DNA of 64,000 bases from Diplonema papillatum (Eukaryota; Euglenozoa; Diplonemea; Diplonemida; Diplonemidae). Shown piece by piece: positions 1 to 64,000 of this stretch. Under the pieces are notes generated by a model that was not told the origin of the DNA, did no database searches, and saw only the letters and a program-made list of their open reading frames with translations. The position numbers were made by a program, and so were the translations under genes. Position 1 is the first letter of the stretch. The number at the start of each line of letters is the position of its first letter. The DNA lies in NCBI GenBank assembly GCA_030068145.1, contig JAPJBO010000326.1, positions 1 to 64,000 of the forward strand. The letters are read 5' to 3'.

Positions 1-59
1 GGGAGTGGGGAGAGTAATTGTCTTGTGAGTTGAGCGGTGGGGGTTGATCTGTGCAAGGC

Positions 60-1080
60 GATATGCTGATGACCCTTTGACAGGCGTGCGGTACGTGCGG
101 TTGTAGTTTCGTCCTGCTGGGGGGTGTGGTTTTGTGGTTTGGGACGTAGGGGTGTGGGTGGTAAGTGTCGTAGAGCTGTGGGATGAGGTCTGGTCTAAGT
201 TGGGTGAAATGCTGGTGTCTTGTGCGTGGAAGGGTGGTAAGTACGGTCGCGGTTTGTAAGTTCTTTCGGAGTTCGTGAAAGAGTGTTGGTCCGAGTGGGC
301 GTAGTTTGAAACATATGGTTGTGGGAAGTATGTGTCGCAGGAGCTTGTGGTTGAGGGTTGCTTCGTGTAGGGTGAGATGCGGATGGTTTCTGCGCTGCTA
401 GTTGGTAGATATGGTTGTGGTTCGTATGCTCTGTCGGTGTTCGTAGACATGTGTCGGGCTGTGCGTGCGGGTGCAGTCTTGCGGTTTGGAAGATATGGTC
501 GTGGGAGGTACGTGTCGCTGGAGTTGATGCTTGAACGTTGGACCGTGTCGGGTGAGATGCTGATGGCTTGTGCGCGGTTAGTTGGTAGTGGTTGTGGTTC
601 GTATGTTCTGTCGGTGTTCGTTGACGATTGTCGGGTCGTGCGCACGGGTGTAGTCTCGTGGTTTGAAAGGTATGGCCGTGGGAGGTACGTGTCACTGGAG
701 TTGGTGCTTGAACGTTTGTCCGTGTTGGGTGATATGCTGATGGCTTGTGTGCGGCTAGTTAGTAGGTATGGTTGTGGTTCGTATGTCCTGTCGGTGTTCG
801 TAGACGAGTGTCGGGTCGTGTGCGCGGGAGAAGTCTCGTGGTTTGAAGAATATGGTCGTGGGAGGTACGTGTCGTTGGAGTTTATGCTTGAACGTCGGTT
901 CGTGTTGGGTGAGATGTTAATGAGGCTAGGTGGTTGGTACGGTTGTGGTTCGTATGTTTCGTCGGTGCTCGTCGAGACGTGTGGCGTGACGAGCGCAGGT
1001 GTAGTTACGTATCTTGGTAGGTAAGGTTGTGAGTGGTATGTATCGTGGGTGTTGATGTAAGGTTGTGGTTCGTAAGTTTC
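60..1080. repeat. degenerate satellite array, unit about 171-180 bp
   Basis: A recurring phrase, GGTTGTGGTTCGTATG, starts at about 413, 590, 770 and 941, giving units of 177, 180 and 171 bp. Each unit also repeats a GTGGGAGGTACGTGTCG block and a GGTGAGATGCTGATGG block, and weaker units extend left to about position 60. Unit lengths near multiples of three keep long frames open on both strands (377-1024 plus, 195-695 minus). I treat those as by-products of the repeat, not genes. Confidence 0.8.
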
Positions 1081-3310
1081 GTCGGTGTCCAGGGTGGAGT
1101 CTGCTGATGGAGGTGTGTCGAAGTACAGTGGACGTAGTGCCTGTGCGTGGTTACTGGCGGGCGTGTTCGTTGTAGCGTATCGCTGGTTCTGTGGTGCGGG
1201 AGCTGTGCGTCTTTTCGAGAACGAGCTTTTCGTATTGCTGCGGGTGCTCTTCGTAGGCGTAGGGCTAGTAGGCGCTGCCTCTGTGAGTCGTGCGGTTGGT
1301 GGTTCGCGCTGTTGGGTGCTAATGCGTTGGATAAGTGCTTCGTGGTATGTGGGTAGCGGCGAGTCGTCGTTGGTGCGTCGTGGTGAGCACGGAGTGGGTA
1401 CGGTATGTGCCGCTTTTCGGTTTTCAGCATGGTTGTAGCGGGTGTTTATCCGTTCTGTTTCTTTGCGCTTGGACTTGTGCGCGCGTCGTGCTGTTCTAAC
1501 TGTTGCGTGCGTTGCTGCGTCTGCGAGGATCTCCCGTACGTTTAGGAGAGTTGGAGTTATTTTGCGTTTTGACAACTGTTTACTTCTATTGGATTGATTG
1601 GTGTTTTTAAAGGTACGCCGCGCACCGAGTGTTACTTTGTTGACTTTAGTGGTACAAGTACCGAGGTCCTGTCCCTAAATAGGGTGACGCCATACAGGTA
1701 TTGGCTTTGGAGCAGCGTATGCTGTGGATGGCTTTTCTCTCCGAAAGATCGTTGATGGTTGTACCGGGCCATCCGGGAACCCCATCTTCGATCACCTAGT
1801 TTTCTATGCCCAAGGAGTCGGCGGTTCCTTGGCAGCGAGGAGGTCGTAGTTGTAACGCTACGAGGCGAGATGAACGGCTGTCCTGCGGTTTTAATGTTGC
1901 GCTTGGACCCTGACCCCGGGGTCACGTATGCATGCTACGTTCCCCTATTGTGGTCTAACGGACTTTTCGGACGGTGTGTGGGGTTGGGAGTTCAGGTCGC
2001 TGCGTGATGCGTTGTCTGCGGGCTTTCGCTGGATGTGGGGAGGTTGTACGTTCTGTGGTATGCTGCGGTCTACTGCGTATAGTTAAGCTTTGTCGGTCAC
2101 GCTGCTGTGGAGATTGGCTGTCTTCTTACTTAGGACGTAGGTCTTTGATAGCTGCTGTGTGTCGGAATATGTTGGCTGTTGTTAGAAGGCCTGTGTGAAA
2201 AGTGAACGTGGACCGTGTACTTCCTCGAGAGATGCGTGGTTGTAGGAGCTTGGACCCCTTTGAAGGCGGTGGAAATTACGGAAAGTGTGGCCTCGACCAT
2301 GACGGTCAGCCTTCTCCCACGGCGGCTCCTTCATCATATGACCGAGTTTGAAGGTGCGGGATATATAGATCGCTGGGTCCGTCATGCATAGCTGGTGCAT
2401 CCCTATGCTTGTATTTTATTTTGGCTGTACCCTCAAATTCCGTGTTTCGACCGGGGGTTCGACCTGGGAGGAGTTTTATTGATTGTTGGTACACGGGGAG
2501 AGGATGTGAGGGCAGGCTGTTGTTTACATGACAAGGTGACGTGGTGAAAGGGAAGATGGGTGTTGCGGCGGCATTGTACAAGAGGTGTTTGGTACTGCTG
2601 GAGGTATGTATGCAGGTATTGAAGTGCAAGGGGTCCAGCAAGTGTGTAACTCCTCTGAAGATGCGCTGTGGAAACTGCCGATGGTTAGGTTGTGGCATTA
2701 GTTGTGAGGTTTGCGGATTCGTTCTGGTTAACTTCGTAGATCTATCGACGGTAGAAGAAGGTGGTTTAACGTGGGCGGAAGCGTCTCCGTTGCGCTGCGT
2801 GGATTGTTGATCCGGTCGATAGGCGGGGTAGGTGTCGGAGTTTTTTTCTTTTTCCTTTTGGTGGAAGGCGACGGTCAAACGGTGGGCGTTGGGAAGGTTG
2901 TTCAACACTTCCGGGTTTCGCTGGTTTTGCCTTCGGGTCAGAGTAATGATTGTGGTTATGACTCGCTTGACCGTATATTGGGAGTGCTGCTGGCTAAGTA
3001 TGCCTTTGTTTCCCTTGGGCGGACTAGCGTTGGCAGTGATACTTTGGAAAGAAAGGAGATTGGGGAAGAGAGACGGGGATAAGTTGGGTGTTTTTGGGTT
3101 CGTGCGTTTTGCGGCTGATGCCTGTTGCGATGGTGCACGAAAAAACTGGCCTTTTCGTATTGCGCTGTTTACGTTGTACTTTATCTACGTTGTGTGTAAT
3201 CGTTAAATAGAGAAGGCCTCGTTTAAGCACTATGAGCGTGGTACACGTCCACTCTCTTTGGCTTTACCGAATTCAGAGGTAGCACGCAAGAGCCACAGCA
3301 TTCGGTGTTT
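1081..3310. other. no gene supported
   Basis: About 2.2 kb of moderately GT-rich plus-strand sequence. Only short overlapping frames are present, with no recognisable domain, RNA gene or clear repeat. Exons with short frames cannot be excluded. Confidence 0.5.
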
Positions 3311-3834
3311 TTTCTAGCGTTATTTGTGGATTAGAAGGTCGGTATTTTAAAGTCTCCGGTTGACCGTAGAGGCTTGGGTATGGCGGGGGGTTGAGAAAAG
3401 TAAAAGAGTGCGACTCGTTTCGGGTGTTGTGTCACTCCGTTGTGAAACCTTGTGAAGTCCCCTAACGCGTTTAGAGGGTGCTTGGGTTTGGGTAGGGTGT
3501 GGTCGTTCTGCTGCGGCGTGAAAAGCCAGGAAGTTTCGACGCTAATCTTCGACTCTTGATTAAGTTCACCGGGTTGCGTGCTCGTCAGGAAGATCCCGGT
3601 GCCTGGCTTTTCTTCTGGGTGGTTTCGTGTTGATCGGCGGCTGTGTGTTACGAGGCACGGATTAGGGGATGAAAAAAGGAAAAAGAAATGGGGGAGAAAA
3701 AGAAGGGGGGAGAGGGGAAGTTGGGGTTTTGAGGGTTGTCCTCGGGGTACGGGGGGGGGGGTGGTTGGAGGGTTTGAGTGACAGAGGTTACGCTTGCGTG
3801 TTCGCATGAAGGCTCGTTGGCTCGAAGAAGTGGA
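3311..3834 (-). mobile_element. 3'-end fragment of a retroelement (copy 1 of a 0.52-kb block)
   Basis: Almost the same sequence recurs at 11,637-12,172. Read on the minus strand, both copies end in CACAAATAACGCTA followed by a short A run, which looks like a retroelement 3' end. A diverged relative of the last roughly 70 bp lies at 31,152-31,230, at the 3' end of LINE A, which supports a LINE 3'UTR origin. Both long copies lose similarity at the same internal point, next to GTGGAAGTAGC. Short frames inside (for example 3578-3781) are present in both copies but look non-coding. Confidence 0.65.
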
Positions 3835-4444
3835 AGTAGCAGTAGTAGTAGTTTCCTTTCCAAAAAATCCCAGCCATTTTTGGGTTCGCCATTTCCGATT
3901 CCGATTTCCGTCGGATCCGTTCCTCGAACAAGGTGCCAGCATTGTGGTTGGCTGCTGCGTCCCGGCTCGGTATCCTGGTTGCGCACTGGGTCATTGACAC
4001 CGCAGACTACGGGTAAACGGTTTTCTAAACACAGATTCGTGCATAATTCAGGTATGCGCGAGTGACCAGCCCGTTCTACTTGTAGCGCTTCCTAATTCTG
4101 TCCCGAAACCTCTTCAGAATCAGAGCCACTGTTTTACCACGAGTAGTAACCAGCGACGGGCGCGACGTCACGAATGACCCCAGAGGAGGAGCGGGAGAGA
4201 CTCAGAGCGAACGCCGCAGCCAATCAAGATTTGAGTGATGCTACCCTTACGTAGAAGCTGCAAAGAAAAAGTGCCTGTCGTCTGAAAATAATCAGGAGCT
4301 GGCGGATGGTGACTGGATCTTGTCCTCCCTGCCGCAGGCTGGCAGGCTGAGAGAGAGACTGGAATTGCCGGCGAGCCGCCAGGGCGCATGGCAGGAGCCA
4401 TTTCTCCTGCCATCATGCAGCCATGTGCCAAGTGTACCGCTGTC
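3835..4444. other. no gene supported; short hairpin
   Basis: Nothing coding is recognisable. A short inverted repeat (GGCAGGAG with CTCCTGCC, small loop) lies near 4389-4413, just left of foldback element FB-I. Confidence 0.5.
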
Positions 4445-4454
4445 ACTTTAACCA

Positions 4455-4945
4455 TAGATGGCCGGTTGATAACGTTATATAACGTTATATAACGTTATAA
4501 CGGTGATAACGTTATATAACGTTATACAACGTTATATAACGGTCGAAAACGCAGAATAACGGAAAAAATAACGCAAATAACGGTTTTTAGAATTTTTCCG
4601 ATTTTGGCCATGTTTCCAGATTTTTGTCATTTTTTCCTCATTTTGGTCCATTTCGGCCATTTTTTCCGATTTTGGCCATTCTTGCCGATTTTTCCAGACT
4701 TTTGCCGATTTTTTCAGGTTTTGGCCATTTTGCCGATTTTTTCCAGATTTCGGCAATCTTTGCCGATTTTTCCAGATTTCGGCCATTTTTGCCGATTTTT
4801 CAAGATGGACAATTTTGAGATTTTGGCCACTCTGGCCGATTTATCCAGATCAGTCAATTTCGGCCATTTTTTCCGATTTTCCAGATTTCCCGATTTTCCA
4901 GATTTTGGCCAATTTTTCCAGACTTTTGCCGATTTTTGGATCCCG
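4455..4945. repeat. left inverted arm of FB-I
   Basis: ATAACGTTAT repeats (4471-4545) are followed by about 20 degenerate copies of a T-rich unit with GGCCATTTTTCCGATTTT, ending near 4940. The right arm carries the complementary form. Confidence 0.85.
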
Positions 4946-5308
4946 GTCACAAAAACTGTTCGGAAACAAACCCTGGTCCGAAAAGAATTCGTAGTAACCG
5001 GTCCTCAGGGGTCCGTATAGCCCCTCCCCAGAGCTTTTTCTCTTTTACTTATTTTCTTGCGGACTTCCACCCAAGCGCGACAAACGCGATCCTTCCGGAT
5101 TCACATGACTCTTTCACTGTGCGATGTTGTTCTTGGGATGTGGATGTCTGCAGTTTTGGGTTTCCGGCGCGTGTCCCTCAGTCGGTGGCCCGTAACGGTC
5201 GTTTGCAGTGTCCTTCGTGAGGCAGCAGATGTCACCAGCATGATCCGGCCACTGGAGTCCAACTTGTCCAAGCTTGTCCACTCGGCAGACCGTTGCGTAC
5301 TATGCCAG

Positions 5309-5710
5309 TCAGACAAGGTCCCAGTACCAAATATGGGTGCATGATGAGCACGAGACATGCAAAGTCGAGCAGTCACAGCTGGCGCTTCCCGTAGAACCCA
5401 GCCAGCCCGGGGTCGGTTTTTTGATCCGGTCGATGAATCGTTGTTCCGGGCTCTTACTTGGTGGTTTCGTGACAGGGAGAACGCTGGGGCCAGTCAATGC
5501 CAGGTCGCGGGACAAGGCCTCGACGCGCAGCGTTTCCGCCACCTTCTTCCTTCCGCGTCGCGCCTTTGCAACCGAGGCGCTGCTGCTGCTGCTGTTGCTA
5601 TCCGTACTTTCGGCGCGAGGCCGTTTGCGCTGTGTACCTGGGGTCTTCGGCTGAGCTTTAGGTTGAGCCTTCGGCTTCGGCTGGACCTTCGGGGAGCTTT
5701 TCGCAGGCAT
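5309..5710 (-). CDS. basic Lys/Pro/Ser-rich protein, cargo ORF of FB-I
   Basis: This 133-residue reading frame starts at an ATG at 5710. The first 25 or so residues are alternating PK/QPK repeats. A KRPR-type basic cluster and a poly-Ser tract encoded by CAG-like triplets follow, then a second basic stretch (KARRGRKK). The composition suggests a nuclear, nucleic-acid-binding or disordered protein, but no known domain is visible. The last 30 or so residues are Cys/Ser-rich and unlike the rest, so the true gene may splice out of this frame after the PTPGWLGS segment. It is the only unique ORF between the two inverted arms of FB-I. A sequence just upstream is shared with the start of the giant host gene at 62 kb. 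I do not recognise its function. Confidence 0.45.
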   Translation of the reverse strand: MPAKSSPKVQPKPKAQPKAQPKTPGTQRKRPRAESTDSNSSSSSASVAKARRGRKKVAETLRVEALSRDLALTGPSVLPVTKPPSKSPEQRFIDRIKKPTPGWLGSTGSASCDCSTLHVSCSSCTHIWYWDLV

Positions 5711-5774
5711 AGTCGATATTCCCTTTGGAAAGACTAGTGTGGCTGAAATCGAAGCGGGTGGGGCGGTACACGTG

Positions 5775-5836
5775 TTTTTGTGTTTCCGACGATCCCGAAT
5801 GGGCGTACAGATTGGTGTCTTTCGACCTTTTTTTTT
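5775..5836 (-). promoter_or_regulatory. upstream block shared with the giant gene (copy 1)
   Basis: About 55 bp, including TTTTGTGTTTCCGACGATCC and TACAGATTGGTGTCTTTCG on the plus strand, match 62,041-62,096 almost perfectly apart from a 6-7 bp middle segment. Both copies lie a short way upstream of a minus-strand ATG: 66 bp here and 40 bp at the giant gene. The position suggests a promoter or 5' leader. A shared repeat is the alternative. Confidence 0.5.
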
Positions 5837-5917
5837 TTCCGCGCACGGACTGCCTGTTCGAGCTTGTGCGGGTTTAAGAAACTCAGACAAGAATAGCTCT
5901 GGTGAGGGGCAGGGCAT

Positions 5918-6440
5918 AAATGACCAAAACCCTGGAAAAATCGGCAAAAACGGCCAAAATGGGCAAAGTCTGGAAAACATGGCAAAACTGGCCAAAAATG
6001 ACCAAAACCTGGAAAAATCGGCAAAAATAGCCAAATTTTTGAAAAACATGGCAAAAATGGCCAATCCTGGCCAAATCGGTAAAAACGGCCAAAATGGGCC
6101 AAAATCTGGAAAACACGGCAAAACTGGTCAACATTGACCAAAATCTGGAAAAATTGGCAAAAATAACCAAAATTGGCCAAAATCTGGAAAATGTGGCAAA
6201 AATGGCCAAAAATGACCAAAATCTGGAGGACAGTGTGACCTCCCATGGACTGGTAAAAAACCGTTATATAACGTTATATAACGTTATATAACGTTATATA
6301 ACGTTATTATAACGTTATATAACGTTATTATAACGTTATTATACCGTTATTATAACGTTATATAACGTTATAACGGTCAAATAACGTTATTTTTCGACCA
6401 AAAATGGCAAATAACGGTTTTATAACGGTCAATAACGGTT
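5918..6440. repeat. right inverted arm of FB-I
   Basis: Copies of an A-rich unit with AAAATGGCCAAAATCTGGAAA run to about 6230. ACGTTATATAACG tracts then run to about 6440. This is the inverted counterpart of the left arm and would fold with it into a long hairpin. Confidence 0.85.
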
Positions 6441-6840
6441 TTTCTGGATTTAGGGGGGGGGGGCAGCGCTCTTGTTAAGGATCAGCCACTTTGGCCGGAT
6501 GGCCGGATAAACCAGACCCCCCCCCCCCCCCCCCCCTCTACAGTGCAGTTGCCTTGGAGGCTGGGTGGTCAAATTCTCTAAGGTGAAATGGTCAAAATTC
6601 CCTGCCAAAAGTGGGCCCACAAAATTTTTCCAAAGTGTGGTATTTGGGGTATTTGGGGCAAAAAAAAAAATTTTTTTTTCTGACCGCCCACCGTGGTGAC
6701 CACCTTAGAGTGTGACAGGTAGCGTCTCCCCCCTCCACAGTGAAAATAGCCTGAGGGGGGGGGGGGGGGGGTCAGCCGGCTGATGGATGGATGGATGGTT
6801 CTTAACAAGATGCCTGGGGGGGGGGGGTAACAAATATCTC
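6441..6840. repeat. G/C homopolymer-rich inverted-repeat segment
   Basis: Runs of 10-22 G or C occur near 6456, 6511, 6755 and 6817. The flanking words are imperfect inverted copies: CTTGTTAAGGATCAGCC on the left, and GGATGGTTCTTAACAAG on the right. It looks like a small inverted-repeat element inserted in the right arm of FB-I. Homopolymer lengths may be unreliable. Confidence 0.5.
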
Positions 6841-6892
6841 GGCCGTTATATAACGTTATATAACGGCCATCTATGTTTAACTCTGAAAAAAA

Positions 6893-7015
6893 GTTGACCA
6901 AAAAAATTGGACCCCGAATTTTTGACCAAAAAAATTTGACCAAAAGTTTTGACCCAAAAATTTCGTCCTAAATATTTGACCGAAAATTTTTGACCCAAAA
7001 AATTTCGGTCAATTT
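6893..7015. repeat. short tandem repeat, TTTTGACCAAAAAAATT type
   Basis: About six degenerate copies of an 18-20 bp unit built on GACCAAAAAAATTT or GACCCAAAAATTTC lie immediately right of FB-I. From 7016 to 7337 I see nothing supportable. Confidence 0.6.
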
Positions 7016-7337
7016 TTTTGAATCACTTTGCTGCAAAGTGCTGCTTGCAAGCTGCTTCTCCTGGTGTAGGTCAGTGAACTAAGGTCACTCAATGGCCGCC
7101 GCGCAATTTGCAAGCAAGACGAGCAAACTCAGTGAAGTCTGTGCCGGGTTTTTAAACGGGGTAGCTCGCACACCACCGTCACGTGTAAGAGCTTGAAGCA
7201 ACCAAGAACCCGAGTTTAGAGGCTGCGGCCTGAAGTTAGCAAGGGTACCGTCTTCGAATCAGTGAACGCAGCTGTTCTCGCGGTGAAACTTGAGGCAAAT
7301 GTCTCGGGGAAGTGACATTTTCACCACAAAAACTGGA

Positions 7338-7505
7338 ATGTTCGAGAATGGGCAAAAAGTTAAATAGTGTTCGAGAATGGGCACAAAGTTACCGAGAATG
7401 GGCAAAAAGTTAAAAAGTGTTCGAGAATGGGCAAAAAGTTAGCGAGTGTTCGAGAATGGGCAAAAAGTTAAATAGTGTTCGAGAATGGGCACAAACATAA
7501 GGAAG
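7338..7505. repeat. tandem repeat, about 29-bp unit, 6 copies
   Basis: GTTCGAGAATGGGCAAAAAG occurs six times (CGAGAATGGGCA at about 7343, 7371, 7394, 7421, 7451 and 7480) with small length differences. Confidence 0.85.
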
Positions 7506-7540
7506 TGTACTATAATGGGAATTGTCCCTGTTTTCGAGGT

Positions 7541-7925
7541 TTGTTGCGTCCCGAACTTTGCTTCGCCCGAGCGTTGCTTCGCCCGAACTCAGCTGCGCCC
7601 GAACTTTGCTTCGCCGGGGGGCGGCGGGGGGGGGGGGGGGGGGGGGGGTTCGGGGGCGCCCACCCGGGTACCAGCGCCAAACTTTTCCCGTACTCGGTGG
7701 GTCGGGGGGTGTCCCCCCCCCGGGCACGAGCACCGACCTCGGACCCTGGCCGAACTTCGCTTCGTGCCCGAACCAGCGCAGCCTGGCCCCTGAGAGCATA
7801 GCACCAGAACTTAGCAACACCCGACCTTAGCAACGCCCGAACTTAGCATCACTCGAACTTAGCTTCACCAGCATTGCCCGAACATAGCTTCGCCCTTTAC
7901 TGTTCCCCGAACTTTAACTGCTGCC
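7541..7925. repeat. CCCGAACTTAGC-type minisatellite with long G tract
   Basis: A 12-17 bp unit (GCCCGAACTTAGCTTC and variants) occurs on both sides of a GC-rich insert with a run of about 22 G near 7627-7648. The open frames here are Pro/Gly/Ala-rich artefacts of the repeat. Confidence 0.65.
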
Positions 7926-7959
7926 TCCAGTCTCGCCACGCGCCGGCCTTAGCCAGTGC

Positions 7960-8985
7960 AATTAATTAGAATTGGTAGTCAAGAGGCAAGCACTACCAGG
8001 CCAGGCCAGCCCAACCCACCCAACCTCAGTGTTGGAACAAGAATCAGACAAAGTGGTTAAGCTAATCTGTAAGAGAGGGGCAGCGCCCCCCAGCGCACGG
8101 TACGGTACAGCAAAGAATTTCCGCACCGGTCAACTCCTAGTATTGAACCAAATTCAGTTAGAACCGGTAGTCAACGTCTGATGCCGAACCCCAAATCTAA
8201 TTAGAATCGGTACTCAACGTCCGATCCTGAATTTAATTAGAATTGGTAGTCAATGTCCAATTTCGAATCCAAATTCAATTAGAATTGGTAGTCAACGTTT
8301 AATGTCGGATCCAAATTTAATTAGAATCGGTAGTCAACGTCTGATGCCAAATCCCATATCTAATTAGAATTGGTAGTCAACGTCCAATTTCCGATTCCAA
8401 ATTCAAATAGAATTGGTACTCAACGTTCAGGTTTGGCTCCAAATTTAATTAAAATTGGTAGTCAACGTCCAGTTTCGGGTTCCAAATTTAATTACAATCG
8501 GTAGTCAACGTCTGATGTCGTATCCAAATTTAATTAGACTTGGTAGTCAGCGTCCAAATTTCGGGTCCCAAATTTAATTAGAAATGGTAGTCAACGTCCA
8601 ATTTCGGATTCCAAATTTAATTACAATCGGTAGTCAGCGTCTGATGTCGTATCCAAGTTTAATTAGAAGTGGTAGTCAACGTCCAACTTCGGATCCCAAA
8701 TTTAATTAGAATTGGTAGTCAACGTCCAACTTCCGATTCTGAATTTAATTAGAATTGGTAGTCAACGTCTAATGTCGGATCCCAAATTTGATTAGAAGTG
8801 GTAGTCAACATCCAACTTCCGAACCCAAATTTAATTAGAATTGGTAGTCAACGTCCAATTTCCGATCCCAATTTTACTTAGAATTAGTAGTCAACGTTCA
8901 GTTTTGGATCCAAATTTAATTAGAATTGGTAGTCAACGTTCAATTTCCGATCCCAAATTTAATTAGACTTGGTAGTCAAGGTCTC
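7960..8985. repeat. 43-bp satellite array, about 20 copies
   Basis: The word TTAATTAGAATTGGTAGTCA with a following AACGTCCAATTTCCGATCC recurs about 20 times between about 8166 and 8971. Spacing is 41-45 bp and each copy differs by a few substitutions. A single outlying copy lies near 7974. There is no spacer structure and no coding potential. Confidence 0.9.
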
Positions 8986-9247
8986 GCCTCCCACCGCCCC
9001 CTTTGGCCCTCCCGCCGCTGGCCCTCCTGCCTCCTCTTTTCCCTTCCTGCCCCCATGGCTTCGCCATGGCTTCGTCCCTCCCCTGTGTCACCCCCGCTGA
9101 TCCCGGTTGGTAGTGACCCGGCCCTACCCCAACCCCCAGCCCAAAATTAATTCAATTTTTTTTTTTCGCGCTCGGGGTGGCCCCGAGCCCCAGACCCATA
9201 TATAAATCACTGCAGACAGACCAGTAAGTAGAATTCCTGCCTACAGA

Positions 9248-10160
9248 GACGTGTCACAAAACCTTTCCAAGGAGCACCAGGTTTCCCATTTTGGGATCCC
9301 GGGTTGGACCATCGAACCCCCGAAGGCTCTCTGCGCGCTACAACCTTTGCAACCGTTAATTGCTACAGTCCGGGCCTTTGTTGCTTTCCGAAGATAACGC
9401 AGAGCTAAAGAGGGCACTTTCGATGGCACCGGGCCATGGCACGGTTTGGTTTGGGAAAGAATGGCAAAGGATCGTGCCTGATGCAAAGAGAGCAGAAAGA
9501 GTGCGCAGTCTTTGTGTTTCCGGCGCTCAGGCAAATGCTAAGAACGTTCTTTTTGAATGGGATGGCTCAAACGTCTTGGTTTGCTTGGTAGTGATGTCGT
9601 GCAGTGCACTGCGAGGCAGCGGGTGATGACGACGGGGGACATGTATTGTCTACGAAGGTCAGACCCCCAGCTGGAATTTGGACGTTAGGCCTTCAAAGCA
9701 AAGGCACGTCAAAAAAGGATCAAGGTTTGCTGCTGCAAGGAGATGTGTTCCAAAACCTTTCCTTGGTTAGCTGCTGTGAAAAGATGTGGTGCAAAACCTT
9801 TCTAAGCACCAGGTTTTTGGAGTCGTGACACCCTCGAGTTTGACCCATCGAACCCCCCCAGAAGGCTTTCTGCGCGCTGGACAACCTTTACAACCTTTAA
9901 AAACTACATTCCGGACCGTTGTTGTTTTCCAGTCAGGGGATCCTAAAGAAACGCAGAGCTAAAGAGGGCGCTTTCGATGGCACTGTGCCATGGCACGGTG
10001 TGGTTTTGAGAATGGATTGATTGGATCGTGCCTGATGCAAAGAGTGCAGAAGTGTGCTGTCGTTGTGTTTCCGGCGCTCAGTCAGTTGCTTGCGAGTGCC
10101 TTCTTTTTTGAGTCTCAAACTTGGTAGTGATATTTTGCGGTGCACTGCGAGGCAGCGGTG
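9248..10160. repeat. diverged direct repeat pair, distantly related to the 903-bp unit
   Basis: 9248-9620 and 9790-10,160 share ordered blocks. These include AGCACCAGG, an ATCGAACCCCC block, TCTGCGCGCT, GCAGAGCTAAAGAGGGC, TTTCGATGGCAC and CCATGGCACGG, with indels between. Several words (ACATTCCGGACC, TTTCCAGTCA, CGCAGAGCT, GAGCAGAAAG) also occur in the same order in the 903-bp units at 15.8-17.6 kb, so these are probably old relatives of that element's end sequence. Confidence 0.55.
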
Positions 10161-10647
10161 AAAACGACGGAGTCATGATGAGGCGGATATTCGGTTTATA
10201 TACCCTTAGCTTCCGTCGGACATCGAAACAAAGTGGTTGATAACATGTCAACGAAGAAAGCCGTCGAAAATTCTATTGAAGTCTAGCCAGGAGCCTTCAA
10301 TCGCAATGACAAGTAACTGCACCAAAGAAGTTGTCGCTCATCCTAGCTACCTAGGCACCAGCGCCCCACAGCACCCGCGTTCCACAACGCCCGCGGTACC
10401 CGAGTCTTACAGCACCCACGCCCACGGCACACGTGCCACGGGTGGCGTCTAGCCAGGACACTTTTTTTTTTTAGCTACATGCAATGCGTGAGGAAACTGA
10501 ACCGCCCAAGTAGGACCTTCTGATCATGCTCATTTGCCAAATTTGCCACGTCCGGAATTTTGGGCTCAGGGTAGTGCGGTCAACGAAAACTCTAGTTTCG
10601 CTTTCTCCTACTCTCACGGTGTACGGTTTCTGGGCCCACCAACCCTA

Positions 10648-10693
10648 GGGGCCTAAGAACACAATGACCTAAGGGTCATTGGTCTTAGGACCC
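10648..10693. repeat. imperfect hairpin
   Basis: GGGCCTAAGAACACAATGACC faces GGTCATTGGTCTTAGGACCC across a 3-4 base loop, with a small bulge in the left arm. Confidence 0.6.
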
Positions 10694-10920
10694 GATCGAC
10701 TCGGCAGACTTCCAAACATGGTGCTTTGTCAGGGGTAGAGCAAAAAGACAGCGCAGTTCAAGCGGACGATGAACATGGTGAAGATGCAGCAGGTGTAGCC
10801 ATATGGGCTACCAGAAAGAGCGAGCAAGCATGCGAAAAGGCAATTGCCACCACAGGTGTCTTGGCGAGGGAGGATGTCTTGGCGGATCTTCATTTCGGTC
10901 GATCTTCACTTCGGACTTAG

Positions 10921-10945
10921 TATAATATAGAACATCTATATTATA
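10921..10945. repeat. perfect 11-bp hairpin
   Basis: TATAATATAGA is followed by a 3-base loop and then TCTATATTATA. It is AT-only apart from one pair and could be a cruciform. Confidence 0.7.
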
Positions 10946-11396
10946 GAACTCAAACCGGAAATTGAAGTGAAGGTTTGCCGCAGTGAAGATCCCTTGATAC
11001 GGACACTTGCTTCAAAACGACGCTGCAAATCACCTTTTCGAATTGGGTGGCAAATCCCAGATGCGCCTGATGCGCCCAAAGTTATGGAGAATGCGCGTTT
11101 TTGGCAAACGTCCAGACAGGCGTATTTGAGGCTAACAGAGTCTTCAACGTCTGGGAAAGCCTTTTTCGAGTTTGCTGTGCTGCTCAATCATTTCTCAATC
11201 TCGCAGTTTTTTAAGTACCTTCTGCGTGAGCCTGCTCCTCATGTACGTCATTTCTAGGATATCAGAAGAGTGCCTGATTGCTGCTAGAGCATCAGGATCG
11301 CTGAGACTGCAGTCGTACGGTCTAAGGGAAAATAGCTAGGGATATAAGAGAAAGTCGAAAATACCTTAGGGCTAACGAAGAAATCTGCCTAAATAT

Positions 11397-11436
11397 TTTC
11401 CCCACTTAAGTGCTTCCGATAAGGTTTTGTCTCTAA
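11397..11436. repeat. isolated terminus of the FB-II family
   Basis: ACTTAAGTGCTTCCGATAAG matches the inverted terminus of FB-II at 20,570-20,600 (reverse complement) and the termini near 23,190 and 23,280. It directly abuts the partial 903-bp unit, so it may be a solo end left by excision or truncation. Confidence 0.55.
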
Positions 11437-11636
11437 GAAATAAGGCCCGGGCGCCCCACCCTTAGGCATACATAATACATCCTCCTCCTACTTGCGTATA
11501 TTGGCTCTGCCTGCTGCTTCGTCTTTACCGTCGCGGATGATACAAAAATTGAAAGTAGAAAGGTCAGGCAGTGATTCGGTGTGTTTGTCACAATCGTCTT
11601 TTTAGAGTTAAAGTTCGCTTGAAATTCCGGAGTTTT
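11437..11636 (-). mobile_element. partial third copy of the 903-bp end repeat
   Basis: About 200 bp match the high-coordinate end of each 903-bp unit (16,545-16,736 and 17,448-17,639) at roughly 95% identity. On the minus strand this partial copy lies 3' of the RT-USP ORF, while the two full copies lie 5' of it. Penelope-like elements are known for such pseudo-LTR arrangements. Confidence 0.65.
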
Positions 11637-12172
11637 TAGCGTTATTTGTGGATTAGAAGGTCGGTATTTTAAAGTCTCCGGTTGACCGTAGAGGCTTGGG
11701 TATGGCGGGGGGTTGAGAAAAGTAAAAGAGTGCGACTCGTTTCGGGTGTTGTGTCACTCCGTTGTGAAACCTTGTGAAGTCCCCTAACGCGTTTAGAGGG
11801 TGCTTGGGTTTGGGTAGGGTGTGGTCGTTCTGCTGCGGCGTGAAAAGCCAGGAAGTTTCGACGCTAATCTTCGACTCTTGATTAAGTTCACCGGGTTGCG
11901 TGCTCGTCAGGAAGATCCCGGTGCCTGGCTTTTCTTCTGGGTGGTTTCGTGTTGATCGGCGGCTGTGTGTTACGAGGCACGGATTAGGGGATGAAAAAAG
12001 GAAAAAGAAATGGGGGAGAAAAAGAAGGGGGGGAGAGGGGGAGAGGGGAAGTTGGGGTTTTGAGGGTTGTCCTCGGGGTACGGGGGGGGGGTGGTTGGAG
12101 GGTTTGAGTGACAGAGGTTACGCTTGCGCTGTTCGCATGAAGGCTCGTTGGCTCGAAGAAGTGGAAGTAGCG
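11637..12172 (-). mobile_element. 3'-end fragment of a retroelement (copy 2 of a 0.52-kb block)
   Basis: Near-identical to 3311-3834, with small indels. It sits between the RT-USP ORF and the partial end repeat. Either the RT-USP element carries this block in its 3'UTR or a 5'-truncated LINE landed here. Its minus-strand 3' end (AACGCTAAAAA) directly joins the partial end repeat, and the same junction occurs near 17,640. Confidence 0.6.
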
Positions 12173-12309
12173 TAGGTTATTGTTCGATGTTATTCTTACA
12201 GTCGTAAGATGTGATAAAAAAATTTATTTTAAAAAAACCTTATTTGACTGTTTGTTGTCCTCCACAGTCGGGGTTCTCTAGCTGCACGAGGCAGCCGTGG
12301 ATGATGAAA

Positions 12310-15300
12310 TTAAGTTCCTCGCTTACTTTGCTTATTCTTTTTCGTAGCCTTGAGCGTGTGCGATACCGCTGGGTTTCTCTTGCATTTTGAGATATGGTGG
12401 CGTAGACTTTTGAAGCGCGCTTTCCCTGCGGTCCGTCCGTCGTTGTTGCAGTATGGGCATTTGCGTTTTCCGAGGGCTTTCTGTGCCGCCTTTCGTACTG
12501 GGCTTGTTGCTAGAGTCATCTCTTTGCAGTGAAGCATGTGTGTACGGAGGCCTTTGGCGCCTTTGAACTTGTTGCCTGCGTCCGTGGTAGTTGCTTTGCA
12601 GGCTGGGCATGCCCAAATCAGCGTTCCTTCATGCTGTGTTGTTTCTTCGGATGAGGTCTCGTCGTCTGAGGTAGGGGTGTCCCCTCGCAATTCTTCGAGC
12701 AGTTCGAGTGTTTGTGTAGGGTCTGTGTCGGTGGGGTCTTCTTTCGTGTACAGGAACATGTACGTGGCGTTGTCTGTGTACGTAGGTTCCCGGGAGTGTG
12801 AGGTGGTTTCGTTGTTGTAATGTGTCCAGTTTTGGTCTGTGAAAGGGGTGCGGTTACGTTTGTGGATGGTGTAGTGGCCGGCGTTCTCTCTTCCTGTGTG
12901 TGTTATAACGGCTTGGAGTTCGTATTTGTGTTCGTGGTCCGGAATGTTGAGGGTGGGATCAGCTGCCACCGGGGTTCGATTTTCGTTTGCGAACTCGTTC
13001 CGTCTAAGACACAGTAGTAATGTGTCTTGTGCTGCTCGGATACTGGTTTGCGTTTCTGCTGTCTTTGTCTTTTTGCACTTGTCACATCTGTAATCTTTGG
13101 GGGTGCTTTTCTTGCAGAAACTGTCCAGACATCCTTGAGCGGTGCTGGCCTGTATTGCGAGGATTGTCATGCTGTAGGGTTGATCTTCTGTTTTGATGTA
13201 GCCGCAGTTGTTGCAATGGATTGTTGTCGTCTGTAGGTGTAATAATTCGTTGAAGGCGTCGCTGCAGTTTGGTTGGCACGTGCGGTGTTCTTCGTTTTCG
13301 TTCGCTATCGCAGCGAGTAGTTGAAGTAAGGCTTCTTCTAGGTCGTGTTGTTCTCCGTCGCCGAGGTGTGTGTCCATGTGCTCGAAGAGCCTTTGGACGA
13401 CGTTTTGGGTTTTCCTGCCGCTTATCCATTCGTTCACGTCTTGTGTGCATGGGCCTGTTTGGTGTTGTGGACAGTCGGTGTACTTGCGTATTTGATTTGA
13501 CAAGTGTGTCGCTGCTATGAGGTTTAGCGACGCTTGCAGGAAGCAAGAGTTTCTTGTCGTGTATTTGCGAAGTTGCTGTGGGTGTTTCCGCTTCGTTTTG
13601 GCTGCTACTGCTGCGGCGATGGTGATGGTTGCAACGAGGCTGGCTACTCGTTCCGTGACGGTTAATTCGGGTGTGGGTTGTGATGGAGAGTCAACGGAGG
13701 ATGGTGATTCGCTCGGTAAGTGGGCTGGGAAGAAGTTGGTTGGCCTGTGTTTGCCGGCGTACTCCGGTTCGTTGATGCGTGGTTGGCGTTTTTTGTGCCG
13801 GGCTACGCAGAATCCAAGGAACGGCTTGAGCTGGCTGTGGAGTCGTGGCAGGTTGCCGAATTCCTCTGTGAGCCATGCGTTCCAGGGTGCGTATAGTACC
13901 CGTGGGTTGTGACCTCTGTCGATCATGGCATATACGCTCCTCTGTATTTCTACACGCAGGTCTTGTAGGTGGTTCGTTTGTCGGATTGCTCGTATCAGCG
14001 AGCCCTTGAAAATCCCGCTCGCTTGCGCCTTGGGAGCCGTTGTTAAGTGGTGGGTATAGCGGGTCCCGTAGTTTTTCGGTTGTATTGTGAGGCGGATGTG
14101 CGGTGCGTGGGGAGGATCCGGACGTTCGACGCGTATCCGGACTCCGAGAAATACTACGTCGTCGTGTGCTGTAGTTGTGTTTTTGTACCGCATGTTGTAA
14201 AGGTGCTGCGGTGGTGGTGTGGTCCCGAAGTTGAGGAAGTCGTCGATGAAGCGGTAGGTGTGTGCGTGTGCCTTCGCTTCTTCGATCTTTCCTTCATCTA
14301 CGAGGCTGTCTACGTATGCTTTCTCGATCCGATAGCAGAAAAGGTTTGCTATATCCGAGCTAGCATTACCGCCCATAGGTATGCCGTCGGTCTGCCTGAG
14401 TACTTGATCGCCTTGTGCTATGTAGCTGTTACCGATAATGATTGCAAGTAGTTCTTTGACTGCTTCTCTGGAGTATGCGCGCTTCGTGTCGTTCGTCTGC
14501 CGGCTGAAGGTGAAGGTTTTCTTGCCTTTCTGTTTCGCTCCACGTGTTAGGTTAGGGTTGCCGTTCTGTTCTTCGAATTCGAAAGCTTCTTCGATCGCTT
14601 CGCATACTTCTTCCACTATCTTGTCCTGAGGTAGCCTTGTGTACATGTCCTCGAAGTCGTGTGTAGTTGGGATTTTGTATCGGAGGCGGGTGAGGTTCTG
14701 CTTTATGTGCAGGGTGATGTCGTCTGGTCCTTCTGTAAACCATACACGTTTGATTCCTGTACGGCGGAAGTTGAGTTCGTCTTTTCGTTTGAGGGCTTTC
14801 ATCACGCTTTTCAATAGGCCTGATAGTTCGAGGTGGGCATTTGTGAGGGTTGCTTTGGGTGCCTCGCGTTTTGTGTTGCGGTGCTTTTTGTTTTTTTCTG
14901 CGGCGACACCGGCTATCCAACGGAAAGATGGTTCTGCTTTGTGTAATTTTATGGAGCCGTAGAGGTGTGGTAGTCCCTTGTGGAACGGTAGGTCGAGCTC
15001 TGCCATTATACGTTTGTGGTTGCTCTCTACTTCTGTTTTTGTGATCGTTTGTTTCTCGTATGTTTCGTTTGCGTCGAGTTGTTGCCGTAGCGCGTGTGTG
15101 TATTGGGCTTTGCAACAGTATCCAAAATCGTGCGTTGTTTTGTCTACTGGTAAGATGACCAGGTGTTGTTTAATGACAGCTAGTTCGGCTGTGGCCTTTG
15201 TATTCAATTTCTCGTCGTCTGAAGGTGGTAGAGCCGCCATTCTTCGTGATATTTCGGCTTTGAGCTCCGTTTCGAATGAGGTTGTGTCACTGCCTGCGGG

Positions 15301-15894
15301 GTAGTATGTCTGTACGTACTCCTCTATTGCCTCGTGTAGCGTTTCGGTCAGAGCGTGGTGGCTCTGGTAGCATCTGTACTTTCTGCCTCTGCTGACGATT
15401 TCCGAAAGCCCGTTTTCTTTCGTAATTGCTGAGAGGAAGCCTATGGCGTGGCCGTTGATCGTTTTTCCGGAGTTGTATCTGTGACATGCGCAGTGCTCTG
15501 GTTTAGGGAGTGGTATGTCAGGCAGTTCCTTGCTGATCTGTGTTACGTTTTGTAGCCTAAGATAGAGTGGGGGGTTCAGTCGGAAAGAGATTTTGGTGCG
15601 CTGTTGTATCTCTTCTTTTGGGCAAGCGCGTTTAATCGCCGGTTGTTGTAGGATGTCGTGTAAACGTAGTGAGTTGATGTGTTCACTGCCGTGTGTGATT
15701 ATGAGCCTTGCTGGTGCTCCGTCGTCTTTTATTACTTTGTTGAGTGTTATCTCCCCGAGTCGATCTTTTAGGCTTTTTTCGAGTGCTGTGACGGTAGGTG
15801 GCAAATTGGTGCGAGGTGCGTGAGCGATTAGCCTTTTAATTAGCTGTAACAAATAATGTCTCCAGGGAAGCAGAAATTGGTTGTTGCAACACAC
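12310..15894 (-). CDS. retroelement polyprotein: reverse transcriptase + ubiquitin-specific protease + two zinc fingers
   Basis: This open frame of about 1,194 codons joins a reverse transcriptase to a deubiquitinase. RT landmarks, numbered from 15,894, are a PVDK-type block and a YGSIKLHK block, motif A Asp413 in THDFEDMYTRLP, motif B GIPMGG (504-509) and motif C FIDD (549-552). A Ser/Pro-rich linker follows. Next come USP (peptidase C19) features: Cys784 in the NSCFLQ box, a QHDLEEALLQLL helix block, CxxC pairs of a zinc finger (CNNC and CDKC) and His1007 in AGHYTIH. The USP ends with NNET and YMFLY. Two C2H2/C2HC fingers begin at Cys1096 and Cys1146. The RT resembles Penelope-like or related lineages, and no endonuclease domain is visible. 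The frame begins at a GTG, and no in-frame ATG occurs back to the upstream stop, so the true start, or a 5' exon ending at TTGTTACAG near 15,845, is unresolved. Confidence 0.85.
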   Translation of the reverse strand: MCCNNQFLLPWRHYLLQLIKRLIAHAPRTNLPPTVTALEKSLKDRLGEITLNKVIKDDGAPARLIITHGSEHINSLRLHDILQQPAIKRACPKEEIQQRTKISFRLNPPLYLRLQNVTQISKELPDIPLPKPEHCACHRYNSGKTINGHAIGFLSAITKENGLSEIVSRGRKYRCYQSHHALTETLHEAIEEYVQTYYPAGSDTTSFETELKAEISRRMAALPPSDDEKLNTKATAELAVIKQHLVILPVDKTTHDFGYCCKAQYTHALRQQLDANETYEKQTITKTEVESNHKRIMAELDLPFHKGLPHLYGSIKLHKAEPSFRWIAGVAAEKNKKHRNTKREAPKATLTNAHLELSGLLKSVMKALKRKDELNFRRTGIKRVWFTEGPDDITLHIKQNLTRLRYKIPTTHDFEDMYTRLPQDKIVEEVCEAIEEAFEFEEQNGNPNLTRGAKQKGKKTFTFSRQTNDTKRAYSREAVKELLAIIIGNSYIAQGDQVLRQTDGIPMGGNASSDIANLFCYRIEKAYVDSLVDEGKIEEAKAHAHTYRFIDDFLNFGTTPPPQHLYNMRYKNTTTAHDDVVFLGVRIRVERPDPPHAPHIRLTIQPKNYGTRYTHHLTTAPKAQASGIFKGSLIRAIRQTNHLQDLRVEIQRSVYAMIDRGHNPRVLYAPWNAWLTEEFGNLPRLHSQLKPFLGFCVARHKKRQPRINEPEYAGKHRPTNFFPAHLPSESPSSVDSPSQPTPELTVTERVASLVATITIAAAVAAKTKRKHPQQLRKYTTRNSCFLQASLNLIAATHLSNQIRKYTDCPQHQTGPCTQDVNEWISGRKTQNVVQRLFEHMDTHLGDGEQHDLEEALLQLLAAIANENEEHRTCQPNCSDAFNELLHLQTTTIHCNNCGYIKTEDQPYSMTILAIQASTAQGCLDSFCKKSTPKDYRCDKCKKTKTAETQTSIRAAQDTLLLCLRRNEFANENRTPVAADPTLNIPDHEHKYELQAVITHTGRENAGHYTIHKRNRTPFTDQNWTHYNNETTSHSREPTYTDNATYMFLYTKEDPTDTDPTQTLELLEELRGDTPTSDDETSSEETTQHEGTLIWACPACKATTTDAGNKFKGAKGLRTHMLHCKEMTLATSPVRKAAQKALGKRKCPYCNNDGRTAGKARFKSLRHHISKCKRNPAVSHTLKATKKNKQSKRGT

Positions 15895-17639
15895 AGCGCA
15901 AAAGAAACAGTGATTGGATGTTGAGTTTGAATGAAATGCGCTCTTCCTACGGGCTCGGTTTTTGCTCTCGACAGCAACAAGTTCACAACCTGATGTCCAT
16001 CAAGTTCACAGCCCGACTGTCATCGGCAAAAACTATCCGTATTTCCTCCTTTTTAGTAAAACCCTGGTGAATAGCCGCACGTTCTACTGGCACGCGATCT
16101 TTCTGCTCTCTCGGGATGCTTAATATCTACATTCCGGTCCTACTCATTACACTCCGGACCTACTTTCCTTCACTCCGATGCATTGTTGCTTTCCAGTCAC
16201 TGAGTTTTATCAAAGTAGCATCCCAGAGGGTGTCGGTGGTACGAAGGCGCAGTTAGTTGCCCGCATCCAACCGGCAAATCAGCTCGCATTGGGGAGGTGA
16301 CGCTGCTCACAGGGACGAGGTGTCCTGCTGCCCGGGAGAAGGGAGCGCAGAGCTGAAGATGGCGTTTTTCGATGAAGGTTCGGTTATGAGATGGGATAGG
16401 GAGGGAGGGTCCGTGCATAGATGCAAACATAGAGCAGAAAGAAGTGCGTAGGGAACGTGTCAGTTAGACTTTGGCGGACACTTGTCGGCATAGCGGAGGA
16501 TCCACCTTTATATTTTTTGACGGACAGATGACGGCATGGCAAACCATAAGGCCCGGCGCCCCCCCCTTAGGCATACATAATACATCCTCCTCCTACTTGC
16601 GTACTGGCTCTGTCTGCTGCTTCGTCTTTACCGTCGCGGATGATACAAAAGTCGAAAGTAGAAAGGTCAGGCAGTGATTCGGTGTGTTTGTCACAATCGT
16701 CTTTTTAGAGTTAAAGTTCGCTTGACATTGCGGAGTTTTTAATTAGCTGTAACAAATAATGTCTCCAGGGAAGCAGAAATTGGTTGTTGCAACACACAGC
16801 GCAAAAGAAACAGTGATTGGATGTTGAGTTTGAATGAAATGCGCTCTTCCTACGGGCTCGGTTTTTGCTCTCGACAGCAACAAGTTCACAACCTGATGTC
16901 CATCAAGTTCACAGCCCGACTGTCATCGGCAAAAACTATCCGTATTTCCTCCTTTTTAGTAAAACCCTGGTGAATAGCCGCACGTTCTACTGGCACGCGA
17001 TCTTTCTGCTCTCTCGGGATGCTTAATATCTACATTCCGGTCCTACTCGTTACACTCCGGACCTACTTTCCTTCACTCCGATGCATTGTTGCTTTCCAGT
17101 CACTGAGTTTTATCAAAGTAGCATCCCAGAGGGTGTCGGTGGTACGAAGGCGCAGTTAGTTGCCCGCATCCAACCGGCAAATCAGCTCGCATTGGGGAGG
17201 TGACGCTGCTCACAGGGACGAGGTGTCCTGCTGCCCGGGAGAAGGGAGCGCAGAGCTGAAGATGGCGTTTTTCGATGAAGGTTCGGTTATGAGATGGGAT
17301 AGGGAGGGAGGGTCCGTGCATAGATGCAAACATAGAGCAGAAAGAAGTGCGTAGGGAACGTGTCAGTTAGACTTTGGCGGACACTTGTCGGCATAGCGGA
17401 GGATCCACCTTTATCTTTTTTGACGGACAGATGACGGCATGGCAAGCCATAAGGCCCGGCGCCCCCCCCTTAGGCATACATAATACATCCTCCTCCTACT
17501 TGCGTACTGGCTCTGTCTGCTGCTTCGTCTTTACCGTCGCGGATGATACAAAAGTCGAAAGTAGAAAGGTCAGGCAGTGATTCGGTGTGTTTGTCACAAT
17601 CGTCGTTTTAGAGTTAAAGTTCGCTTGACATTCCGGGGT
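15834..17639 (-). repeat. two tandem 903-bp units, pseudo-LTR-like
   Basis: 15,834-16,736 and 16,737-17,639 are about 99% identical head-to-tail copies. Differences are single bases, for example near 16,146/17,049 and 16,515/17,418. On the minus strand they lie 5' of the RT-USP ORF. The inner copy overlaps the ORF's first codons (the PWRHYLLQLIK segment). The outer copy breaks off at the same CTAATTAAAA word. Small frames inside are duplicated with the repeat and are not convincing genes. Confidence 0.85.
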
Positions 17640-17640
17640 T

Positions 17641-17810
17641 TTTAGCGTTATTTGTGTTTTTAGGTGTAATTCCCTTATATCCCAACACTTGAAATTTTGT
17701 TGGGCAAGGCAATCCCATGGGGATATAAGGGAACAAAATTTGTTGGTTGGGATATGAGGGAACAAAATTTGTTGTCCCATTGGGATATAAGGGACGACCA
17801 CAGAACCTGG
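17641..17810. repeat. CCCTTATATCCC-family inverted repeat (copy 1)
   Basis: Words such as GGATATAAGGGAACAAAATTT occur in both orientations here and again at 19,425-19,585. The segment starts right at a TTTTTAGCGTTATTTGTG junction. Confidence 0.65.
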
Positions 17811-18125
17811 CAGTCCGACCAGCCTGGACAGACCAGACAGCCTGGACAGCCTGGACTGACCAGACAGTCCGACCAGCCTAGCCTGGACAGCCTGACCAGA
17901 CCAGTCAGCCCGGACTGACCAGACAGTCCAACCAGCCTGGGCAAACCAGACAGCCTGGGCAGCCTGACCAGACCAGTCAGTCCGACCAGCCCGGACTGAC
18001 CAGACAGCCCGGACAGCCTGGACAGACCAGACAGTCCGACAAGCTTGGCAGGCTGGAGGCTGGAGCCTGACCAGTCTAGTCCGGCTGACCCAGAGTCCGA
18101 CCAGCCTGGACTGCCTGACCAGACC
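17811..18125. repeat. degenerate minisatellite, about 10-bp unit
   Basis: A roughly 10-bp unit of the form CAGACAGNCNG / GACCAGNCTG runs for about 315 bp. Frames through it give low-complexity peptides on both strands, which I do not call as genes. Confidence 0.75.
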
Positions 18126-18393
18126 AAGCCCTGGCGGTTGGTGCTGCAAGATCAACAGGAAGGGTGGGTCTTCTAGGTCCTTGGTTTCTTTCAATGGGAA
18201 GAACGGGAACAAAATTAGTTACCCAATGAACAGATGCAGAACCTGTCCTGCTGTAGGAAGGTACAAGGTTGTTAAAAGTCCACACGAATCACAGGAGGTA
18301 GAACATGATTCATGGATTAAGTTTGAAAGTACGAATCACAGGACGTGGAACATGATTCGTAGGACCGCTGAGCACAAAGTTACCAAGTTTTCA

Positions 18394-18796
18394 AAACACC
18401 GCAACGGAGCAGGCGCCCGGCAGGCAATAGGCTCGGTCAGGACTGATCCCTCACACCGAAGTGATCACGGGTTGCCTTGTGAGCGTAGATGCGCGGGGCT
18501 GAACTCAGGCTGCATGAGTGGGTTTTGTCAGGTAACAATGGCCCTCCACACCGGATCTCAAGAGTAAGCTTCGTTTCCAAAAGTCGTGATCAAGTCTGTA
18601 TACCCACAGAAGGCGCGAACTTAACGCAAGGACCCTTCAGACGTGGAACGCATTGGTCAGAAAAGCAAACACCGCAACGGAGCAGGCGCCCGGCAGGCAT
18701 TAGGCTCGGTCAGGACTGATCCCTCACACCGAAGTGATCATGGGTTGCCTTGTGAGCGTAGATGCGCGGGGCTGAACTCAGGCTGCATAGTGGGTT
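18394..18796. repeat. 130-bp direct repeat pair
   Basis: 18,394-18,523 and 18,667-18,796 are near-identical (a few substitutions), 273 bp apart. Both carry AAACACCGCAACGGAGCAGG at one end and AACTCAGGCTGCAT at the other. Shorter direct repeats around AACATGATTC lie at 18,285-18,360. Confidence 0.8.
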
Positions 18797-19424
18797 TGCG
18801 GAACTGCCGTAGCATCGATCAGCGAGTAAACGTATCCATCCCTGGCCGTGGCGCTCGATGGCTTCGGTAAACCGCATCGCGTATACAGACGAGACTTGAC
18901 TCCGTACTTAGAGAGCGAATTCCGTCGATCATGGTGCAGATGACTTTACGCAGGACGATGCAATATTACCCCTCCCTTCCCTCTTTGCCCTCCCGAAAAG
19001 AAAAGGCGTCGTTGAGCAGAGTGTAAAAAAGGATACGGGTGCACGAGCACGCGGGGCTCATGCAGATGGAAAAAATCGGCCAATTTATCCGTAACGTAAA
19101 ACACGCAAACATGCAAGAAGCTGCAGCGCAACCGGATGCGAAGTAGGGCAGTGCTAAACATGTGCTGACTGCTTCCAGAATTGAAATTGCTGGTGCTGGT
19201 CCTGCTGCCAATCTTGTTACGACGGTTGCTTCCTCTTCCTCTGGCGACCACAACGGCCGAAGTGGCAGTGAAATCTGAGAAATTGAAACCTCATTTTGGA
19301 GGTAAACGCATCCTCAGATTTGGAATTTTTTGTTTCAACGGCACCAAACGTCCCCGAATAGTCACTTTGACCCCCGGGAAAATTTTTTTAAGGGGTCCCA
19401 CAAAAATCGTCATGACCACAAATT
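18797..19424. other. no gene supported
   Basis: Short frames only, with no recognisable domain or repeat beyond the flanking elements. Confidence 0.5.
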
Positions 19425-19585
19425 TTGTTCCCTTATATCCCAACCAACAAATTTTGTTCCCTTATATCCCAATGGGATTGCCTTGCCCAAGGTAATCCCA
19501 TTGGGATATAAGGGAACAAAATTTGTTGTCCCATTGGGATATAAGGGAACAAAATTTGAAGTGATGGGATATAAGGGAAATTCGC
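19425..19585. repeat. CCCTTATATCCC-family long hairpin (copy 2)
   Basis: Left arm 19,425-19,487 and right arm about 19,490-19,560 are near-perfect inverted copies, turning at CCTTGCCCAAGG. They contain ATTTTGTTCCCTTATATCCC and its complement twice each. This looks like a small foldback element. Confidence 0.75.
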
Positions 19586-19591
19586 CGTGTT

Positions 19592-19660
19592 TTTAATTAG
19601 CTGTAACAAATAATGTCTCCAGGGAGCAGAAATTGGTTGTTGCAACAAAAAACCGCGCAA
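19592..19660 (-). mobile_element. truncated 5' piece of the RT-USP element
   Basis: TTTTTAATTAGCTGTAACAA and the following roughly 45 bp match 15,834-15,895, so the minus-strand translation again includes PWRHYLLQLIK. The copy breaks off at the same CTAATTAAAA word as the outer 903-bp unit. Confidence 0.7.
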
Positions 19661-19944
19661 AAAAAGAAAACAGGGATGCAGATATATGCGCAGAAAAATA
19701 CAACTTTTTTGTGACATGCATGTGCAAAATGCAGTTTCTTTTTTTTTTTTTTTGGTTTCCCTCATTTCGTTTTGGAACTTATCTGGTGGCGCTACACAGC
19801 TCTTGCAAATTCTGGCGAAGGCTGATGAATGCGAGCCGATCCCACCGTGTCCGCCAGAACGAGGAAGCGGTGTGCCGGAGGTGGGAGGAAGCCGAAGTAC
19901 CCAGAGACCTTTGGCTCTGAACTGCATCCAGACTGCCGTGTGTC

Positions 19945-20100
19945 AAATAATAAGCATTTATTCGGCAAGATAATTTCCGTTTATTTTGTTGAAGGTGTCG
20001 GTTTTAGTCCCGAGGGAGGCCCGAGGGGGGGTTGCAAGCGCGAGGGACTAAAACCGACACCGAGGCAAAATTGGCAGAAATTATTGCCGAATAAATGATA
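19945..20100. repeat. palindromic element
   Basis: GGTGTCGGTTTTAGTCCC near 20,000 faces GGGACTAAAACCGACACC near 20,045. The similarity continues outward through imperfect arms to ATTTATTCGGCAA and TTGCCGAATAAAT. It is small and non-coding, probably a MITE-like element. Confidence 0.75.
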
Positions 20101-20594
20101 TTATTCGACCCCCCCCCCCACGTACTTGTCATGCGTATGACAAGTACGTTGTACTTGTCATATGACAAGTACAATGACAAGTACAATCCATGACAAGTAG
20201 GTACTTGTCATATGACACGTTTTGTGAAGGAATTACTCTAGTCTCGCATACAATTGGCTGAGAAAAGTATGTATACAACCCAATACTCGCAAAAGGTACT
20301 AATTCAAGCGACAACTGACTGATCAAGCTCTGTGACAGAAGAAACAAAGACGGAAAGCTCTCCCTAGGTCCCAAAAGGGTTTGCGCGAGATGGCTATGTT
20401 CTGCGGTGCAAATGGAAGAAAGGAATTGGGTGTCTACAGGCAAGCTTTTATCGAGGGCTAGTTCATCTGAGGATCTATAAAGATAGTGGCACCACGAAAC
20501 GAGGAAACGGAAGATGTGGTTGTCCCGTTCCCTTCGAGAAAAAAAAAAGAGGACTAAGCTTATCGGAAGCACTTAAGTCGGGAAAATATATATC

Positions 20595-21475
20595 GGAACT
20601 GCTTCCGTTATATATTTTTCTGCTTCCGTTATATATTTTCTGCTTCCGTTATATATTTTCAAGCTTCCGTTATATATTTTTCCCAGCTTCCGTTATATAT
20701 TTTCCAGCTTCCGTTATATATTTTCCAGCTTCCGTTATATATTTTCCAGCTTCCGTTATATATTTTCCAGCTTCCGTTATATATTTTCCAGCTTCCGTTA
20801 TATATTTTCCAGCTTCCGTTATATATTTTCCAGCTTCCGTTATATATTTTCCAGCTTCCGTTATATATTTTCCAGCTTCCGCTATATATTTTCCAGCTTC
20901 CGTTATATATTTTCCAGCTTCCGTTATATATTTTCCAGCTTCCGTTATATATTTTCCAGCTTCCGTTATATATTTTCCAGCTTCCGTTATATATTTTCCA
21001 GCTTCCGTTATATATTTTCCAGCTTCCGTTATATATTTTCCAGCTTCCGTTATATATTTTCCAGCTTCCGTTATATATTTTCCAGCTTCCGTTATATATT
21101 TTCCAGCTTCCGTTATATATTTTCCAGCTTCCGTTATATATTTTCCAGCTTCCGTTATATATTTTCCAGCTTCCGTTATATATTTTCCAGCTTCCGTTAT
21201 ATATTTTCCAGCTTCCGTTATATATTTTCCAGCTTCCGCTATATATTTTCCAGCTTCCGTTATATATTTTCCAGCTTCCGTTATATATTTTCCAGCTTCC
21301 GTTATATATTTTCCAGCTTCCGTTATATATTTTCCAGCTTCCGTTATATATTTTCCAGCTTCCGTTATATATTTTCCAGCTTCCGCTATATATTTTCCAG
21401 CTTCCGCTATATATTTTCCAGCTTCCGTTATATATTTTCCAGCTTCCGTTATATATTTTCCAGCTTCCGTTATAA
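20595..21475. repeat. 21-bp satellite, left arm of FB-II, about 42 copies
   Basis: The unit CTTCCGTTATATATTTTCCAG recurs almost without change, apart from some C-for-T variants (GCTATATA). The homogeneity implies recent expansion or gene conversion. Confidence 0.95.
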
Positions 21476-21616
21476 TATTATATGCTATGTTCTGATAAAT
21501 ATTGGAGTGTTTCCATAAGTCACCACACAGAAATGCAGGCCCAAAGTCACCGGAGAAAGCCTAACTAGATAACGAAGAAAGCCTAACTAGAGAAACAAAA
21601 GAGGAACAGCAACAGG

Positions 21617-22258
21617 ATGGAAAGGCAACGAGACGCATCTGGAAACCCCCGACAGCAAAATCAGCAGCAGCTTCCGCACCAGCTGCAACTTCCGCAGTTT
21701 CAGCACCCGCAGCAGTTTCAGCACCAGCAGCAACTTCCGCATCAGCATCACCAGGCACCGAACCACCCGCAGCAGTTCCAGCACCAGCAGCAACTTCCGC
21801 ACCAGCTTCACCAGGCACAGTACCACCCGCAGCAGTTTCAGCACCCGCAGCAGTTTCAGCACCCGCAGCACCACCAGCCGCACCAGCACCAGCAGCAGCA
21901 GCTTCAGCACCAGCAGCATTTTCAGCCCCAGACTGTGCAGTACCAGCACAGTCCGTACTCCTACCCGGCGGGTTATCCGGGTTACTACAACCCAGTGCCC
22001 TCCTACGGTCCGGGTGCCTATATGGACGCAACATACAACCCGCATCCAGACGCACCGCGAGGCGCAGCCTCTGGGCACGTGCGAGCAGCACAGCATCAGG
22101 CCCCACCAGCGGCCAGGGAGGTGCAGGCGCAGCATCGGGACGCACCACGAGCAGAAGAAGCAGCCCCACCAGCTGCCGGGCTGCAAGCACAGCATCGGGA
22201 CGCACCGGAAGGAGCAGCCCAGGGCAGCAGGTCGCAGCAGCGGAAGCAGAAGACGTGA
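21617..22258 (+). CDS. Gln/His/Pro-rich low-complexity protein, cargo ORF of FB-II
   Basis: This 213-residue frame starts at ATG 21,617 and ends at TGA 22,258. Residues 15-115 or so are short repeats of the type QQFQHQQQLPHQ, giving a prion-like Gln/His composition. A Tyr/Pro/Gly-rich stretch (YPAGYPGYYNP) follows, then an Ala/Gln/Arg tail with repeated AQHRDAP motifs and a basic end. No known domain is visible. The first part lies within the inverted arms of FB-II, so a partial antisense copy exists at 22,435-22,728. The opposite-strand frames here are Leu/Ala-rich shadows. It could be an RNA-binding or condensate-type protein, but that is only inferred from composition. Whether the element expresses it is unknown. 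Confidence 0.5.
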   Translation: MERQRDASGNPRQQNQQQLPHQLQLPQFQHPQQFQHQQQLPHQHHQAPNHPQQFQHQQQLPHQLHQAQYHPQQFQHPQQFQHPQHHQPHQHQQQQLQHQQHFQPQTVQYQHSPYSYPAGYPGYYNPVPSYGPGAYMDATYNPHPDAPRGAASGHVRAAQHQAPPAAREVQAQHRDAPRAEEAAPPAAGLQAQHRDAPEGAAQGSRSQQRKQKT

Positions 22259-22434
22259 CGATGGGCGGGGTGAAAAGTGGGAAGACTGCAGGGGGCTCTC
22301 CTCAGCCACGCGAGCAAAACAGGGAGATTCTTTAAGAAGGTCTTCTCTAGCGAAGTTCGAGGTCAATGGAAGGTGAGGTGTTGGGATGCGCCTTCCTGGC
22401 CCTCGCCAGCTCAAAGAGGGCTCTTGCCGGGGCT

Positions 22435-22728
22435 CTACCCCAGATCTTCTTGGATGGAACCGCGCTGCATGGTGGTTTCGGGGGGTGTGGCCTTAGTGGC
22501 CTGCTGCAAGGACGCCCACCGGAACATCGTTCCGTTGTGTGCCTGATAAAGCTGATGCGGAAGTTGCTGCTGGTGCTGGAACTGCTGCGGGTGGTTCGGT
22601 GCCTGGTGATGCTGATGCGGAAGTTGCTGCTGGTGCTGAAACTGCTGCTGCGGAAGTTGCAGCTGGTGCGGAAGCTGCTGCTGATTTTGCTGTCGGGGGT
22701 TTCCAGATGCGTCTCGTTGCCTTTCCAT
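22435..22728 (-). pseudogene. inverted partial copy of the FB-II Gln-rich ORF
   Basis: The first 60 or so residues repeat the start of the 21,617 ORF (same ATG context, MERQRDASGNPR onward) with small in-frame deletions. After LPHQLYQAHN the sequence diverges into unrelated central sequence and stops. It arises because the ORF's 5' end belongs to the element's inverted repeat. Confidence 0.7.
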
Positions 22729-22861
22729 CTTGTTGCTGTTCCTCTTTTGTTTCTCTAGTTAGGCTTTCTTCGTTATCTAGTTAGGCTTTCTCCGGTGACT
22801 TTGGGCCTGCATTTCTGTGTGGTGACTTATGGAAACACTCCAATCTTTATCAGAACATAGC

Positions 22862-23165
22862 ATATATAACGGAAGCTGGAAAATATATAACGGAAGCTGG
22901 AAAATATATAGCGGAAGCTGGAAAATATATAACGGAAGCTGGAAAATATATAACGGAAGCTGGAAAATATATAACGGAAGCTGGAAAATATATAGCGGAA
23001 GCTGGAAAATATATAACGGAAGCTGGAAAATATATAACGGAAGCTGGAAAATATATAACGGAAGCTGGAAAATATATAACGGAAGCTGGAAAATATATAA
23101 CGGAAGCTGGAAAATATATATCGGAAGCAGAAAAAATATATAACGGAAGCAGCTTCCGTTATATA
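22862..23165. repeat. 21-bp satellite, right arm of FB-II, about 13 copies
   Basis: The complementary form of the left-arm unit (AACGGAAGCTGGAAAATATAT). The plus-strand frame reads a heptad, YNGSWKI, which is a by-product of the 21-bp period. Confidence 0.9.
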
Positions 23166-23199
23166 TTTTCCCGACTTAAGTGCTTCCCTTATGGTTAAG

Positions 23200-23307
23200 T
23201 CCGAAAAATATATAACGGAAGCTGGGAAAAATATATAACGGAAGCAGCTTCCGTTATATATTTTCCTGACTTAAGTGCTTCCCTTATGGTTAAGTCCGAA
23301 AAAAAAA
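23200..23307. repeat. extra copy of the FB-II terminus
   Basis: The CTTCCGTTATATATTTTCC / CTTAAGTGCTTCCCTTATGG terminal block is repeated a second time next to the right end of FB-II, followed by a short A run. Confidence 0.7.
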
Positions 23308-23339
23308 AGTTGGAGGCACAGAGGACAGGTTTTCTTATC

Positions 23340-23540
23340 ATTAGGTGTTCCTCAAGGGTCAGTACTGGATGCTCTTCCTCCTGTACATCGACGACCTCGG
23401 AGACGACCTGGCGAAACTAAAGGACGCAACGGCCTCGCCCTTCGCCGATGATGTAGGCGCAATACGGGCGATGGAAAATTGGTCGGACGAAGCATTATAC
23501 AACTATCGCACGCACCAACGGAAGCGATAATACTCAAACG
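23340..23540 (+). pseudogene. reverse transcriptase relic of another LINE lineage
   Basis: GGTGTTCCTCAAGGGTCAGT reads GVPQGSV, the motif B signature of jockey/CR1-like LINE RTs. After a one-base shift the frame continues with LFLLYIDDL and then FADDV, the motif C core. The order and spacing fit an RT palm domain, but the frame is broken and only about 65 residues remain. The motif differs from LINEs A-C (GCPLSVILINALL), so this is a separate family. It lies between the right end of FB-II and the outer inverted repeat. Confidence 0.65.
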
Positions 23541-24234
23541 CCCGGAAAGCCTGACGCGTCGCCGCCGACAAAAGAGAGTTCCCGCAACCCAAGCGAACAA
23601 GTCGATCCGCGCAGACGCGTACAAAAGGAGAACGGCTCTTCGGCTGATTGCACCACATAGCGATCACCACGAACCAGACTGAACGGAAGAGCGGTGCTCA
23701 CCCTGCAAGAGACAACTGCGGAGGAGAGCATCGGAGAAGACTCCGACCGGTTGACAATCCCCCTGGTGAGGAAACTCGAATGGTTGCAGTCCCCGTTGCC
23801 GACACGTTCACAGACCCTTTTGCCCGGAAGATTCCACGAGGTGTTACACATACGCGTGCACCTGGTGGTCTGGTGCAGATGTTGTGCCTTGACATTCCGG
23901 TTGAGATTGGTGTTTTTTTAAACTTTTCCCCCAGATCTTTTCAGAAATCTGCACGCACGCAGGACCTGAAACAAGAAGGAAACTCCGAGTGTCTTAGCGT
24001 CACGGACACTCATGCTGTGACCGCCCTAGCAGCAAGTCACACTCTCGAGTCTCTGCAAGATTTGTAGGATGGATTACTTCATTTCTGTTACCACTCCAAA
24101 TGAAAATAATAAGGCTGAGCGGGTCCTTGCAGCGAGAAATGCAAAAGTCCCGGTTTGCACCTGGGGAATGGTAGTGGCACATACAGATGCACGCGATTTG
24201 CAGGCGGCTCACAGGAGTGGCTGGTATTTACACT

Positions 24235-24350
24235 GATTTTGCGGGTGTCACACTGGATTTCACACTGGATTTGCGGGTGTCATACTGGATTTCGCACTGG
24301 ATTTGCGGGTGTGCCACACTGGATTTGCGGGTGTACCCACACCCGCCATT
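24235..24350. repeat. tandem repeat, CACACTGGATTTGCGGGTGT
   Basis: About four copies of a 20-37 bp unit alternating CACTGGATTT(C/G) and GCGGGTGT. Confidence 0.8.
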
Positions 24351-24940
24351 TCGACCGCACAGTTCACCCCCCCATCGGGTGCTGGAGCACACCGTGCAAG
24401 TGTATTGTGTCGTTCGTCAGAACTTCGGGAACTGGTGGACGACGGAGAGGTTTCAGTTGAAAATCAAACATGCTTGGTCTGGAGTTCGAAGAATAGCATG
24501 TCGCATCGAATGTTTGTCGGGAAGTGTGGGATGCCCATCGCTTCCCATGTCGCGGACTTCTTGTTCTCGTTTTTGTCTTGTCCAGGTGCGGGTTTGCGCT
24601 CATGGTGAGGGGCGTGTGTTTGTTGTTTATCTTGACAATGGTGATGTCTGCAAGCAGGGTTTGGTTGGCCGGACACGGCAGTTGGTCTGTCTGTGTCCAA
24701 TTCCTTTCTCCATTTCGCACCGCAGAACATAGCCATCTCGCGCAAATCTAGGTGCAGGAGCTGGGTGAGCTTTCCGTTTTTGTTTCTTCTGTCACAGAGC
24801 TTGACCAGTAAGTTGTCGCTTGAATTCATACTTTTTGCGAGTATTGGGTTGTACACCATTCTTTTCTCAGCCAATTGTATGCGAGAGTAGAGTAATTCCT
24901 CCACAAGACTTGTCATATGACAAGTATGTACTACTATCTA

Positions 24941-26097
24941 TAGTGATAAAGGAAATAAGACGCGTCACTGGCTCCGCTGTTGAAACCGGAAAATGATGAG
25001 GGGAGGGAATTTCGTTGAACGCTTTGCCCTGGACGTTTGTTTCTTGGTACAGGGCGCAAGGAAACGCCGTGGATGGCCTGTGACGCGTTCTTATTTCCTC
25101 CCACAAACATTGCATTGTTTGGTAAAAAAAAAAAAAAAAAAACGTCTTGGTGGGCGTTGATACGCCCAAACCATTCCTTTAATCCCGTTCGCAAGTTCGT
25201 TAGTTGCTAGGTTGAATTTGCTTCACACTTTCCCTTTGATGTCATGCGTGTTGTGCCTCAGCATTTGGTGAAATCTGACCAACCAAACGGACAAGGAGAG
25301 TTTGTGACAATTCCTGTATAGGCGGACATCTATGGTTGAGTCGCTTTTTCTTTACTGTCTACTGTCACAGTGTGGTTGCGCATCCGTGTATCGTCGTATT
25401 TAGCTTTTGTGACGGACAGATGTCCCATTCGGCCCCTCGGAGCGGGACAGAAATTGCGCAAGCAATCGGTAAAACTGCCAACAACAGACGCAGCGAGACG
25501 AGTCAGGAAACCGCGGGAGCTGCCTTACCCAGAGGCCAGATGCCAGGGAACGCCATGATAATACCTTGGCGTTCCCTGGCATGTGGGCAATGCGCCAGAC
25601 TGCTGCATTTGCCCACTCTTTGAAAAGTATTTCGCCTTTTTCCCAGTCCAACATTTCTCCGAACACGCTAGTAAGTGCAACGGTAGGGTACAGTTGTGCC
25701 GTGGGACCCTCTGAAATTTACAAAACAGCCCAGTCCTGCGGTTGCTCGTCGAGATGGGCTTTTCGGGCTGGGGTTGATGTGGTGGGCAGGATTTGATGCG
25801 GGGTGTTTCGATCGTGGTGAGGGACGGTTGGGCAGCTATAGTCTGATTTCGTGCAGTGACGCGAGAGTGGTGTAGAATTGGTGGGAGGCCGAAGCGACAA
25901 AAAAAGAAAATACGGGCTCACAAATTCAACTCCCTCAGGAACTGCTTGCGAGGTACGCTCGTTACCTTATTACTTTGCAGTTCACGGCGGCTAAGGAACA
26001 AACCGGCAGTTCTTTTCGCTGCCACGTCGCATTGAGAAACGGCTGGTAGGGTGTACGTTGTGGCTCCACAACTTAGTGCTCGAGGGGAAGAGGTTTA
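24941..26097. other. 3' flank of the giant gene; no gene supported
   Basis: Contains an A run of about 19 at 25,123-25,142 and a strong hairpin at 25,540-25,582, but no convincing coding sequence. The minus-strand 3'UTR and polyadenylation site of the giant gene must lie here. Confidence 0.45.
25540..25582. repeat. perfect 16-bp hairpin
   Basis: ATGCCAGGGAACGCCA is followed by an 11-base loop and TGGCGTTCCCTGGCAT. Weaker pairing continues outward. Confidence 0.8.
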
Positions 26098-29000
26098 CTA
26101 GTAATCCACCCGAAGGCTATCGTAGAACATCGCCGAGCCGTCGACACGCGAAGGAGCACTGATTGCAAAGTAAGGCGAAGTATTGAAAGGACCAAACGCC
26201 TCGGGGATCGGAACCTGTTGTGACTCATGGACGATAATATTGTTTCGAGGGTTGATGATATTCAGATTGACGGCGGGGAGACCGTTGTAACGTATGAATT
26301 CGAGACGGACCAGTACCCATTCTTTCAGTGGGGTTTCCGCCAAGAGAACGATGCGTTTTCCATCTACTTCCAGGACCGCCTTTACGTCAGTGGCGGAGGA
26401 ATCGACCAAACGGAGACGAAGCTCACAGACATTTACGCTATACATACGAATGTCCCCTGTACTTGAGCTGCTCTCTCCACGCACGTAGAACGATACCTCT
26501 GACGGTGTCCCTGCGGGTACGGACACCCAGCGAATGGTTCCAGGTCTGCTTCTGAGGCTCCCGCTGCCTGCGTACTTAGTATTCGTGTCGATGCTGAAGG
26601 GTAATACGTTTTGGGCCAGGTTGTCATAACCCTCGGACCAAGAAGGACGCGTAGCCGGGACGGGGGTGGGGGTAGAGTAATCCACCCGAAGGCTATCGTA
26701 GAACATCGCCGAGCCGTCGACACGCGAAGGAGCACTGATTGCAAAGTAAGGCGAAGTATTGAAAGGACCAAACGCCTCGGGGATCGGAACCTGTTGTGAC
26801 TCATGGACGATAATATTGTTTCGAGGGTTGATGATATTCAGATTGACGGCGGGGAGACCGTTGTAACGTATGAATTCGAGACGGACCAGTACCCATTCTT
26901 TCAGTGGGGTTTCCGCCAAGAGAACGATGCGTTTTCCATCTACTTCCAGGACCGCCTTTACGTCAGTGGCGGAGGAATCGACCAAACGGAGACGAAGCTC
27001 ACAGACATTTACGCTATACATACGAATGTCCCCTGTACTTGAGCTGCTCTCTCCACGCACGTAGAACGATACCTCTGACGGTGTCCCTGCGGGTACGGAC
27101 ACCCAGCGAATGGTTCCAGGTCTGCTTCTGAGGCTCCCGCTGCCTGCGTACTTAGTATTCGTGTCGATGCTGAAGGGTAATACGTTTTGGGCCAGGTTGT
27201 CATAACCCTCGGACCAAGAAGGACGCGTAGCCGGGACGGGGGTGGGGGTAGGGGTAAGGGCAGGGGCGTTCGTCGGCGGAGCACTGGTTGGTGGAGCAAT
27301 CGGGGTAGGTGCAGGGGTAGGGGCAGGGGTAGGTGGGACAGGGGTAGGTGGGGCAGGGGTAGGTGGGACAGGGGTAGGTGGGACAGGGGTAGGTGGGGCA
27401 GGGGTTTCCGGATAGAAGACAATGACATGCGATTCTACGCGGATTGTGTAAGAGTTCTCCCCAGTTTCTATAGAGCCGGTCTTCGAGGCCCAGCTACCGT
27501 GAGTAAACTCAAGGCTGTCGTCGTATCTCGTGCCGAGATTCTCAGAGCCATCGCAGGTGATTGCAACGAAAAACGACTCTCGCCCCTGTTCAACTGTGCA
27601 CAACACATCTTGAAATGTGTCGTGCCATCTACCTGGTCGTGTAGAAAAGGTGGCAAGATCCACAGCAAACCAGCTCGTCTCATCGTCGAACAAGATGGTC
27701 TTCCGGTCATCTTGTAGAGTGCCTTCTTTATTGGTGCTCGTATCAGATACATGAACGCCAAAGCGAACTACATCTATTGAGGTTATGGCTTCGGAGCCAG
27801 TCGAGTCTAGCTTACGGCAGCTGAGAGATGCTTCCTGTTGCACCAGTGCAGTGGAGGGCACGCCGATGCAAATTTCTCCCCAGGTTCGTTTCCAGTACCG
27901 CGCGAACTCGACAACCACGCGGGTGCATTCTCTCGTCATGCCCGAGGGAACCACGGCGAGTTCTTCGTGAGCCGCGAACTTCTCGCACACGTTCGTGTCT
28001 TCTACCTCTGCCGTCCAGCTGCGCGAAGCGCACGCATCAGCTAAGTGGTTTGTGCTTTCCCAAACGAGCTGCTTGGTTTTCGGGAGCAACAATTCCGTTT
28101 CTCCTAGAACAGAGTCGAACACGACGCCGACACTGTCCGGCAGGGTTGGCACGGGCTCTGTGGCGGTGAAGGCCGGCAGCTCGCACGTGCTCAGCACCGT
28201 GAGAGAGAAAATGATGTTGAGCGTGAGTTCGACGGATATCGGCGTCTCGATGCCGCAGGAGCCGTAAGCCGTGAATTTGACCCTTGTGACCATGACTAAG
28301 CAAGAGTTTTCCTCTGCTTGCTTGCGCTCCGCCTCCATCTCCAGAACATAGCCGCACAACTCGTCTCCCGAGGCCTGTATACCGGTGACTTCAAGCACGC
28401 GGTCACGCAAGTTGGCCATTTCCTTGAACTGCTCGCGTGTGGCAAATAATGGTAAGGGGCTTACCGGGGGCGAAGAGACCGTCAGACTTACTGGCTGAGA
28501 GTAGTAGAGCGAAAGAATTTGCTCGCCCGACGAGCGGGTAAGATTGATGTACCACGCAAGGCTTTTGTCTCCGGCTTGCCCTGTGCTCTCCATGACGGCG
28601 GTTACTTCTGAGGTGTCCGCCTCCCCGTCGATGTGGGTGATGCGCACTTTGTCGTCTGCAAACAGTGTTCCGATGTATTCGGTAGCAGGATTGGACAGAA
28701 GCAACGTCACAAGCGTGACGACGGGAGCGCTTGTGGTTTCTTCAACAGCGACGGTGGCAGGGGTGTCCTCCCCCCCGCCGTCGACGGTCCAGCCGCCGTC
28801 GCCTTGCCGGAATGTGGCAGACGTGGCTTTCTTCCACTCGTGGACGCCGTTCGCGCTGCGCATCGACCCGTCGCCCTGCGCTTCGAGAACCACGTCGCCG
28901 CCGTCCCGATACCCCGCGATGGTCACCAACGTGCCACCTTGCACGACGCCTGAGTACTCCGCGTTGTCGACTCCGTCGAAGCACTCAATCTCGGCGCGAA

Positions 29001-30580
29001 TGAAATTCTTCGACTCCTGGTCCTCGGCGTACCGAACGTTGCACGAGGCGCCCCACCAGCCCTTGGTCACGGTGTACTGTCCTTCGACGTTCTTCGTCTG
29101 CGCCCTTTTCCACTTCGTGCCGTCACCGAACGTCAGTCTGTTGCCGTCCAGCGTCGCCGTCTGCGAGTCCGTCTGCGAGTCCCACTTGATCTCGTACCCT
29201 TTGACGACCAGCAACCCCCGCAGGGAGCCGGTGCTCGTCGCGGTGACCTTGTACTCCACCTCCGCCGCGCCGCCGCTGAACTTTTTTTCAAGCCGCAGCA
29301 GCGTGCCGTCGGCGGCCCCTTCCTCTTTCCACACGCCGCCCAGAAACGGCAGCGCGACGGCCGAACTCACGGTCGACACCTCAGGAGCGAGGTCCGGGAT
29401 CGTGCCTGTCACCGAAGCGATCTTCCCTCCTGGGTCGGCGATGGAAGCCTTCTCGGGCGCCTGCACAGCCAGGGTCACCCCGGCGGGCAGGGAGCCGACG
29501 ACGAGCATCGGGTTTCTCTCTGGTGTCGCGGGGAGCCTCAACTCTATGTTTTCGAAATCCTCGATGGAGAAGACCTGCCCGCTCGGCGCTTCGAATCCTA
29601 CGTCTGTGAAGCGGCCGGAGAATGGGCGGTCGTACGTTGAGTAGTCGAGCACGAGTGTGTCGATCTCGGGACTGCCCTTGAAGTGCGTTTCGGTGAGTAG
29701 ATCCTTCGCGGACACTGTAGTAGCTTCTGTCCGCCCGCTGAAGTCGAAAAGCGCGTCGTTGGGAAGCAGGAAACTGCCCTTGTCGATGGGGTTGTCATCA
29801 GTATACTGGATAACCCGCACCCGTTCGGTGGCAACGGCGCCGGAGACGTGCGCAATGAGCACCCTTTGCGGTATGCGATTGTCTGCGGGCGGTTGTTGCG
29901 GTGTACCGGATTGCGGCTCAGCTCCCTCGATCGGGGACAGAGGGCACGTCAACGGTCGCGCATCAGGCACATTCACCCACGGAAAATCTGACACGGAGCA
30001 GCTCAGTCCAGCGACAGCTGGATCCCCCGGCTGTGGGTTCGCACTCCCACCGCTTCCATTGTCACCTCCATTGTCACCTCCATCACCACCTCCATCATCA
30101 TCATCACCACCGCCGCCACCCGCGCAGCCTTTGGTTCCCACCCGGATCGGACTACAGAAGAAGCAAAGCTTGACCTCCGCGTAGACCGCAGCGCAAAAGC
30201 CTCCGGTTATGTCGATCAAGTCGAAGAACGAACCGTCTACCGCAGCCTGCTTTACCTCACGGAACTGAAGCTGCCCGTCCCCATCTGGGTCGTTGAGGTC
30301 CATGCCAAAGGTCAGGGATACCGAGCCACCGACTTTCGCAGATACGAACAAGAGGTTGACGCCGGCTTCTGCGCCTAACTCCCCATAGAAGTCGATCTCT
30401 TTGACGTCCTCGCCGCCGTTTCCTTCAATGCTGTCGGTGTCCGACACGTACAGACCATCAAGGAACAGGAGGGGCTCGCCAAGCCTGAGCCCTTCCCTGA
30501 TTCCGGACGAGTTGAGGCCGATCATTAGCTGCGCCTTTAGCTTCAGCACGGCGTTGATGTTGCCGCCGATGACGAAGTAC
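26098..30580 (-). CDS. giant secreted protein, exon 2 (C-terminal about 1,494 residues)
   Basis: The frame is open upstream to a GTG at 30,615, but there is no ATG. A consensus acceptor, AACAAAACAG, ends at 30,581, so I begin the exon at 30,580. Near the start is an EF-hand-type calcium loop, DPDGDGQLQFRE (residues 2479-2490 of the joined protein). It sits in a context resembling bacterial giant calcium-binding surface proteins, whose LNDPDGDGK-type loops are followed by a Cys/Phe-Asp segment. A Gly/Asp-rich linker follows, then beta-rich sequence with repeated W-K-rich motifs. A Pro/Thr linker (27,250-27,415, PPTPVPPTPAP type) leads to two identical 192-residue domains beginning PSWSEGYDNLAQ, which look like jelly-roll or lectin-type modules. 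The stop is at 26,098-26,100. It is probably extracellular, in the cell wall or matrix. Confidence 0.75.
26100..27251 (-). repeat. 576-bp exact tandem duplication inside exon 2
   Basis: 26,100-26,675 and 26,676-27,251 appear identical wherever I compared them. 576 is 192 codons, so the frame is kept and the terminal domain is doubled. It is either a very recent event, conversion-maintained, or an assembly artefact. Confidence 0.9.
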
Positions 30581-30615
30581 CTGTTTTGTTTATCCGGTGG
30601 TTGCGGTTGGCGCAC

Positions 30616-31151
30616 CTGACGAATCGGCGCGCAAAAAAAAGTACGTCACGTGAGGTCCAACATCAGAACCTGCAGCTAAAAAGGATGTGCCCGAGTCACA
30701 CCCGAAAAGCGGGTGTGCCACAACAAAAACACAAGCACACCCAAACCCAAAAAGCAGGTGTGATACCCGCTTTTTACCTCCACCTGCAGAGGCTGGACTC
30801 CATCGTGTTCACAGTACACGATCCTTGATAGCACTTGTCCACGTGGTCGCAAGCGAACACAAGGATAGATAGGAAGAAAGCGTTCCGTTCTGATTCTCCT
30901 TGGAAGTGAAGGGGACACCAGCCCAACAAGTGGTTCCCTCACGCTGCAGCACAGTAGGTCACGAATCGTGGCTCGAGTGTTCACGAGCCGATCCCATACT
31001 CGGATCTCCATTGCATAGGCATATATCAATGGCTGCTGTGTCGACGGAGCACGGATAGACGAGTTTTAGACAAGAATGATACGAATTTAGACGAGTTTGG
31101 CACGAACATACGAGCCGTTTGACGAGAATTTGCTCCGCACCATCCAGGGGA
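30616..31151. other. intronic stretch without a gene
   Basis: Contains a short inverted pair near 30,693-30,775 (CACACCCGAAAAGCGGGTGTG and relatives) and GACGAG/GACGAATTT micro-repeats at 31,050-31,125. No coding sequence is supported. Confidence 0.5.
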
Positions 31152-31409
31152 TTAGTTTCTAGCGTTTATTGTGGTTTAGAGGTTCTGTGTTTTAGGGTCT
31201 CCGGTTGACCTTTGAGGCTGTGAGGAGGGTAGTAGGTCTGCTTATACACTTTAACTACGGCTAGCCATGTTTGTAAGTGTTGCGACCGACACCAAGAAGA
31301 AATTCGCTTTGAATTTAGTCTTGGGCCCCCCACGCGCATGCATGTTGAGCAGTGTGAACTTGAAATGCAGGTACCACAGGGGTAAGCTTGCATTTGTCAT
31401 AGGCTAGGG

Positions 31410-34400
31410 TTATTTGAATACGTCGTCCGAGGACGATCTCAAAGCGGACGAGGACGGTGACAATAGGCTGGTGATATCCAGCTCCATTCTTCGTTTGTTG
31501 CGCTTTCGCGCCGGCTGTCCTGCCGAAGCAGTCGCTCGAGGGGGCGATCCTGACATGGATGAGGATGAAGTCGTGGTGGCAGGGCTGGTGATATCCAGCT
31601 CCATTCTCGAAATGTTGCGCTTTCGCGCCGCGTGCTTTTTTCCGGGTTTTCCCGCCGGGTCATTCGGTGGTGTCGGGAGTCGGGCTCTTTTCTGCCCCTT
31701 TCTTGGTGGTGTCGCTCGGGCCGGCTCGGTCGGAGCGTGCTTTTTCGCCATCTTGGCCGCCTTTGGGGACGCTTGACGCGTCCTCTTCATGCGCGGTGGT
31801 GTCGTCGGCTTCTGTCGGCCCTTCTTCCGCGGCGTTGTTGGCTTCGGCTTAGCGGGGGCTGGCTTCGGGGGCGCTGGCACGTGGTGGCCCTTTTTGCAGC
31901 AGGCTGACGGCCGCCGTTCCGCTAGCGTCGGTAAGCCGCGGCAGTCGTCACACGGACCGCGGGCGTGTTCGCGGCAGTCATGGTGGCCGGCCTTGCAGCA
32001 CGCTGTTGGCGTGTTGCACTCCACGCATCTCGTCATGCGGTGCCGGTCGCAGACGGCCGGAGGTAAGCCGTCGTTGTCGGCGTGGTGGTGTCCGAGTGCG
32101 CGACAGACTGCGCACTTCCCTTTGTGATGGGTAGCGCACTTGGGGGCATTCTTCGTCGCCTCCGGCACTGCGTGTGGGAGGTGCAGGGGATCCGGGTTGG
32201 TCAGTGGCGCACTGGGGATTAGTCCGTCCGCTCGGGCGGGTACGCCGGCGCTGTGCCGTAGCCGGTTTTCACCTGCTGCATGATGGTCGGCCCGGTTTCG
32301 GGCATGCGGTGGCGGGGCCGGGGCTGGAAGCCGGGTACGCTGCTCAGGTCTATTAACGACAAGGCTGTCGTTCGCGACTTGAAGTCGCCAGGGAGGCACT
32401 TGCCGAGTTGTTGTTGCACGGCCAGCTTGTTGATTGCGCTCAACATGCAGCGCATCCCGTTGGCCTTCTCCCGATGCGTCTTGGCCGCCTTGCTAGGTGC
32501 CTTGATGTCGAGGCCCGAGAACAGCTCGAAGTCGATAGCTGCCTCTACCGCTGCCATGTCGCCATCCGATGACCATTCGAGGCCCGAGAGCCAGTCGATC
32601 GCTGCCAGGAATGTCCTTTCGTCCCAGTAGCGTAGCCACGCCCAGGCCGGGGCGATGCGCCGGAACGGGAACTCGCGTTTCGCCGTTGGCATCTGCGCGC
32701 AGCGCTCCCAGGGGGTCGCCGCCTTTCGTTCTAGCCATCTAACGTTGACCCGGCGCGCCCGCTCCGCCAGGATCTCTGCCATCAGCGCTTGTACCGGCCC
32801 GGCAAATTCCCGTGTCGCCGGCGTCACGATTCCGTGCTCCCGCAGGCAGCTCGGCCAGAGCCTCCTGTCGGACTGTGCGATCCCCGCGTACTCGGGCTTC
32901 GTGCGTATGTTCTCGAAGGCCGTGCAATCCCAGTAGACGTGGTGCTCGTCTTCCAATGCTCCCGAGTCACACAACGTACAGGCGGGGCTTCCGCCTTGGC
33001 GAAATCTCGACGTGTATTCGGCGGTGTTCACGCCACCTGCGAGGGCAACCCTGATCAGCAGCGCGTTCTGGGGCGGACAGTGGCGCGTTGTCCATAGAGC
33101 GTTGGTGGACTCGATCGCGATGTTGGTGATGCCGGAGAAGCTTGGCCGTCGTGTTTCCAACCGCTTCCACAGTCGGTTCCGCAGGTTGTCGCGGATGATG
33201 TGATTTCGCTCGGAGGTGGACATTGCCGGGGGTCGGAGTGCAGCGCCGTCCAGGTCGACGGACGACGGCGGGCCGCCGTTCCACGTGTGGCCGCAGGGTT
33301 GTAGGCCGTGCCTTACCGCGGTTCCCCCCGGGCCAAGGGCTGCGGTCACTCGTTCGCCGTATAGGCGCCGGACTTCCGTCATCAGCGGCATCAGGTGCGG
33401 CAGTCTCCCACAGGCGCTGTAGAAATCCGCGGTTATTCGGTACGCCGTCGCCGTCGCAGGGTGCGTCGGGAGTGGAGCCCGAGGTCCTGCATGAGGCGGA
33501 GTGCGATTTCCCGCGGGACGCGGTCAAAGCACTTCGAGAAATCCAGAGATAGCCCGCACAGTGGCTCGCCGCTCAGCAAGGCGCGTTCGATCTCGAGCGT
33601 CAATGTAAACAACGGGTCCTCTCCCCGGTGGCCAGGTCGGAAACCGTGTTGACCCTCCTCGACCCAACTCTCCTGCCACACCGCAACATTCTTCAGACGC
33701 CGGCAGGCCCAGAGGCGGTACACGCAGGATGTCACCGTTATCGGTCGCATGTTGAGCGGTTGCCCGTCGTCGCCCTTCGGAATCATACTCACGAGAGCTG
33801 TTCGCATTGCCTGCGGCCAGATCCCCGTTCTCTCGACCAGGTTCAACAGTGTGGCCAGGGATTCAAGGTACAGGTCGGGGAGTGCCTTCAGCTCAGCCAT
33901 CCTCCAGCCGTCGATCCCGCAAGCACCCTTGACGCCTTTCTTCGTTAGCAGCGCGCGTAGCTCTGTCCCCGTGATCTCGCCTACTTCCTGAGGGTGTCCA
34001 TCGATGTAGCGCTGGTACCGGCCAGCAAAAGGTGTGTAGGGCGGCTCGGGACCGTCCTTGTAGGCGCGGAAGACCGGATCCCATGCGTCCTGAAGCACTG
34101 CGTCCATTTCCTCTGCGTTTGCCGTGGTCCGCTCACCTTCCAGCGTGGTCGCTTCCTGCCTGTGTTGCCGTCGGCACCACGCTACGACACTCCGCCTGTT
34201 TTCGTCCGCTCGCTTTGTCGCTCCGGTGAAGTATTTTGCACGTCGAGCCTCCATGCTGGCCTTTCCGATCGCTCCGTTCCTCTCCCGGACTGCCTGCAAC
34301 AGACTGCTGCACTCCTGGAGACTGGGCAATTCGTCCCATGCCGTCATCGGCTTTCCGCGTAGCGCTGCGCACTCACTCGCGAGCTTCCTACAGTTCTTCC

Positions 34401-35654
34401 AGCAGTTCTGCATCTGACTCGGCGTCGACTGTGGTCCCCCTCGGTTCGTAAGGTGCCGGTGTAGCTGCTCTAGGCGATGGATGGTGTTGCGCAGTCGGAG
34501 TTGAACACCCGAGGCTGCTCCTGTGCCGTCATTGGAACTTCTCGCTGTCGCCCTCGCACGCGTTGGTGCCAGCAGACGACCTCGTCCTGTGAAACGCCGG
34601 CGTTCTGACGTCTGAACTTGGCACAAGTCCAGCAGGTGCCTTTCCGCCGTTGCAGACCATTCTCGCCACGCCTCGTCGACGTCGCTGTTCCCCACTGCCT
34701 GGGCAAACCTCGACTGCTCTAGGAGTTGACGTGCCCGCGCTGAGTCTTCTTCCACCGTGGCCAATTGCTGTTGGAGCGGTCTGACCTGAATCGGCCGCGG
34801 CAACCGGTACCGCCAAACCGTCTGGTCGAACGCCTCGAGATCGAAAGTGGCAGTCACGAGTCGGTGTCCAGGTACGTCCACGATCGTCGTAGTGCAGCTC
34901 GAGAACGCTTGCGCCGCGACCCGATTCATCATCAGGCGGTCGATGCGCGTGCCCGGGGTGCTACAGGTGGCGAAGGTGGCGTCGGGGGCCTGCCCTGTGC
35001 TGACTTCTTGTAGTCGCGCTGCGTCGGACCACCCGTTCCGCAGAGCCTTCCGGAGTGTCGGGGATCTCGCCTCGTCGGTGTTAAGATCCCCGGCGACTAT
35101 GATTGGAACGTCGCCGAGGCTGTCCGCTGCGGCGAAGAGGACCCTCTCCAACAATGCTTCCCTGTCGTCGACTACTGACCTGTCGTTTCCTGAAGGGCAG
35201 TGCAGGTTGATCACGTGCACGAACGTGCTGCCCGTTCCCGTGGCGACCGCCGTGTGCAGAAAGCGGGCATCAGTGTACGCACTGCCAATCATCTGGTGCA
35301 GCGCCGTGGGAGAGAACGCCGCGCCGTGGGAGAGAACGCCGGCACGGGCTTCTGAACCAAGGTGCAAACTCCCCCGTTCCTCGCGCTCGTCTCGGACCTG
35401 ACTCCGGACGATCGACAGCTCCTCCCCATCGGTTCACTCCCCCAATGACACTTCCAGTCTTCGAGATGCATCTCCGCTTCCGGCCTTCTCGTCTCTAGGA
35501 GTGTCACCTCCTGACAGCAGAGGACGTCGGTACACACCCCTTTCACTGCCGGGATGTACCGCAAGAGCGAGGACACGTTGAGTGTGGCGACGCGCCAGCA
35601 TCTGGGGCCGGAATTCTCTTCGATGTCCCAGGTGCTTTCGGCGTGCCTCCGCAA
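31410..35654 (-). pseudogene. LINE A ORF2: endonuclease / broken RT / knuckle / Cys-His tail
   Basis: The frame opens near 35,654 with WRVATLNVSSLL (endonuclease strand 1) and CCQEV. A 20-bp tandem duplication near 35,299-35,338 then shifts the frame. The next frame (35,367-33,433) carries VAGDLNTD, GTRIDRLMMN and PGHRLV of the APE fold. RT blocks RPITVTSCVYRLW and LDFSKCFDRVP follow. Compared with LINE B, roughly 290 residues with motifs B and C (the ADD core) are then missing. The frame resumes at 33,391 with a knuckle, CTLCDSGALEDEHHVYWDC. A third shift near 32,220 leads to the tail at 32,200-31,410. The tail has a KCAVC block, TRCVEC, two ACCKxGHH motifs and basic stretches with a twice-used RMELDITS. 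It cannot encode an active RT. Confidence 0.85.
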
Positions 35655-35919
35655 CTAATAACTTCGTCCGTCTGACCTGCTCCGGCGGGCTTCGGCAGAA
35701 GAGCGTGGGTCGGCGGTGGCATCGTCCTCCGAATCGTCTGTGTCGGCTCGTCGTGCGCGTTGTCGGTCGGGAGAACTGGCGGACCTGCCGAGTCCGGCAA
35801 TAGGCCCAGGGCATCGATTGTCGTGGTCGTACGAGGCTCGCCGACAGGGCGCGTTCGGGTTGATGGGAGGAGGCCTCTGCCGGTGCCACCTTCGTCGTCT
35901 CACCGTAGTGGCGTCGTAG

Positions 35920-36499
35920 TCAGGCCGCCTCGTCCTGCTTCGCCTTCTTCCTCGCCGCGAAGCAAGGGGCGCAGATCTTCCACTCGTATGCGCACGCCCT
36001 CATCATCGTTCCCTTCTGGCGGGTGGTGTCGCATACCGAGCATTGGCAGTGCTCTTCTTCTACCGCTTCGTCGGCCTGTGCTGCTGTCCGCATCGTCATC
36101 CTCGTCCTGATCCTCCTCCTCATCGGAAGTCGGATTGTTGTGCCACGGCTTCTCGTTGGAAATGCAAATCTTGAGAAGAACACCTTCACGAGCAGGACTG
36201 CTACGGAACTTCTGTCCCCATCGTTCAGTTCTCCGGCATACGTGGGCAACCAAACCAGCCCTTCGGAGGCGGGCCTCCAGGTTTTCTGCGGCTTGCTTCC
36301 ACACCGTACTTCGTACAGTGATGCACTTGCAAAGAAATTTGGTGTCGTACTGGTACAGGTGTGGGAGGGGATTGCGACACGCGGGCGCGAGGTCAGGCGC
36401 GCTTCGCTTCGTGTCCAGGCTCTTGAGGTGCTTTGTCTGCAGCTCGATTGCCTGGAAGTCGCGTTCCATTGTGCAGGCGGACCACCTTTTTGCGCTCAC
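35920..36499 (-). pseudogene. LINE A ORF1 remnant
   Basis: Two overlapping minus-strand frames (36,499-35,900 and 36,249-35,920) sit just upstream of ORF2. Together they give a basic segment, an acidic DEEEDQDEDDD run and a terminal Cys cluster: CSVCDTTRQKG, then CAYEWKICAPC. LINE C ORF1 ends in a comparable zinc-binding cluster directly before its ORF2. No ATG opens the upstream part and a frame change is needed, so this is a decayed copy. Confidence 0.5.
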
Positions 36500-37051
36500 C
36501 GTTCATCTGCACCCTCTTCTACCCGACAAGCATCCGGAAGTGTCCGGATTACGAGCCGTAGCATGCCCTTCACATTGTGCAAGGCTGGTGTGATGGCATG
36601 CGCTGGTTCCGTGATACGGGCGGCAATATTGCAGTGGAAGCCCTGCGCATGCATTTCCTGGATGCTAAGCCGTTTGCATCTGTGCAGGTGTGCCAACCGC
36701 GTCTCAATGCAGGTTGCACAAAAGGCACTTCGGTGCCCGCCACCGCCCACGCCTCGAAAGAGCGACCAGGCGGATGGTCGTGACGGCGCAAAGCCCGCCC
36801 CCGGCGGAGGTGCTCAGGCGCGCCGGACGGGACCCACTGCACATCCGTGAGCTCGCCCACGGTGACGAGAGAAGGGCGGAAGCCAAAATCTGGCACGGGA
36901 AGGTCCCCAGAGTAACCGTACCTGGAGAGCCAACCGACCCTGAAAACGAGAGCAGCGAGCACGGGTGTATTATCAGCCAGAAGAGCTACACGCGAATCCA
37001 CGGCCTCTTCGCACACTACGACGCACACCACCGCCCTACAGTAACCTGCAA

Positions 37052-37231
37052 ATGCACACGCAATGTCCATCGTGCAAAAAGACAGTTCGCAAGGGCGGGC
37101 TGACCCAACACCTGCTGTACGCTCATGCTGAGAAGCTTGACAAGAAGACCTGCCCCCTGTGCATGCAAAGGTTCGCCGATGCACGCAGAAGGGATGCCCA
37201 CATGCGCGATACCCACACGGGTGGAAGGTAG
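37052..37231 (+). CDS. orphan small ORF with two C2H2-like zinc fingers
   Basis: This 59-residue frame runs from ATG 37,052 to TAG 37,231. It reads CPSCKKTVRKGGLTQHLLYAH, a linker, then CPLCMQRFADARRRDAHMRDTH, with a basic end. The spacing (C-x2-C, about 12 residues, H-x3-5-H) is that of classical C2H2 fingers that bind nucleic acid. It lies on the opposite strand to LINE A, just beyond its 5' side, and not next to any other supported ORF. It may be the remains of a plus-strand retroelement ORF1, since many LINEs start with such fingers, or an exon of a nested gene. The frame is open a short way upstream (YSNLQ), so a longer or spliced protein is possible. Function unknown. Confidence 0.45.
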   Translation: MHTQCPSCKKTVRKGGLTQHLLYAHAEKLDKKTCPLCMQRFADARRRDAHMRDTHTGGR

Positions 37232-37497
37232 TCTTACCTCCTCTGAATTCAGCACTCTATGCCACATGGCCCTTTCTTCCGTTGTTTCCCCCTCCCCCAC
37301 CCATCACACCCCAGACTTCGGGCCATGCTTATCCCATTCACTTGTTCTTCTCGGCAACCTGTTGTGTTCACCATTCATGTTGCTGCGTGCACAACAGCGG
37401 CTGGACGAACCTGCGGAACAGTATTCGAGCGTGGGTCGGACACCCACACCATATCCACCGCCTAAAGATGGACTTTACTGTGTAAAACACTAGCAAA

Positions 37498-37605
37498 AAT
37501 GACAAGTGCACTAGTCATTCATACTAGTGCACTAGCCATTCTTACTAGTGCACAAGTCATTCTTATTAGTGCACTAGTCATTCTTACTAGTGCCACTAGG
37601 CCAAT
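37498..37605. repeat. ACTAGTGCACTAGTCATTCTT tandem repeat
   Basis: About five copies of a 21-bp unit lie directly left of the LINE D fragment. Related words (TGCTAGTCA, ACTAGCTTGTGC) recur near 44,510 and 53,975. Confidence 0.75.
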
Positions 37606-38505
37606 AGGCCGTCGCTCTCGCCTAGGCTGCGACCGCCACCGCCGCCGCCGCGATCCCCGCCGCGTCGCCGCCGCGACCGCCGCCGCGTGCGCGGCCGCGA
37701 CCAGTGCCGCGGCCGCCGCCACCGTCTCCGTCACTGTCGTCTCCGCCGCCTCGGCCGCCGCGGCCGCGGCCACGGCCGCGGCAGCGGCCGCCACGACTAC
37801 CGCCACCCTCGTCGCCACCGCTGCTGTCGCGGCCAGCACCACCCCTGTGATGCCCCCGTCCGCAGCACGCGTCGGCGTTCGGGCAGGTCCCGCACCGCAT
37901 CAGCCGGTGCGCCCGACAACACTGCACACGCAGGCCGTCGTCCGGTCGGTGGTGGACCAGGCAACACTGAGGCTGAAGTTCCTGCGCATGCCCGAGCACA
38001 TTGCGCACTTCTGCTTCGCGCACGCGTGACAGACGGACTGTGAGCGGAGCAGGGGGTCTGCCTGCGACTCCGGGACGAGCACCGGGAGGCGTGGTCGTTG
38101 CGGCATTGGTGTGGGCTCGGCGCAGCGCGCCGAAAGCTGCGCTTGCCTCGTCGCGTCATAGAGCGGGAACACGTCCCCGCCCCAGTTCTTCCCGTCCCCG
38201 AGCGCCGCACGCGGGAAGTTCCTCTCCAAGACTTCGAACGTCTCCTCCCCCCCAGCGAAATGTGGCCGCGGTGTCAGACCACCCCACAGCATCGGCGCCC
38301 CCAGCGTCCTCATCGAGCCCACCCGGTCCTTCCGTTCGGCCGGAAGCGGCGACGGCAGCTGCAGTTCCCGACACAGGCGGCACAGCGTCGCTAGCATCGT
38401 CCAAAGGGTTTTCCCCCTTCGGTTGGCGGCGAGGTTCGGGGGGCCCAGGATGTCGTGCCCGGTGAAGACCTCGAAGTCGACGGCCAACTCGATGTTCGAC
38501 ACTTC
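37606..38505 (-). pseudogene. LINE D: internal fragment of a LINE B-type ORF2
   Basis: Read on the minus strand from 38,502 the frame matches the C-terminal part of LINE B almost residue for residue: ELAVDFEVFTG, RGKTLWTMLATLCRLC, LGAPMLWGGLTPRP and a KQKCAMC block. It continues, after a frame change, with the RCGTCPNADACCGRGHH tail and an Arg/Gly-rich low-complexity run to about 37,606. There the similarity stops, so both ends are truncated. It begins exactly next to a copy of the small element CCACTATCGCAACAAGAAG (38,506-38,541), the same element family that LINE B is inserted in. Confidence 0.8.
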
Positions 38506-38541
38506 GCCAACTTTTCGTCTTCTTGTTGCGATAGTGGTTGG

Positions 38542-39127
38542 TCCGGTTTTGAGGTGTGAGAGTGCCTACCTTGGTCCCCCATGAGTAGGAAGCCGACATG
38601 TATCCCGTAAACGGCACACATGCCGGGCTCCAGGGTTCTCAAAGCGGGTCACAGGCCCACCTGCCCTACGCGAGGCACGTGCCCAAGTCTCGTGCAGGAC
38701 TACTGTAGCAGTCTCCACGTTTGCACCTTCCTCAACTGCTACAGTCGGGGGGGGGCTTTCAAGTAATTGGGAAAACACGTTCCCCCCCCCGGCGTGTGCG
38801 CGTGGTTTTCCTCCACCAGGGTCACTGCCAAAGCAGCCGCATCACGTCCTTCCCCCTAACTGGCTTGGGGAGGCGGCGTCACCCAAGCTAAGTTCCTTAT
38901 GACTGCTGCCCCTTCGGCGGTGACACGTCGGGAGCACCTGAGTTTGCCGGGTCACGATACTCTATAATCCGCTACCCAGCATCTTCAGTCGCGCTACGGA
39001 TTCCCCCCGTTGATCAGGCGGTGGGGTGGTGCCTCCCGTCGCGTCTCGCCTTGCTCGCTTATGGGGAGGTGACGCCACTCACCTGTCGTGACCCAGCAGG
39101 GGCGACGCCAAATCACGATGCTGCCCC
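38542..39127. other. no gene supported
   Basis: No coding or repeat structure that I can support between the LINE D fragment and the small inverted-repeat element. Confidence 0.45.
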
Positions 39128-39249
39128 ACTTCTTGTTGCGATAGTGGGGAGTCATTTGCAAGAAAATGAGTACCACACAGCTTTTCACAACTTTGCAGAC
39201 CTTTGCAGAGCTCTGCAGAACAATGTGTCAAACCTAATTATGAAAAGTT

Positions 39250-39297
39250 GCGAAAAGCTGGCATAGTGTGGTACTCATTTGCTTGCAAATGACTCCC
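39250..39297. repeat. 48-bp target-site duplication of LINE B, left copy
   Basis: Begins GCGAAAAGCTGGCATAGTGT and ends AAATGACTCCC. Identical to 44,392-44,439. Confidence 0.85.
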
Positions 39298-42200
39298 GTG
39301 TGTGGTCGACGGGTCGAGGTGGAAGACGCTGTGGGGGCCGCCGCAACCGCCGAAGCGCAGCAAGCACTGTCCGCACGGAAACCCGCATTCCGGGCAGAAG
39401 GGGGGAGGAGTCGTTGTGCTTGCCCAACGAATCGCTGCAGGAAGTGCGCAACCGGGTCATCCACACGATGATCGCGACGGGGGTCGGACGGATGTTCGTA
39501 CACTTCTTTGCCGTCTACGCCCCATCGGTGAACACGGCAGCGGCGTCCCGGGAGCGGCTCCTGCAGACGGTCCTCTTCGAGGCGCAGGCCATGGTGGGGC
39601 AGGCCCCGGCGGTCGTGATGGGCGACTTCAACACGGACGTTGAGCGGTCGCCGGCGCTTCGGCATGCCCTCAGCAACGGGTGGACGGACGCAGCGCAGCT
39701 GCAGGCGGCGTGCGAGGGAGGACGACCGCCCAACACCTACACGGGCACGAACACGTCCGGCACGCGCATCGACTACGCCCTGATGAACCGCGCGGCCGCG
39801 TCCGCCTTTGTTGCATGCGAGACGATCGGGGTAGGGAGCGTGAGGGGCCACCGCTGCGTCCGGATTCGACTCGCGGTGCAGGCGTTCGAACAGCAGACAT
39901 GGAGGTTCAACGTGCCGCGAGCGATACCCGTGAAGCCGGCAGGTAGGGTCGTCGAGGTCCCGAGGCTGGATGCCGTGTGCGCCGCCGCCCGCGAGGGGGA
40001 CGTCGAAGGGGCGTGGATGGCGCTCTCCGCTCTGTGCGAGCAGTACCTGCTAGACCGCAGCGGGATGCCTGCCTGTGAGAGACGTGCGCACACCGGCCGC
40101 GGTAACTCGGAGCTGAAGATGACTCGCGTTGCGGCGAGGAGTACGCCGGACCGGGGCGTGGCGTGCGAGACGGAGCTGAGGCACGGGAATGCGATCCGGC
40201 GTCTGGAGCACTACGTCTACCAGCGAGCTCGCCTAGAAGCGTCCGGACCATTCCAGGTGCCCCAAGAACTCCGCTTGTGCTGGCTGCGCTGTCTCGCCGT
40301 GATCCGTGGCGGCGGGGTCGGCGAGCCGCCCCCCTCCGACCCGCCGAGCGCAGAGGTCGCTCGCGTTTACTTGCACGACGTACGACTGCGCAGTGCGAGA
40401 TTCAACGCGGCTGCGGCGAGGGTACGGAAGAGGCAGCAACAGGAGAGGCAGCTGACGATGTTTGGGACGGATCGCCGGGCGCTTGTGTCGATGCTGCGGG
40501 GGGGTCCGGGGCAGGCGGCCGATGCGGTGCGGACAGCGGACGGGAGACTCACCGCCAACGTCGAGGAGATGGACGAGGTGCTGCAGGAGGCGTGGGACCC
40601 GATCCTGCGCATGTACGGGGAAGGACGCCCAGAGCCCGAGTACGAGGCGTTCCGCAGGGCCTTCGAGGGTTTTATTCCCCGCCGCCAGATGGACCTGCGG
40701 GATGTGACCGGGAGGGAGCTACGGGATGTTCTCAACAAGCGGAAGAAGAAGACTACGGCGTGTGGGGTGGACGGCTGGCGTTTGGACGAACTGAAGGCCC
40801 TGCCCGACGAGCTGCTGGACGGGTTCGCGACGCTTTTCAATCTGGTGGAGGAGCGAGGGGAGTGGCCGAAGGGTATGCTGACGTCGTTGGTGTCGCTCAT
40901 ACCAAAGACCGGCCAATCACCGTGACGAGCTGCGTCTATCGGTTATGGGCCTGCAGGCGTTTGCAAGACGTCATGGAGTGGCAGGACGGCTGGATTCTTC
41001 CGTCGCAGCACGGCTTCCGCAGAGGGCATCGGACGGACGACGTCCTCATGGAGCTGACGACGCTGATCGAGGAGACGCTGCTCGACGAGTCGAAGTCGCT
41101 GTACATGGTCGCACTCGATTTCGCGAAGTGCTTCGACCGGGTACCGCAGGGGATCGTTCTCCGGCTTGCCGAAGGGATGGGCCTCGACGCGCGCATCCTG
41201 CGCCCCCTGCGCGCCATGTACCGTGGGATGAAGCGCCGGTTTAAGCTGCCGCTGGGCGTGGGTTCCGAGTTTGAGGTCACCAACGGTATCTTGCAGGGGT
41301 GCCCACTTTCGGTGATCCTCATCAACGCCTTGCTGTCGATAGTGCTCCGAGCGGTGTCGGCGCGCGTACCGGAGGTTTCGTCGGAGTCGCTGGCGGATGA
41401 TGCCACGCTCTTCGCGTCCGTGGAGTCCGAGCTGCAGCAGGCGGTCGACGTCATCGCACAGTTCTGCGCCCTGACAGGGATGCGGCTGAACATGACGAAG
41501 ACACTGGCGATGGGGATCCCCGCGGGCACGGTGCGGCAGCGTCGGCGGCGGCCCTATACGAGCGTGCTGGCAGTCGGCGACGAGACGATACCGACAGCGA
41601 CGGCGGCGAAGATCCTCGGTGTGCGTACGAGTGTCGCGAGCGTTCAGGCGGAACGTACCAACGACGCGCGTCTGAAGGCCCATAACGCATTGCTGGACAG
41701 GCTGAGCACCTCGCGCCTTCCATTCGATGTCCGCTGCGAGGTGGCGAGCTCCAATGTCCTCGGAAGCGTGCTGGCGGGGTGCTCGTACGAGGGGTACACG
41801 CAGACGTGCCTCAGGGGGCTGCGGTCGCGGGTAGTGAAGGGAGCTTTCGGGACGAAGCATCCGTCGAGGAATGTGACGGCGGTGCTGGCCATCCTGGCGA
41901 AAGCCCACCGAATGGACCCACTGTTGGCTCGGCCGTACAGGATCCTGTGCTCGCTTTTCGACACGTGCGAGAGGCTCCCCCGCGTACACGCCCGCATGCT
42001 GAACATCGCCCGGCTTTACAGCCGGCACGGTGTGTTGTTGCCGAAGGCGCGCCTGGGACCTGTCGGGATCGCCATCTCTGACGGTTTCACGGTCGCGGGC
42101 ATCGATTTCGAAGGCCACGACTTTGCGACCGCGGCGCTCGAGGGCCGCCGGCTTCTCGACATGGAGAGGGGCGAGAGGCACCACGCCATCCGGGCACGGC

Positions 42201-44391
42201 TACGGCAGACGACCTGGACGCAGCTTGCGAGGCAACGGCCGTCTTACGACGGCGTGCAGGCAGGGGTGGACTGCAGGCGTACGAACGAGCTGCGCCTAGC
42301 GACGGCTGACGCTGGCGAGAAACGTGCGCTGGCGGTGATTCTGTCCGGGGGTGTGTTCCTCGCTGCGCGGTGGGGACGGAATGCGCGTGCGAACGGAGGG
42401 GCGGCCGGGACAGACGGGTCGCCGAGCTCCTCGGCGTCCGTGTCGTCGACCGCCTCTGATACGACCGGCAGCTTTGACGAGCACGTCTCCGAATCCTCCT
42501 CTTCGGAACCTCAGCGTCCGCCGCTGGACCGCGGCTGCAGGGACTGCGACCTGGGCGTCCAGGACACAGCGGATCACCTGTGGTGGGAGTGCCCCGCCTA
42601 CGACGAGATTCGCGGCCGTCCTTGCTTCGCCGAACTCCTGCGGGCGGACCGGGCGAGGTGGCCGTCTTGCACGCGTGTGCATGGGGTTATTGTCGAAGGA
42701 ATGCGGGTGGAGGTCGCGGCCCTTCACCGCCTCATGGCGGCGGTGTACACTGCACGCGTGGAGGCGGAGCGACGCCGCCTCTCCGCAGTGCAACCGATGC
42801 ACCCCTGGCACGCAGCTGCGCCGCTGCCGGCGGTGCAACACCTGTTCGACTTCGACCGCCTTCCGGATGAGCCGCCGAGATGGCCGTACGGCGGCCGTGC
42901 GATGCGGGCGCTCAAGGGCTGGCTGTCGGCACTGAGGTGGACCAACGCAGGCGAGGTGTCGTGCGTTGAGCTGGCAGTGGACTTCGAGGTCCACACCGGG
43001 GTCGACGTCCCTGCCCCCCCGGGAATACGAAGGCTCGCCGCCAACCAGAGGGGGAAGACCCTCTGGACGATGCTGTCGACATTGTGCCGCCTGTGCCAGG
43101 ACCTGCAGCTGCCGTCGCCGTTGCCTGCCGAGCGGAAGGTCCGGGTGGGCTCGATGAGGACCCTGGGGGCGCCGATGCTGTGGGGGGGATTGACACCTCG
43201 CCCACGCTTCGCCGGGGGCGAGGAGACGCACGGGGTGCTGGGGACGAGCTTTCCGCGGGCAGCTGCCGGGGACGGGAAGAACTGGGGCGGGGACGTGTTC
43301 CCGCAGTACGACGCGGCGCGGCGGGCACAGCGTTCGCTGCGCTGGGACGTGCCCACCCCTCTGCCGCAACGCCCGCGCCTTCCCGTGCTTGTACCGGCTG
43401 CGCAGGCGGACCCTCTGCTCCGCACGCAGTCGGTCTGCGATGCCTGCGCGAAGCAGAAGTGCGCGGTGTGCACTGGCATGCGAAGAAACTACAGCCTTGT
43501 AGTTGACCAGTGCTGCCAGGTGCACCACCGCCCTGACGACGGTCTGCGCATTCAGTGCTGCCGGGCGCATCGGCTGACGCGATGTGGGACCTGCCCGAAC
43601 GCCGACGCGTGCTGCGGACGGGGGCATCACAGGGGTGGTGCTGGCCGCGACGGCAGCAGTGGCGACGGGGGTGGCGGTGGTCATGGCGGCCGCGGCCGTG
43701 GCCGCGGCCGCGGCGGCCGAGGCGGCGGAGACGACAGTGACGGAGACGGTGGCGGCGGCCGCGGCACTGGTCGCGGCCGCGCACGCGGCGGCGGTCGCGG
43801 CAGCGGTCGCGGCGGGGATCGCGGCGGCGGCGGCGGTGGCGGTCGCAGCCTAGGCGAGAGCGACGGCCTCACAGGCCGGAAGCGGCGCGCGCCGTCCCCA
43901 CCTGGAACACCTACCAGCCGTGGCCGGAGGAGGCGGACGACGAAGTCGCCCCCGAAGCGCGCCCCCCCGCCAGCAGGCAGGAAGCGACCCGCGCCATGCA
44001 CCCCCACGGCCTCTCCCGCAGCCGCGCTGCGCGCACGACGACGACGACGCGCCGATCTCGGCGACGACGGCACTGGCCTCGCCGGCCCGAACACACCGCG
44101 CCCACCCGGCCCCGCCCGGCCCTCTTCGATGGCAGGCCCTGACTCGGGCCCTTTTACTGATTCTGGTTCCGACCCTCCACGGGTCACACAACGATCGCGC
44201 CCTCCCGCCGGCTCTTCCCGGCTACTCGCGTCCTCCGCATCGCGGCGTGCCTATCGGCGCAAGCGAGAAAGCGAAGACTCCGATTCCTTTTCGGATTATG
44301 AGATCGTGAGCAACTGCCAACAACAGTTGCAGCCGACTAGAGTTGCGCCGCGCCGAAAGCGCGGAAAAAGTGACCCTTCTGGAGTCACGTA
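39298..44391 (+). pseudogene. LINE B ORF2: endonuclease, RT, knuckle, Cys/His tail (one frameshift)
   Basis: The first frame (to 40,925) carries APE endonuclease motifs VVMGDFNTD, GTRIDYALMN and RGHRCVRI, then the RT N-terminal part ending LVSLIPKTGQSP. Relatives have about nine more residues before the RPITVTSCVYRLW block, so a small deletion near 40,908 has shifted the frame. The second frame continues to 44,392 with motif A VALDFAKCFDRVP, motif B QGCPLSVILINALL and motif C LADD (about 41,390), where LADD replaces the usual FADD. Next come a CRDCDLGVQDTADHLWWEC knuckle, the KQKCAVC block, CCRAHRLTRCGTC / ADACCGRGHH, a long RGG-type low-complexity run and a basic tail. It cannot make a full ORF2 without frame correction. 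The other strand's long frames are shadows. Confidence 0.85.
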
Positions 44392-44392
44392 G
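39298..44392 (+). mobile_element. LINE B, 5'-truncated APE-type non-LTR retrotransposon
   Basis: Inserted between identical 48-bp direct repeats. It lacks ORF1 and the first part of the endonuclease. Its 3' end is the stop codon itself: the second target copy starts at the last base of TAG, leaving no 3'UTR and no A tail. Family members A and D share its C-terminal tail. The precise boundaries and clean duplication suggest a fairly young insertion. Confidence 0.85.
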
Positions 44393-44439
44393 CGAAAAGC
44401 TGGCATAGTGTGGTACTCATTTGCTTGCAAATGACTCCC
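44392..44439. repeat. 48-bp target-site duplication of LINE B, right copy
   Basis: Identical to 39,250-39,297. Its first base is also the last base of the LINE stop codon. Confidence 0.85.
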
Positions 44440-44743
44440 CACTAACGCAACAAGACGACGAAAAGTTGTGATTTTTTGTGCTAAAAAATAGGTGGATCAC
44501 CCCATCGTGCTAGTCATATAACTAGCTTGTGCTAGTCACAGGGGGGTCCTGTGCACTTCGTGAAATTTCGCGGCTGACCACTGACCAACACTGGCTTCAC
44601 TTCCTTAGTTTGCAAGTCGCGCATGAGCCCGCCGCCAGGAGTTCTAGAACACTGCGCGGCACAACCCGCAGTGTCCCATCCGTCTGCCCCTTTGCTTTGG
44701 TAGAGTGCAAACGCAAAAATGTAGAGTGAAAACTAAGTGGATC

Positions 44744-45084
44744 GAGGTTGGCTGACACTGAAGGGTGGAGCTGCTTATGTTGCGTAGGTCGGCTGAGTCA
44801 AAATAGTGGCGGAGGTGGGTGTCGTCGTTTATCGTCAGGACGTGGTCTGATGTAGCTGTTTCGTCACACCCGGGCACTCTACATTTGACCTTCGTACCGT
44901 AGGGCATGATGCCTCGGCGTACGATGGCCTGCAACAAGTCAGTTGTGCCATGTAACTTTCGTAGTTTTGTGAAAGTCTGTGCGCGCATACAGCTCGGTGG
45001 CGTTACTTCTGATAGACGTTTCCGCACCTCGTGGTCGCGTAAACGCTCGGCACAGCGCCGAATGAAGCGCCCGGATTCTTCCAT
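44744..45084 (-). pseudogene. C-terminal relic of an RNase H-type retroelement ORF
   Basis: The minus-strand frame beginning at ATG 45,084 reads MEESGRFIRR, RKRLSEVTPP, KLRKLHGTTDLLQAIVRR and IMPYGTKVKC, then SDHVLTINDDTHLRHY. This matches, in order, the region after the RNase H domain in the ORF at 62,699-64,000 (LEESGRFLRR, LRKLHGATDLLQALVRR, KHVLTANDELHVRSY). The RNase H domain itself is absent and the frame drifts off after about 110 residues. It lies between LINE B and LINE C in the intron. Confidence 0.7.
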
Positions 45085-45339
45085 CTGTGCTTACCTGTCG
45101 TCCTCCGGACCGTTTGACATGGATTTTTTTTTTTCAACCCCGCCTAAGCAGGGAAGTAGCTTGGGCTCTGGGCCCCACGTAAAATCCTACCAAATGTTGT
45201 ACAGAGCGCTTTTCAGGGTCCTCGGGGCACTTTGTGTGTGTGGAGCTCAGACTGACACTGTGTTGGGGGGTGTTCGGACAAAATGCGGCGCGTGCAGGTG
45301 GGTTTTGCTCATGGAAGGTAGCAACACAGCAAGAATTGC

Positions 45340-45532
45340 TAACCGCTTTGTAGCCCACAGAGACTGTGGCAACTTTGATGTCAGCTAACTTATAGTTGTC
45401 GCTACTGTCCACCACAGAGGCTGTCCTTCGGGAACCATGCGAAGAAGGCGAGTGCCGCTTAGCGGTTTTCTGCGACAGCAGGGCGGCTAACACTACACAC
45501 GTCAAGACCAGCGCCGCAGGCGCGGAAAAATT
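45340..45532 (-). repeat. flanking repeat on the 3' side of LINE C
   Basis: Resembles 52,000-52,216 on the 5' side, in the same orientation. Shared words include GCTTTGTAG(C/T)CCACAG, CTACTG(T/C)CCACCACAGAG and CAGCGCCGCAGGCGCGGAAA. On the minus strand a short frame keeps SSDNYK, YKAVS and VAT in both copies. The GCGCCGCAGGCGC end is a hairpin, and a similar one occurs near 52,937. Confidence 0.6.
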
Positions 45533-45616
45533 GAGAGAGAGAGAGAGAGAGACGAGTTAGAGTGCAGGGACCATCTCTCCGGGGAGTTTCCGGTCTCCTC
45601 ACTTCTCTTCGCACTG

Positions 45617-48600
45617 CTACGGCGGGCGTAAGTCGCTCCGGAGGCGCGCCGCAGGTCGCGGCTCTGCTACAGTGAGTGGTAGCACCGGAGTTGGTGCTGC
45701 AGCGGGCGCTCTGGCCGGCGGGTGAGCTCGTCTCGCGGGGGATCGCCGCCTTGTAGCGCTGCGGGCCCTCTTCTTCCTCGCGACTGCGCGGCCTACGGCG
45801 GCGGCAAACACCTTGATGGGAAACTTCAGCTTCCAATTAGCGAAAGCTACGTCCTGAGGGTACACGGGTTTGGCGTCGTTCCACCTGTCTTTGGAGCATA
45901 CTGCTTCTATGCCGTTCAACATCAGCTCTGTCCTCCGTCCAGCTGCAAAACGTGGACGGTGTGAGAATCCCGGCATTGCCGGCGCACCCAGGCAGCGTAA
46001 AGAGCATACACCCTGTCTCCACTTCCCGGGGAAGGCTGAGGCCCCCGTGTCAGCAAAGCTTAGGTCGTTGATGGCTCGTGCTAGATATCCTATCTGCAAC
46101 CCTTTTTCGGCAAACGTTTCCCCAGGCAGCTTGGATCGCGTGTAGGCCTCAAAATCCAAAGCGAGTTCCACGCCGGTCGTGGGGAGAGGGGGGGTGTTGA
46201 CCCAACGTAGATTCCTTAGCCAGTAGACTAGCGACGCCGCGAAGCGCGTCCCAATCTGCTTCGTGAGGAGCTCACGGCTGTCCCTTGCCAGCTCAACGTC
46301 ATATCTCCCTGCCGCGGCGGAGGCAAGCTCCCAGGGGCGCGTCGTCGCGATATTGTGCTGCGCTTGCGCCATCTCGATGGAGATGGTCCCGATCAGCTTC
46401 TGGACCCTCTCCACGAGTACCGGCGGGGTTCCGATGGGGGGAATCCCCCGTGTGCTCAGGCATAGGGGCATATTCTGTGCCGCCACTCCTGCGACGTCGA
46501 GTCGGCAGTGTAGATTGACCCACCTGCCCCCTGGTCCCGGGCATTCCCAGAAATAGTGTAGCAGGGTCCCCGGAGTCCCACCGTCGCAGAACTCGCATAC
46601 GCCGTCACCCGTTCCCCATCTTCTGTTGCACCACTCGCGAGAGTACACCGCTCCTGCGATGCATTTGCGGATTGCAAAGCTGAGCCTGTCCCCCGTCGCG
46701 CGGTTCTGCCACAGTCTGTTCAACAGGCGCACATCCACCCCCCTCTCGATACCCGAATAGCCTTGCCTTTGTGTCGTCAGGTAGCGCCACGCTCGAAGAC
46801 GCAGGCCCTCACGGACGAAGTGCAGTGCCTCCTTCCCGGAGAAGGGCACGGTCGCACCTTCGAACGATAGCAGCTCGAAACTGTGCCGCTTCGCCGGCAG
46901 GAAACGTATCTCCCGAAGGAGATTGGATATCAGCCCGACGGGGCCCTTTAAGGAGGCGTCAGCCCCGGATACAAGGAGGGCATCCATTCGCAGCCGAAAT
47001 CTCTCCTTCTGGTATTGCTTCGCGGCGGTGCGGAGTGAGCTGTACCCGGAGGCGCATGCCGGATCGCACAAGTGCGCCTTCGCAACGAGGGTAAGTGTCG
47101 CGAGGGGGCTCTTCGCCCGATTTGAGCGAGGAATCAAGCAGGCGGAGAGAGCCGTGCGAAGAACGGAGTTGTTCGCGAAGCCCCCGGCCGAGTTGGCGCA
47201 GTAGGCCGCGCCGTAGTGGGCGGATGCCGCGATCGTCTGCATGACGCGGAACTTGGTGCGCGGCTTCAGTGGCGACGCTTCTAGCCTGGCTGCGGCTTCC
47301 ACGGTCGCGTCAGACCTACCGTTGTCCACAGGCCCTTCTGTGCCCAGGGGAACGCCCAGAACCTTAACGGTCTTCACCGATTTCATCGCCTTGCCTCCAA
47401 CCTCGAGACGGGGGCCTTTTTTCGACGTCGAGAAGGCGGCACACTTGCCTTCGTTGAGAGCGAGGCCGGTCAGATTCCCAAATATCGCGGTGACATCTAT
47501 TCCTTCCTGGAGCAGCTTCGCGAGTCGCGAGAGAAGGTACAAGTCATCAGCAAAGGACTTCGGACTCACTCGTGCCCGGCTGACCAGGGCTTTCGAGAGC
47601 ACGGACAGAAGGGCGTTGATCAGGACCACGGAGATAGGGCAGCCTTGGAGGATGCCGTTCGTGACCTTGAATTCATCGCCCACTCCCAGAGGGTACCTGA
47701 AACGACGTCTGAGGTACTTATAGACGTGGCGCAGAGGCGCCAGCACACGCTCATGCAGCCCCAGAGCCTCAACTAGGTCGAGTACCAAACCTTGCGGGAC
47801 GCGGTCAAAACATTTCGCAAAGTCGAGCGCGATCCCATGTAGCGGCGTTCCGTTGATAAGGGATTCCTCTATCGACAGCGCGATGTCCATGATGACGTCG
47901 TCGCAGGAGTGGCCTTTCCGGAAGCCATGTTGGGACTCGTGTATCCACTGCTCTTGCCAGACAAGAACCTCCTGCAGACGCACACTAGCCCAAAGACGAT
48001 AAACGACGCTGGAGACGGTGATGGGCCGCAGCTTCAGGGGGTCATCTCCCTCTCCCTTGGGAATCAGGGTGACTAGCGCGTCAAGAACCCCGTCGGGCCA
48101 TAGGCCCGTCTCCTCGACTTCGTTCAGTACTGCAGCAAACCCTTCTAGGATTGTGTCCGGCAGGGCCGCAACTTCTCGCATGCGCCAGCCGTCCACGCCG
48201 CATGACGATTGCACACCTTTCTTCCTCGCTACCGACCGTAGGCGGTCGGCCGTGATGGGGCCCAGTTGGCACGGGTGTTGCGCAATAAAGTCACCATATT
48301 CTCGCAGGAAGGGGGCGAACTCGGGTTCCTTCTTCCCGGCATACATGCGTAGCACGGGGTCCCACTTCCTCCTTACCGTCGCATCAACTTCCACCAAGTT
48401 CGCCGTGAGTCGCCCGTCGCGACCGTTCGTAAAATAGAATGTCGGCGGCGCCTCCTTCTTCACCCAAGCAAACGACTCTTTACCCAGAGGGTTACGGAGC
48501 TCGCGCTGACACCTTGCGATTTCCAGGTACCTCGAATTTAACGTAGTCTGGGCCAGGCTCTGGCACACGTCCGAGATAGTGTGTGATAGGCCCCGCGCGG

Positions 48601-49966
48601 CCTTCGCCGATGGCGGTACCAGTGGCAAAGCACATTTCCCGTCCGTACGCTGGAGGATGAAGCTTTGAAACGACCGTATTTTGTCCCACTGCCCTTTGAG
48701 CAGGAGCGACAACGGGCACGGGGCGCTGGACATATCTTCCCATTTGGCTCGTGCGGCCGAGTACTCCCGCATGCGCCCGAGAAGACACCTGGCTCTCTTC
48801 AGAGGTGCGGTGTCGGCCCCCGCACCTTCCGGGGACGGCCTCGCGGACACGCGCTGGGTGCTCAGCCTCCGCCGCTCTCCTCGCCCGCGGTAGGCCGCCA
48901 GGTTACCCTCAATCTTGGACTTCTGGAGCAGATAATCCTCCGCCGCCCGCGAGATACGCAGCCAGAGAAAATCCACCCTCTGGCTGCCTTCTAGTCCGCG
49001 GGGGCACGGGTCGGCGAGTCGGTATTTCGCGACTACAGCTTTGAGGGCTGCGGTGTCGGTTCGGTCAGTCAGACCGGACCCAGGGATGGCGCGGGGGAAG
49101 CGGAACACCGCGTTAAGTTGCTGGAAAGCGGTGAGGTGGAAGACAGCTCGAATCGCCTTATGCGTCGGGAACCCGGCCTCGAAGGTTTCTACGTTTCCAA
49201 GAGCGGAAGAGGCGATTTCGTTGGTAAGCACAAGGTCAATGCGTGACGGCTCCCCGTGGTAGCAGGTGTGCTCCGGAGGCCTGTTCAGGGACTTCGCGTG
49301 AAGCTCGGCACAGTCAGTCCACCCGTTTCGCAGTGCGAAGCGTAGGGCAGGAGAGTTCAGAGGGTCTGTGTTCAGGTCACCTGCAACTACAATCGGTACC
49401 GCGCCCAGGCGCCGGCGCATGCCCCAGAGAACCCCCTCGACCAGCTTCTCACGTTCAATCCGAGCCGAGTGGCCGCAATGTCCGTACAACGAAACCACAT
49501 GGAGCGCACCCTTGCCGCTTCCGGTCGCGACACGTACGTGGAGGAAGCGAGCTGCCTCGTAGGCCCGCTCTTCAACGACATCGAACGGGCTAACCACGCA
49601 TGCCGGCAGGCCTTTCCTCACAAGGATTGCTACACCGGCGCTCCCCCCGGTTATCTGGGATGGAACGTCGTTGCCACATTTACGCCCTTCGCAACAGGAA
49701 CCAAAGAAAGGCTGCCAGACGTCGAGAGCAGCACACTCCTTCAGGGCCATCCGGATTTTCTTCTGCCCGGTGCTCGTCAGCTTCGTCTCCTGCAAGCAGA
49801 TGATGTCCGCCACAATGCCGCAAAGGAGGAGCACGTTCTTCAACAACGAGGTTACGTTGATCGTAACTACACGCAAGGGTGGTAGGCGAGGGCCGGACCC
49901 AGAAGATGTAGTGTGGGTAAGATTGTGTGACGCGTATGACGCGTGGTATAATTGAGGGTTCACCAT
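45617..49966 (-). CDS. LINE C ORF2: AP-endonuclease / reverse transcriptase
   Basis: An intact frame of 1,449 residues from ATG 49,966. The N-terminal APE-type endonuclease would nick target DNA. Motifs are VVTINVTSLL, CLQETKL, VVAGDLNTDP, SRIDLVLTN and FPTHKAI. The RT would copy the LINE RNA. Motifs are LRPITVSSVVYRLW, GIALDFAKCFDRVP (motif A), QGCPISVVLINALL (motif B) and FADD at residues 805-808 (motif C). A zinc knuckle follows (CEFCDGGTPGTLLHYFWEC). The C-terminus is Arg/Ala/Pro-rich and lacks the Cys/His tail of LINEs A, B and D. The start ATG overlaps the ORF1 stop (ATGGTGA), so ORF2 is probably made by termination-reinitiation. All catalytic residues that I can place are present. Confidence 0.9.
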   Translation of the reverse strand: MVNPQLYHASYASHNLTHTTSSGSGPRLPPLRVVTINVTSLLKNVLLLCGIVADIICLQETKLTSTGQKKIRMALKECAALDVWQPFFGSCCEGRKCGNDVPSQITGGSAGVAILVRKGLPACVVSPFDVVEERAYEAARFLHVRVATGSGKGALHVVSLYGHCGHSARIEREKLVEGVLWGMRRRLGAVPIVVAGDLNTDPLNSPALRFALRNGWTDCAELHAKSLNRPPEHTCYHGEPSRIDLVLTNEIASSALGNVETFEAGFPTHKAIRAVFHLTAFQQLNAVFRFPRAIPGSGLTDRTDTAALKAVVAKYRLADPCPRGLEGSQRVDFLWLRISRAAEDYLLQKSKIEGNLAAYRGRGERRRLSTQRVSARPSPEGAGADTAPLKRARCLLGRMREYSAARAKWEDMSSAPCPLSLLLKGQWDKIRSFQSFILQRTDGKCALPLVPPSAKAARGLSHTISDVCQSLAQTTLNSRYLEIARCQRELRNPLGKESFAWVKKEAPPTFYFTNGRDGRLTANLVEVDATVRRKWDPVLRMYAGKKEPEFAPFLREYGDFIAQHPCQLGPITADRLRSVARKKGVQSSCGVDGWRMREVAALPDTILEGFAAVLNEVEETGLWPDGVLDALVTLIPKGEGDDPLKLRPITVSSVVYRLWASVRLQEVLVWQEQWIHESQHGFRKGHSCDDVIMDIALSIEESLINGTPLHGIALDFAKCFDRVPQGLVLDLVEALGLHERVLAPLRHVYKYLRRRFRYPLGVGDEFKVTNGILQGCPISVVLINALLSVLSKALVSRARVSPKSFADDLYLLSRLAKLLQEGIDVTAIFGNLTGLALNEGKCAAFSTSKKGPRLEVGGKAMKSVKTVKVLGVPLGTEGPVDNGRSDATVEAAARLEASPLKPRTKFRVMQTIAASAHYGAAYCANSAGGFANNSVLRTALSACLIPRSNRAKSPLATLTLVAKAHLCDPACASGYSSLRTAAKQYQKERFRLRMDALLVSGADASLKGPVGLISNLLREIRFLPAKRHSFELLSFEGATVPFSGKEALHFVREGLRLRAWRYLTTQRQGYSGIERGVDVRLLNRLWQNRATGDRLSFAIRKCIAGAVYSREWCNRRWGTGDGVCEFCDGGTPGTLLHYFWECPGPGGRWVNLHCRLDVAGVAAQNMPLCLSTRGIPPIGTPPVLVERVQKLIGTISIEMAQAQHNIATTRPWELASAAAGRYDVELARDSRELLTKQIGTRFAASLVYWLRNLRWVNTPPLPTTGVELALDFEAYTRSKLPGETFAEKGLQIGYLARAINDLSFADTGASAFPGKWRQGVCSLRCLGAPAMPGFSHRPRFAAGRRTELMLNGIEAVCSKDRWNDAKPVYPQDVAFANWKLKFPIKVFAAAVGRAVARKKRARSATRRRSPARRAHPPARAPAAAPTPVLPLTVAEPRPAARLRSDLRPP

Positions 49967-51825
49967 TTTGAGTCCGCGGGGTCGACGGCGGGCGCCTGCG
50001 CAGGCGAGGGCGGTGTTGGGGGGGCGTCTTGCAGTTTAGCCCAGCACGCATGGCAAACCACCGCCTCACAGGGGCCGTGTGCACATTGACGCCTCGCCTG
50101 TCCTACTTGCATACGCTTGCAGCAGACTTCGCATAGGAACGCCTTATCGTTTTCGTATGACTCCTGCCAGTTGGCGTGCCGGCAGTCGGTAGCCATATTG
50201 TCAGCGGTGTCGAGCCGCGCCACCTTGTCTTGGGTCGTCGTCTCATCGCTGGCGCGGCTCCGCTTCTGTCCCGGAACGGGTTCTGGGCGTTCTTGGAGGC
50301 TCGCGAGGAACTCACGAGGGAGATTAATTTTCACCCGCTGGCACTGCGTGGTGAACCCCTTCCGTTGCCTCGCATCGATGGAACGGTCGTATTTCCTGAT
50401 CGAGATTGACGCCCGATCAAGGCGGTAGAGCACTGGTGCCGGAGGTCCCTGGTCGGCAATGACCACGCACACAGTATCCCCTCGCCGTTTGAACGAACCG
50501 ACTGGCTCCACTTTCCATTCGGCTGCTGCGCAGGCGGCGAGGAGGTCGGACGGGTGCTCCGCCGGACACGCCGTGGTGACGATGTACTTGTCACCCCGAC
50601 GCTGGCGCTTCGACAGCTTCTTCCCGACCGCCGATTCCGTGGCGGCGACGTGCTCCGGGGTCGTTCGTATGCCGAAGACGCCGGTTTTCGCGCCGCCGAT
50701 CACACCGAATGTGTTCGGTGTCCTGGCAGCTATCTGGCGCGCTTCCTCGAGGGCGCAGTCGCTCACCCACACCGCCGGCAGCGTGTCCGTTCCGTTGACA
50801 AACGACATGGCCTTCCAGAAAGTGCCGGCCTTCCCGGAGCTCCGAAGCAGCTTCGGCACGTCTTCGACTGGGACGCGGACGCTCACCTCACACACGCCCT
50901 GTCGTCGGTGCACCTTCGTAAACACCGACGACCAGTCCATGCGCAGACCTTCGGCTTCCGCCGCCTTCTTCGCCATGATCCTGACCGACTGGCCAGCCTT
51001 CATCGCCGTCTCCCACGTAGTGGCGTGGACATAGGCGGCACGTACCTGGAATAGGCACACCTGAGTCGTCGGCTGCCCGGGGGCGACCGTCTTGCACGAT
51101 ACCGTCGGCGGGGTGACGTTGCAGTACTTTGCCCACACGTCCTGGTGGTTCCCGTTAGAAAGCACCACCAGGTGCCTCGCCGACTCCGCCCACGGTACGG
51201 TGCACACGACGGCTACCTTGGCGCCCGGACAGACCCCGATGAGGTCCAGGGCAGCCCCCCATGCGTACTCCGCATCCTCGGTGTTCGCGGCAACAAGAAC
51301 GCCGCCCTTCTTGTTCCCCATCTCGACACCTGACTCGACCTTTGGCACTCCCCAGCCATCGAGTACCATGACGGCCTTCGGTCGAGTGCGACGGGTCTTT
51401 TCGGCCCACGTGCTCCCTTTGGGCGTGTTCGGTTGCCCCGCCGCTGCATCGCGCACTTTCTGCGCCCAGGTGTTGTTCGCCGGTGGGTCCGGTTGCTCTG
51501 CAGACGCAGAGGACCGAGTCTTCTCCGGCCGGGTCCGGTCCGGCAGCGGGGGTGCGCATGCGACCGCCGGCCGGGTCCGGTCCGGCGGCGGAGGCTGTGC
51601 GCTTGCGACCGCCGGCCGGGTCCGGTCCGGCGGCGGGGGCTGTGCGTTTGTGACCGTCGGGCCGGGTTTCCTTGCTTCGGCTGCGGGCGGCGCCCCGGAG
51701 TGCGCGGCTTCCATCAGGGTGAGAACGAGGTTCATCATTCTCACCAGCTGCTGCCTCACCTTCTCGTCGACGCCTTTCTCAGCCAAGCATGATGCCCGGT
51801 CAAGCAGTGCGTCGACGTCTCCCAT
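49960..51825 (-). CDS. LINE C ORF1: RNA-binding-type protein with C-terminal zinc cluster
   Basis: I start this at ATG 51,825 (MGDVDALLDR), giving 621 residues. The frame stays open upstream to a TTG but has no earlier ATG. A short helical segment is followed by three Pro-rich repeats of the type QPPPPDRTRPAV and two WA(Q/E)K repeats. A long middle region contains no domain that I recognise. A basic stretch (GQKRSRAS) precedes a terminal Cys/His cluster (CEVCCKRM, CAHGPCEAVVCHACW), a likely zinc-binding fold. LINE ORF1 proteins generally bind and package the element RNA. Here that role is inferred from position. The stop codon lies within the first codons of ORF2. Confidence 0.8.
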   Translation of the reverse strand: MGDVDALLDRASCLAEKGVDEKVRQQLVRMMNLVLTLMEAAHSGAPPAAEARKPGPTVTNAQPPPPDRTRPAVASAQPPPPDRTRPAVACAPPLPDRTRPEKTRSSASAEQPDPPANNTWAQKVRDAAAGQPNTPKGSTWAEKTRRTRPKAVMVLDGWGVPKVESGVEMGNKKGGVLVAANTEDAEYAWGAALDLIGVCPGAKVAVVCTVPWAESARHLVVLSNGNHQDVWAKYCNVTPPTVSCKTVAPGQPTTQVCLFQVRAAYVHATTWETAMKAGQSVRIMAKKAAEAEGLRMDWSSVFTKVHRRQGVCEVSVRVPVEDVPKLLRSSGKAGTFWKAMSFVNGTDTLPAVWVSDCALEEARQIAARTPNTFGVIGGAKTGVFGIRTTPEHVAATESAVGKKLSKRQRRGDKYIVTTACPAEHPSDLLAACAAAEWKVEPVGSFKRRGDTVCVVIADQGPPAPVLYRLDRASISIRKYDRSIDARQRKGFTTQCQRVKINLPREFLASLQERPEPVPGQKRSRASDETTTQDKVARLDTADNMATDCRHANWQESYENDKAFLCEVCCKRMQVGQARRQCAHGPCEAVVCHACWAKLQDAPPTPPSPAQAPAVDPADSKW

Positions 51826-51999
51826 CGTCGAAGATGAACGAGGCAAGCCCGCCACCCTACAGACGGTTTTCGCCCTCTCTCCCTTGCGTTCTTTCTTACT
51901 CTCTGATGTGATCAAACTCCCTCCCGCTTCTTTCCACCCAAGGTGTTTCCGGGCAGAACCCGGAGCCGCTTTCCTTCAAGGGTAGCCACGGCAAGCCAC

Positions 52000-52216
52000 C
52001 AATAAAGTACAGAAATTGATATTGCCGCTTTGTAGTCCACAGGGACTGCGGCAAAGTTGATGCGAGTCAAGTGCGCACTTATGCACTCTGCAGGGTGCTC
52101 CTCTTTGTGGTTGTCACTACTGCCCACCACAGAGAGCAGCAGTCTTCTTGGCAACACGACACGAAACATGTGTATTACACAAGCCAAAAATGCCAGCGCC
52201 GCAGGCGCGGAAAATT
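52000..52216 (-). repeat. flanking repeat on the 5' side of LINE C
   Basis: Counterpart of 45,340-45,532. It includes GCTTTGTAGTCCACAGGGAC, CTACTGCCCACCACAGAGAG and CAGCGCCGCAGGCGCGGAAA. The minus-strand frame again shows SVVGSSDNHK and DYKAAIS. Confidence 0.6.
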
Positions 52217-53495
52217 TGCCAAGCTAATGGGCCAGTATTGCCCAAAATTGAGGGTGAACGTTGCCAGACCCATGATCCAGAGGTCGTACTGTAGCATCAT
52301 CCCCACCCACTGCACTGCCTACAACACACCCACCACCACCATTGCCCACCGCACCACCCACCCACTGCACTACCTCCACGACCTCCCACCACATGACCAC
52401 CCACTACCGCCGCCCCCCCACGACACCACCGGCCGCTGGCTATAACTATAGTTTTTTTTTTTTTTTGGATGTTGTATGCAGGGTAGTAGTTTGAAGGCTT
52501 CCGGGATTTGCAGATTTAGACCGTTACTATGGGGTGGTTTTGGGCGGTGTTTCAGTGCCATTTTCGCGGCCATGTACGGCGTCTTGGGGCAGAGCCGACA
52601 CATCTCCACAACTTCGTTCGGCAAAAGAGGGGTCTTCATGGGTCCTTCATGGGTCAATTATGGTCACCCCGTCAGTAATTCTGCGGCGTTTTTTCAACGC
52701 ACACCAGCCTGGATCAAGCTTTTCGGGGTTTTCCGAATGCTTCTGGGTTCCCTGTGGGGGGACGCGCTCCAAAAACAGTCAAAATCGTAAACAGACAGTC
52801 TCGTCAGGCAGCTGAAGGGGCTGAAGGGGGGCGACCTGGGGACCTATTTTCCTATGATTCTTATGATAATAGGTCCACGGTTTTGGTGTGCACCGCCGTG
52901 CTTACAACAACATTTTTAGCGTTATTTTTAGCAACATCGCGCCGAAGGCGCGGCGGAAAATTTGGGCAAAAATAACTCCGCCCCCCCTTTATCATGTGGG
53001 CAACTCTTAGCTCGTGTGTGATACTCAACTGTCAAACAGGACCTTGGCCCGGTAATGAAGCACAGTGGCTGCCGACCCGCAGCTGAACGCAATTGAACGG
53101 CAGCGGCTGGGTCTCAGCAGCGGAGGCTCAGCAGCCTTCCAGCACCTTCAGCACACTGCTAAACACCACACCCCCCGCCTATATTTTACTTTGAACACCG
53201 TTTTTTGAACATTTTTTTTTTTTTTTTTTCCTGTTGACAACTTGTGTCAGACTAGCCCACCCGGGGGTGGTTGATTCCTTCAGGCAGAGTCTCCCCGTCC
53301 TGAGCTTTGTTTGGGTCCAAGATGATGGGCGCCCTTCGGCTATTTATTTCTCTTTCCCTCTTTCTCATACTTTTCATTTTGTTGGGTTGCGTCTTCCCTC
53401 ACTCTTAGCGTCTTAAAAGGTCCTTTTGATGCCGAAACCAAATGGAAATAATATAAAGGAAAAGAAAAATCCCTCCCTCCGCCTGTCCCTCCCTC
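52217..53495. other. no gene supported; simple-sequence tracts
   Basis: CCACC-rich tract at 52,300-52,430, T runs at about 52,453 and 53,212, a further GCGCCGAAGGCGCGG hairpin at about 52,937 next to TTTTTAGCGTTATTT, and a TTTGCAGATTTAGACCG word near 52,500 that recurs at 53,729. Confidence 0.5.
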
Positions 53496-53702
53496 TCATC
53501 GCAGGTAATTCAAGATGGCAGCGGTCCAGCGGTTGGTTAGCGGATCGTCGTATGTCGATTTGACACGCTCAGCAACGAACTTCAGCGCCGGCGGCCTTCG
53601 TAGAGCGAAATCCTCCATCACGTCTTTTACGCTGGGCAGTCCTTGCGGGTAGGCCTCCAGAGCGCTCGAGGCTGCGTTGTGGACCGGGTCATCTTCGAGT
53701 TC
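53496..53702 (-). CDS. exon-like coding fragment, unidentified (C-terminal about 68 residues)
   Basis: On the minus strand a well-behaved peptide begins around ELEDDPVHNAAS and ends TAAILNYLR with a TGA at 53,498-53,496. In between it has amphipathic character (LEAYPQGLPSVKDVMEDF, PALKFVAERVKS). It is unlike the low-complexity frames around it. There is no credible ATG upstream: an A run and then a TAG occur within about 25 codons. If real, it is a terminal exon or a captured gene fragment. The alternation of short helices after LEAYP-GLPS is faintly reminiscent of the C-terminal part of mitofilin-type proteins, but I would not assign it. It lies inside the giant gene's intron, on the same strand. 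Confidence 0.35.
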   Translation of the reverse strand, partial: ELEDDPVHNAASSALEAYPQGLPSVKDVMEDFALRRPPALKFVAERVKSTYDDPLTNRWTAAILNYLR

Positions 53703-53729
53703 TTTTTTTTTTCCCCGGCCAAGTCCGGT

Positions 53730-53762
53730 TTGCAGATTTAGACCGTCGGTCTAAACCTGCAA
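53730..53762. repeat. 15-bp hairpin
   Basis: TTGCAGATTTAGACC faces GGTCTAAACCTGCAA with one mismatch. The left-arm word also occurs at about 52,505. Confidence 0.7.
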
Positions 53763-53846
53763 CAGAAACTAATCCCCTGGTTGTATGGGGTTAACATTGG
53801 GTATATGAAGCTACTTCTCTGCGCCTAAGTGAAAACGTGCCTGGGC

Positions 53847-53928
53847 GGAAATATGTTGGACCGGACAAAATGGTCCAACTGTTTTGGTCGTCGCGCGGTC
53901 CAACTTTTGTCCGGTCCAACATATTTCC
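53847..53928. repeat. 24-bp perfect inverted repeat (foldback element)
   Basis: The left arm 53,847-53,870 starts GGAAATATGTTGGACCGGAC, and the right arm 53,905-53,928 is its exact complement. Extra copies of the right-arm word continue to about 53,960. The inner spacer repeats TGGTCCAACTG in both senses. Confidence 0.8.
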
Positions 53929-54104
53929 GGTCCAACATATTTCCGGTCCAACTTATTTCCGTTTACGGTATAACTAGTTCAAGCTTGTGCTAGTACAAGT
54001 TATGTACCTTACTAGTGCGTCGTGTAGTTGTAAGTGCGTACTTCGAGAATTAGGCCTTGCGTGGGTACACTTAGCTGCCTATTTTACCTTACCAAACTGT
54101 CATA

Positions 54105-54760
54105 AGTACAGGCTATTGACCGCAATGTTGCGGTCAATGACCAGTACCCTACCGGTCAATGACCGCAAGGTACCGGTCAACATTATTGCGGTCAGCGTGG
54201 TGCGGTCATTGACCGCACCAGCCCTTGACCGGTCCACCGTGTACGCGTACGCACCAGCTTTTCGAAAATCGGCGTACGCGAACGCGTACGCGTACGTACG
54301 CGTACGGCACCCAAAGCCGTAACATGCGGTAGGGGTTCAGCACGTCTACCTTCTGACGTCACTACCCCGTGTTTCCCGAACAAGAACCAAGAACCCCCAC
54401 GAAGAAGTTCACTACGATTCCTCACTCCTCGTCATCAATGAGACTTGCCCGACAAGGCGGTTGCCAGCCAGCTTCTGAAGTACTTACCTCTCGCTCCCTA
54501 AATGTTACCACCACATGGCGACAGCGTCCCCTCCGTGCAGAACTTGCACTTGACTTCCTTCATACTCTTGCCCAGGTCTTCCACGCGCGACCCCGCTCGT
54601 TTTTGGAGCTAGCTGCAACCGCCTTTGGAGCTGGCTTCGCGAGCATGTTTCTTCCTGTTGGGTATACGGTTATTCCTATACCCACTTGCCGGTGACTACG
54701 CACAGGTGCGTACGCGTACGTACGGCCGTACACGTACGGCCGTACGCTGACAGCATTGCC
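54105..54760. repeat. GGTCAATGACCG and GTACGCGTACG repeat element
   Basis: Palindromic GCGGTCAATGACCG-type words recur at 54,118-54,225. Palindromic GTACGCGTACG tracts lie at 54,240-54,310 and again at 54,700-54,750, bracketing about 390 bp with no clear gene. It resembles a small FB-type arrangement just inside the intron's 5' end. Confidence 0.55.
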
Positions 54761-54856
54761 CGCCCCCCCCCACCCCCCCAAAAGGGGGGTGCAACGTGCA
54801 ACGGGGTCAACGTCCCTTAGTGCGCACCCTGGGGCGGGGTACAAAAAAAAGCGTAC

Positions 54857-57800
54857 CCGAAGGGCAGTTTAACGGAGAAGTCGACGTCGACCTTCGGAGT
54901 CTGGAACCCGATGATGTTGAAATCTCGGCCGGTTATCAGCCGGAGCAGGTTCGCCGGGCGGAGGATCAACAACTTGATGGGGAAGTCGTCAATGTCGGAC
55001 ACCAGCTTTTGGAAGATGCCGCCTGCTTTGGCCAAACGGCTTTGCTTCGTGTTTTGATTCGGCTCGTGCGACACTTGTTGCATCTCGGCCAGCGTCGCTT
55101 CGACGTCGACGTTGCCTGGAGGGCACCGGATGTCGCACGTGGAGAAAGTGCCGTATCTCACAGGTTCCGTCCCTTCTTCGAGCTTTGGGGAAATCTGCTG
55201 GGTTCCCATCGGCAGCACGATGTCGTCTCCGTCGAGCATACTCACCAGCTGCGCCACGCTTTGAATCAGCTCGATGATGTCGACAATACGCTTTGGGAAC
55301 TCCACCAACCCGTGCGCGTATCCCTTCGCAAGCCCAAGTTCGCCCAGCAAATCGATGACAAGTTGCGGCAGGTCGGCAATTCCAACGGGTTTGCCTAACA
55401 AGTCGCTCAGGCCGGGTATCGGGCCCGTGATGGTTTCCGCCAGGGCACCCACGGGGGTAAGCACCGGATCCAACTTATCGAAAATAGGCTTCAGCGCGAA
55501 GAGCATGCTGGTCAAGTCTATCTCCATGTCGTACACGATGATAACTTTTCCCTCAGGTCGGCCGTTCTTCTTTTTGAACTCTGCCGGAAGGGACGGAGCG
55601 GCTTTTGATGATTCGGAGCTGACGTCGAACGACGCGTACAGTCCGGCAGTAATCTTCGGAAGCGGCGCATCCGGCAGCTCAATTTGGAGGTCAAGTTCCG
55701 TTGTGGCCTCGAAGCGGTACAAAAACTCCACCAGCTTCTTCAACGCCCCCGACTTACCGTCCTGGCTCCGCTTCAAAGTGCGGTAGTCCAGCACTCCGTC
55801 ACTGTTTGGCGATACGAGGTTGAAAGACGCACTTCCGCTGACCTCCGTTTCCTGGGCACCGTCGTTGTTGCTGCGGCCCGTTACTCCGATCTCCAAGAAG
55901 AGAACTCGACCCTCAGCCGCCAGCCCGTTCGGGAACGTCAACCCCGTGTATACTTCGACTTCCGGCAAATTGTCGAACGCGTCGGCTTTGATGTAAACCC
56001 CGCGAGAAGAACTATAACCGAAGGCCAGCCGCACCGTGAAACCGAGGGACAATTCGGCTTCCGCGCTGCCGCTGAGCCCCAAGGGGAAATCGTCGAGCCC
56101 GAGCGCGAATGCGAACTTCTTGTTGATCACAAACACCTTCTTCACTGTCACCTGCCACTCGACAGCTTCGTGCTCCGATGCGGGTTCGGAATCAAAGGGG
56201 GCGGCCAGCTCGGTGGGAGAGCCGCTGAAGTCCTTCCCGCGGAAGAATACCGCCACAGCGTCCGCGTTGTTTTCGTCGATTGCCGACGCGGCTTCTTGCA
56301 GATATTTCGCCACCAGCGAAACGACGCTCGCGTCGACTTGCCCGATGGACTTCTCGAGCGCTCCGACGACGACGCCGCGGAACTGTGAGAACGGGCTGCC
56401 CGGTCCGAACAGTTCCTGCCGCAGGCGGTCGGCGATCAGCGGGATCCGAACCGTCGACAGCAGCGCGCTCGCCGAGAGCTCGATCAGGTCGAGAATGCCG
56501 GCCACCTGCGCCACCAGCTGCTGCGGGTTCTGCGTCAGCAGCGACAGGAAGGACTTCTTCAACCCGAGCGTCGACAGCATGTCCGAAGGGTTCGGGCTCA
56601 CCGTCACCAGGTTCTCCCCGTCTTCGGTGCCCATCATCTTCCGCACTGCGGCATCGACGTCAGGGATCGTGATGGTCAACTCTTTCCCGCCCAACTGCGC
56701 TATCGGCAGTGTCGCTTCTGCCTTCGCGTCGATCTCCCACTCGAACTCTGGCCCCCCCGTCGGCGCCGCGTCGAATAGGGGTAGGTCGTTGACGAGACCG
56801 TAAGTGAACTTCGCAGGGTCACCGTCGGCTTTTCCGAGGATCTCCAGAGACGCGCCTTCAATGTCTACTTCAATCGGGGTCAGGGCCGCGTGGAAGTACA
56901 GGTCCGTCGCGTCGAGAGCGAACTGCACCGTCAGGCCAGACCCCCCCACGAGAAACGGAAGCGGTACAAGACCCGGGATCACTCGAATGACCAGCGCCAC
57001 TGTGACGTCGATGTCGAGCGATATCTGCCCGGATCCCGCGATGCCGCCGATAGGAGGCAGGCCTACATCGTCGAGCAGCTCCGCTGCGTCGAAGTCGAAG
57101 TCGAACACTTCGCTGAAACTGTGCGAGATGCCGAACTCGACGAGCAGAGCACCACCTTCGACTTTCGCCTCTATGAAGCCGCCTATCGATTCGGCCGCTT
57201 CGACAGCTGCATCGTACTCCGAGTTCTGGAAAGCCTCGGTAATCCGTTCAATCAGTGTGGACAGAGGCGTGATTGATGGGGCGAGAAGATCGCTCATCGA
57301 TCGCCCGATGAACGGCAGACGCAGGTCAAGGCCGTCCAGTGCCATCAACACGTCGATGTATGACACCTTCTCTGCTGCCGGAGATGCGGTCTCATCCAGG
57401 GCCTGCATCGACCTCCGACCCTCGTCATCATCGTCAGGCAACGTGATGCCACCAGCCGCAACTAGGGGGCCGTGAACAATTCCTCCTGCAAAAGCCAAGA
57501 GGGTGTTCTCAAAAATGGCCACTAACACGTGTTTCGCCCTTGCTGCCTTACTCATACCGGTTTTGCCTCTCAGTTCGTCGAGCGTGATGTCCACCTCTTC
57601 TCCGAAGACGATGGTCCTTATGTTCCTCGGAATGGTCGCTACAGTCTCCAGCACGCCGGCCTCCGCGACATCTTGAGCTAGCTGCTTCACACGGCGAAGT
57701 GGTACCTGCAACGCGAGTTGCAGTCCCGCAGCCGTTTCCAAAACTAATATAGACTTCTGAAGGGCGCCGCCATACCCCAATGTCGCCACGGCGGTGAATT

Positions 57801-60800
57801 GCAAAAGGGAATACGTCACTGGAACCAAGGCGGCGGCAGCAATGTGATGCGCCTCTTTTTTGAGGCCGGCAAGTTTGAACCAAGCCCGGATAGACGGAAA
57901 TGTGATGCGGAAATCCGCCCCAAGGGTTAACAAAAAGTCACCTTTTTGCAGCTTGTAGGTATACCCGATTGCGACGGACAGCCTCATGTCCACTTTCAGT
58001 CCGGAAATGAATGATTGCCTCAAGTTTCTCACTCTGGCCGACTCGGCGTTGTATACCCGAAGACTTCTGAAGCCGACCAGACGATAAAACACACATCGAG
58101 ATTCAGGAGGTACAGAACGCAACTTGGTCTCGCAATCATCAATCGCGTTCAAGTCGTTAACCAGTTGCTCCATCGACGCAGGCTCGAAGTTGCCGGGGTG
58201 TGCTATTTCGTGTTTCTTGATGAAGTGATCGAAAGGAATCAAAGCCCTTTTGTCGTTCCATTCCTTCGCCCCGACACTCTGTATCTTCATCAGCGTACCT
58301 TTTCTCAACAGAGGCAGGTCGATGTCAACATGAGGATAATTGAACACCTTTGCATCTGAGATCAGCTTCAGAGTGTGGAATCCCGCCATGGTGGCGCATC
58401 TGACGTCGATACTGACCTCCGTATGACCTATCCATGGCACGAAGACGCGCACAGTCTCCCCGCCGTCCTCAACCAACACCATCGAGACCGCAGGGTCTCC
58501 GGTCTTTTTCACAGTGTCGTAGCTTTTCTTCAATTTCCGTTTGAGCTCGTCCAATGTCCCGAACGTAGAAGTTATAGTCCCTTGAGGGGCTGTGATCGTC
58601 AAAGAGCACCCCGCATGCGTCGACGACTTGGGTGGGAACTTGCAGTCAAGGGTAGGACATGATGGGAGTATCTCGAAAGTGAATTCGTGCCGCAAGGTTT
58701 GGAAAGGGATCGTGAAGGACATCTTTTCGGCAACATAGTCTATGTCCGTCGAATTCACCCACACAGCGACCATGCGCGGGGCCCCTGAGACTTTGGGGAT
58801 CAGCTGTCCATGTGTGTACGTGAACATGTTACTGCAGAGATCGCCAAGTCGATAGAACCAAGAGAACAGCTCATCCTGTTCGGTTCTTAGTACGCAGGGA
58901 GGAGGACCTGTGACGGTACCGTCTTCCCAGCCGTAGACAGCCTGTATGGTTACAACCCGTCCGGGTACGGGCGAGTTGACCGCCAAACCTGCTGAATTGA
59001 TCGAGCCCACAAACTCCTTGGGTACCGTCTCGGGAATCGTGAGCCAGTGTGTATCAGCGTCGGGTAGTTTTCGAAACGAAATCTTCAACTTTACAGCCGG
59101 CCCGTTGGTGAGGTGAAGGTTCCCGACGTCGTCGATCGTCAAAGTAATGTCGGGCTTAATTATGGGAAACAAGTCGCGAAGATCACAGGTTTCTAAAGTG
59201 TGTTTTGTCGTCCAGGTCTCAGCTGAAGAAGATGTCACCCGGAACTGAATTGTCATTGTAATCGTCTTTTTTTTGGGCCGGACCTTGACTTTCTCTATGA
59301 AAGCCAACTCACATATTGCTTTCAGGTTTGGTCCTGAACGCCAGCTGGGGGCTACCTGTTCCACCGACGCTCCTGCCGAATCAGAAACTGTGACTAAAGC
59401 TCCAAATTTCAAGATGTCGACATACAAGCTATTGCCCACGCTCGTGACAGCGAACTTGCCCTCAAATGTTTTCGTGTGCCCTGAACACTGTTCCCCAGTG
59501 AAGACGACCGAAAAAGGTTCGTCGAGCACAACGAATGCAGGAGATCTGTAAGAGAAATCTAACTGCAGCCCGTTGTAGCACTGGAACTTAAGTAACCGTT
59601 TCCCGTCTGGACGGTGCATACGTACTTCTTGAACGGGAAGAACGTTATCATTCGAATCCTTAGCCATAACAGAGCAGCTCGTCAGATGCGTGAAAAATAC
59701 CAAACTGCCGCTAGGAGTAACCACCGCCCCGAAAACGTAGCCGGAACTCCGGACCTTTTCAACGAAGTTTGTGATAAACTTGGAAACCGAATCCTCTTGT
59801 TTTTCTGTCAGCACCGAAGCCCCCAGTACTCCCTCGTTGTCGATAAATTGCAACAACCTGATGCTAGCCAAGTGCTCGCTAGGGATAACGAACTTACGAC
59901 ACCTGTAGCAGAAAAAGTCGGTGCCTCCAGGTAAGCCGGTGATCCGGCTGCCAGAGGGAGGTGTGGTAACCCTCAAATCGAGGCAATCTGCAGCACGCAA
60001 GAAGTATGTGTTCGACACGGTCAATTCTCTTTCAATAAAATCGCTGAACGGGCTCGGATTTCCGCTCGACACGAACACCCCATATTTGGCCACGGTAGCG
60101 TTATTTGTGAAGGTCTTGGGAGCCGTGAGGCCACCCGAAACTGCCGGCCGTAACAGGCCAGAAACCGAGACGTTCACCTGTCCTGCGCCCGTGAAATATT
60201 CATTGCCGACAATGCTGTGCACACTTCCCGACGTCTCCAGCTTTGTTGGATCTCCTGCCCATATCATGAGGGTCAGTACCGGTCCCACGGTGATCTCACC
60301 CAGGCTTCCTTCCGACAACTTCCACCTCACATCGATGTCCCTGTAGAAGTACCAGTGCTGCGAGTCATCTGGGAACGGATAGGCGATGGCGACCGTCGGG
60401 ATTCCGTCGCCTTCCGGAATGAACGGCAGAGCGGATCTGAGCGCCGCGGCTATTACACTGTCCGACCAGGACAGGGCGAGTGCGCGCCGACGCCCCGACG
60501 ACGAGCCCGACGAGGCGCCGTCGGACAACACCGTGTTTGCGAGGTCGAACAGGTGCGACAGCTGCGCTCCGGTTTGGAACCTCGGCTCGCGGGGGACGAC
60601 CACAGCCTCGCCAGAGTCGACCCCCAGGGCGGAAGCGACGCTTTGGCCGCGGTCGTCTACCCATTCGACGAGAATTTCCGTGAGGTCGACGCCGCACACC
60701 ACCGCCTCTGTCCCGGCCCCTTTCACCTCGAAGCCGCCCGTCGCGCCGTCTTCTTTGTACAACTCGTCGAGGCTCCCGAACGCGTCGGTGAAAACCGCGT

Positions 60801-62001
60801 GCAAGTCACCCGAGGCAGAGTAATCCCCGAGTGGGACGTCCGCCGCCGCCGGAGCTTCCACTTCGTTTTTCACGAAGACGCGCAGGGTGTGCGGAGCCTC
60901 CGCCTTGTCGCCGGAGAATGTGAGGCAGAGCCCGTCCTTGGCTCGTTTGCGCTTCGGAACGGGTTGCGTCAGCAGCGTGTCCCGAAGAAGCCCGACGAGA
61001 GAGGCCCACCCTTCGTGGAGCCTCGGAGCCTGCCGGTTAATCGTGCCCGACTCATTCATTGCGGACCAGGCCGTCGCCACGCTGTACTCAATCTGGTTGC
61101 GAAACTCGTCCAGCTGCTCCAGCACCTGTCGTAGGGCAGAGTTCGGATTGATGCCTTCTATCCATTCAATGGACAAAGCTTCGGGCAACACCGTCACCCC
61201 GGATTCCACCACAAACGCGTTGTTGCGTGCCATCATCACCAAGACCCCAGCGTTGTCTTCGTCATCCGCGATCGGGCAATCTTTCGCAATGAACGTACCG
61301 TCGAACTCGTTCAACTCGTCGTCGGCCGCGTACTTTTCGGCGGCTTTCGCGGCGCACTCTCCATTTTCGACTTCCGCGTTGCTGCACGAGAATTGGAACT
61401 CGGGGATTGTCATCGTGAAGTCGACTTCAACACTACACGAGCCTTCCACCAGCTCACGCCCATAGGCGGCTCCGGTGACGAGCAGTGTCTCCGACCCTGA
61501 TCCAGTCATGGTCAGCTTTTCCATCGCGGCGGTGAAGCTGTCCGAGTCGTAGTTGATGGAGACTTCGAACCGAAAATTGCCGGTCACGTCTACTCCGCTT
61601 TCTGCCTCCAGCGAGCTCTCGGCATCCTCGTAGTTCAGCGCATCCAGAGCTCTCTTGTAGTCCCCGGCCAGCTCCATGTGCAGTGCCCCGTCCGCCTGCG
61701 TGACTGACACATCATCTTTGTCCAGCCCCATGATGCCTGCCGCGTTTTCCAAGCACGCCTTCGCTTCGGCTTCGATGTCATCAGCCAGTGCGGCAACCCC
61801 CGGACAAGTCAGTGCCCGTTTCACGAGCTCGTATGCGGACCCGCGGACGAAGGGCAAACCCTTATCCTCCGCTGCCTGTTCCAGGTACTCCAACCCTCTG
61901 CCAGTCGCAGTAAGTCCATCACGCAGCACGATTTCGTTTTCTGCCTCCATGGCAGACACGCTTGCTGCCAGCCAGAGGCCGATGCAGCATATCGAGCGCA
62001 T
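54857..62001 (-). CDS. giant secreted calcium-binding-type surface protein, exon 1 (N-terminal about 2,381 residues)
   Basis: Starts at ATG 62,001 with a signal peptide (MRSICCIGLWLAASVSA). The frame is open without interruption for more than 7 kb. The first third or so has several Val/Gly/Asp-rich beta segments. Near residues 1,450-1,600 hydrophobic Ala/Gly-rich stretches could be membrane-associated. The second half contains long alternating beta repeats (LSLGFTVRLAFGYSSSRG, LAAEGRVLFLEIGVTG) and the block KPIFDKLDPVLTPVGAL / ITGPIPGLSDLLGKPVG. This is typical, in my knowledge, of giant bacterial calcium-binding surface proteins such as those of Planctomycetes. Its end (FPIKLLIL..., LITGRDFN, FSVKLPFG) continues naturally into exon 2. 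The joined protein would be about 3,875 residues and is presumably exported to the cell surface. Upstream is a leader block shared with FB-I. Confidence 0.8.
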
Positions 62002-62040
62002 CGCACGATTTCAGTGTGCCTCGGCAAGCGTGGCGTTTCG

Positions 62041-62096
62041 TTTTGTGTTTCCGACGATCCCGTGGGACGTACAGATTGGTGTCTTTCGACCTTTGT
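62041..62096 (-). promoter_or_regulatory. upstream block shared with the FB-I cargo ORF (copy 2)
   Basis: Lies 40 bp upstream of the giant gene's ATG. Two stretches of 22 and about 26 bp are identical to 5775-5836. It could be a core promoter, 5'UTR or processed leader. I see no TATA box that decides between these. Confidence 0.5.
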
Positions 62097-62318
62097 TTGT
62101 TTGTGAGGTTCAGCTTGGTGCGTGTGGTCGGTGGGCGGGGGGGTTGGTTAGGAAGCTCTACTGTATCGGGCTAGACTTTAATTCATGCTTGAGCCAGGAT
62201 GCTGCAGAATCCTGCTGACCTTCCGTCACGGGTTCCGTTATCGGCAATTTCCGATAAGAATGTGGCCGACATGGCACTTGCAGTTAGGCAGTTCCTGACT
62301 GGCGATATGGGTTTGGTG

Positions 62319-62809
62319 GTGTGACCTCGTGGGCTAGCCTGTTTCTCTCACCATTCAGCGGCTTTCTCGGGGGGTTACCCCATCGTATGTGCAATTCGTT
62401 TAATTTTCTTACTTTCACGTTCAATTCATTGTCAGTCAAGATCGTCACCGAGTGAAGCGCAAAAAGCATTCTGTCGATTCATCGTGGGAATGCTAAGCGC
62501 GTAACGAACCACTCTCTAGGAAGGTGTTGGGCACCGGATTCAAAGGAATCGGACAACAAAAAGTTCCCACCCACCCACACCGGTTTGCTTGTCTTGTTTT
62601 TCATGTCCGCGTTCAGCGCGAGGTCCAGGGGACCTGGGTTCCCGCCCTCCGTCCCCCGTGACCTCCTGGGCTAGCCTGTTTCTCTCACCATTCAGCGGCT
62701 ATCTCGGGGGGTTACCCCATCGTATGTGCAATTCGTTTAATTTTCTTACTTTCACGTTCAATTCATTGTCAGTCAAGATCGTCACCGAGTGAAGCGCAAA
62801 AAGCATTCC
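62319..62809. repeat. 150-bp direct repeat: two 3' ends of the RNase H element
   Basis: 62,319-62,470 and 62,659-62,809 are almost identical (GTGACCTC(G/C)TGGGCTAGCC to GCGCAAAAAGCATTC). The right copy is the end of the RNase H ORF and the left copy is a truncated duplicate. One base difference (CTATCTCGG versus CTTTCTCGG) makes the TAG stop in the right copy and reads through in the left one. Confidence 0.85.
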
Positions 62810-64000
62810 CACTCCGCAGCCTTTCCGCTGGGCTCTTGGTAGCTGATCCGCTCGCATACACTTTTCATTACAGTGGCGTTGCGCGCTGTCCATGATTTGC
62901 CAGTACGTCACGTTGCATTGTCCATAAATTCTCGCCAGGTCTGCTTCGGGTCCATAACTCCGCACGTGAAGCTCGTCGTTGGCCGTGAGCACGTGCTTAG
63001 CACTTCCTCGTTCAACGCATCCTACGACGGCGCACGCCTCGCTCGTTCTAAACGGCATGATCGTCCTTCGGACCAGGGCCTGGAGCAAGTCCGTCGCGCC
63101 GTGTAGCTTCCGCAGTGCCCGGAGGGTTTGCGTGCTGAGGCACCGTGGCGGCACTTCATTCGTCAGTCGGTCGCGGACCGCCATGTCACGGCTGCAGTTG
63201 CGGCTCCTCCGCAGGAAACGGCCACTCTCTTCCAGCTGCACCAGGTCATTCGCCTCGTCGTTGTCGTCGGGCTGCTGCCGTCGGCGTCGACACAGCCTTG
63301 TGACTTTGGCTACGCTGTAGCACCACTCGATGTCGAATGAGCGGATACTTTGGTGCGCATTGGTCGCTGCTTCGTCGGCCGCGTTGATATCCGCGTTGTC
63401 GCGGTGGCCCCTTGCCCACTGGACCACCGGGATGTTGCGCAGAACCGCGGCGACGGGGTCTCCTTTCCGGGGGTTCCGCGTGCGGGCTATCGCACTCTGA
63501 CTGTCACTGCGCAGAGTGACTGTGGCCTGGGGCTGCACTGCGTCTAGGGCTGTGGCGAGCACCATCAACGCGCACAGTTCTGCGTCTGTGCTGGAGCTGA
63601 TCCTACCTTGGATTTTTGCCCCGTAGGCCGTCCCGTTGACGTAGACGCCTACGGACCCCCTGCCTTCTCGTTCGTGGTAGCTGCCGTCGGTAGCCACCTT
63701 GATCTCCCCGCCTTCGGCTTCGGCTTTCCGGAGGGCCTTTTCCGTCCACGTAACAATGTACGGTTTTCGGCCTCTTCGTGGTGGCCCTAGCTCGAAACCG
63801 GTCGCCGGTATGCGTCCTTCCGTGGCGTGGGGGTGAGCAGCCATGTACGCCCTTGCCCTCTGCTGTTCCGCGAAATCCTTCACAGGTGTCATCCCGTAAC
63901 CGAAGGTGCATGCTGGGTAGTTTGCGATGCCCTTACTGCCGCGGTGCTTCGGGATCAGCTTGTTGTATGCTGCGAGGAGTTTTGGGTGGGAGGGGTCAAA
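62699..64000 (-). CDS. retroelement ORF with RNase H domain, partial (runs off the right edge)
   Basis: The minus-strand frame is open from the window edge (64,000) to TAG at 62,699, about 433 codons. An RNase H fold is clear. The acidic residues are in VATDGSYHE, STDAELCAL, LRSDSQSAIA and INAADEAATNA, with WARGHRDNA before the last. These degrade the RNA strand of an RNA-DNA hybrid during reverse transcription. After it comes a conserved segment of unknown role (LEESGRFLRR, LRKLHGATDLLQALVRR, KHVLTANDELHVRSY), also present as a relic at 44,744-45,084. An Asn/Leu-rich end follows. The RT of this element, if part of the same ORF, must lie beyond 64,000. The 3' end is duplicated at 62,319-62,470. 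A cellular RNase H is less likely because of the repeated C-terminal segment. Confidence 0.8.
   Translation of the reverse strand, partial: FDPSHPKLLAAYNKLIPKHRGSKGIANYPACTFGYGMTPVKDFAEQQRARAYMAAHPHATEGRIPATGFELGPPRRGRKPYIVTWTEKALRKAEAEGGEIKVATDGSYHEREGRGSVGVYVNGTAYGAKIQGRISSSTDAELCALMVLATALDAVQPQATVTLRSDSQSAIARTRNPRKGDPVAAVLRNIPVVQWARGHRDNADINAADEAATNAHQSIRSFDIEWCYSVAKVTRLCRRRRQQPDDNDEANDLVQLEESGRFLRRSRNCSRDMAVRDRLTNEVPPRCLSTQTLRALRKLHGATDLLQALVRRTIMPFRTSEACAVVGCVERGSAKHVLTANDELHVRSYGPEADLARIYGQCNVTYWQIMDSAQRHCNEKCMRADQLPRAQRKGCGVGMLFALHSVTILTDNELNVKVRKLNELHIRWGNPPR

Follow-up and report, generated by a model that had tools for sequence, protein, structure and literature searches.

A putative deubiquitinase fused to a reverse transcriptase in one retroelement reading frame of Diplonema papillatum

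The 64,000-nucleotide stretch of Diplonema papillatum DNA analysed here (the window) contains a retroelement copy in which a reverse transcriptase (RT) and a ubiquitin-specific protease (USP), a putative deubiquitinase, are fused in a single open reading frame. This fusion, which had been proposed in an earlier note on the same DNA, is supported by profile, fold, intact copies, purifying selection between subfamilies and the transcriptome-derived protein P0012, while the element boundary and the start that the note had given did not hold. In the reading that we consider somewhat probable, the window element is a Penelope-like retrotransposon with recent activity, truncated here at its 5' end, and its attached USP would protect its RT-RNA complex. 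A single protein with copying enzymes and an apparent deubiquitinase, encoded by a family of mobile elements in this marine unicellular organism, points to a contest between mobile DNA and host protein disposal.

The open frame and the limits of the element

The open frame lies on the minus strand, as do all window features described below, and spans 12310..15999 (1229 amino acids). Between 12310 and 15833 it is not the product of chance, the longest open run in 200 dinucleotide shuffles of that stretch being 262 codons, versus 1173 observed. The element proper occupies 11637..15833, from the point where identity to a longer copy (C42) starts, abutting a flanking repeat, to the element's 3' terminus. 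It consists of coding sequence for residues 57-1229 with the stop (12310..15833, the junction falling inside codon 56), followed by the 3' UTR and 3' terminus (11637..12309). The frame's first ~56 residues (15834..15999) lie within a 903-bp tandem repeat outside the element (two units at 99.3% identity, 15834..17644), and represent a fortuitous extension rather than element coding. The earlier note had set the start of the frame at 15894; a start codon near that position is ruled out because the stretch is flanking repeat, with element sequence present only from about 15833. No support was found for a start there, and the first in-frame ATG of the window frame comes no earlier than residue 254.

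The C42 copy has one frame of 2210 codons, of which the window copy lacks the first 1037, and the missing part includes a GIY-YIG endonuclease domain that lies in frame with the RT motifs (27.4 bits against a cut-off of 22.6, E 4.1e-6). The domain order in this longest frame is GIY-YIG endonuclease, RT, USP and C2HC zinc fingers, and there is no Met ahead of residue 409. Neither the endonuclease nor the 5' truncation appeared in the earlier note.

A frame of this length, with several domains, might suggest that the USP processes the element's own polyprotein through a ubiquitin-like fusion or junction, a possibility that we regard as improbable. USPs generally recognise folded ubiquitin-type substrates, and Pfam revealed no ubiquitin-like domain in the parts scanned, which were 1688 residues of the 2210-residue C42 frame (E up to 0.1) and the 558-residue N-terminal frame of a second copy in the window (E up to 1). 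Among the roles that had been proposed for the USP, self-processing looks the least likely.

Reverse transcriptase

The RT region (residues ~270-715, 13855..15192) was recognised by its motifs and by its relatives P0003, P0014, P0013 and P0012, to which it is 40-48% identical over 332-344 aligned residues. Motif A is HDFEDMYT (14638..14661, with Asp448), motif B is GIPMGGNAS (14359..14385, GIPMGG at 539) and motif C is RFIDDF (14236..14253, with Asp586 and Asp587); the Asp of motif A and both of those in motif C were present in 30 of 30 loci. We take the motifs of the RT region (a DK motif, YGxxKLHK, GIPMGG and FIDD) to resemble those of Penelope-like elements. In the window frame the Pfam RVT_1 match (E 0.046) fell under its cut-off, and the RT assignment therefore stands on the motifs, the relatives and the anatomy of related elements. 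An RT-only profile compared with known folds gave two matches at E up to 10, neither of which was an RT, and a search of a viral library returned mostly USPs at the top, with viral polymerases and polyproteins below them. The 93 pattern matches in viral contigs included none that was confirmed as a relative.

The ubiquitin-specific protease

The USP (peptidase C19) domain spans residues ~813-1090 (12730..13563) and was identified by Pfam and by fold. The Pfam UCH match covers residues 815-1084 and scores 52.6 bits (cut-off 23.9, E 6.5e-14). Of the two profile checks proposed in the earlier note, the one for C19 gave a significant match and the one for RT fell short. The note's description of one uninterrupted frame with RT motifs A, B and C, then a USP, then two zinc fingers agrees in order with what we found, and its Asp413 and Cys784 are D448 and C819 in our numbering (an offset of 35). 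The predicted catalytic residues Cys819 (13543..13545) and His1042, in GHY (12874..12876), and the predicted third triad residue Asn1062, in YNN (12814..12816), were each found in 30/30 loci. The domain also has a USP finger made of two CxxC pairs, at 929/932 (13204..13215) and 972/975 (13075..13086), a zinc finger that some USPs lack. Two C2HC fingers follow, with CxxC motifs at 1131 and 1181, the first at residues 1131-1158 (12526..12609), with similar fingers in P0014, P0024, P0015 and P0022, and the second at residues 1181-1206 (12382..12459).

The Cys box, the His box and the Asp/Asn triad residues were kept in all seven of seven aligned elements, with Asn or Asp as the third residue depending on the element. 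This alternation could be read as a sign that the domain serves in ubiquitin binding or in structure, with no need for catalysis; active USPs tolerate either residue, and we find such a role very improbable, given that Cys and His are retained among elements whose USP identity falls to 22-28%, and that dN/dS for the USP was 0.10-0.25 between subfamilies of related elements, several dS values being near saturation. The two least saturated subfamily pairs had the highest ratios, 0.25 and 0.21. These ratios place the USP under purifying selection when subfamilies are compared. No such signal was seen within the window family (pN/pS 1.47), where synonymous divergence is only 0.0012 and the ratio consequently has little power.

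Structure prediction, another check proposed in the note, recovered the overall USP fold in a model whose USP part has moderate confidence (pLDDT ~40-70). Comparison with PDB structures confirmed the fold, all 50 of the 50 matches listed being USPs, with the RT part barely tested by that comparison. The structural neighbours include USP1, which acts on FANCD2/PCNA, and the SAGA enzyme Ubp8, which acts on histone H2B. It is conceivable, if rather unlikely, that the deubiquitinase acts where the element inserts, on proteins of chromatin or of DNA repair such as ubiquitinated histones or PCNA, and so opens the target or steers repair of the nick rather than guarding the element's own proteins. 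The C-terminal fingers could tether the enzyme to DNA, and a DNA-repair role has been proposed for the OTU and Ulp1 domains of transposons in the available text of Bao et al. 2010 (PMC2836005). However, the fold list holds many USPs separated by no more than a few Z units and therefore names no substrate, and the OTU and Josephin domains found in the same place in related elements would speak against one fixed substrate surface.

Copies, junctions and gene models

The element is present in many near-identical copies, and 33 of the 38 rows of element copies were free of stops. The 3' terminus CACAAATAACGCTA was found in 25 of 30 loci. What follows it mostly differs from locus to locus, the 25 listed tails running into 22 distinct 3' flanks. 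Tail-to-head joints occurred at an identical point in three of the four five-prime regions examined, and P0003-type copies were spaced 5726 bp apart on C510 (three copies) and 5850 bp apart on C2819 (two copies). The window itself begins at the start of its contig (C326), and the 5' part of its second copy, with the 5' UTR and an N-terminal Tyr/Pro-repeat ORF (1674-1), is cut by the contig end (1..3309). Just upstream of this copy lies 3'-terminal element sequence (3310..3845, 97.6% identical to 11633-12175), forming a pseudo-LTR or head-to-tail junction. The final residues of the second copy depart from the C42 frame, as though shifted. Taken as sequence features, the architecture, the abundance of near-identical copies, the mostly differing insertion flanks, the tail-to-head junctions and the intact catalytic residues are established.

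The D. papillatum gene models P0003 (ubiquitin hydrolase 26) and P0014 (ubiquitin hydrolase 16) are element ORFs that public databases list under host-type names, and in others, P0006 and P0008 among them, element pieces are joined to host domains. Such models might suggest that the fusion is a chimera of assembly or gene modelling, or that a USP gene of the host adjoins an RT pseudogene. We reject this reading as extremely improbable in view of the stop-free rows, the distinct flanks and the occurrence of the same fusion in other sources, namely ENA contigs and the transcriptome-derived P0012, in which the RT and USP parts stand together, as the earlier note's proposal of one shared product implied.

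A possible deubiquitinase slot

USP-profile scoring of the D. papillatum genome gave 149 rows, and by hand count 112 of them fell in the score classes of RT-USP elements. In a USP tree of 28 rows, which bears on whether USPs were captured once or several times (P0002 omitted as a duplicate of L040), a single clade of transposable elements (TEs) was neither rejected (p-AU 0.48) nor shown, and without the two longest TE rows its support was 56/84. On an RT tree of 20 rows, USP required three changes and Josephin-like domains three, of which well-supported branches force only one and two, respectively; the Josephin-like label took in the weak cases P0016, P0017, P0018 and P0019. The Josephin-like tails of P0017 and P0018 were recognised by motif only, Pfam finding no Josephin in them, and a weak resemblance to P0021/P0025 in profile comparison (probability 29.5) was the highest among 10 pairs. 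The chances seem to us evenly balanced that there is a clade of Penelope-like retrotransposons with a standing C-terminal deubiquitinase slot, filled according to lineage by USP, OTU or Josephin, three unrelated folds, because host ubiquitination limits the elements and its removal is needed for replication. If so, the recurrence of unrelated deubiquitinase folds at this position would constitute a natural experiment in which activity rather than fold is under selection.

Proposed mechanism

In our preferred reading, that of a USP protecting the RT-RNA complex, the GIY-YIG endonuclease would nick the target and the RT would copy the element RNA at the nick (target-primed reverse transcription). 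The attached USP would strip ubiquitin off the element's own RT-RNA complex and the proteins bound there, and the complex may in this way evade proteasomal removal, or ubiquitin-dependent silencing by the host, until integration. The C-terminal fingers may keep the deubiquitinase on nucleic acid. If this is correct, the ubiquitin system is a directly testable barrier to retrotransposition, with the counter-enzyme encoded within the same protein and in many near-identical copies.

Comparison with known elements

The element has two broad traits of Penelope-like elements, with GIY-YIG and RT in one ORF (in the C42 copy, the GIY-YIG being absent from the truncated window copy) and head-to-tail copies with a pseudo-LTR. 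The order GIY-YIG then RT is presumably also that of the Naiad/Chlamys group, whose GIY-YIG is N-terminal and in which we know of no described USP. Hammerhead ribozymes occur in many, not all, Penelope-like elements; none reached the gathering score in the window, and a search of 11300-17800 gave none with E up to 10; two places in that interval picked up by a loose regular expression were discounted. Canonical Penelope/Poseidon elements likewise have GIY-YIG and RT in a single ORF and form tandem copies with pseudo-LTRs, but their GIY-YIG is C-terminal, according to the available text of PMC11167929, whereas that of the D. papillatum element is N-terminal, and the latter has in addition a USP and C2HC fingers after the RT. 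Owing to the N-terminal GIY-YIG, we do not file the element in the canonical Penelope/Poseidon clade.

Ubiquitin-related domains have been described in other mobile elements. Dualen/RandI LINEs are retroelements with an OTU, a ubiquitin-type cysteine protease and not a USP, together with a LINE RT and other endonucleases. Our literature search returned no named RT-USP fusion; the words Penelope and ubiquitin each occur zero times in the accessible main text of the D. papillatum genome paper, and the accessible part of PMC12278014 does not mention ubiquitin. The Burro giant Gypsy elements resemble ours in having ubiquitination-related extra domains in a retroelement, but are LTR elements; MATH/TRAF, RING-finger and BIR motifs, and no USP, are named in the portion of PMC6431247 consulted. 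Trichomonas vaginalis XP_001314237.1, a fusion of transposase_11 with Peptidase C19 (PMC2836005, in the part available), has a C19 domain on a mobile-element enzyme as here, but that enzyme is a DNA transposase and not an RT. The Ginger1 elements, for which the same portion of Bao et al. 2010 (PMC2836005) mentions neither RT nor USP, are DNA transposons with an integrase-like transposase, whereas the D. papillatum element is RT-based with a USP; the two are alike in having a C-terminal cysteine protease slot, which in Ginger1 holds OTU or Ulp1 depending on the family.

Domain structure and boundaries of the element

A single open frame of 1229 codons occupies window positions 12310-15999 on the minus strand. 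An earlier note had proposed that it joins a reverse transcriptase (RT) to a ubiquitin-specific protease (USP, peptidase C19), and the motifs it named were present with residue numbers offset by 35. These are the three RT motifs (A, B and C), the Cys and His boxes of the USP and, besides two CxxC pairs, two more CxxC motifs near the C-terminus. The C19 assignment was upheld by Pfam UCH (E 6.5e-14, residues 815-1084), while the RT assignment held at the level of its three motifs but not of the profile, RVT_1 reaching an E value of only 0.046. The longest open run in 200 shuffles was 262 codons, compared with 1173 observed in the element.

On the minus strand, element sequence runs from near 15833 to near 11637, where it has the 3' terminus CACAAATAACGCTA. 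Upstream of it, a 903-bp unit lies in tandem (15834-16741 matching 16737-17644 at 99.3%), and the approximately 56 codons of the frame within this repeat are a chance extension. Both in the window and at another locus, L005 (contig C2479), a 903-bp unit starting TAAAAACTCCGGAATTTCAAGCG, or near it, comes after the 3' terminus of the element; this may reflect a segmental duplication, an insertion site common to the two loci, or a repeat that accompanies the element.

Several other features were observed in the window. A 1515-aa frame (26098-30645) contains an exact 576-bp tandem duplication (26100-26675 = 26676-27251) and had no Pfam match. Three LINE-like frames (33433-35433, 40106-44392 and 45617-50035) all encode RT, and two of them an exonuclease/endonuclease/phosphatase domain. 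Pfam matched nothing at E up to 0.01 in a 2397-aa frame (54817-62010), which may be a host gene or encode a large protein of an element. A 21-bp tandem repeat of about 42 copies (20601-21479) has a 14-copy inverted counterpart (22862-23150), the arms being 97-99% complementary, and an RNase H-like frame (62699-64000) scored just under the Pfam cut-off (25.7 versus 25.8).

Copies in the genome and marks of mobility

Diplonema papillatum is a marine diplonemid. In its assembly (271,365,524 bases, 2910 contigs; the window is C326:1-64000), the window protein matched at least 38 rows, a lower bound from 38 scored out of 2022 first-look candidates; 33 of the 38 were stop-free, and 13 lay within a 2210-codon open frame. 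In the copy on contig C42, this frame runs from a Tyr/Pro-rich repeat region through GIY-YIG (residue 858), RT and USP to two C2HC fingers, with no Met before residue 409. Pfam matched GIY-YIG above cut-off (E 4.1e-6) and UCH (E 3.7e-14) in the 1688-residue part of this frame contained in L002. Because the window copy differs from the C42 copy at only 2 of 1173 shared residues, it is recent. It is without the first 1037 residues of the C42 frame, in keeping with the truncated 5' ends that target-primed retroelements usually show.

The terminus CACAAATAACGCTA was seen in 25 of 30 loci, with 22 distinct flanks as judged by eye (L001 equals L005, and L018 equals L021; L019 is close to L022). A second copy starts at window position 3309 and runs to the contig end at 1, and 3'-terminal sequence (3310-3845) abuts its 5' end in a tail-to-head junction. 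With those of C124 and C679, this makes three of the four five-prime regions read in which the join falls at the identical point; the C42 copy was without it.

Related elements and conservation of the USP

Homology searches returned 10, 22 and 20 proteins, and the fusion proved to recur: RT together with a UCH match above cut-off is present in eight proteins, namely the window's, P0002, P0003, P0010, P0012, P0013, P0014 and P0024. That the two domains might belong to different mRNAs is countered by P0012, in which both lie in a single predicted protein from a EukProt transcriptome tagged Rhum, a tag from which we infer the diplonemid Rhynchopus humris. P0013 and P0024 derive from ENA contigs.

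The D. papillatum protein P0014 matched the genome in 34 rows, of which 24 spanned residues 1-1498/1499 stop-free at 100% (18) or 86% (6) identity. For P0003, a query of 867 residues that lacks the N-terminal part, there were 53 rows, of which 42 spanned 1-866/867 stop-free at 100, 80 or 74-75%. P0003-type copies form head-to-tail arrays, three in 5726-base steps on C510 and two at 5850 on C2819. In a search with the UCH family profile, 149 of 935 candidates were scored; 112 of these 149 rows, counted by hand, lay at 76.5-85.9 bits with the profile covered to position 240, and two more in this range covered only positions 1 or 2 to 141. By score, the 112 would group with P0014 copies (76.5) and with C981/L034 (85.3). 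The L034 ORF, read individually, contains GIY-YIG (22.9 versus a cut-off of 22.6), RT motifs, USP and one finger. The window element's own family was absent among the 149 candidates scored.

In public databases, the D. papillatum retroelement proteins P0003 and P0014 are named ubiquitin carboxyl-terminal hydrolases 26 and 16. In the D. papillatum gene models P0005, P0006, P0007 and P0008, fragments of such elements are fused with other domains, among them UNC-93 in P0006, dynein intermediate chain in P0007 and TPR in P0008; these models are probably annotation chimeras.

The catalytic triad was present in all seven aligned elements, with USP identity down to 22-28% in the widest pairs, and P0024 has the same motifs. 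Between subfamilies of the P0003 and P0014 types, dN/dS was 0.10-0.25 for the USP (nine pairs) and 0.05-0.11 for the RT (eight pairs with computable dS). These pairs share sequences, dS approaches saturation in several of them, and the USP ratio is highest (0.25 and 0.21) in the two least saturated pairs. Within the window family (29 copies), pN/pS was 0.05 for the RT and 1.47 for the USP, the latter, at a synonymous divergence of 0.0012, being compatible with constraint or none.

Possible role of the deubiquitinase

Other deubiquitinase (DUB) folds occur in the same place. P0022 has an OTU domain above the Pfam cut-off (28.9 versus 23.3); P0015 is homologous to it over RT and tail and shares its GNCFFE box, and Pfam called no OTU there. 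Josephin scored just above cut-off in P0025 (26.6 versus 26), whose RT motif C reads RYIDH, and below it in P0021 (19.3); in P0017 and P0018 the likeness to Josephin is confined to motifs. With P0022 as query, 68 of 643 candidates in D. papillatum were scored and none gave an OTU match, their similarity being limited to the first 290 residues of P0022, chiefly its RT part. By eye, no relative with an apparently complete C-terminus was clearly without a DUB candidate, P0019 being doubtful. In an RT tree of 20 rows, some placements between these groups are tentative.

The combination of endonuclease, RT and 5' truncation would fit target-primed reverse transcription, as suggested for Penelope-like elements (PMC11167929). 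A DUB within the RT polypeptide would act at the RT's own location. That unrelated folds occupy one slot suggests that what counts is their activity and not a special surface for one substrate. We favor the reading that the DUB would protect the element's ribonucleoprotein; action on chromatin or repair targets would rank second. The earlier note had also raised self-processing of the polyprotein by the USP, which seems unlikely because the element stretches scanned contained no match to a ubiquitin-like domain.

Relation to known elements

No RT-USP fusion was described in the literature searched, which included few subscription papers, and the main text of the D. papillatum genome paper mentions neither Penelope nor ubiquitin. 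DNA transposons provide precedents (PMC2836005): Ginger1 elements carry either OTU or Ulp1, and in Trichomonas a transposase occurs with C19. Judged by anatomy rather than by RT placement, the window element is Penelope-like, and it falls outside the canonical Penelope clade because its GIY-YIG domain is N-terminal.
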